NCBI GenBank assembly: GCA_026075535.2
Contig: AP026547.1
Location: forward strand, 4,836,001-4,900,000
DNA length: 64,000 bases
DNA from: Tricholoma matsutake
Taxonomy: Eukaryota > Basidiomycota > Agaricomycetes > Agaricales > Tricholomataceae
Reading direction: 5' to 3'
Made by a program: the position numbers and the translations under genes. Below are positions 1-64,000 of the stretch, piece by piece. Below the pieces are notes generated by a model. The model searched no databases. It was not told where the DNA came from and was given only the letters and a program-made list of their open reading frames with translations. Position 1 is the first letter of the stretch, and every line of letters begins with the position of its first letter.

Positions 1-764
1 GTTCGCCGTCCTGGGAACATCAGGGCCTGAGAATGTATATCTCGGGGTTGGAAGGTTGGGAAGAGGTGGGTAGACCTCGTTCATATTGAAGTCCTCGTTG
101 GGGACGACGGGGCAGGGAGCAGAAGGTGGTGCAGGCTGAGAGGCTGCACCAGCATATGAAGTACCCTGGGGCCTCTCAGGGTGAGGAGAGGGTTCACGAG
201 TACAAGCTTGTTTGGACGAATGTCCATCAAGCTGCTCGTGCAGGTGCTCATTCTCATCTTCCAGGTTCCGGATGGTCTCCTGGAGGGCAGCAATATCTTT
301 TTCGTATTCATTATAAATATGTTCGGCTCTGGCGAGAGCGCCAGAGTTAATACCTGAATTTCAACAATCTCTTGCATCGAAATATTCATCATCGTGGTCA
401 TACACGTGGGTGTACACGTGTAAAGTGTAGCTCTTGCAAGTGTCGCAAGTGCCTCAGTGAAGGACAATGCCTGCACCGTCAATCCTCCAATTTCCAGCAG
501 CGGAAGAGCTGGTGCCCACACCAGCTCGCCGGTTTTGTTCTTCTCTAGCAGAATGTCTGCGAGCGCTGATGGCTTCTTTGATCTCACCAGGGCTTGGCGA
601 GCAATGGGGTTGAGTGTTGCTGCTTGAGCCAGTGGGTTCGAGCTCTCTCTGCTTCTCCTTCCCCCCTTGAGACTGGCCACTAGGGCCCGTCTCACGCATA
701 TGGCTAGGTCTGTCAGTGTGATCATCCCCATGGGGTCATCTTTGTCTGGAGGAAAACTCGCCAT
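1..764 (-). pseudogene. third ORF downstream of pol, copy A (partial, broken)
   Basis: Counterpart of 34450-36852 in copy B; only the first part is in the window. It starts at ATG 764-762 (MASFPPDKDD). The coding part shows a charged coiled-coil stretch around 200-400 (NEYEKDIAALQETIWNLEDE) followed by a Pro/Ala-rich linker. In the coiled-coil frame there is a TGA at 454-456 where copy B has CGA, and another TGA near 365. Over roughly 470-680 a second frame is also open and reads like protein, in both copies, so the true N-terminal frame is uncertain. No known function; it is neither gag nor pol. Confidence 0.6.
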
Positions 765-883
765 GGTAAGTGTACCAAGCGATGAAGAAAAAACAATTGA
801 AACTCCGCACGACATAAAGTTGTGGAGTGTGAGATCCATTGGGCAAGGCACACCCCCAACGTGACTTGGAAATTTCCAAGTTG

Positions 884-3800
884 TTACATCCGTCGACATG
901 CAGGAGTTCCTGTGCATTTGGGCAATTCTTGCCAGTCTCTGGCACCCATCAGTGCCAGATAAGCATCTAGGGCTGCAAGATCATTGCAGTTCGCTAAAGG
1001 TTCCCAAGTGGTGTCTCCCAGACTCCACTTAACTTCAAACTGGACAGTATGGCCACACCACTTGTGTGCCGTGATCTCTTCAACATACCATTCAGTGTCA
1101 TCTGGGGCACTGAAGTCATATGTATGCATCAGGATAATGCCTGTTGGGAAACAACGCGTCATCATTAGGATGGTGAGGCCTTAGTAGGCTCACATGAAAA
1201 TGCTGGTGTATACACCAGTGTTTCAGTTCTGTAGGAAGATCCAACACATAGTTGGATGTCTCAGGGAAAGCTTGTAGGACCTTGTAGGGTCCTACAAATT
1301 TAGGTAGCAGTTTACTTACACGTCCCTTTGGCAATGCAAGGTTCTTTGTGGAGAGGTAAACAAGGTCTCCTTGTTTGACATCGGGCTCCTTGCGCCGATG
1401 CTTGTTTGCATAGTGTCATTGAAAGACTCTTTCAGCGATGATACTATCATGGGCCATGGCCATGTTTCATAGTGCATTCATCGCAAAAGTATGCACTCCG
1501 GGAGGAATGCATTCTGTAGAAGGAAGTTCTTGCATCATACGAGGCAAGAACCCATAGTTGATTTCAAATGGGGCCATCCCCGTTGCTCTGTTAATCGTAG
1601 AGTTTATGGCAAACTCTACAAGAGAGAGGAACTTTACCCAATTTTTTTGACTGGACGCAATGAATGCTCGGAGAATCTGAGTGATCAAATGATTTGCGTC
1701 CCATGCAAGACCAAACAATTCACACTATCATTCCATTATTCCATCCATCTGAGGATGGAATGAAGTGGACATAAGTAATTTGACATCCAAGATATGGTGG
1801 ATTTCATGCCACCATTTGGATGTGAATTTAGAGTCTCGATCGCAAACGATTGAGCTAGGTAGTCCATGCAAATGGACAATCTCCTTCACAAAGATGGGAG
1901 ATAGTTGTGATGCGGTCGTCGTCATGTTCACCAGGATTAGGTGAACCATTGAAGACAGATGACAGATGATTACCCAAAGGTAGTCAAATCCTTTGGACTC
2001 TGGGAAGGGTCCAATGAAATCCATTCCAATTGACTCCCATGGTCTCATGGGTGTCGGTAATGAGTGCAGCTTGCCTCGAGGGGAGTGGTATTCCCCCTTC
2101 GAGCGGATGCAATGTTCGCACAAATTACAGTATTTCTCGACTTTGTATTGAAGTCGAGGCCACCAATACCAACGTCGGATGTATTCCAATGTCTTCAGGG
2201 GACTGAAGTGCCCCACTAAGGTGTGGGCTTGTTCGATGATATGACCATGTAAGGTCATACCCTTGGAAGTAGAGGTGGGGATGCAAAGGACCTCTTTGCC
2301 CCCTCTGTTCTTTCTCCAAATGAAACCGTCCCGGGTCTGGAAGTCAAGGTGGTCCTTTGGATTTTCAAGAACCTTCTTGAAATGTTTGTCATTGACGTAT
2401 CCATTTCAGATATCATCGTTCAGAGGGTCTAACTCTAACATGTGAGTGTGCAGGTAAGGCCCCTTAGCCTGAGAGGCATAAATTGAAGGATCATCCTGCG
2501 ATTGGTTGGCCTTTGAAGAAAGCATGGTCACCTCTTCTGCATTCACAGTCATTATGGCTGCGGCTGCCTCATGCTCTTTGGCTTGTTCTCGAAGAGCTTT
2601 GAGTTGTTCACTAACTTGTTTTTGCTGGGAAGCAGTGGAATGAGTTTCAATTACTCGATTTTTGATTTTGAGATGTCGATCCCATGGGAGATCCTCTGGG
2701 ATCGAGACGTACGTCTGTGAAGACATAGTGTTGGACTAATGGAGCATCGTCCCAAGAGTCGAATTGGTAGTAGCAGGACAGAGCATCCGCTACTTTGTTC
2801 AATTTGCCTTTGACATAACGAATGTCAAAGTCGAAACGCGACAGATACTCCATCCATCGCGTTTGCCTAGCAGACAGTCGGCATTGAGTTTGGAAGAACT
2901 CAAGCGCCTGGTGATCAGTGATGACATGAATGCATCTACCGATCAGTTTGTCTTCCCACTTGAGGAGTGCCTCAAGTATGGCAATTGTTTCATGCTCAAA
3001 GGTACGGTAAACCACGCACTATGCTTACCCCTTTTGAGCATCTGAGAATTTCTTGGACAGGAACCCAGCAGGGCAGCAAGTTTGCCATTCAGGTCCCTGA
3101 CCATACATCACTCCAGTCCCAAAGACTGAGGCATCACAGATCACCCATATAGGCTCAGGTGAATCTGGGTCGATCGGCTTCAGCATGGGCATCATGCAAC
3201 AGATGTGATTAATCATCTGGAAGCAATGATCGTGCAACGGTCACCATAAAAAGGCTTGACCGTTTCTAGTCATCGCTGAAAGTGGACTAGTGAAAGCACT
3301 TATATCTGGCAGGAAATGTGCCAGATACTGCATGAGTCCCAGAAAATGCTGGACTTCGTGATAATTACGAGGAGCTTTCCACTCTCGTATACGGGCCATT
3401 TTGTTGCTATCTGTGTGTAGGCCGTGCTCGTCAATCATATGACCGAGACACTCTACCTTTTCAGCGTAGAGTTCACATTTTCTGCATGGAGGTACAGAGA
3501 ATGCTCGCGTAGTCTGTTAAACATGAGCTCCAGATGCTTCTGGTGTTCTTCAATCGTGTCGCTGAACACAAAGATATTGTCCAGGTAGGTGTGGACAAAG
3601 ATTCTGATGTAATCTCAGAATATAGAGTTCATCAACCTTTGGAAGGTTGAGGGTGCATTGCAGTCGCCTTGTTGCATAACAAGACTCTTGTAGACACCCT
3701 GAACCGTCAAGATGGTGGTTTTCCAGATGTCTTCTGGGGCAACTTGGACCTGCTCATAGGCATCGGAGAGGTCGATCTTCAAGCAGTACTTAGCTTGAGC

Positions 3801-4571
3801 AACATCAAGATGAATCAAGTCTTGATCAGGAAATGGTGTAACATCTTTCACTGTGTTAGCATTACATTTCACTGTGTTGATCACAGTGCAAAGTTTCCCA
3901 GTTTTCTTGGGAACTACTAGCATCGGAGTGGCTTGCTCCACATGGGCAGGATGCCACCAGCCTGCTTTGGAGTACTTGGCTATTTTCTCAGCAAGGGGTT
4001 TCCTCATCGAGTTGGGACATTTCGGAAGATAGTAGTTATACTTCTTCTTCTCATCCACCAATGGGATGTGGTGGTTTATGTCCCTCAAAGGAGGTAATTT
4101 GTCAGGAACTCCATTGAGGATGTCCTGACAAGATTGTTTCCACTCCTCCCAGAGGCGTGGAAGGTCCTTTTTTGAAAGGGGTCCTTTGCATTTAGTTTTA
4201 TTGGCCAGCTCTTTGCAAATTGCGAAGAGTATGTTGTTCAGGTCATTGACCTGATCTGGCAGAAGTACCGCAGGGATAGAGGGGTCAAATCTGGGAGGTT
4301 CGAAATTGGGTCCCTTGGGGAATCTATCCCAAGTAAATTCCTGGATGATCTCTTCTAGATCATCTTCTTCGTCACTCAAGGGTTCCTCTTCGGGTCCTAA
4401 ATGGATGGGGTCCAAAGGTTTTAGTGTAGACCAATGATGTTTGTCAACATCGTCTACTTCTTCCATTTCAACATTCCTACATCTAACAGATGGAGGTTGC
4501 ACCTTTGTGGAACTCGGACCAGGCTTGTCTGGGTCCTTCTTCTTTCGTGCGGCCAGGTGGCTGCTCTCATG
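884..4571 (-). pseudogene. pol of copy A: RT, RNase H, integrase, chromodomain (broken)
   Basis: Pieces in several frames together cover a complete chromovirus pol. A reverse transcriptase lies at 3615-4502 (IDLSDAYEQV palm motif), with its active-site box reading YLDN instead of YxDD near 3580. The RT connection and RNase H follow at 2647-3438 (TDHQALEFF), the integrase zinc-binding and DDE core at 1467-2258, and a chromodomain at 884-1165 (EVKWSLGDTTWEPL). Frameshifts split it into at least eight open pieces. It retains segments that copy B has lost, for example about 16 codons of the RT thumb near 3330-3380 and about 25 acidic codons near 4330-4390. It lies in the same frame as the upstream gag-protease, separated by a TGA at 4572-4574. 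Confidence 0.9.
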
Positions 4572-7500
4572 TCATTCATTCTTGGGAGGTTGAGGATGCA
4601 TAGCATGCTGATGGGCTTGCTTGAAAGTGTTAGGGCCCTCAATAATGGTATTGAGGTGTTTGCCCTTGATGCATACTTCATCATGTTCAAAGTCTAGAAC
4701 TATACCGTGTTTCCTCATGAAGACGGTGCCTAGAATGGCGTCATATCTATTGATGTTAACAACATCAAAATAATGGGTGTTTTTTATTTCACTGATTTCA
4801 AAATCAGTGAATAGTCTGAAGTTGATCTTCGAACAGCTTCCAATGGTGTTTAAGATTCGCTGACATGGTGAATTCAGGGGAAATTGAATCAGACGTGCAG
4901 CCTGAATTAAGGAGTTCGAAAGCTTCAAGTTCATGAAGCTTCATTTTTGCCATGAAGCACCTGTTGTCCTTCTCAGAGCGAGGAGGACAGGTTATTTTCT
5001 TAGAGGATTTCCTCAAAGTGGTTGCACCTCTGAAGCACGGCTTGTTTCTGAATAGGTTGTCCACCATGATGCCTAGTCTTTCAGAAAATGATGGAGAATT
5101 TCTCTCTGTCTCGTCCTCAGAGTCTTCCTCTGAGTTGGATACCAACTGGGCAGAGGGGCAACTGTCGCAGCCATACTCCAAAAGGATTTCTCAGATTGCA
5201 CCAAAGTGCTCTGCTCCAGAATATTCACTGGCATCACCCCCAGGGTCAGACTCCAAGTTGCCTTCTGAACTGTACTGAGAACCGTCAGGGTTCATGTCTG
5301 ACAAGGCAGACCCATACTCAGAGCGAGAGTTATCCTCTGAGTCGCTGTACCTGTGGCGAGTCTCTCATTCATCGCAGAATGTGAATCTGAGTCCCGGGTA
5401 GGACTTGAATGGTGCTCACCACTCGGTGGAGCATGGGAGGTTTGGGGATCAGCTGTAGATGCTGATCCTTCTTGAGCAGCGTACATCTTAGCCGATGGTT
5501 TGGGATGTCCGTACTTAGGGCAGCCCTTTTCTGTGGAGTAGTGTGGACCTCCACAGCTGTAACAATTCGGGGTCTTCTTGTCATCAGACCTTTTGTCTGA
5601 TTTGGATCTGGAGTGTCTGGATGGTTTCCATCCAGACTCGTGATGTTGAGTATCACAACGATCTTTGTTATGGCAATCACTATTGCTGTGACTTTGAAGC
5701 TCCTTGGTAGAATACTTCGACCCCGGATATTTAGAGCTATCATGATAGTTCTTATCGTGTTTTTGAGAATGATCCCGGGATTGTTCATGAGACCGTTCAG
5801 GAGAAGGGTCTTTGGTTTTGGAAGTTTTAGTCGAAGAGGACGTGGTCTTCGACTTGGTGGAATCCATTATACACTTCTTTTTGTTGAAGTGTTTTCTCAT
5901 CTTACCGATTTCCTCTGCCTGGCAGGCGAAGTGTAGGATATCTTGCACTGAGCTTGTCTCAGCGGAACATCCTTTGTCTAGTACAAAGGATATGATGCTT
6001 GTGGGCAACCCAGTCACCAATTGCATTTTGAATGTAAATGGATCGGGTGCCTGTATCATCCTGGTAGCATAGCACTCCAGTTTGTGGTAATAGCCCATAA
6101 CGCCCTCATCGGCATTATACTCGACATGCCAGAACTTGTCAGTTGTGTCGTGGGTTGCATTTTCATGCACGAACTGGTCGTATAGGCTGGTGATGACTTC
6201 CTTGAAAGTCCAGGCAGATTGTCGACGGTATGCACCGTCAATGCTATCTTCAAACCAAGTGAGGGCGGTGTTCTCAAGGAACATCGCTGTATATTTAATG
6301 CGGTCTGAGTCCAGTTCAGGGCCGCACACCTTGTTCACCTTTAACCACCAAAGAAGGGCGTTCATCCATCTTTCAAAGGCTTCAGTGTTGGGTAATCCAC
6401 CGTACTTTGACAGATTGGGAACTCTGGGACCATTCTTGCCTCCAGTGGCAGGAATCTCTGTCAAGACAGAGACCTTGTTGTCAATCTGTCTATGTATCTT
6501 GGCATGAATGTCCCTCAAATATTTTGAGGGATGGCGAGAGCCTTTATCTCAATAAGAATTGGGATAGGAAGATGTAGACCAGTAAGGCTACTTGGTTCTT
6601 GTGGGGTACCAGAATGTCCAGATGGGGTACATCTGGAAGAAGTGCATGTTTGCGCTCCTTGTCAGGGATTCAACAAGTTTCTGCAGGATGCCTCAAATCG
6701 AATCAGGAAGAATGTTCAGTACTTTTGTTGCTCGACGTGCTATACGTCGAGTTGCTATCACTTCCATTACCATCATCCCCAGACCCATCTCCATCTGGTG
6801 GTCCTCCATGGCCAGCATGACTCTGCACAGGCTGTCAGAAATTTACAGATGGTGGGCTCTCTCACTTTTTATGGCGAGATGAAGGGTCATTCTTATCCCA
6901 AGGTTGACCATCTTTGTCAAAACGGATCCCCTGATTGGGGATCAAGGTGGGATGTCCGTCCTGGATATCACCATTGTGTATCCTTTGAAGGACAATCCTG
7001 TTGTTGTTGATATAGTGTACCTTCCTTTTAGAAGGTACTTCATGAGATAACTCGGATGTCTGCAGATGTGGGTGGCAGGATTTTCTCATTCTGCTGGGTT
7101 GGTGGAATGAGGTTGGGCAGGGTTGGGATCTCGTTCCATTGCTGTGGAACGAGGCATAGTAGGGTTGATTATTTCCCTATGGGCAAAGTGACTGGTGTAA
7201 CTTAATGCCAGATCTTTAAGTTGGTTTTCCAACTTAATCGGTTCAAAATCTCTTGCATCCATGCAATGGGTAAACATATCTGTTGTGATCTGAGCCAAAT
7301 GCTCAGCTCCAAATTCGTCATCCAATTCATCCTCTCGAGGTTTGGCCTCGAGGGGTCTTTTCTCTAGGTGTTGGCGCAGCCGATCATCAGCATTCATTGG
7401 TGTTGCAGGTGCTGATGCTGTTAAATCCAGCCATACAGCAGGGAATAATCCAGGTGTTTCATACATCGGGCTGTTGCGGGGAAGATCGATACCACTACCG

Positions 7501-7931
7501 GGGGTAATCCAGTGGTTGTTGGGCTCTGGGGTCAATTCATCCAGAGGAGAAAGCTTCTGCAAGCCAGGAGGAGGTCCTGGATTGGAATGAGTGTCTTGTC
7601 AACTGTTGTTTGACAAGAAAGATTTTTTGGATTCGGGTTCGCTGTCATCGGTGTCCTCAACAGTGGGCCATTGATGGTGTGGGCTGAGGGCAGAGGAATC
7701 AAGATTTCTTGAAGTGGCTGTATGCGCTTTGAGGGTCTGAAAGTCCCTAGTAGGAGAAATGTTGTTTCTTGAGGTGCTTGTATGCGCCTCGAGTGGATGG
7801 GATCCAGCCAAATCTTTCGCAGCATGCCAAGGAGAATCTGACCCTGATGGCAATGGATGAGATTTACCTTGCGCATCCTGCTTGGGAGCAGGCTTCAGCT
7901 TGTTCTTGTTCTTGGCCCTGGTCAAAACCAT
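4572..7931 (-). pseudogene. gag-protease of copy A (broken)
   Basis: Start chosen at ATG 7931 (MVLTRAKNKNKLKPAPK), matching copy B. The N-terminal region is disordered and rich in Ser/Pro/Asp. A gag domain lies around 5900-6440 (FERWMNALLWWLKVNKV), a variant zinc knuckle (CYSCGGPHYSTEKGC) near 5530, then an acidic serine-rich stretch and a retropepsin-like domain with LLNSGCTSD, where copy B has LLDSGCTSD. The catalytic Asp is therefore lost here. Several frameshifts and stops, including near 7600, 7086 and 5292, and a deletion in the protease around 4860 make it non-functional. The product would have been the structural capsid protein plus the processing protease. Confidence 0.9.
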
Positions 7932-8176
7932 GGTCTCATTCTTGAGGTACAATCTTCAGCAATGGAGAAAAAGAATTTCAGTCATAGCAGCGGGTGAAAA
8001 GCAAAGAGTCAAGTGCAAAGAAACTTGATTCAGGTCCTAGCGATGGATATGCTTCCGTCGCTGATCGCATTGAGAATTTTCTCCTTTTGTGGGAGAAGTT
8101 CAGGGTCGTGTTGATGATGATTGCTGATTGGGCAATGTCGAGCTTAACTCTATATGAGTTTGAGTGTTTAAAAAAC

Positions 8177-8372
8177 TGTAGTGAGTCGTAGGGGGGTCCC
8201 TTAATATCACACAGGAGCTAAACATGAATAACGTATACATTGTGTGTACTTGAGGTGGTAGTAAAGGGATTGATTATGTAAATAGAAGGCTGGTCCCTTT
8301 ATAGGGCCAGCCAGGTCAATAGCAAAGAGATATAATATATACAAATGTGGGGTCAAGCCCCGGGTCACCACA
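8177..8372 (-). repeat. 5' LTR of copy A (196 bp)
   Basis: On the minus strand it begins TGTGGTGACC at 8372 and ends at 8177, matching the 198-bp LTRs of copy B along its length and keeping the CTATAAAG promoter-like motif. The following leader (GTTTTTTAAACAC on the minus strand) is also shared with B. Confidence 0.92.
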
Positions 8373-10255
8373 GCATGGTAATCTATATACTTGTTTACAT
8401 AGAAAGATTTGAAGGCATCTAAGCTATCAGTATGTTTTAGCTGATGGGGGATGGAATGTTTATCAGCTCTACTCATGAGATGAGCTCCCCGAAAAACGGT
8501 GTCAAGATGAACAACCAACATTATCTGTTGTCCATGTCTATTGAAATCGGGCTCTACAATCCACATTCCAGTATCAGGACATGGATTATCACCAACAGCA
8601 GAGAACCACGTCAGTAGTGCACAAGGGTAGGTGATGGAGTGATGTTTGATCTTGAAAAACAGCTGAACATGTGCATACAACCCTTGGAAACCTGGTAACT
8701 CTGGATCATGCTCGACAAATATGCAATCATGACACTCAGGACCCCTCCGCCAGGAGCTCACAGATTGTATATGCTCCCGGTACATGCCCCCAATATCAGA
8801 TCTGTCACTTGGAGAGTAATAGATGGCAACAGCAGAAGGATAGACATAATTTTCCCTGTGTAAATGGGGCATTTTGCCAGTGGAACATCAACTAAGGCAA
8901 TGTTAGGATCAAGGTCGGGGTGTTCTTGCGCATACAGAAATCGAGAGATGAATGTGGGAAGCTGAGGAATGTTAAGATGGTGACTGAGAGCAAGAAGAGC
9001 ACAAGGAAGATGAGGAACTATGTAAATGTAGTTAGATACAAATGAAGCTTATCACATGAAGTATGCACCAGGTTCCTTAGCCAGGGTGACCTCTCCAAGG
9101 ATATCACGAGTGTCGATAGGGCCGCCATCATCGTCATCATCTTCAGGAACAAAATTTGGGATTTCAGGTGGGATATCATGCATGATCCAGCAATGGACCA
9201 TTCAGCATCCCACATGCCTGAAATTCCACATGACTAGCAGCAAGTTTGTCGAGACGTTGGTTGGTGAGAACCATCTGTGCAAGTGCTTGATGATGATTTG
9301 ATCGACACCAGGGGTCCTTCACTGCTTTTATATGTTTCGACTCTGTTATTGACGAGCAAAGTCCATTAGGTGCTCCAAATTCACTGATGAGAAATGGATA
9401 ATGGACAAGGGAATGCTGGCATGGTAGTGAAATCCCATCAGGATGTACACCTTCATGTTCAAAGATTACATGTTCTTCATGAAAGTGGGCAATAGCAAGT
9501 GCCTTTGAGTCATCACCTGTCCACTGTTTGAACCCACCGCCTTCAGGAAAGCATCAGAGCCCAGGAAAAGATGGCGCCACAGCAATTCTAACCCAAGACA
9601 TGAATTAGTACGAAGCATATTGCCAATACAAATGTGTAATTACCTGCGATCAATGTCTGCAAGGATTCATTCTGCTTCTGCAGCAGTGTGAATCAACTTA
9701 AGATACTCCTCTACCCAGGTAACGAGGTGATCTTTGAATGTTCCCTTGATTACTTGATGGAGGATGTCGTGTGAAATTATCTCATGGATCTCAGCACAAG
9801 GAAACCCATAAGTAAATGGCTATACAAGATAACATTAATGCAACGAGTACAGAAAGATGCTGGTCAGAGTAATTACCATGATATCATCAACTATTCCATA
9901 ATCATCCCAGAGGACCTTCTTGTCGAGAGCATCAAAGAGTGCAAGCATCAGTTCATGTGTTCATCGACCCCCTTCACCATCAAGGTTGCTTGCCGGGGCA
10001 TCACATCTGTGCCGTGTCAAACATATATATTATTTCATAGAATAGATAATGTTACCTGGGACACCATCCTTGGACAATGCACGTACACAAGACTTGCTCA
10101 GGATAGTCAGCAATATAAGGCCTGATCTGATAAATTGCCTGACAAAAGTGACCATCAGCAAAATGAATAATCTCAGCTTCATCCATGCCAGCATGCAAAG
10201 ACTGTAGGATCTGCCGCAGTGATCTGTGAAATAGATTGTGTCAAAATTGACGAAA
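8373..10255 (-). pseudogene. Plavaka-like transposase, C-terminal two thirds, decayed
   Basis: Conceptual translation over several frames resembles the transposase of Plavaka (CACTA/EnSpm-like) elements of basidiomycetes. Motifs in order are IHFADGHFCQAIYQ (about 10175), FCPR-type Cys motif, THELMLALFDALD (9950), ISHDILHQVIKGTFKDHL (9760), GGGFKQWTGDDSKAL (9530), SSITESKHIKAVKDPW (9330), TNQRLDKLAA (9260), FVEHDPELPGFQGLY (8700) and LDAFKSFYVNKY (8400). Typical short introns remain at 10007-10055, 9820-9876 and 9588-9643; a possible one is at 9018-9055. The N-terminal part is missing, a central stretch after 9490 appears deleted, and stops and frameshifts are present. Gypsy copy A inserted immediately after the conserved YVNKYIDYHA tail. 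The family assignment comes from remembered motifs. Confidence 0.75.
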
Positions 10256-10337
10256 CTCTAGGCTACCTTGATGTTCACAGTCAGCTGCATCAGAAAATTA
10301 TTGTCAGTAGTGGGTGAGATTTTCAATGGGACACGTC

Positions 10338-11894
10338 TCATGGTGGGGTCAGGGGGGTGTAATAAGTCGAAACCAGTCTCCTTAGCAATAACAGTTCTGA
10401 GTTCAGTGTCGACCACAATCTTGTTTTCACCAAGAAGTCCAGGCTGAGGATGAGGTCTGTCTGGAGGTGGGGACAAATGATGGCATTTAAGGTACGTGAT
10501 TTCCATGCTGCATCTTGTGATATTAAATTCACTCTACAATACTTGGTTAAAAGGACAGGTCGAGGCTTCGATTCACTGGTGACAAAGGCTGCTGAAACTG
10601 CGAAAGACTTAAAAAGGTTGTGACAGATGAGGCCATAAAGTTTGACCATGTCTTCAGATATCAGTACTGGTGAAGCACCATGATCAATCAGTGCTCTGAT
10701 TGGGGACAGTGTGCAAGTGAACGGGGCATCAATACAACAGTCCCACCAGAGGTGGTCTGGTACATCGGGGAGTGGGGATGTGGTAGGAGTGGGGATGTAC
10801 TCATTAAACTTGTCTGAGTTGACAAAATCTTCTTCCATGTAATCTCCATTGAGACCAGTGTCGAAAATAGCTGCAATGATGGGCACACTGGCCTTCTCAA
10901 AGGCGGCCTTGGCCCGTAAGGCATGGGCAGCAGTGACTTTCTTGCAGGCATCTAAAGAGGGGTGTTTGGCAGTACAGGTACAAGAAAAGTGACCTGCATA
11001 AAAAGTGCGGCACTTGTAACAACCTTTATGAAGGTCCAAGAGGCCCTTCTCAGGCTGAGTGAGTTTGGGTAAGGCAACAAAGCCGACAAGCAGATTGGAG
11101 GTGCTTGAGCTGGTGGCAGCACCCAAGGTGTTATTGACAGTGTTGGAGGCGGACTGGGTGTATGCACTTCAATTCGATGACTGAGTGAGTTTGACTGCGT
11201 TCTTTGTGGTGTGGGCCATGCTCATAGCTATCTGCTTCTGGTGAGTAGCACGTTGGACATCGAGGATAACAATACGATGAATCCACGCCTCGATGTCTGC
11301 CACGGCATCTAACTCCTTCTTGGAGGCATGGTAAGCAAGGCAAAGAGCAGGGTTGAGATGGGTGATGAGATGGGCAGGGAACTGTGTGTTGGGGATATGT
11401 TGCAAGGAATCAGCAGCTTTGAGTTCATTGTTCACTTTGCAGATGGAGATAGACCATTCATAGAAGTCGTGGTCACCCTGTGGAGTGATAAGCTCTTGAA
11501 TGAGCTCATCTTCCCAGTCTGTTGGAAGCCATTTGCATTTGACTTTGAGCATGAATTCTGAAAAGGACAGGGCGATGAGGCGGTCACTGTCAGATTTGAT
11601 CCAGGACTGCATGAATTCAGACTCAAAGGAATAGATGATGCATCCAACTTGTTCTTGGGTGGGGATCTCCTTGTATGCAAAGAAATGTTTGCAGGCATAG
11701 TTGAACTTGTGGAGATTGGCGATCAGAATAGATCTGGCTGACAGGAGGGGTGGTTGGCTGGTGGCAGTTTGCAGGATGGTGGCAGGACCATATGGCATGT
11801 TGGTGATGACAGGGTCGATGGGAGGCATGGTGTACAGGAAGTTCGAGGGAGCAGTATAGAGTCTGATGAGTAAGAGCGATGTCGGGAAGCGCAT
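10338..11894 (-). pseudogene. gypsy gag-protease, family F (one in-frame TGA)
   Basis: One frame of 519 codons, interrupted only by TGA at 11169-11171. The N-terminal half is a gag-like alpha-helical domain (IIYSFESEFMQSWIKSDS; LSFSEFMLKVKCKWLPTDWE). It is followed by a zinc-knuckle-like CYKCRTFYAGHFSC near 11015 and a retropepsin-like domain with ALIDHGASPVLIS near 10690, where DHG replaces the usual DTG/DSG. The same layout occurs in element C, so F is a related but distinct Ty3/gypsy family. No reverse transcriptase follows: the sequence runs into the truncated Plavaka-like gene at about 10255. A start at ATG 11825 (MPPIDPV) is as likely as 11894. LTRs of this element were not identified. 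Confidence 0.75.
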
Positions 11895-13073
11895 GCAGGG
11901 ATGACAGGTATGGGCGAGGTATGCTGAGATGACGATGGTGATGGTGAGGCTGTCAAAGGTGGTAATGGTGAGGATGGTGGGGTATGAGTGAAGTGGTCCA
12001 GTGTGATTTGGGGGGGGATCTTGGGCCGCTGTAACAGGCGAGGTTTATAAACAATGGTTCTGAGCAGTGTATCCGTGAAGAAGAATTAGGCTTCCTTTTG
12101 ATGAAGGATCAGCGAGGCGGGTCAAAGCTCTGGAAGCGTGATGATGAAGGATAAGCATGGCGGGTCAAAGTTCAGAAGTGTGATGTTTGATAAGGTTACA
12201 CTGATAAGATATGGCGGTACCCTGGGCAGGGAGATAACATGAAGATAGCTGTGTGGCGTGTCAGGGAAAGGGAGGGTGGATGGTTCGTTTGACTTTAAAA
12301 AAAAGTGGAATGATGCTAGAGCATCAAACACTAAGATGACACAAGAGTAAAGTGGAACGGGTTATATTGTCGAGGGTACAAGATAAGGATACAAGACGAG
12401 GTCTGTAATGTATATATATGTCCGTGGAGGAGATCAGGTGATCATGTATATTAGTGAGTATTAGGTAAGAGTACTCTTACAAGATTGCAAAAATCAAATA
12501 ATAGCCAAAAATAGAAAAAGCGGAGATGGGCAGATCAAGGCCACCGAATGACATCACACCAAGGGGTGGATGTCGGAAAGGGTACTACCGTACTCTGCCT
12601 CTAAATATAAAATTGTCAACATGCACAAATGTGATAGAAAGGGAAATTAGTAATAAAATAAGGAAAAATCATAGAAAATGAAGAATAGGAGGAAATGAAG
12701 TGAGGAAAAATATAGGATGAACATAAAAAATAGGAGAAACACATGGGGCACCCCCTAGTCCCCTTACAGCCTCAAGCAAGATGTGGGATTCACCGTTGGG
12801 GTTGAGAAGAGATTCAAGATCCATTCAATTCTTTGCCTGGAGTGCCCCTGTATAGGGTACAGCAGGGGTAACCCTTGGGTAAAATTTGTGGTACCCATAC
12901 CCATGAACACCACACCCCTTTGGGTAAGGGTACGGTGTCCCCCACAGTTTTTTGGGGGTTACCTGCAAGACTCAAGGGTTTACTTGAAACCCACAGTTAG
13001 TACTGTGGGTTTCCAAGTACATAGTCTACAATATAGATATGTATTATATATTATAGTTATGCATCTATTTATC
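11895..13073. other. no gene recognised; possible leader of F and an ACCC-rich patch
   Basis: No convincing coding sequence. 12110-12180 has two imperfect copies of a short repeat containing GGCGGGTCAAAG. 12600-12740 is purine-rich and AT-rich. 12850-13010 is a patch of inverted ACCC/GGGT motifs (GGGTAAGGGTA and ACCCATACCC) that resembles the subterminal region of the pogo-like element at 18420 and patches at 40100-40480. It may be the end of a small DNA transposon that truncated the LTR beginning at 13074. Confidence 0.4.
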
Positions 13074-13541
13074 ATTTCCCCAAAACTTATATAGTCTTGT
13101 ACTACTATACAACAAAAAGAATATATTGTCACATCAGTCCCTTGTATATTGTATTAGTCTGACTCAGGAGTTTCCCTCTTGAGTTCCAGCACCTCGTCTT
13201 AGCTCTAAAGTTCTGCAAATCATCGCAAACTTCTTTGAAATTTGTTGTACCATCTCTAAACTCTCTCCTATCATCTCAATCATCTCTTGTCACCTTTGAC
13301 TCCCATCGCCATTTTGTACTATCCACACCCTATTCTCATCACTATCCTCGAAAATCTTTGAAACAACTTCGCACACCCTCGAAATTCTTCAGACTTCTTT
13401 GCACACACTCAAAATTCTTTGAACTTCTTCGCAAGCTTTCACAGTACTTCATACAGCATCACATCACATCACATTCATGCTCATTGCTGATGGCAATATT
13501 TAGTACCACCTTGCACCCTTCCTCTAGCTTGTGTTATACCA
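13074..13541 (+). repeat. 5' LTR remnant of element E
   Basis: Matches 16616-17080 base by base, including the TATATAGTCTTGTACTACT segment near its start and the GTGTTATACCA end. The first half of the LTR (equivalent to 16121-16615) is absent. Confidence 0.82.
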
Positions 13542-14027
13542 TCTGAGGCCTTAGTTGTGGGTTTTGTTTGGGTTTCCAGGTCGAGTATCATCATTTTGGA
13601 GCCCACCATGGGGGGTTTCTAAATCATTTCATTGTCTGCACCATTTTGAATTCTTCAACTTCGACAAACCACAGCTAAAGCCTTTGAATTGATACTCGCC
13701 ATGCCTTTGAATCTCTCAAACAATCGGGAGATATCTTAATCCCAGTTTCCAAAGCAGAATTGACTCATTGTTGAATCTTCCCTCCTTTCTACCACTTATT
13801 TCACCTAAGGGGGCTTGACGATTTCAATTTCACATTAAACTCGAAGTGCCTCCGACCCTCTTGAACAACCAGGAGGTCTTGATACAGTATCTCGACCATT
13901 GATCATATCATTTCACACTCTTTCGCCCTTTGCATTTACTATTTCATTACCATCTTTGACTTCGAAACACACAAAACCAGATATTGCACAAACTTCAACC
14001 TCATAGCCCCTGAAATCTACTTCGAAC

Positions 14028-14927
14028 ATGTTGACGTCCTTTATGCCAGCTTGTGGGCATTTGACCTCTCTGAAATTCAATCCAAAACAGCCCAGAGAAC
14101 TCAAAAAATATTTCAAAGAGCTCAAATTTCTCTTCCTGACTTGTGGTATTACAGATCATGACCTAAAGAAGAAGCATGCCTGCAGATATGTCAACATCAA
14201 TTCTTGCAAACTCTGGGAATCACTTCCAGAGTACCAGCCTGGCACCTCGTTTAACACATTTTGCATTGCAGTACACAAGTTCTATCCCGGATCAGAAGAT
14301 GAACACAAATACACCATTTCGGACATGGACACACTCATTTGCAAACAGCTTTGCATTGGTATTTTTGACTTGAATGATCTAGGAGTTTATTATAGGACAT
14401 TCTACAATGTTACAAATTTTCTTTGCTTGAAACACAGACTTTCAGAAGCCGAACAAAGTCAAGCTTTTGTTCAAGGGTTTCAAATGGATTTATGGACTCA
14501 AATTATACATCATCTTGAACTGAAGTTCCCAGATCATTATCCCGATGACCCATACACTCTGAACGACATCCATGACTCCGCAAAATTTGTTATAGCATGC
14601 TCAAACTCATACTCCATTCCCCAGCAATCAATCTCGACCTCGAATTCATTGGAGTCTAACACATCGATCAACTCTGAAGGTGCTTTGCACATTCTCGAAC
14701 ATTTCACATTGAACTTCGCATTGGTTTTTGCAGCTTTGCATCTGACCAGAACAGTGTCCGAAATTTCTGTCCCAACCTTGTTCTTCACTGATATAGCACC
14801 TTTGACTGCATTGAACCAAATGTTTGATGGTATGCATCACAGCTTGCACATTTCGGACAACATAGAAGCTCATATCGCAGCGCTTGAATGGGAACTAGCT
14901 CTCAAAAAAGAGCTTGCACTTGAATGA
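14028..14927 (+). CDS. gag protein of element E
   Basis: A single uninterrupted ORF of 299 codons with a gag-type domain. Features are LTSLKFNPKQPRELKKYFKEL at the start of the domain, KKHACRYVNI, LWESLPEYQPG, a YPGSEDEHKYTISDMD segment, and QAFVQGFQMDLWTQI followed by LELKFPDHYPDDPY. This pattern recurs in gag proteins of basidiomycete gypsy elements. There is no zinc knuckle in this ORF. The C-terminus ends in a short acidic/leucine heptad stretch. It is open although its host element lacks pol, which may mean recent trans-mobilisation, or simply chance survival because the region is poor in CpG. Role if expressed: packaging of element RNA in virus-like particles. Confidence 0.75.
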   Translation: MLTSFMPACGHLTSLKFNPKQPRELKKYFKELKFLFLTCGITDHDLKKKHACRYVNINSCKLWESLPEYQPGTSFNTFCIAVHKFYPGSEDEHKYTISDMDTLICKQLCIGIFDLNDLGVYYRTFYNVTNFLCLKHRLSEAEQSQAFVQGFQMDLWTQIIHHLELKFPDHYPDDPYTLNDIHDSAKFVIACSNSYSIPQQSISTSNSLESNTSINSEGALHILEHFTLNFALVFAALHLTRTVSEISVPTLFFTDIAPLTALNQMFDGMHHSLHISDNIEAHIAALEWELALKKELALE

Positions 14928-14957
14928 GAAATCTTTGCACTTTGAAATTGTCATGTC

Positions 14958-15698
14958 ATGCCTCCCAGTCTTCATTGCATAGTTCCAGCTTCATTGCACA
15001 TGTTCATGCCAGTTTCATCATCTTTGGCTTCAATAGTTCCAGTCCAGTCCACTCCAATAGTTGCAGCTTCATCAGTTTCAAGTTTTATTGACCCCATTCT
15101 ACCTGTTTCATTAGTATCGACTTCACCATCATTGGTCTTGCCAGCTTTGCCTTCATCCATTGCATCATTCGCACCAGTTTCATCTTTGATAAATTTGCCT
15201 TTGCCTATCACACCAATTGTATCAGCTTTGACAGTTTCAACATCATCCAAAGAACGTGAAATATTCAAATTACCATTTTTGACTTCAACTCACCCTCCGA
15301 CACCATTTTCACCTCCGCAATGTAGCTCGATCTTGCCTCCGATATTTTCGTCATATTCGTCCCCATCATCACCCACTTCGACCTTGACTTTCTGTTTGCT
15401 ACTCCTGATATTTTTGTCCTCAATCTTGTTGTCTGTGCCATCGTCCACTTCATCATCTATTTTGATATTGCCTTCACCCTCATATATTTCATCACTGTCT
15501 TCACGTTCATATTTGCCCTCAAAGTCCAATGTAGCACTCAAAGTTCCCTATCCATTGTATATCCATAGTCCTCATCTCGAAACTCGTGTACCCCTCATCC
15601 CCAAAATTTCTATTACATCCATCACCGACAAGGTTTTCCCTGATGTCATTTTCAATCCCTCAATTTCTCTTTCAATTTCTATTCGACCAGTCCCTTGA
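14958..15698 (+). CDS. Ser/Pro-rich low-complexity ORF in element E
   Basis: Follows the gag ORF by 30 bp in a different frame (246 codons). The product would be almost entirely Ser, Pro, Leu, Val and Thr. The reverse strand is also open over much of it, so it may be a by-product of T/C-rich DNA. It could be the rest of a frameshifted gag C-terminus. No domain is recognised and the coding status is doubtful. Confidence 0.25.
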   Translation: MPPSLHCIVPASLHMFMPVSSSLASIVPVQSTPIVAASSVSSFIDPILPVSLVSTSPSLVLPALPSSIASFAPVSSLINLPLPITPIVSALTVSTSSKEREIFKLPFLTSTHPPTPFSPPQCSSILPPIFSSYSSPSSPTSTLTFCLLLLIFLSSILLSVPSSTSSSILILPSPSYISSLSSRSYLPSKSNVALKVPYPLYIHSPHLETRVPLIPKISITSITDKVFPDVIFNPSISLSISIRPVP

Positions 15699-16120
15699 CC
15701 CGATTATTGCAATCATGGTTAGCATTGTCGACATCGATCAAATTTGCCTATTTCCTTTCTCGTCTTTTTCATTTCGACTTCATTCTATTTATCAAACACA
15801 TCTTTGCTATGCTCAACATTCTTCGAAATAGCTTTGATAGCTTTTGCTTCTATGCACCCATATAGGCCTTTGCTCATCTTGATCTCTACCTCAATATCCA
15901 TTAAATATGCCCTACACTCGTTCCCCTATGCCAATATTCCTTTCGACTTCATTTTCTCAACATTTGATCAGCTCAACATTCTTTGATTAGCCTCGATGGC
16001 TTTCAATTTTTTTTTAGCTTTGACACCTCATTTTGCATTGCTTCATTTCGATTTAATTCGATTTACCTTCACAGTTTGATTGACTGACTGGGATGGTCAG
16101 TATTTTAGTCAGGGGGAGGA
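15699..16120. other. internal tail of element E with polypurine tract
   Basis: T/C-rich non-coding sequence without a recognisable gene. It ends in a purine run at about 16109-16120 directly before the 3' LTR, the expected primer site for plus-strand DNA synthesis. Confidence 0.6.
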
Positions 16121-17080
16121 TGATAGGTCCACCTTGTCGTTCAAGCTCAGAGAACACATCTACAATCATTGTCAAAGCTCTATGAGTCTCTATGGACCTC
16201 TACAAAGCTCTATGAACCCATACGAACCCCTCCAAAGTTCTACGAACCTCTACAAAGTCATGAAAATGCTTCAAAAATCTTTGCAACACCTTGAAATTCT
16301 TTGTATGCCTTCAGCCGCCATAATACAATTCCCCCAACCTTTGGACACACATTCCACACTTGCTACACATTGCCACATCACATTCCGAGCACACCAGACA
16401 TGAGGAGACAAGATATTTCCCTTTTTAGGACACATTGCAGTGTTTTCGACATTACTATGATATATTGGAACAATAGGAAAAGTACCTTTGATATATTATG
16501 CTTCTACACATTTCCCCTCACATCATTTCTCATTTATTTTGTGATTTGGATACTTCTTTATTGTCTTATTCCTTGCCTCATGGGAGCCTCATGGCCTTAT
16601 TTCCTTTTTAGTACTATTTCCCCAAAACTTATATAGTCTTGTACTACTATACAACAAAAAGAATATATTGTCGCATCAGTCCCTCGTATATCATATTAGT
16701 CTGACTCAAGAGTTTCCCTCTTGAGTTCCAGCACCTCGTCTTAGCTCTAAAGTTCTGCAAATTGTCATGAACTTCTTTGAAATTTGTTGTACCGTCTCTA
16801 AACTCTCTCCTATCATCTCAATCTCTTGTCACCTTTGACTCCCATTGCCATTTTGTACTATCCACACCCTATTCTTGTCACTATCCTCAAAAATCTTTGA
16901 AACAACTTTGCACACCCTCGAAATTCTTTGGACTTCTTTGCACACACTCAAAATTCTTTGAACTTCTTCACAAGCTTTTGCAGTACTTCATACAGCATCG
17001 AGTCACACTGCATTCATGCTCATTGCTGACGGTGATATTTAGTACCACCTCACACCCTTCCTCTAGCTTGTGTTATACCA
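16121..17080 (+). repeat. 3' LTR of element E (about 960 bp)
   Basis: Starts TGATAGGTCCACC right after the purine tract and ends GTGTTATACCA at 17080. The second half matches the 5' remnant at 13074-13541. The inverted relative at 17119-18019 also starts TGATAGGTCCAC and ends TTATACCA, which supports both ends. Confidence 0.8.
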
Positions 17081-17118
17081 TCTGAGGCCTTAGTTGTGGG
17101 TTTTGTTTGGGTTTTATT

Positions 17119-18019
17119 TGGTATAACACAAGTCAGAGGAAGGTTGCAATTCATTCTAAACTTTCACTGATCTCCAATAATAACAAATCAGATGATCTGA
17201 ACAAATTTTGGGATGTGCAAAGTAGTTTCAAGATGTTGCAATAATTTTAGGGATTGCAAAATGAACTTTGAAGATATTGGTGAGTGATGGAAAGGTTGAT
17301 AAATGATGCGAGAGGTGAACGACGATGAATATGAGAGGATGACGATAATATCAAGAGGCAAAAGGAGGATGAATGAGTTTCGATGAAATCCAAAGAATAT
17401 TTGGATTAAAACTTGTGACTCAAATGATGAGAAGAGAGTTTTTAGCTCTCTACTACTAATACTATACTTGGGGGACACTTCCCTTCTTATTAATTGTAGA
17501 TAATACAAGGCTTTATATGTTAGAAGGAAATGTAGCTAAAAGGGGAAAGGAAACATGAGAGAAACATGAGGAGATGGAAAACATGTGGACTTCAGGGATG
17601 AAGTGATAACCAATATGGAACAATAAACATGAGTCTAGGGAGTGTGTGAGACAATAAATTGAAACACAGACTGTCCTTTTGTTCTAAAAATCACTAAAAT
17701 TGCAAAATATTGTGTAATGCACCTTGAGGTGATGTGTGCTATGTGAATATAGCCGAAATGTGGGTCATAAAAGTTGATTATGTAATGGGAAAATGAGGGA
17801 AAGCATGCGAAGTATTGGGGTCCATGCTGAAGTGTGCAAAGTAGAAACTAAAAATGCGAAATCTTCGAAATGTCTGAAATTTGATTGGAAGCTTGCAAAA
17901 TAGTCGAAAAAGGTTTGAAAGATGCCGAAAATGGATGTGAGATGTTGATGGCTGTGCGTTGACTATCTGTGAATCCGTGAAATTGATTTCAGAGCTTGTA
18001 CTGGCTAGTGGACCTATCA
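17119..18019 (-). repeat. inverted solo LTR related to element E
   Basis: On the minus strand it starts TGATAGGTCCACTAGCC at 18019 and ends CTTGTGTTATACCA at 17119 (901 bp). It shares the overall layout and both termini with the E LTR but is more diverged internally. It lies tail-to-tail with the E 3' LTR, separated by 38 bp that match the first bases of E internal sequence after its 5' LTR (TCTGAGGCCTTAGTTGTGGG). No gag or pol is attached. Confidence 0.7.
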
Positions 18020-18330
18020 ACGGAGGGGGGGGGTGGCTGTTGGTGGACAAGATGAACCCCCCACTCACATTTGAGGCAATGGGGGGGTGGTGGTAGCTGT
18101 TGGTGGACGAGATGAGCCCCCTCCTTGTGTTTGAGGTGATGGGGGGGTGGCTGTTGGTGGATGAGACAAGCCCCCTCCTTGCATTTGAAGCAATGGAGGG
18201 GGGGGGGGGGGGGGTTGCTGCTGCTGGACCAGATGAGCCCCTCCGGTGACAGAGGGGGTGGTGGTTGCCATAGTTGCCAAGAACAGAGTCAAGAACCCCT
18301 CCACTCGCATTTGCAGTGAGGGAGGGGATG
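18020..18330. repeat. G-rich minisatellite
   Basis: Four to five imperfect units of about 55-66 bp, each with a G run, GGCTGTTGGTGGA, GATGAGCCCCC and a TTTGAGG segment; one unit carries about 20 consecutive G. The G runs on the plus strand could form G-quadruplexes. The minus-strand ORF across it (Pro/Gln-rich) follows from the repeat and is not called. Confidence 0.75.
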
Positions 18331-18693
18331 GTGGTGCTTGTAGTTGTCTAGAACAATGTGAGAAAAGGTTTTCAAAGAGAATCAACAAGGTCATATGATC
18401 ACTCACCTGATTGGAAGTTCAGTACCTGGATACCCATAAACCCATGGGATAAGGGTATGGTGTTCCATGGGTATGGCAATCTGGAACCTGTACCCATACC
18501 TGAGCATACCCATGACCACATTATCACGGTGTTACCCGTACCCCTGCCCTGCCTTACCCCTGTAGCAACCAAATCATCAAGTGCAGCCTCTACCTCCTTC
18601 TCTGCATGAACAACTGGATCAGTTTGGGATTCAGAGGGATCTTGGAGCGACGAAGTGATGAGGATCAAAGGCTGAGACAAAGAGGAGTGTATT

Positions 18694-20223
18694 TCAAATG
18701 GTTGTTGTGTCAACATGGCCCCAAGTGGCATCTGCTATCCACATTGCTTGCAACTGATTGATATCATACATTTGAGCTGGTGTTATCCCTTCATCATAAT
18801 GATCAATGGCCCATTGGATGAATCTCGCACAATAGTGGGCCTTGAAGCATTGGATGATGCCTTGGTCTTGTGGTTGGACATGCATGGTAAGATTTGGCTT
18901 GAAGTTTTTAACTTGATTGTTTTGAAGATTGGGAGGAACAATGTGGCTGGAAAAGTTGTCTTGAAGGAGAAGTATCTTTTGATTCTGGGCACCAAGCTCA
19001 CCATCCCACAGCTGAATCCAGTCTTGGTAGAGTTGAGCAGTCATCCAAGCCTTTGCATTATGTTGGTAGTAGAATCCCAGTTGGGCACCAGTCTTTTTGT
19101 TGAACATGCATGGTCATGCTGCTTTCCCAATGATGAAGGCTGGGAGTTTCTCAGAACCATCCACATTTGTTGTGAATGCATATGTCAGTCTGAGATTTTT
19201 GCCTTTGACTCCTGATTGTTTATGATCTGACAGGCCTCTGTCTGGTATGAGTCTACATTTTGGAGTCAGATACAGATCCAGAACACAGGAAATAGGTATG
19301 CACCCCCAAAAAAGACCTGTTTCATCCATATTAAAAATGTCACAAAGCTGGTATCCATATGTCTTGATGTGCTCCTGAATATGTTTTCTCTCTCTCCACA
19401 GTGTCTGTGTTTGCCAATGGAGATTCCCCATGATGCCTCAACTCCTTCAACCCATTCCTGCTCTTAAACTGTGACAACCAACCACTGCTCAAACTCAGCC
19501 TCTTGTCTTCAGGGATACCAAGCAAATCAACAAAGTGATTCTATTTCTGGTGAAGAACTTCCCCAGTGAGCAGAATTCCATGACTCATGGCCTTCAAAAC
19601 CCATAAATCCATCATTTCAGTAACCTCCAGATGCTCAGTCTGTTGAGCCCATTTGGCAGTCTGGTCACTTTGGCAGTTTGTCTGATCCCAAAGGTCGTGC
19701 CATTTAGGTTCCTCTTTAACCCATGCAGACACTAATGGCTGCTTGATTTTAAGGTTTGGGTAGATTGAATCAAAATGTCAAGCTATACTCGATTGGTTTT
19801 GACTGTTTTGGTGATGCCAATCGAGGATTTCAATGTGCTGAGTTAGGCTCTTTCTCATATGTGGAGCCTTGATGGAAGTCATCAGTGATTTTCTCTTCTC
19901 AGGCAAAAAGATGTTGTATGTTTCTGTTTGTTTCCTGCAACCTTCACCAAGTCACCAGCCCACTCCCTCAACTTCTTCACAATTGCCTTTCCATCTTTGT
20001 CCAAGCATCCAAGCCCTCGCTTGTAGTCTGAGGCTGACTCTAAGGTGTTGAGAGCATGTTCCTCATCAACAGTGTTTGCTTCATTGTCCAGCCAGTGCTT
20101 GTCTGATGATGAAATGGTTTCTGCCCTAGCTAGTTTTGTGCTGAGTTCCTTTTTATGAGTCTTGATTGTTTCTTTGAATCTGGCAAGCCCTTTTTTAAGG
20201 ACTTTGAGTGATTTGAGAGCCAT
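18694..20223 (-). pseudogene. pogo/Fot1-like transposase (frameshifted)
   Basis: N-terminal basic/coiled segment from ATG 20223 (MALKSLKVLKKGLARFKETI). Then a helix-turn-helix (QHIEILDWHHQNSQNQSS near 19810), a CENP-B/Tc5-type DNA-binding segment (LLGIPEDKRLSLSSGWLSQF near 19500) and a DDE endonuclease domain (IFNMDETGLFW near 19340, LLLQDNFSSH near 18970, HVQPQDQGIIQCFKAHY near 18890). At least two frameshifts (about 19880 and 19430) and a TGA at 19114-19116 break it. The family moves by cut-and-paste into TA. Gypsy element C is inserted 5 bp upstream of the start codon, so the promoter now lies about 18.7 kb away. Confidence 0.85.
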
Positions 20224-20228
20224 ATTAG

Positions 20229-20462
20229 TGTAAGCCTACCATCATTGTTATGACTTGTTTGCATGCTTACATTACAGACTTCTTGCTACCATAAGGACTA
20301 CTTTCTACTTTGGACCACGAACTACAATTTGTACTACACTAGCTCTAGTAACTGGAATACTACACCTTGTCTTATCTTTCTGTGTGATCAGAAGTAAGTC
20401 ATATATTCCTTCTTTCCTTCTTCATAGTGCTTGTCTATCTCCACATAGGAGATAGGCTCACA
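20229..20462 (+). repeat. 5' LTR of element C (234 bp)
   Basis: Aligns without gaps to 38747-38980. Nine differing bases fall in six dinucleotides, every one TG, CA or CG in one copy or the other. After the LTR comes CTTTTTTTTTGATATCAACA, a plausible decayed tRNA primer-binding region. Confidence 0.95.
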
Positions 20463-20791
20463 CTTTTTTTTTGATATCAACAATGGCGTTATTAAAACCA
20501 TCAACAGTTCTTATCAAACTGTCTCAGTTGCCATCTGTCGCAACCTCGCTTACAATGTGTAGCAGAGGTCACCAACCCACACTACACTCTCCTGAGAACA
20601 TGCATACACTCTCACTGGTGTCTTTGCCCCTTCCTGCCCTCACACACACACTGTTTTCATCACCGCACTCTGTAGCATCGCGAGCTCACAGTGAACTTCC
20701 ACCTCCTTCGCAAGGAAATTGCCGTACATGCTCATGATTATCATCGTTCGACAACAACTCTTTTTACAATGCATACACTTGACAACTCACC
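20463..20791. other. leader of element C
   Basis: Untranslated leader between the LTR and the gag start. It includes a T run and a possible primer-binding site at its start, then CA-rich sequence with no gene. Confidence 0.6.
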
Positions 20792-21746
20792 ATGTCCAAC
20801 AATGGCCTCGCCATCCTCATGCCCAATAATGGGAAACGACCGACTGTGACTGCAGGCGTAATAACAGTGGAACTCTTGCATCGTTTCAAACACTTCACTC
20901 GCGGTTACCTCGCCAACAAAGACAACTTGCAGAAATCAGAATATGTCGTGCATATAGCCTATGCTTTCGAAGACCCGTTGTTCAGCGACTGGTTCCAAAC
21001 TTCACAGAGCTACTATGAAGCTCTCTCTTTCACTGAGTTCATGGCGAAAATCCACGCACGATGATTGGCTGCTGGTTGGGAGAAAGACTTAGCTTGCAAA
21101 GTATGCAACACCAAACAGGGCTTGACAGCTGTCTGGGATTTCTCTACCACCATTCGTCGTGATAATCTCCTTCTGAAAAGCACAAAATATCACCTTTCAC
21201 CCCCTCAATTACACACCCAGATCGAAGTGAATCTCTTGCAAGAGCTGCTCAATGCTTACAATTGTCACAAAGAAAAGCACGACTCTGACTCTGAATCTGA
21301 TGATGAGAACACCACTCCAGAAGATGGCAATGCGGCCATGATCATGGAGGCGGCTGCACGCAAAGCTGAACACCACCTGGAAACTTTTGTCCAACTGCTC
21401 ATCAAGTTGGATGATAAGGTCCACGAAGAATCTGCCTCGCGTCAAAAGGAGGCAGAAGATGCTTTTTGAAAACTCAAATGCTCCGGCTCCACTGTAGGCT
21501 TATCTGACCCAATGTGTCGTGCCCCTGCTGTTCATTCACAGGGACAGTCGGCTCCGTCAACCACTTCTCCTAAATCCAACACCACGTCCGCATCTTCCAC
21601 CACCTCTCTGGGTAGACCCCCTAAGTTAACTGAACGTGAACATCGTTACCTTGCGGCGCACAATGGTTGCAAGAAATGTCATAACTTCTATGTTTCAAGT
21701 GGACACACTTGTGAATTCCCAGGTTGTGAGGGGTACGTTGGAGATG
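20792..21746 (+). pseudogene. gag of element C, interrupted by element D
   Basis: ATG 20792 (MSNNGLAILMPNNGKRPTVT) opens a frame that continues to the D insertion with only TGA stops, at 21062-21064 and 21467-21469. It includes a gag helix region (HIAYAFEDPLFSDWF, SFTEFMAKIHAR), an acidic spacer, and a zinc-knuckle-like CKKCHNFYVSSGHTC near 21675. After D the frame resumes at 24197 with VECTMGAVNTARQHLG, so D interrupted a contiguous gag-protease frame at GDV. Confidence 0.83.
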
Positions 21747-21881
21747 TGCCGAGTCTCCTAGGCTCTAGCTATGCCCAAGACAACGTAGTTGTAGTGATAT
21801 CATGACTATGTACATGCATGACTGTCTACTGACTAGGTGATCATGTGACTACTGGAGTAGGTGCCCACACACCCTACTCCA
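21747..21881 (-). repeat. LTR of element D, left copy (3' LTR if minus)
   Basis: 135 bp, TG..CA ends. Differences from the right copy include CCG/CTG and ACG/ATG, and a GCATG/GTGTG pair that fits an ancestral GCGTG. Confidence 0.82.
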
Positions 21882-22274
21882 TCTGCCCATCTCCCAAATG
21901 GCAACGTCCTCAGCGCCGGAGAACAAAGAGAAACAAGAACAGTAGGTATAAAAAATAATGTAGCAATGAAGCTAAGAAAATTCTATGGTTGATAAAAAAA
22001 ATATGACAAGAAATGACTCAACACGGTGGTGTCCATCCCAAAGCACAAAGGGCTCAGCTTAAGTCAACAAGATGGGGGTCTTGATCCCAGTTGAGCTTTG
22101 GAGCAGGAGGAGCTTTGGAGCAGGAGGAGCAGGAGCTACTCCAAAGGGCACAATGATGACAGGTCATCCTGGTCCAATACTGGAAGGGTGGTGTCAAGTG
22201 ATAAAAGGTTGAGCTAAATTATAAAAATTTTGAGACAGAAAAAACTGTGGGGGGGCTTATCATCGTCGAGTCTG

Positions 22275-23789
22275 TCATTGTAAGGTCCCAAATGGCTGTG
22301 GACAGCCCGTCTTCAGACCAGAGATGTCTTGGGGAGGTGGAGGTGCAGTATGCAGGGGACTATGCAGGGATTTGGCATCTTCTGCCCAGTCAAGATGTGC
22401 AGGAGGCAGCAAAATGGGTGGTTTGGGGCCAAGCTGGGGTGAGCTGGGGTGCACCAGGAGTAATGGGGTGACAAATGGTGAATGGGGGGTGTCGACAATT
22501 GTTGATGGCATTGTTAATGACGTGGCAGTGGTGTACGATGCAGGTGGTGGCAAAACGGCTTGCTTTGGGGGGTTCAGGGGCAAGCTAGGGCTTTGGGACT
22601 CATTTTGGGGGTGTTTTGCTGGTTCTGGCTGCATACATCATCATTCTGGAGCTGCGAATGGTGGTCCTGATTTGGGCAGAGCAGGGGATTCAGTCGTCAT
22701 CAACAAACACATCGATGATGACGTGGCGGTCGCGCTGGGTGTTTCGGAGCGAATGGGGGTCTGGAGAGCGAGTTGGGGAGAGGTGGGTGGTGTATGAAGC
22801 TTCTTAGGATGTTGTTCAGAGTTTGGGGGGGAGCAGGTTCATTTTGTCAAGTGGACAATGTGTTTCGATGAGCACACCTGCTCGTCATCGCATAATGTTG
22901 TTGCCTGGGCTATAGACTGTTTTTGTATGTTGTTTGGGACCTGGGAATCAGTACATAGAGTGTGAGCAGTCGTTTGCATGCTAGACGAGACCCTAGTTGT
23001 CATTTTTCGGGTGGTTGCAGCAGTTTTCATCGCCGTTGTTGGCTGTGCCATGGTAGTGGTAGTAGGCAGTTCTGGACAAGAGACGAGGGGCTGTATAGTC
23101 TGCAGGGAGCCTATATGTCGACTTGGCAGGGTATAGCATCATTTCAGAGGCATTTGGGGCTGGATTGAAGTTGTGGAGGGGGTTGTGGTGGCCATTGTCG
23201 ACAATGTTGACAGCATTGATGACATTGATGGGGGCTGTGCAGGTGTCATTGGCGGTGATGGCTCGGTGGGGGTTTTGTCAGTGAGGGGTGTCATTTGTGC
23301 AGCAGTGTCAGCAGTGGTGTTAGAGGTGGTTTGAGTGCTCAAAGCAGCAGTGTGATTGGCCATCGTTTGGGTGCTTGAGTTCATTGTCGTCAGCTCTGCT
23401 TGCATGGTAGCACACTGACAGTTGGTCTGCACGGCTGTTTCGACAGTTGCGGTGGTGGTTTTGGTAGGTTCGCCACATGGTTCTGTTGTCTGCTTTCCTT
23501 TGCACTGCTTATGCCCATCCGCTATTCCTGCTCTGTATGCCTCATCCATTCTCTCCTCCACTTCTTCACCCCATTGCTGATAGGCTTTCCTGTAACCAGC
23601 TTGAAAACTGTGAGCGAAAGCATCATTCCGCAGGTCTTGGATGCTTGGTGGTAATTGTTTGTCATCCAAATGGTCTAAAATATAGTTTACCAATTTTTTC
23701 AGCACGTGGCTCGCATCGCTCACTGCGCATTCTTCAGTAGTCATGAACAACAAGTCGAGGGAGGCTGTGCCAGTGTTAATGATGTCCAT
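22275..23789 (-). pseudogene. unrecognised ORF carried by element D
   Basis: One frame of about 505 codons from ATG 23789 (MDIINTGTASLDLLFMTTEE), broken only by TGA at 23139-23141, 22839-22841 and a tandem pair at 22638-22643; each could derive from CGA. The first 110 residues are structured (VLKKLVNYILDHLDDKQLPP; FAHSFQAGYRKAYQQWGEEV) with a charged helical segment. The rest is a Thr/Ser/Pro/Gln-rich disordered region. It does not resemble gag, pol or envelope. It may be a captured host gene or a family-specific packaging protein. Confidence 0.5.
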
Positions 23790-24061
23790 TTTTTGGGTTC
23801 TGGGTACTTGGTTCTGGGTGCTGGTATAACTGATGCTGGTTCTGTATGACTGGTAGACTGGGGGATTAGTAGACTGTGGTTCTGTGGCTGTAACTGGGTG
23901 CTAGGGCTGGAGACTCAAGAGCAGTAGACTAAGAAGTATAGCTAGTTGCGAGCTTGCTGTGTTGTGATGTGGCACGCAAGAATAAAAGCAGAAGCTAGCA
24001 AGAATAGAACAAAGCAGTGGTGCATGTGTCAAATCACGCTCTCATCACCAAGATGGAGACA

Positions 24062-24196
24062 TGCTGAGTCTCCTAGGCTCTACCTATGCCTAAGACAATG
24101 TAGTTGTAGTGATATCATGACTATGTACATGTGTGACTGTCTACTGACTAGGTGATCATGTGACTACTGGAGTAGGTGCCCACACACCCTACTCCA
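24062..24196 (-). repeat. LTR of element D, right copy (5' LTR if minus)
   Basis: 135-bp partner of 21747-21881, directly abutting resumed gag sequence of element C. Confidence 0.82.
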
Positions 24197-24979
24197 ATGT
24201 CGAGTGCACAATGGGTGCTGTCAACACTGCACGCCAACACCTTGGTTTAACTGCACTGATTCCTAACAATGAAGCGACGCTGCCCATGGCATCTATCGTG
24301 CACTTCACCCCTCCTGCTCCTTCTGCTCCAGCTCCACCCTTACCAGTGGCAGCTGTCATGGGCATGACCACATACCCTGTGGCGTCAATTGGCCAGCCCA
24401 CAAATGAGCATAATGTCTTGATGGGGGAAGATGGTGATCTATCATGTGACTTGAATGACTCCATAAGCAGTGTTCCTTTCTTCATCCTGCACCTCATATG
24501 GCACTGCACCTGCCGAGGATTCTTTGCATGACCGCATACACGTGAAAGCATTAATTGATCATGGCTCACACATAGTTCTGATTGCTCAAGAACTTGCTTC
24601 CCACCTGAAACTTTGTCTCCACAAACTTCTGCAAGAACATCCTGTCTCTGGTGCATTCTTTGGTGAATCTTCTGCATCATCTACGATTTTGCTGACCCAT
24701 TGGGTCAAACTAAAGCTTCATGATCCTGATAATCTCTATTCTGCATGAACTGTACGCACTCTTGTCGCCCCAAAATTATGTCACCAAATTATTCTTGGGC
24801 TGCCATTCATGTATCATAATAACATTATGGTGAATGTATGCAGCGAGTCTGCATTAACAATCGATGGTTTCAATTTGCTGCACCCTGTCACACCTCTATA
24901 ATGCACACCTCCCTTGAAGCTGCATGAAGTAATTGCTTCTAATGTTCAGAAGCAAAAATTGTGGTTGGAAGAATTATGA
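24197..24979 (+). pseudogene. gag C-terminus and protease of element C
   Basis: Continues the gag frame after element D, then after a frameshift near 24500 reads a retropepsin-like domain with VKALIDHGSHIVLIAQEL near 24545 and ILGLPFM near 24790. As in family F the active-site triplet is DHG. Stops TGA 24746-24748 and 24977-24979 and a TAA near 24900 interrupt it. In the intact element it would process the polyprotein. Confidence 0.8.
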
Positions 24980-26937
24980 ACCGTATGCACAATGTGGAAA
25001 CCAATTGTGGATGTATCATGCAAAATTATCACTCTGCCCAATATTGTAGCAGCAATCCGTGTTCAGGTGGAACAACTTGCGGCAAAAGAACAACTTGAGA
25101 AATTGGCAAGTGATGTTAAGAGTCACTATGCTGATGTTTTCGAACCCATCCCACATGTCAATGAGATGCCAGATACCGTGCGTAGTTTTGCCATGGCTTA
25201 AGCCGCATTTTTTGCTATCTTGGGAAATAAATTACATAAGATCACTAAAATATTTGAGGAGCTAGATCCCATCAAAAGCTGAGGGGTCTCCTGCCAACTC
25301 TAAGCGATCAGAGAAGCGGTTCCTGAGATATTCCGGTGGCTTAGAGTTGGCAGGAGACCCCTCGGCTTTTGATGGGATCTAGCTCCTCAAATATTTTAGT
25401 GATCTTATGTAATTTATTTCCCAAGATAGCAAAAAATGCGGCTCGAGCCATGGAAACACTAGGTGCATTGCAAAATCACGCTGAAGGATGCCTCGAAAAC
25501 GATAAGCACACATTCATATTTGTGCCCTCGGAAATTCCAGGAGGCTTGGAATACCTTGATTAACAAGCATCTGGAAGCGGGCCGCATTCGACCCTCTGCC
25601 TCTGCACATGCCTCACCTGCCTTCCTCATCCCAAAGGCAGACTCTATGGTGTTACCTTGCTGGGTAAATGACTACCAACAACTGAATGCAAATACAGTGA
25701 TGGATTGCCACCCATTACCCTATGTTGACGACATGTTAGCAGACACGGGGAGAGGGAAAATCTGGAGCAAATTTGATATGATGGACAGTTTTTTCCACAC
25801 AAAAATGGATCCTGAAAGTGTCCATCTTATGGCTGTGACTACCCCGCTTGGCTTATATGAGTGGCTAGTGATGCCACAAGGACTCTGCAATGCACCCCCT
25901 GTACACTGTAATGGATGCTCTATGCCCGTTCCTGGGATGCATCTGCCACATTTACCTTGATGACATAATCATCTGGTCTAGTATGCTCAAGGAACATATC
26001 CAGCATATCAAACTGATTATGAATGCCCTGCATAAATGCCAACTATATGGTAACCCAAAGAAATCAAAATTCTTCCTGACCAAATTAGAATTCTTGGGTC
26101 ACCGCATTTCCTACAAAGGAATTGAGGCCTGCTCATCAAAAGTGGAGAAGGTCCTACAGTGGCCCATGCCAAAGAACAGCTCAGACATTCGGAGTTTTCT
26201 GGGACTCATATGATACATCGCGGCTTTCTTGCCAAACTTAGCAGATCACACATCTATCCTCACACCCTTGACCACAAAGGAATGTGAAAAGAAATTCCCA
26301 ATGTGGAGTACAGAACACCAGCATGCTTTTGATGCAATCAAAGCACTGGTAGTTGGATGTGAATGCCTGATGGTCATCTACAATGCAAATCTGGAAAACA
26401 ACAAAATCTTTGTGACTTGCGACACTAGTGATTTCCGCATGGGTGCCATCCTCAGTTGGGGAGAAACATGGGAAACTGTGAGACCCATGGCATTTGATTC
26501 AATGCAGCTGAAGGATGCACAAAAGCACTACCCTGTGCACGAGAAAGAGCTACTAGCCATTGTACGTGCATTAAAAAAATGGCACTCTGATCTCCTTGGT
26601 TCACCAATTCTGGTCTATACTGACCATTGCACTCTGGAAAACTTCGAGACCCAGAAAGACCTATCCCGCAGACAAGCATGCTGGATGGAACACATGTCAC
26701 AATTTGACATGACAATTGTTTACATCCAAGGGGAGGACAACACGGTGGCTGACACACTTTTGCGCTTGCCAACCAAAATTCCTGACATGAATGATTGTGC
26801 TGATATTGAGGTCGCTGATCCACCACTCTGATGGGATCACTGGCTCAAACACTCAACTGTAAGTGTGGTGCTCAACATCTCTGCAGACAGTTCATTTCTA
26901 CATGATGTTCAGAAAGGATACAACTCTGATGAGTTCT
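24980..26937 (+). pseudogene. reverse transcriptase and RNase H of element C
   Basis: Spacer, then RT from HCKITLKDASKTI (25465) through RIRPSASAHASPAFLIPKAD, WVNDYQQLNANTV, LYEWLVMPQGLCNAP and an intact CHIYLDDIIIWS catalytic box near 25960. The thumb (FLGHRISYKGIEA) follows, then RNase H (KIFVTCDTSDFRMGA, YPVHEKELLAIVRALKKW, VYTDHCTLENF) up to about 26830. A 281-bp foldback interrupts the N-terminal side at 25182-25462. There is a frameshift at about 25890 and a TGA at 26211-26213 (FLGLI*YIAAF, where the family usually has Arg). Element B cuts the linker before integrase at 26937. Confidence 0.9.
25182..25462. mobile_element. foldback (inverted-repeat) element, 281 bp
   Basis: Two inverted arms of 124 nt (25182-25305 and 25339-25462) around a 33-nt loop. 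In the core of the arms only three mismatches are seen, all CpG-type changes in the left arm; the outer few bases are looser (GTAGTTTTG against CTAGTGTTT). The element is flanked by GTGC on both sides (25178-25181 and 25463-25466). Precise removal of the element plus one GTGC restores the RT frame PDTVHCKITLKD. No coding capacity. The superfamily is unknown; 4-bp duplications are uncommon among eukaryotic DNA transposons. Confidence 0.85.
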
Positions 26938-27135
26938 TGTGGTGACCCGGGGCTTGACCCCGCGTTTGTATATATTATATTTCTTTGCTATTGACCTGGC
27001 TGGCCCCTATAAAGGGACCAGCCTTCTATTTTACATAAGCAATCCTTTACTACCACCTCAAGTACACACGATAATATACATTATTTGTGTTTAGCTCCTG
27101 CGTGATCTTAAGGGACCCCCCTCCGACTCACAACA
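26938..27135 (+). repeat. 5' LTR of copy B (198 bp)
   Basis: Differs from the 3' LTR at four positions only, each a CG versus CA dinucleotide. Contains TATATATTATA and a CTATAAAG motif. Confidence 0.97.
27007..27014 (+). promoter_or_regulatory. TATA-like box in the LTR of copy B
   Basis: CTATAAAG inside the LTR, conserved in both B LTRs and in the A LTR; position is suitable for an LTR promoter driving the element transcript. Inferred from motif and location only. Confidence 0.4.
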
Positions 27136-27386
27136 GTTTTTTAAACACCCAAACTCATATAGAGTTAAGCTCGACATCACCCCATCAGCAATCATCATCA
27201 ACATGACCCTGAACTTCTCCCGCGAAGGGAGAAAATTCTCAATGCGATCAGCGATGGAAGCATATCTGTCGCTAGGACCTGAATCAAGTTTCTTTTGCAC
27301 TCGACTCTTTGCTTTTCGCCCACTGCTACGACCGAAATTTTTTCTTTTCTCTCCATTGCTGAAGACTGTACAACAAGACTGACACC

Positions 27387-30300
27387 ATGGCCTACACCAA
27401 GGCCAAAACCAAGAACAAACTGAAGCCTGCTCCTAAGCAGGCTGTGCAAGGTAACTCTCATCCGTCGCCATCAGGCTCGGATTCTCCTTGGCACGCGCCG
27501 AGAGATTTAACTGGACCCCATCCACTCAAGGCGCATACAAGCACCTTGAGAAACAACGTTTCCCCTACTAGGGATACCCTCGAAGTGCATACAGCTGCTT
27601 CGAGAAACATCAATTCCTCTGCCCTCGGACTACACCATCAACAGGCCACTGTTGAGGACGCCGACGACAGTGATCCCAAATCCAGAAAATCTTCCTCGTC
27701 GAAAAACAGTCAACGAGACTCTCAACCTAACCCAGGACCTCCTCCTGGTTTGCTGAACCTTTCTCCTCTGGATGAATTGACCCCAGAGCCCAACAACAAC
27801 TGGGTTACCCCCGGTAGTGGTATCGATCTTCCCCGCAACAACCAGGTGTACGATACACCTGGATTATTTCCTGCCGTGTGGCCGGATTTAACACCATCAG
27901 CGCCTGCAACACCGATGAACACTAACGATCGGCTGCGCCAACGAGAAGAGAAAAAGCCCCTCGAGAAACCTCGAGAGGATGAATCGGACAAAGAGTTTGG
28001 AGCTAAGCACTTCGCTCAGATCGCGACGGATATGTTTACCCATTGCATGGATGCAAGAGATTTTGAACCTATTAAGTTGGAAAACCAACTTAAAGATCTG
28101 GCGTTGAGTTATGCCAGACACTTTTCCGGTAGGAGTATATTTAACCCTACCATCCCTCGTCCCGCCACAGCGGAACGAGATCCCAATCCTATCCTACCTC
28201 ATTCCACCAACCCTGCGGAACGAGAAGATCCTTCTGCACATAGACGTGGTTCCCCACATCTACAAAACCCTGAGTTATCTCGTGAAGTACCTTCTAAGAA
28301 GAAGGTACACTACATCAACAACAACAGGATCGTCCTTCAAAGGATACGCGATGGCAATATCCAGGATGGACATCCCACCTCGATCCCTGACCAGGGGATC
28401 CGCTTCGACAAAGATGGTCAACCTTGGGATAAGGATGACACTTCATCTCGCCATCAGAAGCGGGACATCCCACCCTCTGGAAATTCCAGACGGCCTGCGC
28501 AGAGTCACGCAGGCCATGGAGGACCACCAGATGGAGATGGATCCGGGGGTGATGATAATGAAAGTGATAGCAACTCGACGTATAGCACGTTGAGCGATGA
28601 CAGTACCAATTATTCTTCCCGGATAGAGGAAGAGGCGTCCCACAGAAACTTGTTGAATCATCAACAAGAAATGCGGACTCACAATTCTTCCAGATGTACG
28701 CTGTCTGGACATTCTGGTACCCAACGAGAGCCAAATAGCCCTTACTGGTCTACATCTTCCCATCCCGATTCTTATCGAGAAAAAGGCTCTCACCGTCCCT
28801 CAAAATATTTGAGGGACATCCATACCAAGATACATAGACAGATCGACAACAAGGTCTCTGTCTTGACAGAAATTCCTACCACTGGAGGCAAGAACGGTCC
28901 CCGTGTTCCCAATCTGTCAAAGTATGGTGGATTACCTGACACCAAAAGCTTTGAAAGATGGCTAAATGCCCTTCTTTGGTGGTTGAAGGTGAACAAGGTA
29001 TGTGGCCCTGAGCTGGACTCAGACCGTATTGAATATATGGCGATGTTCCTTGAGAACACCGCCCTCACTTGGTTTGAGGATAGCGTTGATGGTGCATACC
29101 GCCCACGCTCAATCTGGACTTTCAAAGAAGTCATCACCGGCCTATATGACTGGTTTGTGCATGAAAATCCGATGCACAACGCGACCGATAAATTCTGGCA
29201 CGTCAAATATAACGCCGAAGAAGGCATTATGGGCTATTACCACAAACTGGAGCGATATGCTACCAGGATGATACAGGTGCCCGATCCTTTTATGTTCAAA
29301 ATGCAATTAGTGACCGGGTTGCCCACAAGCATCATCTCCTTTGTACTGGACAAAGGATGCTCCACTGAGACAAGCTCAGTGCAAGATATTCTACACTTTG
29401 CCTGCCAGGCGGAGGAAATAGGTAAAATGAGAAAATGCTTCAATGAAAAGAAGCATATAATGGATTCCACCAAGTCGAAGAGCACATCCTCTTTGACTAA
29501 AAGTTCTAAAACAAAAGACCCTTCACCTGAACAGTCTCATGAACGATCCTGAGATCGTTCCCAAAAACACGATAAGAACTATCGTGACAACTCTAAATAT
29601 CCGGGTTCGAAGTATCCTACCAAGGAAGTTCAAAGTCATGGCGACAGCAATCGCTGTAACAAAGATCGTCGTGATACTCGACATCGCTCATCTGGAGGAA
29701 AACCATCCAGACATTCCAGATCCAAATCAGACAAAAGGTCTGATGACAAGAAGACCCCGACTTGTTACAGCTGTGGAGGTCCACACTACTTCACAGATAA
29801 GGGCTGCCCTAAATACAGACAGCCAAAACCATCGGCTAAGATGTACGCCGCTCGGGAAGGATCAGGCTCTACGACTGATCTCCAGACATCCTGTGCTCAA
29901 CCGAGCGGTGATCACCACTCGAGTCCTACCAGGGACTCAGATTCGCACTCTGCGATGAGTGAACGACTCGCCGCAGCATACAGTGACTCAGAGGACAACA
30001 CTCCCTCTGAGTATGGGTCTGCATTGTCAGACATGAACCCTGACGGTTCTCAGTACAGTTCAGAAGGTGAACTGTACAACTTGGAATCTGACACTGGAGA
30101 TAACCCCAGTGAATGTTCTGGATCAGAGCACTTTGGTGCGATCCAAGAAATCCTTTCGGAGTATGACTCCGATAGTTGCCCATCCGCCCAATCGGTATCC
30201 GACTCAGAGGAAGACTCTGAGGACGAGATGGAGAAGAAATCTCCATCATTTTCTGAAAGATTAGGTGTCATGATGGACAACATTTTCAAAAACAAACTGC

Positions 30301-30803
30301 GCTTTAGAGGTGCGACCACTTTGAGGAAATCCTCAAAGAAAATAACCCGTCCTCCTCGCTCAGAGAAGGACAACCGTTGCTTCATGGTGAAAATGAGGCT
30401 TCATGAACTTGAAGCTTTCGTCCTCCTTGATTCAGGCTGCACATCTGATTCAATCTCACCTGAGTTCGCCATGTCGGCAAACCTTAAAGCCCACAAATTG
30501 GAAGAACCGGTGCCATTGCAATTGGGCACCGTTGGAAGCCGTTCGAAGATCAACTTCAGACTATTCACCGATTTTGAAATCAGTGAAATCAAAAACACCC
30601 ACTACTTCGATGTTGTTAACATCAATAGGTATGACGCCATTCTGGGCACCATGTTCATGAGAAAACACGGTATAGTATTAGACTTCGAATGTGATGAAGT
30701 ACGCGTCAAGGGCAAACACCTCGATACCATCATCGAGGGCCCTAACACTTTCAAGCAAGCCCGGCAGCATGCCATGCATCCTCAACCTCCCAAGGATGAG
30801 TGA
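27387..30803 (+). pseudogene. gag-protease of copy B (one internal TGA)
   Basis: Frame of 1139 codons from ATG 27387 (MAYTKAKTKNKLKPAP), interrupted once, by TGA 29550-29552, where copy A has CGG. Residues 1-490 are disordered and hydrophilic. About 500-690 is a gag domain (FERWLNALLWWLKVNK, LTWFEDSVDGAYR, LVTGLPTSIISFVLDKG). About 700-800 is basic/Ser-rich with a variant zinc knuckle CYSCGGPHYFTDKGC (CX2CX3HX6C). 830-990 is acidic and Ser-rich. About 1000-1100 is a retropepsin-like protease with LLDSGCTSD and ILGTMFMRKHG. It ends in TGA 30801-30803, a stop that copy A shares and that is followed in the same frame by pol. Product: structural particle protein and processing protease. Confidence 0.93.
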
Positions 30804-33800
30804 CTTGACCGCGGCCACCCGGCCACGTGAAAGAAAAAAGACCCGGACAAGCCTGGTCCGAGTTCTATGAAAGTGCAACCTCCATCTGTGAGACATAGGA
30901 ATGTTGAGATGGAAGAAATAGATGATGTTGACAAACATCGTCCATCAAAGCTGAAACTTTTGGACCCCATCCTTTTGGGACCCAAAGAGGGACCCAATTT
31001 CGAACCTCCCAGGTTTGATCCCTCTATCCCTGCGGTACTTCCGCCAGATCAGGTCAATGACCTGAACGATGTACTCTTCGCAATTTGCGAAGATCTGGCT
31101 GATAAAGCTAAAAGTAAAGGACCTCTTTCAAAGAAGGACCTTCCACGCCTCCATGAGGAGTGGAAACAATCTTGTCAGGACATCCTTAATGGAGTACCTG
31201 ACAAACTACCTCCTTTAAGGGAGATAAACCACCATATCCCACTGGTGGATGAGAAGAAGAAGTATAACTACTATCTTCCCAAATGTCTGGACTCAATGAG
31301 GAAACCCCTCACTGAGAAAATATCCAAGTACTGCAAGGCAGGCTGGTGGCGCCCTGCCCGCGTGGAGCAAGCAGCTCCAATGCTAGTAGTTCCCAAGAAA
31401 ACAGGGAAACTTCACACTGTGATCAACGCAGTGAAACATAACGCTAACACGGTGAAAGATGTTACACCGTTTCCTGATCAAGACTTGATTCATCTTGATG
31501 TCACTTGAGCGAAGTACCACTCAAAGATTGACCTCTCGGATGCCTATGAGCAGGTCCAAGTTGCGCCAGAAGACGTCTGGAAAACTGCATTCTTGACTGT
31601 TCAAGGCGTTTACGAGAGTCTTGTTATGCAACAAGGTGACTGCAATGCACCATCAACCTTTCAAAGGTTGATGAACTCCATATTCCGAGACTACATCGGA
31701 ATATTTGTCCACGCCTACCTGGACAACATTTTCATGTTCAGTGACACGATCGAAGAACACCAGAAACATCTGGAGCTCGTGTTTGACAAGCTATGCAAGC
31801 ATTCTCTGTACCTTCGTGCAGAGAAGTGTGAACTCTATGCTGAAAAGGTAGAGTGTCTCGGTCACATAATTGATGAACACAGCCTACACGCTGATAGCGA
31901 TAAAATGGCGTGTATACGAGAGTGGAAAACTCCGGCACATTTCCTGCCAGATATAAGTGCCTTCACTAGTCCGCTTTCTGCGATGACTAAAAATGGCCAA
32001 GCCTTTTTGTGGCAACCGTTGCACGATCATTGCTTCCAGATGATTAAACACATCTGTTGCACGACACCAGTGCTGAAGCCGATCGACCCAGATTCACCTG
32101 AACCAATATGGGTGATCTGTGACGCCTCAGTCTTTGGGACTGGGGCAATGTATGGTCAGGGACCCGAGTGGCAAACTTGCTGCCCTGCTGGGTTCCTGTC
32201 CAAGAAATTCTCCGACGCTCAAAGGAACTACCGTACCTTTGAGCATGAGACGATTGCCATACTTGAGGCACTCCTCAAGTGGGAAGACAAACTGATCGGT
32301 AGGTGCATTCATGTCATCACCGATCACCAGGCACTTGAGTTTTTCCAAACTCAATGCCGACTGTCTGCTAGGCAAATGCGATGGATGGAATATCTATCGC
32401 GTTTTGACTTTGACATTCATTATGTCAAAGGCAAATTGAACAAAGTAGCGGATGCTCTGTCCCACTACTACCAATTCAACTCTTGGGATGATGCTCCTTT
32501 AGTCCAACACTACGTCTTCACAGATGTACGTCTCAACCCCAACCATGAGGATCTCCCGTGGGATTGACATCTCAAAATCAAAAATCGAGTGATTGAAACT
32601 CGTTCCGCTGCTTCCCAGCAGAAACGAGTTGGTGAACAACTAAAAGCTCTTTGAGAACAAGTCAAAGTGCATGAGGCAGCTGCAGCCATAATGACTGCAA
32701 ATGCGGAAGAAGTAACCACAACTCCTTCAGACACCAACCAATCGCAGGATGATCCTTTGATTTATGCCTCTCAGGCTAAAGGGCCTGACCTGCACATTCA
32801 CATGTCAGAGTTAGACCCCCTGAACGACGATATCCGCAAGGGATATGTCAATGACAAACATTTCAAGAAGGTTCTTGAAAAACCTAAGGACCACCCGGAC
32901 TTCCAGATTCGGGATGATTTCATTTGGAGAAAGAACAGAGGAGGCGAAGATGTTCTTTGCATCCCCACCTCTACTTCCAAGGGTATGACCTTACATGGTT
33001 GTATCATCGAACAAGCCCACACACTGGTAGGGCATTTCGGCCCTCTGAAAACATCAGAATACATCCGACATTGGTATTGGTGGCCTCGACTTCAATACGA
33101 AGTCGAAAAGTACTGTGATTCATGCAAACCTTGCGTCTGCTCGAAGGGGGAATATCGCTCCCCTCGAGGCAAGCTGCACTCATTACCGACACCCATGAGA
33201 CCATGGGAGTCAATTGGAATGGATTTTATCAGACCCTTCCCAGAGTCCGATGGATTTGACTACCTTTGGGTAATTATATGTCGTCTGTCTTCCATGGTTC
33301 ACCTTATCCCAGTGAACACAATGACGACAGCATTGCAACTATCTCCCATCTTCGTGAAGGAGATTGTCCGTTTGCATGGACTACCTGGCTCAATTGTTTG
33401 CGATCGAGACTCTAAATTCACGTCCAAATGGTGGCGTGAAATCCACTGTATCTTGGACGTAAAGATACTCATGTCCACGTCATTCCATCCTCAGATGGAC
33501 GGAATAATGGAACGCGCAAACCGTTCAATCGCTCAAATCCTCCGAGCGTTCATTGCATCCAATCAGAAAGATTGGGTAAAGTTCCTCTCTCTCGTAGAGT
33601 TTGCAATAAACTCTACCATTAACAGAGCAACGGGTATGGCCCCGTTTGAAATCAACTATGGATTCTTGCCTCGCATGATGCAAGAACTTCCTTCTACAGA
33701 ATGCATTCCTCCCGGATTGCATACTTTTGCAATGAATGCACTGCGAAACATGGTGATGGCCCATGATAGCATCATCGCTGAAAGAGTCTTTCAGCGGCAC

Positions 33801-34325
33801 TATGCTAACAAGCATTGGCGTGAGGAGCCCGATATCAAACAAGGAGACCTTGTTTACCTTTCCACCAAAAATCTTGCGTTGCCAAAGGGACACGCAAGTA
33901 AGCTGCTACCTAAATTTGTAGGACCCTACAAGGTCCTACAAGCTTTACCCGAAAAATCCAGCTATGTGCTGGATCTTCCCAGTGAGTTGAAACACCAGCA
34001 TATACACCAGCATTTCCACATGAGCCTACTAAGGCCTCACCACCCTAACAATGACTCGTTGTTTCCCAACAGGTGTTATCCTGATGCATATGACTTCAGT
34101 GCCCCAGATGACACCGAATGGTACATCGAAGAAATCATGGCTCACAAGTGGTGTGGCCATACCATCCAGTTTGAAGTCAAGTGGAGTCTGGGAGACACCA
34201 CTTGGGAACCTTTAGCAAACTGCAACGATCTTGCAGCTCTAGATGCTTATCTGGCACTGATGGGTGCCAGAGACTGGCAAGAATTGCCAAAACACGCAGG
34301 AACTCCTGTGCGTCGACAAACTTAG
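30804..34325 (+). pseudogene. pol of copy B: RT, RNase H, integrase, chromodomain
   Basis: Same frame as gag-protease after the shared TGA. Internal TGAs lie at 30828, 31506, 32565 and 32652; copy A has CGA, CAA, CGA and CGA there. RT: WWRPARVEQAAPMLVVPKK, IDLSDAYEQVQVAPED, active-site box AYLDNIFMFS (YLDN). RNase H: VICDASVFGTGAMY, TFEHETIAILEALLKWED, VITDHQALEFFQ. Integrase: zinc-binding part near 33010-33130, DDE core (SIGMDFIRPFPES; IVCDRDSKFTSKWW; DGIMERANRSIAQILRAF). Chromodomain: WYIEEIMAHKW, FEVKWSLGDTTWEPL near 34120-34260. The RT connection lacks about 16 residues found in copy A. The ATG at 30867 is ACA in copy A, so it is not a conserved start. Confidence 0.93.
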
Positions 34326-34449
34326 CTACTTCGAAATTTCGAAGTCACGTTGGGCAGGTAACTGTCCAGCAGATTTCAAACTCCACAACTGTACATCACA
34401 ACGCACGGAGTTTCAAATTTTTTCTTCCTTCATCGCTTGGTACATTACC

Positions 34450-36852
34450 ATGGCGAGTATTCCACCAGACAAGGACAACCCCATGGGGGACGATTTTGAC
34501 AACAAAGAACCTAGCCAGATGCGTGAGACGGGCCCCAGTGGCCGGTCTTGAAGGGGGAAGGAGAAGCAGAGAGAGCTCGAGCCCACTGGCTCGAGCAGCA
34601 GCAACACTCGACACCATCGCTCGCCAAGCCCTGGCGAGATCGAAGAAGCCATCAGCGCTAGCAGACATTCTGCTAGAGAAGAACAAAACTGGTGAGCTGG
34701 TGTGGGCACCAGCTCTTCCACTACCGGAAATTGGAGGATTGACGGTGAAGGCATCGTCCTTCACCGAGGCACTTGCAACATCTGCAAGAGCTATGCTTTA
34801 CACATGTACACCCACGTGTACGACCAAGATGATGAATATTTCGATGCAAAGAAGCATCGAGATTCGGAAATTAACTCTGGTGCTCTCGCCAGAGCCAATC
34901 ATGTTTATGATGAATATGAAAAAGATATTGCTGCCCTCCAGGATACCATCTGGAACCTGGAGGATGAGAATGAGCACCTGCACAAGCAGCTCGATGGACG
35001 TTCATCCAAGCGAGCTCGTACTTGTGAACCCTCTCCTTACCCCAACAGACCTCAGGGTAATTCGTATGCCGGTGCAGCCTCTCAGCCTGCTCCACCTCCT
35101 GCTCCCCACCCCGTCATCCCCAACGAGGACATTAACATGAACGAGGTCTACCCACCTCTTCCTAACCTTCCACCCCCGAGATATACATTCTTGGGCCCTG
35201 ACATTCCCAGGACAGCGAACTGGAAACCAGCTCCCAAGCTGCATGGCCAAGTTCCTACGTCCATTCCTCAGAACACTGAGGAATTTGATAGCTGGTCCCA
35301 GATGGCCCACACCTCTGGGAACTTCGCAATGTTGGAACGAATGCGCGAGTACATGCGGTTCGTCAATGACACTCCTTCAGGGGCTCGAATGCCCCTGATG
35401 ACTTATGCCCTTGCCCACTGGAGATTACCCAGTTGGCTCCCTGTTCAAATGCAGTTGGCTCAAGGATTACGCCAACTCAACGACCCTACTCGCCTGGAGC
35501 AACCCTCGCTCCTGGATTCTGCTGAAATGTGGGTGCAATTCATGCACCGACACCTGTACCAGTGGTGATTCCACCCTGGTACCCTACTGGACGAACAGAG
35601 GGTCTCCCTCCCACACATCAGGGGACAACTCCTGCTTCGTCAACAGATTCCTTCAGGGCTCTCCCCTGAAGCCAAACTACTTCTCTACCTTTGTATTGTG
35701 GAGGTACCAGCCACGCTGGGATTGTACCAACAGATTCGAGAGCGCGAATGCCTCTCACTGTCCCCCATGCGCCGTCAGCAGCCCATGCTGATCAGCAGCA
35801 ATACAATTTCCCTCAAGGACGTCATACGACACCTCACTTCTATGGGAGTCTCGGACGAGGAAGTCCAAGAAGGTTCTCACTATGCCATCGGCTGGCTTAC
35901 AGCGATGGCTACTGCCAGCTCTTCCCATTCGGAAGAGTCTTCTACCGCTGCAGACATCGTAAGACGTCTGCAGCAACATCAAAATACCCGTTCAGAGGAC
36001 GCTCCTCTGATGTCTGAACCCCGGTGGTGGATCGCCGGGCCTAACAACGTGGCCCTTCAAGAGCCACAAAGAAAAAGAAAAAGAGAATCCACCGCTCCCA
36101 CCAGGGGTGGAGCTCCCTCTCATTCAGGGCAACCTCGCCCTGAATCAATGACTTCCACTGCCCCGTCCTCCGGATTCTCCGCTGGACTATCTGCATCTAT
36201 GCACGCGAGCACCTCTTGCATGGACATCCAACCCCCTGCCAGTGCCGGACCTTCGTATCTGTCCGGCTGGCGTCCAACTCCTCCAGAGGAATATTCCCTG
36301 GAGAACGATCCAAACTCAGGATGGTCCGGATCCCCCCTCATTGTCAAGGTGACTCAAGGCCAGAAGAAGGCCTTGAAGAGAGCTAGGAGAGTCGCTGCCG
36401 GCATCCCTCCTAATGGGCACAAGAAGCCCGTTAGCAAATTCACTCCAGTCGTGTCTACCAAGCCACGAAAAGTTAGAGACGCTGAGGACAACGGTGATAC
36501 CACCGACTCCGTCTCTTCATCCAACAATGAAACATTCACCGTCAATAAGTCCACCATCGATAAGGACCATTTCCCTCTTGATGAAGGGCAAACGATGGAC
36601 ACCTCGGCTCTGGGGAACTCCCCAGAGACGCCCATATCCCAATTATCTTCATTGGCATCAAACAACGAAACGACCCTGCTTTCTTCTGCGCCCGATTACA
36701 AGCGCGAAGACCCTGTACCCACAACTCTGGAGGAAGTTAGATGTATGATAGTCGACGTCAACCTCCCCGATTCCTTGTCGAACCTCGATGAGTCCAACAT
36801 ATCATCGTTGAGCCTCGACAATACCCACATCCCCGATGACCCTACTAAATAA
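34450..36852 (+). pseudogene. third ORF of copy B, function unknown
   Basis: Begins 125 bp after pol. The main frame runs from ATG 34450 to TAA 36852 (801 codons) with TGAs at 34549, 34693 and 35566. From 34519 to about 34740 another frame is open in both A and B and also reads like protein (ALADILLEKNKTGELVWAPA). A shared frame switch or tiny intron near 34735 is therefore possible, and the first two TGAs may lie outside the true frame. Downstream the frame is clear: a coiled coil (YDEYEKDIAALQDTIWNLED), a Pro/Ala-rich linker, a tryptophan-rich folded region (HWRLPSWLPVQMQLAQGLRQ; DSAEMWVQFMHRHLYQW), a helical region (SLKDVIRHLTSMGVSDEEV), then basic and Ser/Thr-rich tails. Not gag, pol or a recognisable envelope; no signal peptide or membrane span seen. 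Confidence 0.7.
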
Positions 36853-36985
36853 GGTCGTCGCGTTTTTTAATAAACAAACAAATTGATTCACCTCATCATA
36901 CCCCGACAATACCCACATGCCAGACGATACTCTCTTCGAGATTGTCTACTTACTCAAAACATTATGCTTCTCCCCTGGATGAAGC

Positions 36986-36998
36986 CTAAGGGGGAGGG
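36986..36998 (+). promoter_or_regulatory. polypurine tract of copy B
   Basis: AAGGGGGAGGG-type run immediately upstream of the 3' LTR start at 36999, the expected plus-strand primer site of an LTR element. Confidence 0.75.
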
Positions 36999-37196
36999 TG
37001 TGGTGACCCGGGGCTTGACCCCGCATTTGTATATATTATATTTCTTTGCTATTGACCTGGCTGGCCCCTATAAAGGGACCAGCCTTCTATTTTACATAAG
37101 CGATCCTTTACTACCACCTCGAGTACACACGATAATATACGTTATTTGTGTTTAGCTCCTGCGTGATCTTAAGGGACCCCCCTCCGACTCACAACA
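36999..37196 (+). repeat. 3' LTR of copy B (198 bp)
   Basis: Same length as the 5' LTR, four CG/CA differences; followed by the target duplication GTTCT. Confidence 0.97.
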
Positions 37197-37201
37197 GTTC
37201 T

Positions 37202-38588
37202 GCAAAAAGCTTTCTACTGTTGACTGCAGCATCTCTGATATACACTACGTGAACAAACTGTGGTATATTGGTGACCACCTGGTAATCCCATGTTACGGTA
37301 CACTTCGAGAGGATCTCTTCCAGCTTGCACATGACATGCTAGGACATTTCGGCAGCGATAAATCATGTGCAGCCATCTGAGACTTGTACTACTGGCCCAA
37401 CATGCACTGAGACTTGGAAAATGCTTACATTCCCTCTTGCTCTGAATGTCAGCGCAACAAGGGACAAACCTCTAAGCCAAAGGGTCCCCTGCACCTGCTG
37501 CCAGTGCCGGATGCTTGTGGTGACTCTGTCTGTCTGGACTTCATTGGCCCATTACTGGAAGATGAGGGTTTCAACTGCATTCTAACTATAACCAATCATC
37601 TGGGTTCTGATGTGTGAATCATACCCATGTGTACAGATGTCACAGCTCAGAAACTTGCCAGAGTTCTCTTTGCTGAATGGTATTGTGAAAATGGACTACC
37701 AAATGAACTGATCTCTGACCATGATAAACTTTTTGTGTCGAAATTCTGGAAGGCTGACAGGAGATGTCAACAGTGTATCACCCACAGATGGATGGGAGCA
37801 GTGAGCACATGAACAAAACACTCAACCAATGTGTTCATTTCCATGTGGAGCAAAACCAGAAAGGATGGGTTTGGGCACTACTGTTAATCTGTTTCAACAT
37901 CATGAACACCGCAAATGCATCTACAGGATATTCCAGGTTCCAACTACGAATGGGACGTTCACCATGCATACTACCCCCACTTGTGCCCAGTGCTCTTGCA
38001 TCTACAGCAGAGATTGACACACACAGCTTGTTCAGTCAAATTCTGGCTGATGAGGCGGACACAAAGGACTCTCTGCTAACTGCAAAAATTGCTCAGGCAT
38101 TTTATGCAAATAAAGAGTGAGGCACTGAAGACGTCTTCAATGTTGGGGACAAGGTGATGTTGTCCACAGTTCACCATAGACAGGAATGGAAGGTGGGGGA
38201 CAAAGACCGTGTCGCTAAGTTTTTCCCAAGATTTGATGGACCTCACCATGTAACAGAATTGTTCCAGGAGTTCTCTGCCTACACCCTAAATCTGCCTAAC
38301 TCTCTGGACGTTTTTCCAACCTTCCATGTGTCTGTCCTGAAATGCTACCATATGAACAATCCTACCCTATTCCCATCACGAGAACTGGCACGACCAGGCC
38401 CAATCATCACCTCAAATGGCGTCAAAGAATACACAATCGAAAAGATCATTGACAAGAGGAAAAGGGGACAGTGACATCAATACCTTGTGTGGTGGGATGG
38501 TTTTGGCCCAGAAGATGACCAATGGCTGCCACGATGTGAGCTTGAAGACTGTGAGGCACTTGATAGCTGGTTAGCTCATAGGGATTAG
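37202..38588 (+). pseudogene. integrase and chromodomain of element C
   Basis: Resumes the pol of C after copy B. Zinc-binding part (HDMLGHFGSDKSCAAI near 37330), DDE core (CLDFIGPLLEDEGFNCILTI; CENGLPNELISDHDKLFVSKFW; YHPQMDGSSEHMNKTLNQ), C-terminal part (VGDKDRVAKFFPRFDGPHHV; PTFHVSVLKCYH) and a chromodomain (KEYTIEKIIDKRKRG then HQYLVWWDGFGPEDDQWLP) ending at TAG 38586-38588. TGAs at 37378, 37408, 37615, 38118 and 38472 and a frameshift near 37760 break it. The chromodomain would target integration to modified histones. Confidence 0.9.
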
Positions 38589-38746
38589 GGGCATGCAGTA
38601 GCTTTTCCCACTGGGTTTTTAATGCACCCATCATGAGGTTGATGATGATTTTTGGCATTTCTTTTTTTTCCCTCATTTTTCTATACTTGCCTTTTTTATT
38701 ATTATTTCTTCACTAACACCCTTGGCCTTTTCTAAGTGTGGGAGGG

Positions 38747-38980
38747 TGTAAGCCTACCATCATTGTTATGACTTGTTTGCATGCTTACATTACAGACTTC
38801 TCGCTACCATAAGGACTACTTTCTACTTCAGACCACGAACTACGATTTGTACTACGCTAGCTCTAGTAACTGGAATACTATGCCTTGTCTTATCTTTCTG
38901 TGTGATCAGAAGTAAGTTGTATATTCCTTCTTTCCTTCTTCATAGTGCTTGTCTATCTCCACATAGGAGATAGGCTCACA
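38747..38980 (+). repeat. 3' LTR of element C (234 bp)
   Basis: Preceded by the purine run GTGGGAGGG; partner of 20229-20462; ends GGCTCACA next to ATTGG. Confidence 0.95.
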
Positions 38981-39267
38981 ATTGGTGTTATTCAGAGGTT
39001 AAAAAAACTCAAAAAATTTATTCTGAGGCTATTCAGTGGGCACAGTGGCACATTATTGCACTGAGCTAACATTAAATTAAGGGAGACATCTAAATTGGTA
39101 AGCAAAACCTATGGGTTTTGCATGCAGAGGGGTATGGGTTATGGGTTATTGCAGACCTATGGGGTATGGTATGAAATTCCCTGCAAACCAAGTTGGTGGA
39201 TGGGTTGGGCTATGGGATATGAGGGGTTATGGGTTATAAGGAGTATGGGTTAGGAGGGACCCAACTG
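38981..39267. other. right end of the pogo-like element, upstream of its transposase
   Basis: Continues the pogo-like element after insertion of C. 39110-39262 is a run of GGGTTATGGGT-type motifs mirroring the ACCCATA motifs at 18430-18540, as expected for terminal or subterminal inverted repeats. Confidence 0.5.
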
Positions 39268-41043
39268 TACTCTCTTCTTTGTCTAAATATATACAGTAGA
39301 TAGTTGCACAACCACCTCAGTCACTTATACAATGACTGAGGTGAGTAACAATATTATTACTTAGATGAGAACGATTACTTACTGTACCTATCATTTATTC
39401 TTGTATATGCTAGATACAGTACTTGTGAATATAGTCACCTATGCAATGACTGAGTTTATTCTCATATATACTAGGCTAGGATTGACTTTCTACATGTGTG
39501 TGTGCAAAGTTCAAACTATGGTCTGTTAAGCACTAGCAGTGACAGATTACATATATAATCCAACAGTGACTTCCCATAAGAATCTAGAAAAATTTAGAGA
39601 GGTTTCGATACTTTGAACTTCCATCAGCATATTGGCTGAGCCAATATGCTGAACCCAAATTGGGATGGCCATCAATTCTGTTCCTGAAAACCAACCTTTG
39701 TAGTCACAAAATCTACAGAGACCTCAGGACCCCTCTGTAGAAGTCCATAGACAATTTTCACCTTGCTTAAGCTCACTAAATGAGATTGGTGTGATTTGAT
39801 ATTTTGTGATCTGAACACTTGTAATATTTGTGAAATACACATGATATTGTCCCTCTCCCACTCCCCTCATCAACATATATACATTGTCTGCTTACATATT
39901 AGAAAAATCTAGAGGTTGATATTAAACACATTCCAACTCTGCCCATTACCCCACCAACTTTCTAAAAATTCCCGCTACTTTAGTAGTAGGTTCTTGGGGT
40001 GCCAGTGAAAAATCATGATCCAGTGAAATACAGGTCCCATGAGCTGTTTACCATGATCAGATTCTCCCATGCTCTTGTGGTGTGGACCTGAGCTCAATTA
40101 GGGCAAGGCAGGGGTTACCCCTGGATACCCCTACCCCTGAACACCCTACCCTTAGGGGTAAGGGTATGGAAACATATAAGGGTTGCCAAGGGTATGGGAG
40201 GGTTTGTCAAGGGTACAAGGGTTTGGCACAAAATCAACATATTTAGAGCAAAATTCATTTGAAAAGTGTTGATAACTATTGTATTTACTACCAATATCAC
40301 ATATTAATACCTTTTATTAACATATGAAAGCCATTATCATGTTGGACAATCCCAAAATCTGAATTTAATTGATGAAAATCTTGAATATGAGTCTTTGTAG
40401 CTGAAAAAATCAAATGATGTTCTTACATAAGCGTACCCCTGGCATACCCCTGTACCCTTAGTAAGGGTACAGGGGCACAGTGAGACCCATGGATGTGGAA
40501 AATCATCCAGTAATTCAGCCACTGAGGTGAAGGAATTGAGTAGAAAGTCATCTGTTTTGGGTAGAATTTCCATCCTTTGTGGCCATTGAAAAAGAATAAA
40601 AATCATCTGATTTTTGGGGAAAAACATACCCTTAAAGTTGTGAAAATTCCCCCTCAGAATGGATGAGTTAAGAGGTTGAAAACACCTTGAAATTTGTCTG
40701 TATTCATACCCCATTGAATTTATCCCTTGGGATGAATTCCATCTTCTAAATGGGGTAATTCACACCATGAGACTCCCTCCGACTATGGGATCGTTTTCAT
40801 CCCATCAAGGGCAAAAAAAAACCCTCTGTCCAGGTTAAATTCTTTTTGGAGTGGATTATTCATCCACTTTGTTTAATTTCATTATCAGTTTCATACATTT
40901 AGTAATGAATTTTCATTCAGCTACAGGCAGATGTTGGTCTCACAGGTTTTGTACAACTCAATATATTGCATCTAAACTAACTATGTATATTTTAAACAAA
41001 AAATAAGAAACGAAGATAAGAAAAATTACCTGGGCCCAAACAA
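39268..41043. other. AT-rich intergenic DNA without recognisable gene
   Basis: No coding sequence, RNA gene or intact element seen. At 40101-40215 and 40430-40480 there are ACCCCTA/GGGTAAGGGTA clusters like those at 12850 and 18430, possibly ends of a small non-autonomous DNA transposon. The rest is AT-rich and full of stops. Confidence 0.5.
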
Positions 41044-41720
41044 CTCTAGTCATCATTTGGGCCCATGAACAGTTGCTCAGGGGTGGGTGGTGTGTCGTTC
41101 CTGTTGTTGTTGTCATCTTTGTTGTCATGGCTGTGGTCTCGTCGTCTGCATTCCCCATTGTTTGCTCCTTGTCCCAGTCATCCCCTTTGTCCCTGGCCAG
41201 TCCTGGTGCCCATTGTTCCTGTCATCCCTGCCATTGTTGTCCTCGTCATCCTCGCTGTCCCCATTGCCCTGGTCCTGGTCCTCCTCAGTGTCATCGTCCT
41301 CATGCCTGTCGTCCCTGGTCCTGGCATCATCTCATCTTCTGGTCATTGTCCCCATTGTCCCGTTCTTGGTGGTGGTTGTCCTTGGTCCACTGTGGCCGTT
41401 GTTGCAGTTTTGCCTTCCTCATGGTTGTGGGTGCTTTCTCATCATCCCTGTTGTCAGTGCTGTCGCAGTTTGCATCAGCATTGTCATTCTCGTTGTCCTG
41501 GTCCTGTCTGCTGTTGGTGTTGGGGCATTTGTCATCAGTGTTGCCTGGCCCTGTTCCCTTCGTTCCGTTGCCATTGTCGTCCTGAGTGGGTTGGGTCGTT
41601 GGTGGTGCATCTCGTTATGCCATCCCGCCATTGCCGCAGTGGTGTTGCCTGTTTCAAGAGATGGTGGGGTGGTTAGTGGCAGATGGCAGTGTTGGGGTGT
41701 TTCATGTGCTTACCTCATAG
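41044..41720. repeat. low-complexity GTC/GTT-rich DNA
   Basis: On the plus strand almost entirely reiterated CCATTGTCC, GTTGTCATC and similar triplets; on the minus strand GACGACAAC/GATGAC. Several frames on both strands are open because of composition, so none is called. The composition matches 60130-61640 read on the opposite strand. Confidence 0.75.
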
Positions 41721-42280
41721 GTACCCGGCTACCTGGGCCTCCTGGTACCTCCCTGGGGTCTCTTAACCTCAACCAACCCCCCTCACATCCCATTTGGACA
41801 GGGAGGAGGGCATAGGCATGCATCATGCATTGTCATTGTAAAAGTAGTAGATAACCTAAAAATAACAGAAAAAAACTTGTTAGAACTTCAAAAACTACAA
41901 AAACAACAATAAAAATACTTAGTTTACATGTTGACGGCTGTTGACATCCAAATCCACGTGTGACGTGGCACTCTTGTGGCCATGTGGTTTGTTGTTGGTG
42001 TTTGCAGCTGTTGATGGCGGTGGGAGGCAGTTGGCGGTGGTGGGAGGCAGCAGGCTTGACCGTCGATGGTGTGGTAGGAGTGGAAGTGAGAGAGCGTGCA
42101 AACATGTCAGACCTTGGTTGATATTGCACATGAAGTTGAAGTCTCGGGTGTGCCGGGTATAGATACGACATGTGACTTTCTGCATGAGGGCAGGTTGAAA
42201 TGACTTACCTTGCACAATGCATAGATGATGAAATTCAGCCTGCTGTGGTATAAAATAATGACTGAGCAAGAAAAACATTC
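41721..42280. other. no gene seen
   Basis: Non-coding spacer between the low-complexity block and the 119-bp tandem repeat; short ORFs on both strands look like chance. Confidence 0.4.
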
Positions 42281-42650
42281 CATCTATTTGATGTTTGAGT
42301 ATTAAAAGCACCCCTATAATTCATTCATTTTCAAGAAGAAATTTCATCCTACTCACTTATGAAAAAGTTGTAATAAAATATGTCTGACTTCCATCCATTT
42401 GAGGTTTGAAATCTACAGTATTAAAACCACTCCTATAATTCATTCATTTACAAGAAGAAATTTCATCCTACTCACTTATGAAAAAGTTGTAATAAAATAT
42501 GTCTGACTTCCATCCATTTGAGGTTTGAAATCTACAGTATTAAAACCACCCCTATAATTCATTCATTTACAAGAAGAAATTTCATCCTATTCACTTATGA
42601 AAAAGTTGTAATAAAATATGTCTGAATTCCATCCATTTGAGGTTTGAAGG
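42281..42650. repeat. 119-bp tandem repeat, about 3.1 copies
   Basis: Units starting CCCCTATAATTCATTCATTT lie at 42311, 42430 and 42549, each containing CAAGAAGAAATTTCATCCTA and GAAAAAGTTGTAATAAAATA. Copies 2 and 3 are almost identical; the first is partial at its left end. Confidence 0.93.
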
Positions 42651-43036
42651 TGCATAGTCTTGCTGAATAACCACATGCAGCAAATCAACCTCAGCATGAC
42701 ACTGGGGTGCAGGAGAAGCCAGTTTTTGAGGAACTACATCATGGAGAGCTTTGAGGCAGTGGCTGAGGGATGCCGCCTACTTGCTGCTTCCTGTCATATC
42801 GCCCGAGGCGACATCGTCTTGCAGATAGCCCCACATCTTCCTGAGTTACTGCTCATCCATACAGTTTCAGAACTCTCATAGCCACTGTAGCTCATGCATT
42901 GCTTGGTTTGAGCCATAACAGTCTATCCACATTTTAACACATGTATTTACAGTCTTGCTAGTAGTTTTGCAGATCAAATGGCAGTGTCTATGCAGTATGT
43001 GTCACTAAGCGCACTCTCATGCTGCTCGCTGACTTG

Positions 43037-44498
43037 CTAGCTGAGCAATGGAAGACTCAGGGCGGGATTGCCCTTGTGCCACAACTGGGCGCCCACCAAA
43101 TACCTTGCTAGGGGTGCAGAATGCTCAATGGATGTGCTGAGGTGAAGGTAGAGACAATCACCTTGTCCACCATGAAAGAAGCGAGATCGTTTGTGACTGG
43201 CTTTCTGGGCCAACAGGGATCTCAAAGTAGTCCAAGATGTTGTTGTAGAAGTCGACATAGCTGAAGCAGCCATTGTTTTCATTCCAGGCATTTGCATTGG
43301 AGAGCACAAAGTGAAGCTGGGGCTTGTCAGTACAGCAGCGGCAAAATTGCCCACCTGAACTGCAACATAGGCAAGGGACTGAGGCATCACCGCCTTCATG
43401 CCCAGTAAATTTGCAACGTGCCCATGCATTGGTGCCTTCTGGTTCCTCCTGGGCCGCTTCCTCGTGGATGGGGTATGCTCTTCTACATCCTCTTGACATT
43501 CGATGCCTTGTGCGGAGGAGGGAGAGGTGAAGATGAATTTAAACGCCTGTGAAAGCGGGGTTATGGCTGAGGCCCCTGGGTCAAGAATGCACTGAAGAGT
43601 GCACCTTGAGCAAAATTGCACTACAAAATAGACTGCTTTCAATGTTCTCGATGCTGCCGCTGGCTTTGGGGTAGAGAAAGGCCGGCCATGAATCTGCCAT
43701 GACTGTGAAGCTAGGGCTACCTTTGCGAACGCCAGCACAAACTCTAAACAACAAGCGCTGGCAGGTCAGGTGTAAGATGCATACAAGGGGGGCCTATGGC
43801 TCATGCAGGATCCTCCCAATTGTAGTCTATTGGGCAAAGGAGGCGCCCAGTGTCATTGTGTTCAAATCCTCAATCCATCTTTGAGGTGGGAGGGAGTGGC
43901 CTGGATATGGGGCCGCCGAGCACACCTGCTATCCAGCTGACCACAGCCAGTTTAAGATTTGCTGCATCATCGCCTCGCCCTCCGCCTGCGCCCTTCTGGA
44001 GCTGCCAACTGCATTAGCATCAGCCTATGGGTAAAGGTTGGCACTCACATCTTGAAAATAGGTGTTCAATTCGAGTACATCCTGCTTACTTAGCTTGGTT
44101 TTGAGGCCGGGGATGTGGCATAATAGGAGCTTGTATCCCTGGTAAGCCCGGCGCTGCCTGGGCTGGGGGTCACCATTCAATCCAAAGCATGATGAGGGAA
44201 GTGGTACTCCGGGGTGGGCTCAAGAAGCTCGTCCTCAGGCTCTGCATCTGCCTCCAGAGCTTGTCGCCAGTCACTCTCTTCAACAAGCTCATCGACAGAC
44301 TCAAACATCGACATGAGCCAGCATATAACTCTGCCCTGGTACCTCCATTAAGAAGCATGTGCAACATGGGTTTGGTGGCACATACGATTTTTGTTTCACA
44401 CCTGCTTGCTCAAGGTTTTGAAGCTGCTGCTCCAAGGCAGCAATATGCTGCTTCACACCCATGTATATGGCAATGATGGGGTGTTCATCTATGGCCAT
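43037..44498 (-). pseudogene. unrecognised decayed gene
   Basis: From ATG 44498 (MAIDEHPIIAIYMGVKQHIA) a leucine/glutamine heptad segment (HIAALEQQLQNLEQ), then after frame changes an acidic segment (VDELVEESDWRQALEADAEP near 44260). Further on, a segment (PQLHFVLSNANAWNENNGCF, YVDFYNNILDYFEIPVGPES near 43260) precedes a Trp-rich end. The reading frame shifts several times and contains stops. I have an impression of similar FSY.DFYNN...YFE.P segments in uncharacterised basidiomycete proteins but cannot name the family. It sits with other broken genes transcribed in the same direction. Confidence 0.4.
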
Positions 44499-45488
44499 AG
44501 TAGCGTGATGAGCAGAGACTGAGCTGACACTAACCTGTCAAACTGGTCATTCGGAACAGAGTTCAGTGCAGGAGGTTTGGTTTCTGGGAAACCGGCTGGA
44601 GGTGCGGGTTTTTATACCATCCAGCTGAGGCATTGCTGGATCTCAAAAGACAGTGCTCTATTCCCAATGATTATTGCCCTAGTAACCATAACACTCAATT
44701 TCTGGGTGCAGCGGAGTGCAGCCCCTGCGTTGCGATGCTACTGTGACAACAGACGTAAGCTGTGGATTTTGGCTGGGTGATCTTCGAGCCTGCAGCCAAG
44801 TCAGGACTAGCTGTGGTGCCACCTGCAAGGAAGTAAAGGTTACTACGCACAACAAGATGGTTTTGGGTAAAGGATCACAGGAAGCGGGTGGAGATAAACA
44901 ACGTAAGCTGACTCATAGTCATAGAAAGGCAGAAGTCCAGGCACATTTACCAGTGCTCCTGTTGTTGGATAACTCATCTGGCATCAAATGTCAAGAACAA
45001 GAGAAGAATATTTGAGGAAAATTGTAGACTCGCTACCAGTACGTTATGCAAGCTCAAGACTTTTTTTGGGAAAGAGCGTGGTGGGAAAAAGCATGAGCAA
45101 TAACTCAGTACCAGCTTTTGCCAGCTGTTGCCGAAAGCGGATGGTCACGAGCCTAGGAAAATCGTAAAGTGATTCACATATTGCGCATAATTCTGAAAAA
45201 AATAGACACAGGAAATTGTATGACAAAAACAGTCGCGTAGTTTTTGGATGTCGAAAATACACCAGAATATTAGGCTACCCATCAAACCCCCCTGTGTGTA
45301 TTTTTTTTCAAGAGAGGCCTTGATTTCGAAATAGTTGGCGCAGCCACTAAGTAATACAATAAGTTGAGAAAGTGCTCAGCATGCATGGCAACTCAACAGG
45401 AGTTCATGCTTTTTCAAACTGCAATCGTATGCACTTGATGTACTACTGGTACAGGTTTACTACAGCAAGAGCAAGGCCATAGCTAGTA
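44499..45488. other. no gene recognised
   Basis: Non-coding or too decayed to read; contains only short ORFs on both strands. Confidence 0.4.
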
Positions 45489-47049
45489 CTAACTGTCATT
45501 TTTCCATGCAAGTGCACTCAATTCATCCATTGTAGAAAATAATGAAAGGCCAAACTTCTCATGCGCTTCCTTATGAACCTTTTCTGCAGCATGCTCAGCT
45601 GCTGGCAATCCCTTGGTGTAGCTGTCCTCCTTTTGAAACCCATGCTCTACCCATCTGAATAGACCACCGGCTGCATACTGTGTGAAGGAGTACCGAGTCT
45701 CGTGAGACTGGATGGGGACATTTGAGTGGCTGATGACGGCTGAGGGAATGATGATCGACGCGCCTGGAGGAAACTCTATAACAAGGCCACATTCCCAGAG
45801 GATCAGGTGGCCACCACACGTTGGATCAAAATTTCCAGCACTGGTTATAACACATATCCCATAGGCGAGGTTCCCCCAATCCTTATGTCGATAGCACCAT
45901 GTTGCTGGGCCGAAGTTCAATGACATTGCTGTCCAGAAAAAGGTCCTCAAGTTCATCGTCCCACTCGTACAGGCATCTAAGGGTGTCATAATAATATTTA
46001 TACATCTTGGGGAACCAAGTGGCAAATGCCCCATTTGCAAAATTGGAAATGCAGATAAGCGAAGGGTGGCGAAGAAGCTTTCGCAAAACTTTGCGATTGG
46101 GTCAGTTGTGGGCAAGGTTGCCCGGCATGGTCTGTCCACCACCAAATGATACGCCAGCTGCTAGGGCTGGAAAGGACCCGCGACAATGATCCAAGTCCTT
46201 AAGGGCAAAGGAGCATTGCGCCCGAGCCTCCTCCATCTCCTCATCCAAAGCTGCCAATGCCTTTGACCACCTCTGCTCCTCCGGCTGGCCATCATCGTTC
46301 GGCATCCCAATGCCCACAGCAAAAATCCAGCCAGCACGATCATTAATCAGGATTGATTTCCTGTCAAGCTTCAGCCCTAGGAATTAGATCAGAATCAATG
46401 GTACCTACCTACCATCCCACTTTAGGAGCTTAAATTTGAAGTGCGAGCCCACCCTGACCAGATCGTCCAACACGTATTTTGTCCTATCCTTCAGCTCCTT
46501 TGCATCACGTAGGCCAATGTAGCCAGGGTCCAATATCAGAATATCCACGAGGTTAACGTCAGCCTCGATGGTGTCCGACTGGTGCACGTGCTTCTAGTGG
46601 GTGGAGGCACAAGCATCGTAAGGCTGACCACCAGCCTCTCGTTCCTTCCGCTCATTGGCCCGTTTGTGTTTCTGCTTTGCATGGCTCCTCGTCTTGTTGC
46701 TGCAGTACCTCCCATCTGCCTTTTTAGCCTTGCCTGGTAGGCCAGCCGCTGTAGAAGAGGAATCCCCTGGCATCGGCAGAGGTTCTGGGGGTGAAAGTGG
46801 GCCAATCAAGGGGAGATCCCGGCTATCCAGTGAAGTCAGCTGCTGAAAAGGCAAAGGTGGCAGTGTGGGTTCTGGTGAGGTGAGGGGGGAGCCGCTAACC
46901 AGGCCACAACCAATGTCCCCACAATCTAAATAGCCAAATAGCTCCTCCTTTTCAATGCTTAATTCCAAAGTGGATTCAAAGTCAAATGACGCATTGGGGA
47001 CACTGATGGGGGTGGGCCACCGCTTGTCAACCTGTCCAGCCTTTCCCAA
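45489..47049 (-). pseudogene. 2-oxoglutarate/Fe(II) dioxygenase-like gene (frameshifted)
   Basis: N-terminal disordered region (46594-47049, Pro/Ser/Lys-rich, with a basic KQKHKRANERKERE stretch). Then LLKWDGRKSIL.., a segment KDLDHCRGSFPALAAGVSFG and GGGQTMPGNL near 46140, helices (FANGAFATWFPKMYKYYYDT near 46000) and a double-stranded beta-helix core. The core shows H-x-D in CYRHKDWGNL (45890), CGGHLILWECGLVIEFPPGA, the distal His in AVISHSNVPIQ and the 2-oxoglutarate-binding Arg in ETRYSFTQY (45690), so all metal and cofactor residues are visible. One frameshift at about 45925 in a T run and a TGA near 46107 break the frame. It may be of the fungal TET/JBP type (oxidation of 5-methylcytosine), a family known to accompany basidiomycete transposons; that assignment is inference, and another dioxygenase is possible. 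Confidence 0.6.
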
Positions 47050-47507
47050 GGTTTGTCAGCCCGTTTTGTGTGATGTGAGGGGTATTCCTACCCTTTTTCC
47101 ATCTAAAACTTCTTCAGGGTCAACTGGAGTAGAGTGCATGTCAGTTCTATCTTTTATTGGTCCCCACCCTAAAGCTACGTGTTGCTTGCGCTGATTTCCC
47201 GGGCATGAGTAAAGGATGGGCATTGCATAGCTAATAGGGTAGGTAAAGGGGATCTCACCTTGAGGGGACATCTGTGGACACTGGATGGCTTGAAGTTCTT
47301 GCCAAGGTCTAATTATAAACAAAGGGCAGATGAGGAGCCAAGAATTCCACAACTTTTGCCAGCGCGGAAAAGTTAAAGCCAAAAAGGTTGGGAGCAAATA
47401 AGCACACATATTAGTATACTTAGTCACGGTGGCTGTGTGATGTTGACTAATGTCACGTGCTTCTAAATTGGTCGAAAAAGCCTGAAACAGTGTGTATGTA
47501 CTGAGTG

Positions 47508-47751
47508 TAGCACAACAACTCAATAGAAAGTATACTTCCTAAGAAATGTGATGAAAGTCATCTTTATGAAGTATACACCTTGGGAGAATCCACGCAAGAG
47601 GTCTTGGCGCTGTACGAAGCTCCCAATGACATTTTATTTGGCATGCTTTTTGGAATTCCATGACACCAAATGTGTTTTCCACAAAATTAACTATCGTATG
47701 ACTTTCACCACATTTCTTAGGAAGTACATTTCCTATCCAGTTGTTGTGCTA
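47508..47751. mobile_element. MITE-like element with long inverted ends
   Basis: About 65-70 bp at each end are inverted copies: TAGCACAACAAC, then CTTCCTAAGAAATGTG and TGAAAGTCAT on the left, with their complements on the right ending TTGTTGTGCTA. The total is about 244 bp with no ORF. Flanks ACTGAGTG and AATCAGTG suggest a degenerate 8-bp target duplication, as in hAT elements, but the right flank is offset by one base. It lies between two decayed minus-strand genes. Confidence 0.7.
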
Positions 47752-47833
47752 CAATCAGTGCACATTTTGTGCTTTTTTGACTGACATTGGTATGGACTTG
47801 ATTCTCGATACAAATACATGGAACAGTGACAGA

Positions 47834-49420
47834 TCATGAAATAATAACTCTTTTTAATGCGATGGAAATTAACAGCGCAAAGCCCTGGGTGCTCAGCCAT
47901 TGCGAGTCAGATACTCGAACCAGCTGCATAGGCATTGAGTAATTGGAAAGAATTTCCAGAGTGCTTTGGCATATGTACTGTTGGCTCGCAATGATATCAA
48001 GTTCATTTTGTATGTCCTCAGGCCTTGGAAAAAGCTGGAAGCGGTGGAGCATTTGCAGCTTACCCTTATCCCCCTCTGTCACCTCTGTACCAAAGAGATG
48101 GCGGAGCTCCCCAAAAGGCACACGCCATCTGTTGAGACTGGATTTGTTGTGTCCCTTGCCATCCAACCACTCCTCAACTGAAGCGGTCATCTGGAAAAGT
48201 GAAGCAAAAGTGTGAGGGCTAGAGCAGAGGACGCACCATGGTCAGGATAGCATTGTATGCATCAATTGAGCCATGGGTGGCCCATGGAAGCCCACTGTCA
48301 GGATATTGCCCTGTATGTGTGCATTGGTACCATGCAAACATCCTGGTAGCCACCCCATCTGGGCCATAGTATACATTTTCAAAGATATCAAAACAAAGGC
48401 CTGCCATAAATAAGCCCTTGAGCAAAGGTCAGTGCAGGCAAAGATTGGGGCTAGCTGTGGCATACCTGCTTGTGGTGAAGGACATTGGGCCATGGGAACA
48501 TCTCTGCGGACTGAAGTTGATCTCGAAAGCCACTTCCGAAGGGACCACCGGAGATGATTTCGCTGCACTTGTCCCTCATCTATAGGCCCCAAGAAGGCCC
48601 TAGTCCTAGATGCTCCAGTTACCCATCACAAGTGCATCCCCACCAGCAGTCTGGTGGATAGCTGCAGCTTCTTCATCCCCATATCAATCCGCATCACACA
48701 GAGCTCAATCAACTGGCTCTCCTGGCTGGGGCCTGTGGGCAACTGGGTTCATTGAACTGCAGCAGAGAAGGGTGCACAAGTACTCACTATTCTGGAGTAG
48801 GTGGCTGAGGAAGCCCCTGGCCTATAGTTTCACAACCTTTCCCACAGCAATTGTAGTGACCTCTGTTCGCACTTTCTGCATGTTTGAAGATGCCGGTAGC
48901 CAGGCAGCCTTCATATAAAAGCTTTCAGTGAGGGCGATTGGATCGGTGTCATTCATCAGGTTAATCCAAAATGTCACACATTCCCTGTCTGGGATAAACG
49001 CACTGATGGCTTCGTCAAGATCGAAATGGGCCACAGTGCTCCGGGCAGTCCTGAAGGATGCTCCATCGGATGACAGGAAAGCTGGCTGGTGTGGCAGAAG
49101 CTTTCATCTGCTCTGTAGATGGCGGCAGTTAGGTCTGATGCTCACGATGTGTGCTTAGAGTTTACCTGGAGCTCATCAGCACCCAGTGTGAGGTTTGCGA
49201 TGGACTCAGAGCTTCTTATGAGTGGATCTGGGATCGTCAAAGATCTACCCCCAGGGATTGTCGGGGGTATATCCTCAGGGATGTCGGGATGACTCTTGAG
49301 TTCTTTAGCTTTTTGAGTTCGCTTGCATTGAGTCAGCTCACAGAAAAACAAAGGGATCGAACTGGGCTTACTTTCTTGGTGTGTGGGTCCATCTTGGTGT
49401 GTGGGTCTGTCAGAGCTTCA
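47834..49420 (-). pseudogene. unrecognised decayed gene
   Basis: Readable segments in order along the minus strand: SIANLTLGADELQVNSKH (49170), FIPDRECVTFWINLMNDTDP and FYMKAAWLPASSNMQKVRTE (48900-48990), LFMAGLCFDIFENVYYGPDG (48400), ATHGSIDAYNAILTMV (48250), SVEEWLDGKGHNKSSLNRWR (48160) and LQMLHRFQLFPRPEDIQNEL (48050). The segments look like exons of one protein separated by short introns and frame shifts, with TGAs. No catalytic motif is recognised. It lies just upstream of the dioxygenase-like gene on the same strand. Confidence 0.4.
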
Positions 49421-49825
49421 TAAAGAGAGTGCTGCAGCTGCTCCCCTTATCAAGGTTTAATCATCATAGACGCTGGCGCAGGTGACTAGCTAGATTCAGA
49501 TGACTGTGTGAGTATAGTAACATGAGGCTTTCATCTCTCCTGTCCATCACCGCTGTACGTGGACAGCTGGGCCGGTTTGTTGCACCATGGGTCTGAGGTC
49601 GTGTTTTTGACTGGATGGCTAGCTGAGTCTCGGCTGCCCTATGGGCAGTATTGCTTTCAAAAGCCATTACAAATTCAATTAGTTAACTCATGAGGGCATG
49701 CCAACGCGTGGCAGGAAAAAAGTTTCTTGGGTGCTAACTATGGCCAAACTGACTGCTAATGTAGCTTCAACAGGCATCCTGAAGCTGAAAAAGGCATGAC
49801 AGACACTGCTGTGGCACACCCAGGC

Positions 49826-50467
49826 TTATTCCTCATCTTTGAGGAGAGAGGACACAGCACTCTCTGTGGGCATGCCGGGCACCCCATTTTCCAGGCCTGG
49901 CATCACAAAGCCAGAGGCAGGGCTCACTAATTCACCTGCAGCAGTAGCACTCTCCACTTGCTTTGCAAGGCACCGAATGTGGTGCTCGGCCTCTTCCAGG
50001 TCCATTTCTACCTGGTGCAGGCCCTTCATGCCTTTGCGCAGTATTAACTGAGCATTGTCTACCACTCCCTCCATCTGTGTCGCCAAATCAGGAGTGATGC
50101 CGGGCCATAGGGGTGCATGCGGTGGCTCAGCATCACCTGACAGAATCTGCAGAATGCCCCACAGTACCATTAGCGTACAAGTAGAAGCACCAACAACACA
50201 TGCACTAGCCTGAGGACGAGTGTTGTGCAAATGCTCGGATCCTTGCAGAAGATTGTCTCCGCTTTCACTCTCTGGCAGAGGGGGGGATAAGTGGGCCTTT
50301 CTCACAGGACCACCGCTTTCCTGCATTTCATGCAGCTTTGCAGGCCGATCATCAGCACACCACTTTGAACTGGCGCTGCCAAATGCATGTCTGAGGAATA
50401 AGAAGGCTCCCTTGACACTTCCACAGCTCAGGGGACTGCAGTTTGTGGTGGGAGCTTGATCTGTCAT
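49826..50467 (-). CDS. small uncharacterised protein with hydrophobic and coiled-coil segments
   Basis: Open frame of 213 codons from ATG 50467 (MTDQAPTTNCSPLSCGSVKG). The N-terminus is hydrophilic. Residues about 97-119 are hydrophobic (CVVGASTCTLMVLWGILQIL) and could be a membrane span. About 135-185 is a heptad-rich helical segment (GLHQVEMDLEEAEHHIRCL), then an acidic tail. No homologous family recognised. It is the least damaged gene of the minus-strand set 43-50.5 kb; coding status rests on length and amino-acid composition only. Confidence 0.4.
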   Translation of the reverse strand: MTDQAPTTNCSPLSCGSVKGAFLFLRHAFGSASSKWCADDRPAKLHEMQESGGPVRKAHLSPPLPESESGDNLLQGSEHLHNTRPQASACVVGASTCTLMVLWGILQILSGDAEPPHAPLWPGITPDLATQMEGVVDNAQLILRKGMKGLHQVEMDLEEAEHHIRCLAKQVESATAAGELVSPASGFVMPGLENGVPGMPTESAVSSLLKDEE

Positions 50468-51057
50468 TACCGGGCTGGAGACCTTATGATAAGCACACTT
50501 TCACCTATGCACTCAGCCTGTGACTTACAACAGATAATAAAAGCTGATGCTAGCAGATAAGATGACTTCCCTGAGTGAGTGCTGGAAAGGAACTTGGAGT
50601 GACTTCAAGTTCAAGTTGTGAGCAATTGCAGCAGCGACAGTGACAATCTGACACCGTGACTTCCAGCTGAATTTAAAATGATATCCTAAAAAATCACATT
50701 GCGGGAGCCAAGTTGTTGATTCCCAAGGCTTTTTTAATCAAAATCGTACCATATTCTGGTCTGGACCTCTTGCCTAGCTCCCAAATAGGCTTACATTCTA
50801 TCAAAATCCAGGTCCCGCAAAGTATGCAATTTTATCCTACCATTTGAATCTAGTAGCTGTCATACACTTGATTGCCACTTGATATCATTTTGGTGAACAG
50901 TGCCTCCATGGGAGTCTCTTGGCAACATAGCCACAAAATTCATGATCCAAGGAACAATATTTTGCCCACTGTGATGTCGATGAACAGCCTTCCAGAATGT
51001 ATGTAACCTAATAATGATCTGCCAGACAGCCCAAGAAAAAAGAAATCAAAGGCACCA
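50468..51057. other. divergent spacer, no gene seen
   Basis: Lies between minus-strand genes to the left and plus-strand genes to the right. No promoter motif can be assigned with confidence. Confidence 0.4.
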
Positions 51058-51690
51058 CTCAACATCAAAGCACTCCCCAGGGAGTCCATCAAGCCAATCA
51101 CCTATGAACTGGCAGATGGGACATCGAGCGACACTCGGTACACAGAAAAGAAGAAAAAAAGACACTGGAAAGAAAAAAAGACACCGCTCAACGTCAAAGC
51201 ACTCCCCAGAGAGTCCATCAAGCCATTCACCCATGAACTGGTAGATGGGACATCAGGCGATGCTGCATCCAGAAAGTAGAAAAAAGAAAACAAAGGCACT
51301 GCTCAATGTCAAAGCACTCCCCAGGGAGTCCATCAAGCCAATCACCTATGAACTGGCAGATGGGACATCGAGCGACACTCAGTACACAGAAAAGAAGAAA
51401 AAAAGACACTGGAAAGAAAAAAAAGACACTGCTCAACGTCAAAGCACTCCCCAGGGAGTCCATCAAGCCAATCACCCACGAACTGGTAGATGGGATGTCG
51501 GGCAATGCTCCATCCAGAAAGTAGAAAAAAGAAAACAAAGGCACCGCTCAACGTTGAAGCACTCCCCAGGGAGTCCATCAAGCCAATCACCCACGAACTG
51601 GTAGATGGGATGTCGGGTGACACTCGGTCCAGAAAAGAAGAAAAAAAGACACTGGAGAGAAAACAAAGGCACCACTCAACATTGATGGAG
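51058..51690. repeat. minisatellite with alternating 130/115-bp units
   Basis: Units starting CTCAACGTCAAAGCACTCCC begin at 51058, 51187, 51302, 51432, 51547 and (partial) 51675, giving spacings 129, 115, 130, 115 and 128. Long units carry ACACAGAAAAGAAGAAAAAA, short ones CCAGAAAGTAGAAAAAAGAA. The array is thus a 245-bp dimeric higher-order repeat. ORFs across it on both strands follow from the repeat and are not called. Confidence 0.93.
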
Positions 51691-51858
51691 AATTGCAAAG
51701 GTGGGTGTACAATTGAGTCTTGACATGCCAGCTGGAATAAAGTGCACCTGACCTTAGTAATCATGCTCGTGACTTACTAAGTGTAATGGTCATGGTATCT
51801 ACAGTTCAACTTCAAGTTTTATCCTCAGTCAGCGGTCGCGGCGAGCTCAGAAAAATTT

Positions 51859-53391
51859 ATGGCGAGAACGAAGCAGACAGCCAGACGGAGCACAGGTGGC
51901 CCTGCACCTCCTACATCCCTTTCGTTAAACCTCAAGCCCGCAACCCCCAGTGCCATCATGGTTACAAAAAATCCCCCAAAGTGATCTGGGGCTACCACCA
52001 CCCGCTCCACTACAGCATCCAGTAGAAACACCAGCAGGCATGTGCATGTGAGTTTATCAGTTGTGTCACTGGGTGTAGTCTCACATCCACCTTGCAGTGG
52101 TGTTCAATCTGCCACAATGGTGGGGACTTAATGTTGTGCAACAGCTGTGATCGTGGGGTTTGCCTTGACTCATGTCTCCCTGCAAATATCCCAGTGGATG
52201 GATTGCGCCATGTGTCCCGACTGTTGGTGGAGGAACAAGGATATGTGGGAGAAGCCTTACAAAGTAGGTGTCTGCCTTGACCCACTTTATTGACCTAACT
52301 ACCAACAGGGCCTCTCAACTGTGAAATCACCGTTGTTTCCTCATGGAAAGGCTATCTCGCGCTCGACGTTTCCGGTCCTTCATCCAGTACCTATCATCAT
52401 CGTATCAATACGATTACAAGGCATGGATCATGAAGGCGACCCCAGCTTTCTTGTTTACAATGTGATTAAACCATTCTATCCCTCTGGAACCTGCCAAGCT
52501 ACTTTTATAAATCTTGTTTACAACATACCCAACGATGATGGTGGGGCAGGGCTTTGTCAATATAATGAAAGCATTGATCAAGCGATCACAAAATTCTCTG
52601 GGTATGCTGCTCTCCCACTCATCTGGTTCTCTCATTGAGAGCTGTTTTAGCTATACCTGATTTATCGTCTTTCTGACCACACACTCCACCCCGGACAGCG
52701 GGCTACTCTGGAATGTGCCTGGTGGAAAAGGGGCGGTGGCTGTTCAGCAGGTAAGCAACTATGCACACATGCCTTGGAAGGGCTCATGGCTCTCATAAAA
52801 GTTACTCAATGTGGTTCTGCCTCTACGATTGCTGTCCATTATTTGCACTGACCCCAGTGCCTCGTTGTTTTTAATCACTTGCGGTGGCATCCATGCTCAG
52901 CCAGATTCTTGATGCCAAATATCTGAATTTGCCCAAAAGTAAGTCACTCAGGCTCCTGAGGATGTCTGGCAATTTAACCCAAGCTTTTCAGCTGTTTTGC
53001 TGCCATCTGGGGCTTCACATCTTTCGACCTTCACCCTAACCTCACTGGACTGTTCCTGCAGAGCCTCATCTTGGTGTTCTACATCAAGCTATGCCCAGCA
53101 CTCCTTGAAAAGCTGCTTCAGGAGTCAGTTGAATTGGGTGCACACTCTGGCATGGTCGTCTATCTCAGGCAAGGTGGTGTTTATGAATACTTTTGGGCAC
53201 ACCCTGCTGCAAGACCTCTCGGTGTGATTCTTCCGCTAAACTGCAGCTCATGCGGTTGTTTGGATTCCTGGGCCATCCCAAAGCTTGCAATCCCGGCTCT
53301 CCCTATGATGGCTGAAATTCCCTGCACAAAGTGCCCCAACACCTTTTCATCCTTGATTCCAGCCCTTTGCTGGATTACAGCTAAAAGTTGA
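51859..53391 (+). pseudogene. H3-tail-like N-terminus plus PHD-like zinc finger protein (decayed)
   Basis: ATG 51859 opens MARTKQTARRSTGGPAP: the first eight residues after Met (ARTKQTAR) and STGG match the histone H3 tail, with Arg at K9 and Pro at K14. A Ser/Thr/Pro-rich linker follows with TGA at 51982-51984. An intron at 52048-52097 joins a PHD/RING-like zinc finger, WCSICHNGGDLMLCNSC and VCLDSCLP, then after a one-base shift CAMCPDCWW. An intron at 52264-52308 follows. Next come a globular domain (FPVLHPVPIIIVSIRL; SFLVYNVIKPFYPSGTCQAT; FIVFLTTHSTPDSGLLW near 52665) and a C-terminal part (LGAHSGMVVYLRQGG; HPAARPLGVILPLNCSSCGC; EIPCTKCPN at 53080-53390). Function unknown; a chromatin reader or decoy is plausible. 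I have an impression of related H3-like/PHD proteins in agaricomycetes but cannot verify it. Confidence 0.6.
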
Positions 53392-54440
53392 GATGCGAGC
53401 AGTGAATGGTTTGCCTGGTGCTTGGACAAACCTACCACAATTAAGTCGCTCAAGTGGTCATACGTAGAGGGGGTGCTGAAAGGCATAGCCACTGACTCGG
53501 AGCACATGTAGTTATGCATCTGTCTCATTTTGTATGCTCAGTTCTATCAATTCAGCCTTGAATCCATCTGCCTATACTTAGTGACTGAGTAATGAGAGTG
53601 CCTGTTGGTAATAATGACTTGGATGTTCATGTCATGGCATGACTAATCCTATCACGTCATGCAAGATGAAAGCTGGCTTCAATTCAAGTTATGGGGTAAG
53701 AAACCTTGGCAAGCAAGGTACTACCTTGACTTGTCTTCTTATGGTCAGCAAGGTTACTCCATCGCCATGCAATGGCCCTGACCCCCACATATGGCTTCTA
53801 GCTTGTAACCTATGTACCCTCACTTCCAATTTGAATTATGCCTCAGCATCTTAGCGAGCTGTACCCATAACACTCAATGCACAACATTAATCATCCACAA
53901 CCCTATGCAACCATTGGTAACTGGCAACCCATGAGAGAATTTGGCTCTTAGATATTCTTGCCATGGTGATTATCCGTTCAAGTTAGTACTAAGTAGTTGA
54001 GCTATACCACTTGTTCACTCAGAGGTTCTTTCTATTTCACAGATTCTGGTTTCCTCTCAGTGCAACTGAAGAGGCATCCGATGTCTGCTGTACAGTCCCC
54101 TCTCAGGTGACTCTCAGGGTCTAGACAAGTATAGTGATCGCTCTGCTTGGCCTACAGCGTTGTTTTCTGCAGGGATGGCCCTGGTCTCTACCGACCCAGA
54201 CCGTGACATTTTAGTGAAGTTGGTTTAACTATGTATAGCAATTCTCAATGGAAGTTAAGAACTATAGGGTTGCAACCACTGGCATACTGACACACCTACC
54301 AATTATTTAGCCACTAGCCCAATGGATGACACTGCCTTCTTTCCCCTTTAAAAAGGAGTTCTTGCGGTGCATAGGCTCACCTTGAAATCCCAGCAACCTC
54401 AACACCTACCCTCCCACATCTACCCTATCACATCACTGTC
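53392..54440. other. no gene recognised
   Basis: Only short ORFs; no motif or repeat structure seen. Confidence 0.4.
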
Positions 54441-55256
54441 ATGCAAGTCATGCTTAGGTTCAGTGGCTCATCTCTACCACATAGTTCCAAGTACTCATGC
54501 TTTTATCAGCACTGGCCCTTTGGCCAATGCAGGGGAGAGGACACAGCCCTCGTCGCCCACAGCTGCAGCAACCCCTGCGTATTGGCCGAACACTTTAGCA
54601 CAGCGCCAGGTGCATCCTTGGCCTTTAGAAAGGCAGCATGCAAAGATATTCATGGAGCAGCCTGGACCTCCGGAGATGGGATTGGTGGAATTCGAAGGCA
54701 TGACTTGAAATCTATGACCTGACTTCCTTTCACTGAACCTATGGCCAAGACAGTTCACTCACAACATGGACTGGGGTTAGTAATTCTGGATTCTAGCCAA
54801 ATCAAGGACGTTGACGGTGCATGCCCAGTTGTTCGCTTCATAGCAAGCAACTTAGAGCCTGATGCCCTGGGTTGCTCACTAGTTCCTGAGTTTTGCCGAT
54901 TCCAACCCAGGCTCAACAGCAATTTGATGTATTTCAAACAACTTCTCAGCTTAAGCACTACTGGAACTGCAGGCATATCCAGCGATGACTTGGTGGGTCT
55001 TTTTTCCCAATGCAGCAGGTGTTTGTTGCTGGTTGCTCACGGTGCTATCAAACACCACGAATGCCCTGATAGCTGCAAAGCTTTTTGCCTCACAGCCTCC
55101 TGCAACCCTCTCACCTGCATTGGGCGCCTTGAGTCTTGGGAAGGGGCTGGATCAGGCATCACGGTCGGAGCATTTCAGCAGATTTTTGTTAAATGCACTG
55201 CATGCCTGAGGTTCGTCATGGAGGCAAAGTTCAGCTCGCATCAATGTAGGCTTTAG
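54441..55256 (+). pseudogene. cysteine-cluster protein, unrecognised
   Basis: Two pieces in different frames, 54441-54722 (LAEHFSTAPGASLAFRKAAC; DIHGAAWTSGDGIGGIRRHD) and 54741-55256 (FIASNLEPDALGCSLVPEFC). The second has two repeated Cys/His clusters: QCSRCLLLVAHGAIKHHECP, then, after a Gly/Ser linker, KCTACLRFVMEAKFSSHQC. Each cluster has C-x2-C followed by H-x1-2-C and could bind zinc. There may be an intron or frameshift near 54730. It lies between the H3-tail/PHD gene and the Plavaka-like transposase on the same strand. No known family named. Confidence 0.4.
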
Positions 55257-55622
55257 TTGTGCACCAGCCCAAGTTCATGGCTTTTTAGATGGAACATGCA
55301 CCTGTTTCTTGCCCAAAGGCATATAGTAATTACTTGATGTACTAGTATCTCAATCATCACCATGAAACCAACTCTAAGCAGCGTCTTCACCTTTTCTGCG
55401 CTTGATATCTAACTTTAGTTTGGTTGTGTAGTATACAAGTAGTTTCTACTTGTATTTATAAGTACTACCGCTTATAAATTTTCAGGCCAATGTGGACTTC
55501 AGTGATGTTGATGTTTTAAGAGGTACTAGTAGTAAAGAGTTACAGGCCACCTGAGTGGAACCACCGACAGCACTACTATGCGGGCAATACTGTATGTCAT
55601 CATACTGACAATATCTCTCACC
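55257..55622. other. promoter-side spacer of the transposase gene
   Basis: 366 bp of AT-rich sequence with a small inverted pair CAAGTAG/CTACTTG around 55438-55454; no gene. Confidence 0.35.
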
Positions 55623-58600
55623 ATGACACACACCTGCTCTCGCCCATGTCTATTTTCATCTACTGCCCAAGCAGGTCTCACCAGGCATCAGACCCACTGT
55701 CCAATTTATAGAACTGCTCAATCCCTTCGGATGGAACTGAGGAGGGTAAGCAAAATTCACAAAGAGCCAACAGAACTTGGATTTTGCAAGGAGAGGATGG
55801 ATGTAAGTCTATACAAACATCTAGTGATCACAATGAATACTATGTTGACTTTTCCTTTTCACAGAATCGTGCGCTGTCAACTTGCAATGTCAATGCTGAA
55901 ACCCTCCAAAATGCCGAAGGTCACCCTAGTAGTGTCACAAATGGATTCCACCCAATCTTCCCTATCAGTTTGAGCCTGACACCCCCAATTTCACCCTCAC
56001 TCTCTTTTCGACCAACACTCACACAAACTGGGCGGCCCCAGTGGAGATATCGCTGTCCAAAACGCTTTGAGGACAACCAGCCTGCTGTACCCATCCCTAT
56101 TGAACAACTTGCTCCTCCAACAAAGCCTTTTATTTGTCAAGTAATTCTGCATGTGCAAGACTTCATGCGTACAGCTGCTAATAGTTTTGGACTTTTGCGT
56201 GAATATAACCACCGCCCATCATATGATCCTGATGAGCATGTTGTTCCAGAGGACTTGGTCAATTTCAAGACAGGCCTCCCTCCACTTCTCTGGAGACAAG
56301 GGACCTACCTGACACTGCACACCCCCCTCCCCCTTGGCCACTTCAGAATATGTTGAAATTTCTACTCATGAACAGGGCAAACTCAGGTAGCGCTCTGAAA
56401 ACTGAGGCTGAGGTTACCCGCCATGGGAGGGAGGTATTGTCTTCCTCAGATTTCAAGCTGGAATACCTAGGGTCATTCAATGCCCACCGAGAGAATCAGC
56501 GGATGGATGCAGCTTTTTCTCCTGTAGCACCAGGCAACACCCCATTTTCAGGTGATGGTTGGTGCGAGGTCAAGGTGGATATAGAAGTGCCAGTGGCCTC
56601 TAGGGCCAAGCCATTGCCACCGAGTCGGACATTCACAATCCCTGGATTTCACTTCCGCCCTTTAATGGAAGTAATCAAGGCAACTTGGAGTGAGGATATT
56701 GTGAAACACTTTCACCTATCCCCTTTCAAGCAAATATACGTCAACCCAGAAACGAAGGCCGAGACTCGCATATTTGACAAAGCTTTCACAAGTGATGTCT
56801 GGATAGAAGCACATGACACACTTCAGAAGCAACGCAATGAGCCAGGGTGCAAGTTGGAGAAGGTAATTGCAGGACTCATGTTCTGGTCCGATACAACACA
56901 TCTTGCGAGCTTCGGCAATGCTGAGGTATGGCCAATATATATGTATTTTGCAAATCTATCCAAGTATGTCCGGGCTCAACCAAACTCGGGCACCTGCCAC
57001 CATGTGGCCTATATACCTTCAGTATGTCCATGGAGCCTCTCCATTTGCCATTGCTTATATTTTGCTATTCAAAGGTTCCCGACAACATTGATGAATTTTT
57101 CATGGATTTTGCATACACACGAAGTCGGAGATCGGCCCTCAAAATGCACTGCCATCATGAACTGGTGCATGAAATCTGGTGTCTTCTGCTGGATGACAAC
57201 TTTTTACATGCGTACCAGCATGGAATTGTCTTAACATGCGCAGATGGCATACAATGACGCATTTACCCTCATATTTTCCCATACTCTACTGATTTTCCTG
57301 TGAAAAGTAAGTTGCACTACAATGCTACTCCACTTCTATACTACTGATTAAATCACAATAGAGTGCGATTAGGTACCACACACAATAAAGGTGATCGTAT
57401 ATGCCCATGGTGTACAGTTCCCACAGCCGAGTTCAACTGATTAGGGCATCAGTGTGATAAAAAAGGGCGCGTTGCTCTGTTACGCTCATACCTTTCAAAT
57501 TTGGTAAACAGGGCTCGAACCCTTATCTATTCCTCTGGGTATCTTGTGAACTCTGCAGTAGTTGAGTGCATACTGAAACCAATGACATTAGTTCCAACCA
57601 TGGTACGTGCTACATACAAATCCTATTTTTACATAAATAAAGTGCTAATCTGTTATTTAGAATGCTTTTGCAGAGAAGTTAGGACCATTAGGCTTTGACC
57701 CATACCCCATGCTCGTTGTTGATTTGATGCATGAATTTGAGCTAGGTGTCTGGAAAGCTACATTTATACACATCATTTGGGTGCTACATGCCACTGTAAA
57801 AGATGGCAGTGCAGTAGTAGAATTGAATCGAAGGTAATTTTGCCATTTTGTAATGTATTTTTCAGTTAACATCTCAAGTAGATTCCATCAAATACCCACA
57901 TTTGGGTTGGATACCATTCGACGTTTCTCGAACAATGTCTCCCAGATGAAACAACTCGCTGCAAGGGATTTTGAAGACTTGCTACAGGTAGCGTGCCATG
58001 AAGCATTAAGTGATCTTGTAAAAAGCTGACCCACTTGAAACTGTAGAACATGATACCTTCGGCAGAAGGCTTACTTCCTGAGCCTTATAACCGCAAACTT
58101 ATGACATTACTTTTCCATTTGGCTGAGTGGCATGCCCTTGCCAAGCTTAGGATGCACACCGAGCATACATTAAATCAGCTGGACCAGGCCATAGTCGCAA
58201 TTGGGCACGAGTTACGATCTTTCGAGGTATGGGCTGAGGAATTTAAACCTGTTGAGCTACCAAGAGAGGCAGAGGCCTGCGATTGTCACAAACATAAAAG
58301 GGCATCCAAGAAAGCATCATCAAGTGGCAGTTCAGGTCATTCAGCTCCTCAGGTTGTGGAAGAGACCACACTACCAGGGCCGGAGCCAGCCGCCAAGTCA
58401 AACATCAAGCCAAAAGCAAAACTGTTTAGCTTATTCACCTATAAGCTACATGCATTGGGAGACTATGTGCGAACAATACGGTTGTTCGGCACGACAGATT
58501 CGTATTCAACTCAGATTGTAAGGCCTCACGATCATTCTGTGGCATTTCTAACATTATATTTGTACAGGGCGAACTTGCACACCGCCTGGTCAAACGCGGC

Positions 58601-59930
58601 TATCAGCGGACCAATAAGAAGGATGCAGTACATCAAATTGCAAAGCATGAACGGCGCCACATGTGGCTACGTCGTGCAAAAGAAGCTGCTGCTTCTCCTC
58701 GAAGACGACATGCTCACCATGTTGCTTTTTTGGAGAGTGACCCACTTCCATTCACTGGGTCCGACCTACACCACCACATGAGTGACTCTAAGAATTTCTC
58801 ACACCATCTGTTGAGCTTTGTTCATCAGCCACCGAACGACCCTGCTAAGAAGGTGCATCCCTCCTTCCCCTGCATACATAAGCCTAATCTGCACTGTCCA
58901 GCAATTTATACCGAGGCTCAAGGATCATCTTCTTTCCCATCTTCTAGGTCAGGACTTCGACGGTGATGAGGTTCAGTATACCAACAAAGATCGTGGCACA
59001 GTCAGGATTATTGAGGACCGTATCTATTCAGCAAAGGTTCTTCGTGTCAACTATACCACATACGACATCCAGCGTGATCAAGATTCGATGAACCCACGCA
59101 ATCATTGTGACGTCATGGTCCTTTCAATGGAGACAGGTCCAGATGCTCACCCATACTGGTATGCTCGAGTTCTTGGTGTCTTTCATGCCAAAGTAATGCA
59201 CAGTGGGCCAAAATCTCGGAACCGCTCAGTCCAGTACATGGAGTTTCTTTGGGTTCGATGGTATGGCATCCAACCAGGTTATCATTGGGGTCTCAAGGGT
59301 GCGAGATTGCCAAAGATAGGGTTCATACCTGACACCGATGATGGTGCTTTTGGATTCATAGATCCCTCCCTTGTCATTAGAGGGTGCCATCTTGTACCAT
59401 GTTTTGCCAGTGGCCGCACATCAGCGTTGTTACAAACCTCAACCCTCACTGCCGCACGCCGACCAGATGAGGTAGATGATTGGGCAAATTTCTATGTAAT
59501 GATGTAAGTCCCCATCCAGTACTTATGTCATAATAGACTAACACTAGTTAGCTTCGTGGATAGGGATATGTTTATGAGATATCTTGGTGGAGGAATTGGC
59601 CACTCCGCAACTCACATACGGATCCATGACAACAATGCAATGGATGTTGATCAAGAGAAGGACATCAAAGAGGAAGCCGAGCCCCTTGAGGACGAATGCT
59701 TGTTGGAGAATTTACATCAAATAGCAAGCACCTTTATAGAAGGGGAGAGGGATGATGACTGGGATGAAGTAGAGGAACTGGTAGATTGTGATAGTGATGA
59801 AGCGGATGATGAAGGGGGAGGAACAGACGATGACACTCAATCTGAAGATGGAGAACCCACCGAAGACAATTTTGGCCCTGAGGATGGAGAGGATGAAGGA
59901 TACATTAATACAGGGTATGGCTCACTATGA
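55623..59930 (+). pseudogene. Plavaka-like transposase, nearly complete, about nine introns
   Basis: Starts MTHTCSRPCLFSSTAQAGLT, a C2H2-like zinc finger. The gene model has introns at 55803-55864, 57022-57074, 57307-57363, 57603-57660, 57834-57881, 57988-58046, 58518-58567, 58853-58901 and 59504-59551; another is possible within 55745-55795. Diagnostic stretches: FTIPGFHFRPLMEVIKATWS, GLMFWSDTTHLASFGNAEVW, LLLDDNFLHAYQHGIVLTCA, a CPWC finger, VVDLMHEFELGVWKA, KLKLF-like AKLFSLFTYKLHALGDYVRT, HPYWYARVLGVFHAKV, FLWVRWYG and FVDRDMFMRYLGGGIGH, then a very acidic tail. It matches remembered Plavaka/CACTA-like transposases of basidiomycetes. Damage is light: TGA at 57255-57257 (GIQ*RIY), a TGA near 57438 and an unresolved one-base shift in a C-rich run near 56320. 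Role: cut-and-paste transposase. Confidence 0.8.
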
Positions 59931-60598
59931 AAGGGGTCATTTGGGCCTGCGGTAAGTTTTTTCTCTTCTATTCTTGTTCTGACTAATTAACTAATTACTT
60001 TACTTTACTTTTTAGGTTCTAAACTACTGGTAACTAGGGGCGCCAACACCAGACAGCCCACGCCCAACCCCGACCATGCAAACCCCTCCTCCCCATTGTG
60101 AGGCTCTCGATAACAGACAGGAGTCAGCAGATGGGTGGCGGGAGACCCGTGGAGGGGAATTCTTGCAAGTTACGCACCAATGAAATCACCGATGACGATG
60201 ACAACAGGCGTTCAACATCGACGACGGCCAGGTGGAGAAGACAACAACAACGGGAGGAGACGAGGACGACAACTGGGAGAAGACGGCAACGGGAGGGACA
60301 ACGACAAACGAGGGGGGAGCGGGCACCAGCGACAACAACAACGACAGGATGATGACAACGAATGGGACCAGGAGAAGACAATGCAGAAGATGACAGCGAT
60401 GACAAGGGGGGATGGCAACGGTGACGGCAAGCAGCACCCGCCCCGCCCCTGCGAGCAGTGATGGGCGGTAACGACCACGAGAAGAGGGAGGGAGGTGGCA
60501 CCACCACAACGCTAGGGGGTCGATGTCGCTGATTTCGGGCGACAGAAATTTATTTTTGAAATATTGTAAATTATGTACTAATAAATAACTTGAACATT
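59931..60598. other. downstream spacer with GAC/AAC-rich low-complexity block
   Basis: 59945-60015 has an intron-like GTAAGT...TTTTTAG that may belong to the transposase 3' untranslated region. 60180-60460 is reiterated GACGACAACAAC on the plus strand with frames open on both strands by composition. No gene called. Confidence 0.5.
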
Positions 60599-61924
60599 AG
60601 GGTGTTTCACAGACCCTCGATATGGACTCAATTCGAGTCCTTAAGTTGAGGCCTCGAGTCCGAGGGTGCAAATCGCCCTCGACCCCACGACTTGCAGCCT
60701 CAACTTCATCCCTAATTTCGTCCCTCGATCCCTTCCCTCACTACACTAACATTTCCATATGAGGCAACACTTTCCCATTAGACAGTTCCAAACAAACAAC
60801 AAACATTTTCCCACCGTCTCAACGTTCAATAACGTTCAATGTTCCACGTTCAACCACCGTACGACATTTCCGCATCCCTCCCATAAGACCTCACCCCCTC
60901 CGTAAATGCGACCTCGACCACCACCATAGCCTCCAGACCCTAAGTAAGTGTTTTATGTAATATTTTTCTTACTGACAAGTTTCTATGTACAACGACAACG
61001 CACGCGGCCCGTACACCCTCCTCCCCATTCAATGGGATGTGAGGGGTTCGTTTTTGTCTAGCACGACCCCATGCAGGTGCCATGAGTGGGTAACCACGAG
61101 GTAAGCACCCGCTACCCCCATATTTCCGCCTACTAACTACCTCAACGTAGGTAAGGGATCCAACACCCGCCAGCACCGCTGCGAGCAACTGCTCGCAGGG
61201 TGGATCGTTGGTAGACGACGGGACTGAGAGACGACAGGGACTGAGATCACGCGATGAACAACAACAAGAAGGGAAGGACAGGACGACGACGATGACGACG
61301 GCCAACCGCTGCTGCGAGCAACTGCTCGCAGGGTGGACGGAGTGTGCGAGGCCAGACAACAACGACAAAATGAGGACGAGGACAGGACGATGAGATACCA
61401 CCACCGCTGCCGCACCAGCAACCACAACCGCAACCGCCGCCACGAGCGACTGCTTGCGGGGTTGACACGCGGGAGGAACGACGACAACAACGGCACAGAA
61501 CGACAAGATGGGGCAGGCATCAACGCAGACAGGACGACTCAGCACCCCCCGCCTCGCGATAACCACAACGGCGAGGAGACGACAAGGTAGGATGACGGCC
61601 ACCCCAACCGCCGCCCCGAGCAACGAGGACAGAGATGACAAGAGTGATAGGGTTTTTTTAATGTATTCATTGACTCGAGTGTGCATATGTACATGCCAAG
61701 TATGTACTCTAAATATGTAATCTACTCAGCAGTACAGAGTTCTACGAGTCCTTGAACTTAGTCTCTGAGATGAAGCTAAGTAATACACCCTTGAAAAATT
61801 GGTGAGCGAGGAGGGAGGGGAGTCTGAGGATTATTTGTTTTGATGTCCTTTTATATGAATCCTCAAATCGGGGTTAAGTTCGAAGGCAAATTGAGGGTCA
61901 TATCGGAGGTGTGTGAAACACCCT
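60599..61924. mobile_element. TIR-bounded non-autonomous DNA element, PIF/Harbinger-like ends
   Basis: Perfect 13-bp terminal inverted repeats AGGGTGTTTCACA (60599-60611 and 61912-61924), with weaker inverted similarity extending further in (CCTCGATATGG against CTCCGATATGA). Flanked by ATT on both sides (60596-60598 and 61925-61927), a 3-bp target duplication. The interior is low-complexity: GACGACAACGAC-type DNA and two copies of GCGAGCAACTGCTCGC (61181-61196 and 61314-61329). No transposase, so it is non-autonomous; superfamily from ends and duplication length only. Confidence 0.65.
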
Positions 61925-61980
61925 ATTAATGTCTTGGACTCGTTCAAGCCAGGCCCAGCATGGCCCAACCCGAACAAGTG

Positions 61981-62430
61981 TCCACATTATAATGGTCATG
62001 TAATTCTACACCGGCATTCCCAAATACCATCTAGAAAAGCTTAATCATCCAATCCCATTGAAATGAGACTCAATTAATGAGGAGGTGTACAAGGTTGATG
62101 AAGATGTTGTGTAAAACTGAAAGCACTTGCCATTGTGACGACCACATTCTAATCTTCACATAATTTTACAAAGGTATTCTCAAATATTATATTGAAGTTT
62201 CAATCATCCAATCCCTTTGAAATAAGACTCGATTAACGACGGGGGTGTACAAAATCTCTATATGGTTGACAACAGTATCTCAAAGCACTTGCCTTCATGT
62301 GCTCAGATTACAATGGCCATGTATTTCTACAAACAGGTTTCCGTGATATTATCTCGAAGTTTGAATCATCCAACCCCTTGAAACGAGACTCGATTAACGA
62401 CAACAATATTCAAAATCACTTAAGCATGAC
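61981..62430. repeat. 159-bp tandem repeat, about 2.8 diverged copies
   Basis: Units begin near 61981, 62140 and 62299 with AATGG/TAATC..CATGTA. They contain AATCATCCAATCCC, GAGACTCGATTAACGA and AAAGCACTTGCC; divergence between units is about 20 percent by eye. Confidence 0.8.
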
Positions 62431-62956
62431 AATAGTGCTGCATTCCACTTCATTGGCATCCAACACTCACCGATCCTGGATAATGATGACAAATAGCAGA
62501 TGACAAAACCAAAGCAATCCTGATGTCCTCATACCATCACCATCGCGGCAACGCGATTCTGAGTTTTCCTCCTGCACTTCTTGTGGCGTCAAGAGCATAT
62601 TCTTCTCTCGTTTCCTACACGTAGTCATAATATGATCAGTCGTTTGTTGCGACATGCAGCCAACTTGAAGTTAACTGACTTTGCCACAATGTTCTCTGAT
62701 AATTAATATTGCATTTAGGGTGTCAGGCTTGGGGGTTGCATTCGTCCTGCTTATCCTTTGGCTGCCAGCAGCAGTGGGCTCTGGGACAAGGATGTCACTT
62801 TAGCCTGAGTTTACATGAGCTAGATGCTAATCTAATCAAACAAGACGTGATCGTATACTCAAAAGGATATCTTACAGGGTTGTGGTTTACTGAATTTATT
62901 ACGCGACTTATCATACTCGATAGACACTGCCTATTTCAAAGTAGTTCCTAGGCCGA
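62431..62956. other. spacer before the acyl-CoA dehydrogenase
   Basis: No gene established. A minus-strand ORF at 62467-62655 (MSQQTTDHIMTTCRKREKNM) has ordinary CpG content, unlike the transposon genes, and could be an exon, but nothing else supports it. The transposon-rich block ends here. Confidence 0.35.
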
Positions 62957-64000
62957 CTATAGACGAGCATCTTTCGGCATTTTTCGCAGAGCCTGGCGCA
63001 CTCCCAGGTCTCCAAGAACGTCCTCCGCTAGAAAGTCCAGTCATCAACTTCTGGCGCCGAGAGCTAGAAAAAAAACGAACCTCCGCCTAGAACGCTATAT
63101 ACATATTGTCAGCAATGAAATAAAGCAAGTGAAAGCAAACTTACGCGTCAAATGGAACTGTCCGATGGTACTGAAACGAATAGTGTAAGTTACACAAACC
63201 TTTAGCTTGGATATAACCGAAACAAACATGTTCGATAAATCGGCCCATTCCTGATGAGTGGTCGATCAGCTTTAGGAGCTCAAAGTTGCTGTTTGAACGT
63301 ACCTGTTTTTGTGATACCACGCCCACCGAAAATCTGAGATAATGTGTTATGAAAATCAATTGGAAAACAGTAACGAAAGCCAAACCTGAACCGCATCTTT
63401 AGCCGTCTCTTGAGCCGTCTCTGTGCAGTATTTCTTGACGAAAGCAATAGGGCTAGATGCCATTGAGATTAACTGCATTTTCAGCAGCAGAACAATTGAT
63501 GTACCCAGCCAAATGTATCGCTTGCTGCCTGTAGTTCATGTGAATCATTTGGTAGGTTATGTTTTCGATCCAGTTCTGTGCGCTTTCAACCCGCGAGATC
63601 ATTGCAGCAAGTTTGGCGCGGATCACGGCCTGCGAGTTCAGAGGTTTCCCAAACACTTGTCTCTGGGTAGCCCACCTTGATACCGAATCAGTTCCACGAA
63701 ACTCAATACTGTACACTGGGGAACTAACTTCAGGCATTCCTCAACGATATATCTTTGGGCCCCAATACTGCCGCACGCCATGCCCCAACTGAAAGGGATT
63801 CACTGCGAGGAAAATTCGGGATAATGCGTGGAGACGTACCGTTCGTGGTTAAAATTGCTCAGTATAACTTGCAGTCCTCCATTATCGTCGCCAAGCGTGT
63901 TTTCGTACGGAACATGCACGTTTTCAAAAGTAACGTATCCAGTACCAGCGGTGGTCGAATAAGACGTCTTGATCTGTTTCGTTTCGACACCTGGGCCACG
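62957..64000 (-). CDS. acyl-CoA dehydrogenase, C-terminal part (5' end outside window)
   Basis: Nine exons on the minus strand: 64000-63840, 63788-63729, 63675-63505, 63452-63386, 63333-63303, 63250-63228, 63170-63145, 63094-63081 and 63027-62957, giving 207 codons plus TAG with all introns GT..AG (50-57 bp). Family signatures are a beta-domain end (TGYVTFENVHVPYENTLG), VILSNFNHERW at the start of the C-terminal helical domain, ACGSIGAQRYIVEECLKWAT, QRQVFGKPLNSQAVIRAKLA, the IFGGRGITKTGMGRFIEHYH flavin/dimer motif and an end DLGVRQALRKMP. It catalyses FAD-dependent alpha,beta-dehydrogenation of acyl-CoA in fatty-acid or branched-chain breakdown; substrate class unresolved. Exons of 31, 23, 26 and 14 bp are unusually small. 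The frame is intact and CpG sites are plentiful, in contrast to the neighbouring mobile DNA. Confidence 0.93.

Follow-up and report, generated by a model that had tools for sequence, protein, structure and literature searches.

A gene of Tricholoma matsutake whose predicted product begins like histone H3 and runs on into a PHD-like finger raises the question of what a protein of this design would do with an H3 tail, and whether the tail is a preserved feature or an accident. Viruses and a few cellular proteins are known to have histone mimics, and the openly licensed literature searched yielded no account of an H3 tail mimic carried by a fungal transposon. The gene lies in a window of 64,000 nucleotides, which is the whole stretch of DNA analysed in this study.

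Structure of the gene

The ATG at 51859 is the first Met downstream of an in-frame stop, and the reading from it begins MARTKQTARRSTGGPAP, with MARTKQTARRSTGGPAPPTSLSL as the longer read (Table 1). The original prediction of an H3-like tail at the exact N-terminus of the predicted protein has been borne out, since H3 and the window copy agree at 15 of the first 18 positions, and a PHD-like finger was found to follow after one intron as claimed, the finger exon coding for WCSICHNGGDLMLCNSCDRGVC... Both introns of the window gene have been deduced from sequence alone, and the reading of P0001 suggests that the break at about 52600 in the window is an intron. The coding pieces extend to about 53391, and the gene does not stop at tail and finger but continues into a predicted caspase/CHAT-like domain and a Cys-rich end. 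The copy was also said to be decayed by a stop and by a one-base shift in the finger; the TGA interrupting exon 1 (51982-51984) was confirmed, whereas the frame of the finger exon is in fact shifted because 11 bases present in both copies on contig C8 are missing.

Table 1. Features of the H3-tail gene and its surroundings in the window
Feature	Position	Strand	Basis or remark
Stretch common to window and C8 copies, with interruptions	42648..62532	.	homology
Tandem array shortly upstream of gene (2.7 copies of a 245-base unit)	51034..51680	+	also before other F1 copies
H3-like N-terminus, first 18 codons (MARTKQTARRSTGGPAPP)	51859..51912	+	15/18 residues as in H3
Exon 1: tail and basic/Ser-Thr-rich linker	51859..52047	+	aligned with three other F1 copies
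Putative intron 1, 50 nt, GT-AG, phase 0	52048..52097	+	from sequence
Exon 2: PHD-like finger, Cys replacing usual His	52098..52263	+	alignment
Putative intron 2, 45 nt	52264..52308	+	from sequence
Predicted caspase/CHAT-like domain, in pieces	52309..52888	+	fold taken from Amanita homologue
His motif FLTTHS	52670-52687	+	within caspase/CHAT-like domain
Cys motif LITCGG	52871-52888	+	within caspase/CHAT-like domain
C-terminal Cys-rich part (GLFLQS... EYFWAHP... C-x-x-C)	52978..53391	+	ORF and alignment
Plavaka transposase ORF	56236..57234	+	PF18759, E 4.3e-15, 56.2 bits, cut-off 26.3
Plavaka-type right terminus	62515..62533	-	3 mismatches to form at C5 and both C8 copies

Copies in the T. matsutake genome

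The genome searched (161,040,721 bases in 13 contigs) was found to hold at least eight copies of the gene, four like that of the window (F1) and four of a divergent type (F2), all of these counts being lower bounds. The near copies of F1 were recovered by DNA search at C8:8,082,124 (88%), C8:10,141,281 (87%) and C5:7,243,719 (91% over 99 bases), the last consisting of exon 1 followed by foreign sequence. The F2 loci were recovered with a degenerate MARTKQTA pattern and protein searches (C8:174,961, C11:215,879, C2:13,449,997(-) and C3:140,314(-)); they carry MARTKQTAKKSTGTSAPRRSL or a mutated form of it, then the intron and then the finger, which is the same order as in F1. The fingers of the two types are 42-56% identical, varying with the copy and the alignment. 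A genome search with the Amanita protein described below returned the F1 and F2 loci again, the C5 one excepted, and no third type.

In the 161 Mb, the degenerate pattern has seven exact matches, which are the three canonical H3 genes and four of the eight gene copies, while the other four copies carry substitutions at residues 1-6. With up to two mismatches, 25 matches were listed for the pattern against 6 for a reversed control. Across the eight copies, 11 to 15 of the first 18 residues are those of H3.

At least seven of the eight copies in T. matsutake are broken. Exon 1 is interrupted in five of the eight, the F2 copy on C11 has an in-frame stop further downstream, and the C8:8.08M copy is split by about 1.8 kb of other sequence; the C8:10.14M copy is open across tail and finger. 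Three F1 copies differ by 116 transitions (60 of them at CpG) and 18 transversions, and the four F2 copies by 98 transitions and 6 transversions, with 74 at CpG. This excess of transitions agrees with a passage of PMC6980582 that reports CpG hypermutation of T. matsutake repeats.

The F2 copies on C8 (175k), C11 (216k) and C3 (140k) are each no more than about 220 kb away from the end of a contig. Those on C11 and C3 have at least 14.8 kb in common at about 97%, which may be a subtelomeric duplication or a large mobile unit. Pfam scans of the F2 neighbours returned one match, which was sub-threshold.

Homologues and conservation of the tail

A single-sequence protein search gave 3 matches before a profile was used, and a search with the N-terminal region of F2 (residues 1-140) gave 159 candidates, none of them at E <= 10. 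The profile of F1, F2 and one fragment retrieved 29 proteins at E <= 1 among 7,994 scored. One of these, the hypothetical protein P0005 of Amanita rubescens (482 aa), is intact and matches with 100% query coverage at E 7.6e-103. Its sequence runs ...SPSPP-MARTKNTGRKCTGEDAPRKQIAS..., then FCALCRNGGALTDCDTCPRTVCSKC...FSCPHC, with the annotated start 22 residues upstream of the H3-like Met. An intact homologue joining the H3-like start and the finger in one protein, to which the original prediction had deferred any test of function, therefore exists, and because this relative in another mushroom keeps the design, the imitation of H3 looks preserved and not accidental. The other profile matches examined are without an N-terminus combining tail and finger, and no relative was seen in the prokaryote genome contigs and viral contigs scanned.

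Two further proteins, P0029 and P0030, have H3-like starts and no finger. P0029 (68 aa, MARTKQTAKKSTGGHAPRRS, E 0.48) may, from its sequence, be another first exon of the family; it has been left out of the family count because similar starts also occur in H3 variants. P0030 (an ENA protein) is such an H3 variant (PF00125), starting MARTKQTAKKSTGGVAPRRSL, close to the F2 tail, and variants of this kind may be the source of that tail.

The first 18 residues agree with H3 at 15 positions in the window copy, 15 in F2a and 13 in Amanita, and residues 19-40 at only 4-5 of 22. Comparison of the segments, in which the F1 and F2 rows are pieced together, gave for the first 18 residues identities of 13/18 (F1/F2), 11/18 (F1/Amanita) and 12/18 (F2/Amanita), that is 61-72%. 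The linker of the same exon is near background, with 10/43, 8/45 and 14/46 for the same pairs (18-30%); the finger has 23/41, 17/42 and 24/41 (40-59%) and the following domain 47/159, 44/158 and 100/190 (28-53%). The tail is hence the best conserved segment in all three pairwise comparisons. Selection would appear to keep it. The tails of the window, F2a and Amanita have A1, R2, T3, K4, T6, T11, G12, A15 and P16 in common; the window copy has R in place of K9, and all three lack K14. No histone Pfam match was obtained for F1, F2 or P0005, the body of the protein being the finger and the predicted caspase-like fold.

The finger and the domain that follows it

The finger departs from the C4-H-C3 pattern, the His position being Cys in all seven aligned fingers. 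The F1 finger has one extra residue ahead of the next Cys after this position, and it lacks an acidic residue that F2 and Amanita have close to the second pair of Cys. The Pfam PHD profile scored F2 at 16.2 bits against a cut-off of 24 and gave no match for F1 and P0005. Judged by these features, the finger is PHD-like and not a canonical PHD. The solved sequences closest to it in a sequence search include the PHDs of CHD4, AIRE and BHC80 (against CHD4, E 1.3e-8 for F2 and 9.3e-10 for P0005), and the Foldseek list for its model, which is a weak one (pLDDT 66, the remaining four of five models at 42-45), is led by BHC80 and AIRE. With VIA-align, the H3K4me3 readers BPTF and TAF3 rank above BHC80. 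The PHDs that the finger resembles (CHD4, AIRE, BHC80) bind the H3 N-terminus, and this resemblance supports the claim that the finger is of a type which binds it. In the full model of P0005, residues 1-169 are under pLDDT 50, so that no contact of tail and finger is visible.

The domain after the finger, which was absent from the original prediction and is new here, is predicted to have a caspase/CHAT (clan CD) fold from a model of the Amanita homologue and a structure search. The best Foldseek E-value for a caspase is only 1.7e-3, and no Pfam match above threshold was obtained for the domain. The order of strand-His and strand-Cys seen in caspases and CHAT proteases is present, and the His is kept in all eight and the Cys in all four of the rows covering them. 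Such a fold would likely change the function expected of the gene.

Linkage to a Plavaka transposon

The locus had been described as transposon-linked, and this is supported by a Plavaka transposase about 3 kb downstream of the window gene on the same strand, as is also the case at both C8 copies, and by a Plavaka-type right terminus. The sequence CATCAGGAGATCAGGATTG (reverse strand) is found as an exact match downstream of the C5 gene and both C8 genes, and the right terminus is present at all four F1 loci. Five other Plavaka copies have one variant of it within 5 kb, and the terminus pattern gave 61 matches against 4 for a control pattern. Its CATCA..TGATG form is that described for the termini of PlavakaB in section 3.2 of PMC12730594. 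The transposase downstream and the right terminus link the gene to Plavaka and place it probably inside the element, the left end of the stretch shared with the C8 copies being cut in the window by another repeat.

The H3-tail gene accompanies three of the five closest Plavaka copies (93-100%) and was not found at the other two, on C12 and C9; upstream of the C12 copy 8 kb were compared, and these match nothing of the window before about 55567. The C5 locus has the gene and the terminus and no match to the transposase segment. No Plavaka was found around F2 in the 17 kb examined on C11 and the 16 kb examined on C3.

Possible function of the H3-like tail

Our study points, tentatively, to a decayed Plavaka accessory gene that encodes a histone mimic whose tail would dock into a PHD pocket, first its own, and gate the protease-like domain against silencing. 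The encoded protein would comprise the H3-like N-terminus, a variable linker, the PHD-type finger, the caspase/CHAT-fold domain with its His-Cys pair and the Cys-rich end. Removal of Met would expose an A-R-T-K end, which may then dock, in cis or within a dimer, into the pocket of the protein's own finger and hold the reader closed. At chromatin, nucleosomal H3 would displace the docked tail; the protease-like domain, if it is active, would then sit at histone tails or at chromatin proteins in the neighbourhood of the element, whose silencing would be countered. This docking has a precedent, because in BAZ2B a histone-like stretch competes with H3 for the PHD of the same protein, as described in part of PMC5663869. 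The stronger version, a self-gated chromatin protease in which exchange of the tail in its own finger for nucleosomal H3 switches on the clipping, in the vicinity of the element, of histone tails or of proteins that bring about silencing, is considered unlikely.

The main rival to docking in its own finger is that the tail acts in trans, drawing or exhausting host enzymes and readers of the H3 N-terminus (the H3K4 methyltransferase complex, an LSD1-type demethylase, HP1-type readers) at the transposon while the finger binds real H3. This is possible and rather doubtful. T11, G12, A15 and P16, common to the three tails, lie beyond the typical PHD footprint, and comparable mimics are known in G9a, SNAIL1-LSD1 and influenza NS1 (described in part of PMC5663869), but the finger is in the same protein as the tail in every lineage read, and a function of K9 or K14 cannot be general because the window copy has R instead of K9 and none of the three tails has K14.

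The caspase/CHAT fold with conserved His and Cys in the same protein would also fit a tail that is the model substrate or inhibitory peptide of the caspase-like domain itself, with the finger presenting H3 tails for clipping; fold similarity does not establish function, however, and we regard this as improbable. For the H3 tail as an import signal K14 is important. H3 tails are import signals for Kap123 (in part of PMC5677370), and an H3-like start that only exploits the histone import route, as a nuclear import or chaperone signal, is disfavoured because K14 is absent while A1, R2, T3, K4 and T6 are kept; the exact N-terminus would moreover be unnecessary, which makes this reading very improbable. 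Least probable of all is a functionless resemblance: capture of an H3 exon is conceivable, as the three H3 genes of the genome end their first exon after STGG, but a recent fusion is disfavoured by codons unlike those of the host H3 genes and by a similarity that crosses the H3 intron site (APRK in Amanita), and chance is rejected in view of a tail kept in three divergent lineages, beside an unalignable linker, as the best conserved segment.

Comparison with known systems

With BAZ2B the matsutake protein shares a histone-like stretch and a PHD-type finger in one protein, H3 binding by the finger being suggested here by its sequence; the BAZ2B stretch is, in the part of PMC5663869 concerned, a lysine-rich internal linker that does not closely copy the N-terminus of H3, and it comes without a protease-like domain or a transposon. 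G9a, SNAIL1 and influenza NS1 (same source, in part) are likewise non-histone proteins imitating H3 to engage chromatin proteins, as is VRK1, whose N-terminus is bound by PHF2 according to PDB titles. Unlike these, the matsutake mimic extends over about 17 residues, stands at the exact N-terminus and has a reader finger fused to it. The finger differs from its closest solved sequences, the CHD4, AIRE and BHC80 PHDs, in its Cys for His and a Pfam score below the cut-off. The following domain resembles caspases and CHAT proteases (8tl0, caspase-6, caspase-7) in its predicted fold and strand-His, strand-Cys order, whereas it is fused to a tail and a finger and lacks a Pfam match above threshold. 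Among the Plavaka and other transposons with TET/JBP genes described in part of PMC12730594, Plavaka elements of Agaricales also bear a chromatin- or DNA-directed accessory gene, whereas here the accessory gene is a histone mimic with a finger and a predicted caspase-like fold; the passages of PMC12730594 on PHD, caspase, protease and histone describe no such gene.

If the favoured reading is true, an H3 mimic joined to a reader-type finger and a caspase-like domain and linked to a DNA transposon would give mobile elements a new way of acting on host chromatin. The intact Amanita protein offers a concrete test object, whose three parts (tail, finger, protease-like domain) lend themselves to separate assays.

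Other repeats and reading frames of the window

The repeat that cuts the shared stretch (window 40475-42648) is 2.2 kb long and recurs, in part or in full, about 25 times or more at 88-96% identity. Within the stretch shared with the C8 copies, the ORF 45489-46160 (-) belongs to a large family (at least 44 matches, most about 75% identical); we take it to resemble a transposon TET/JBP-type dioxygenase, an identity for which Pfam and PDB searches gave no support. The long ORFs 1728-6548 (-) and 27363-34325 (+) appear by eye to be gag-pol of Ty3-type retroelements.
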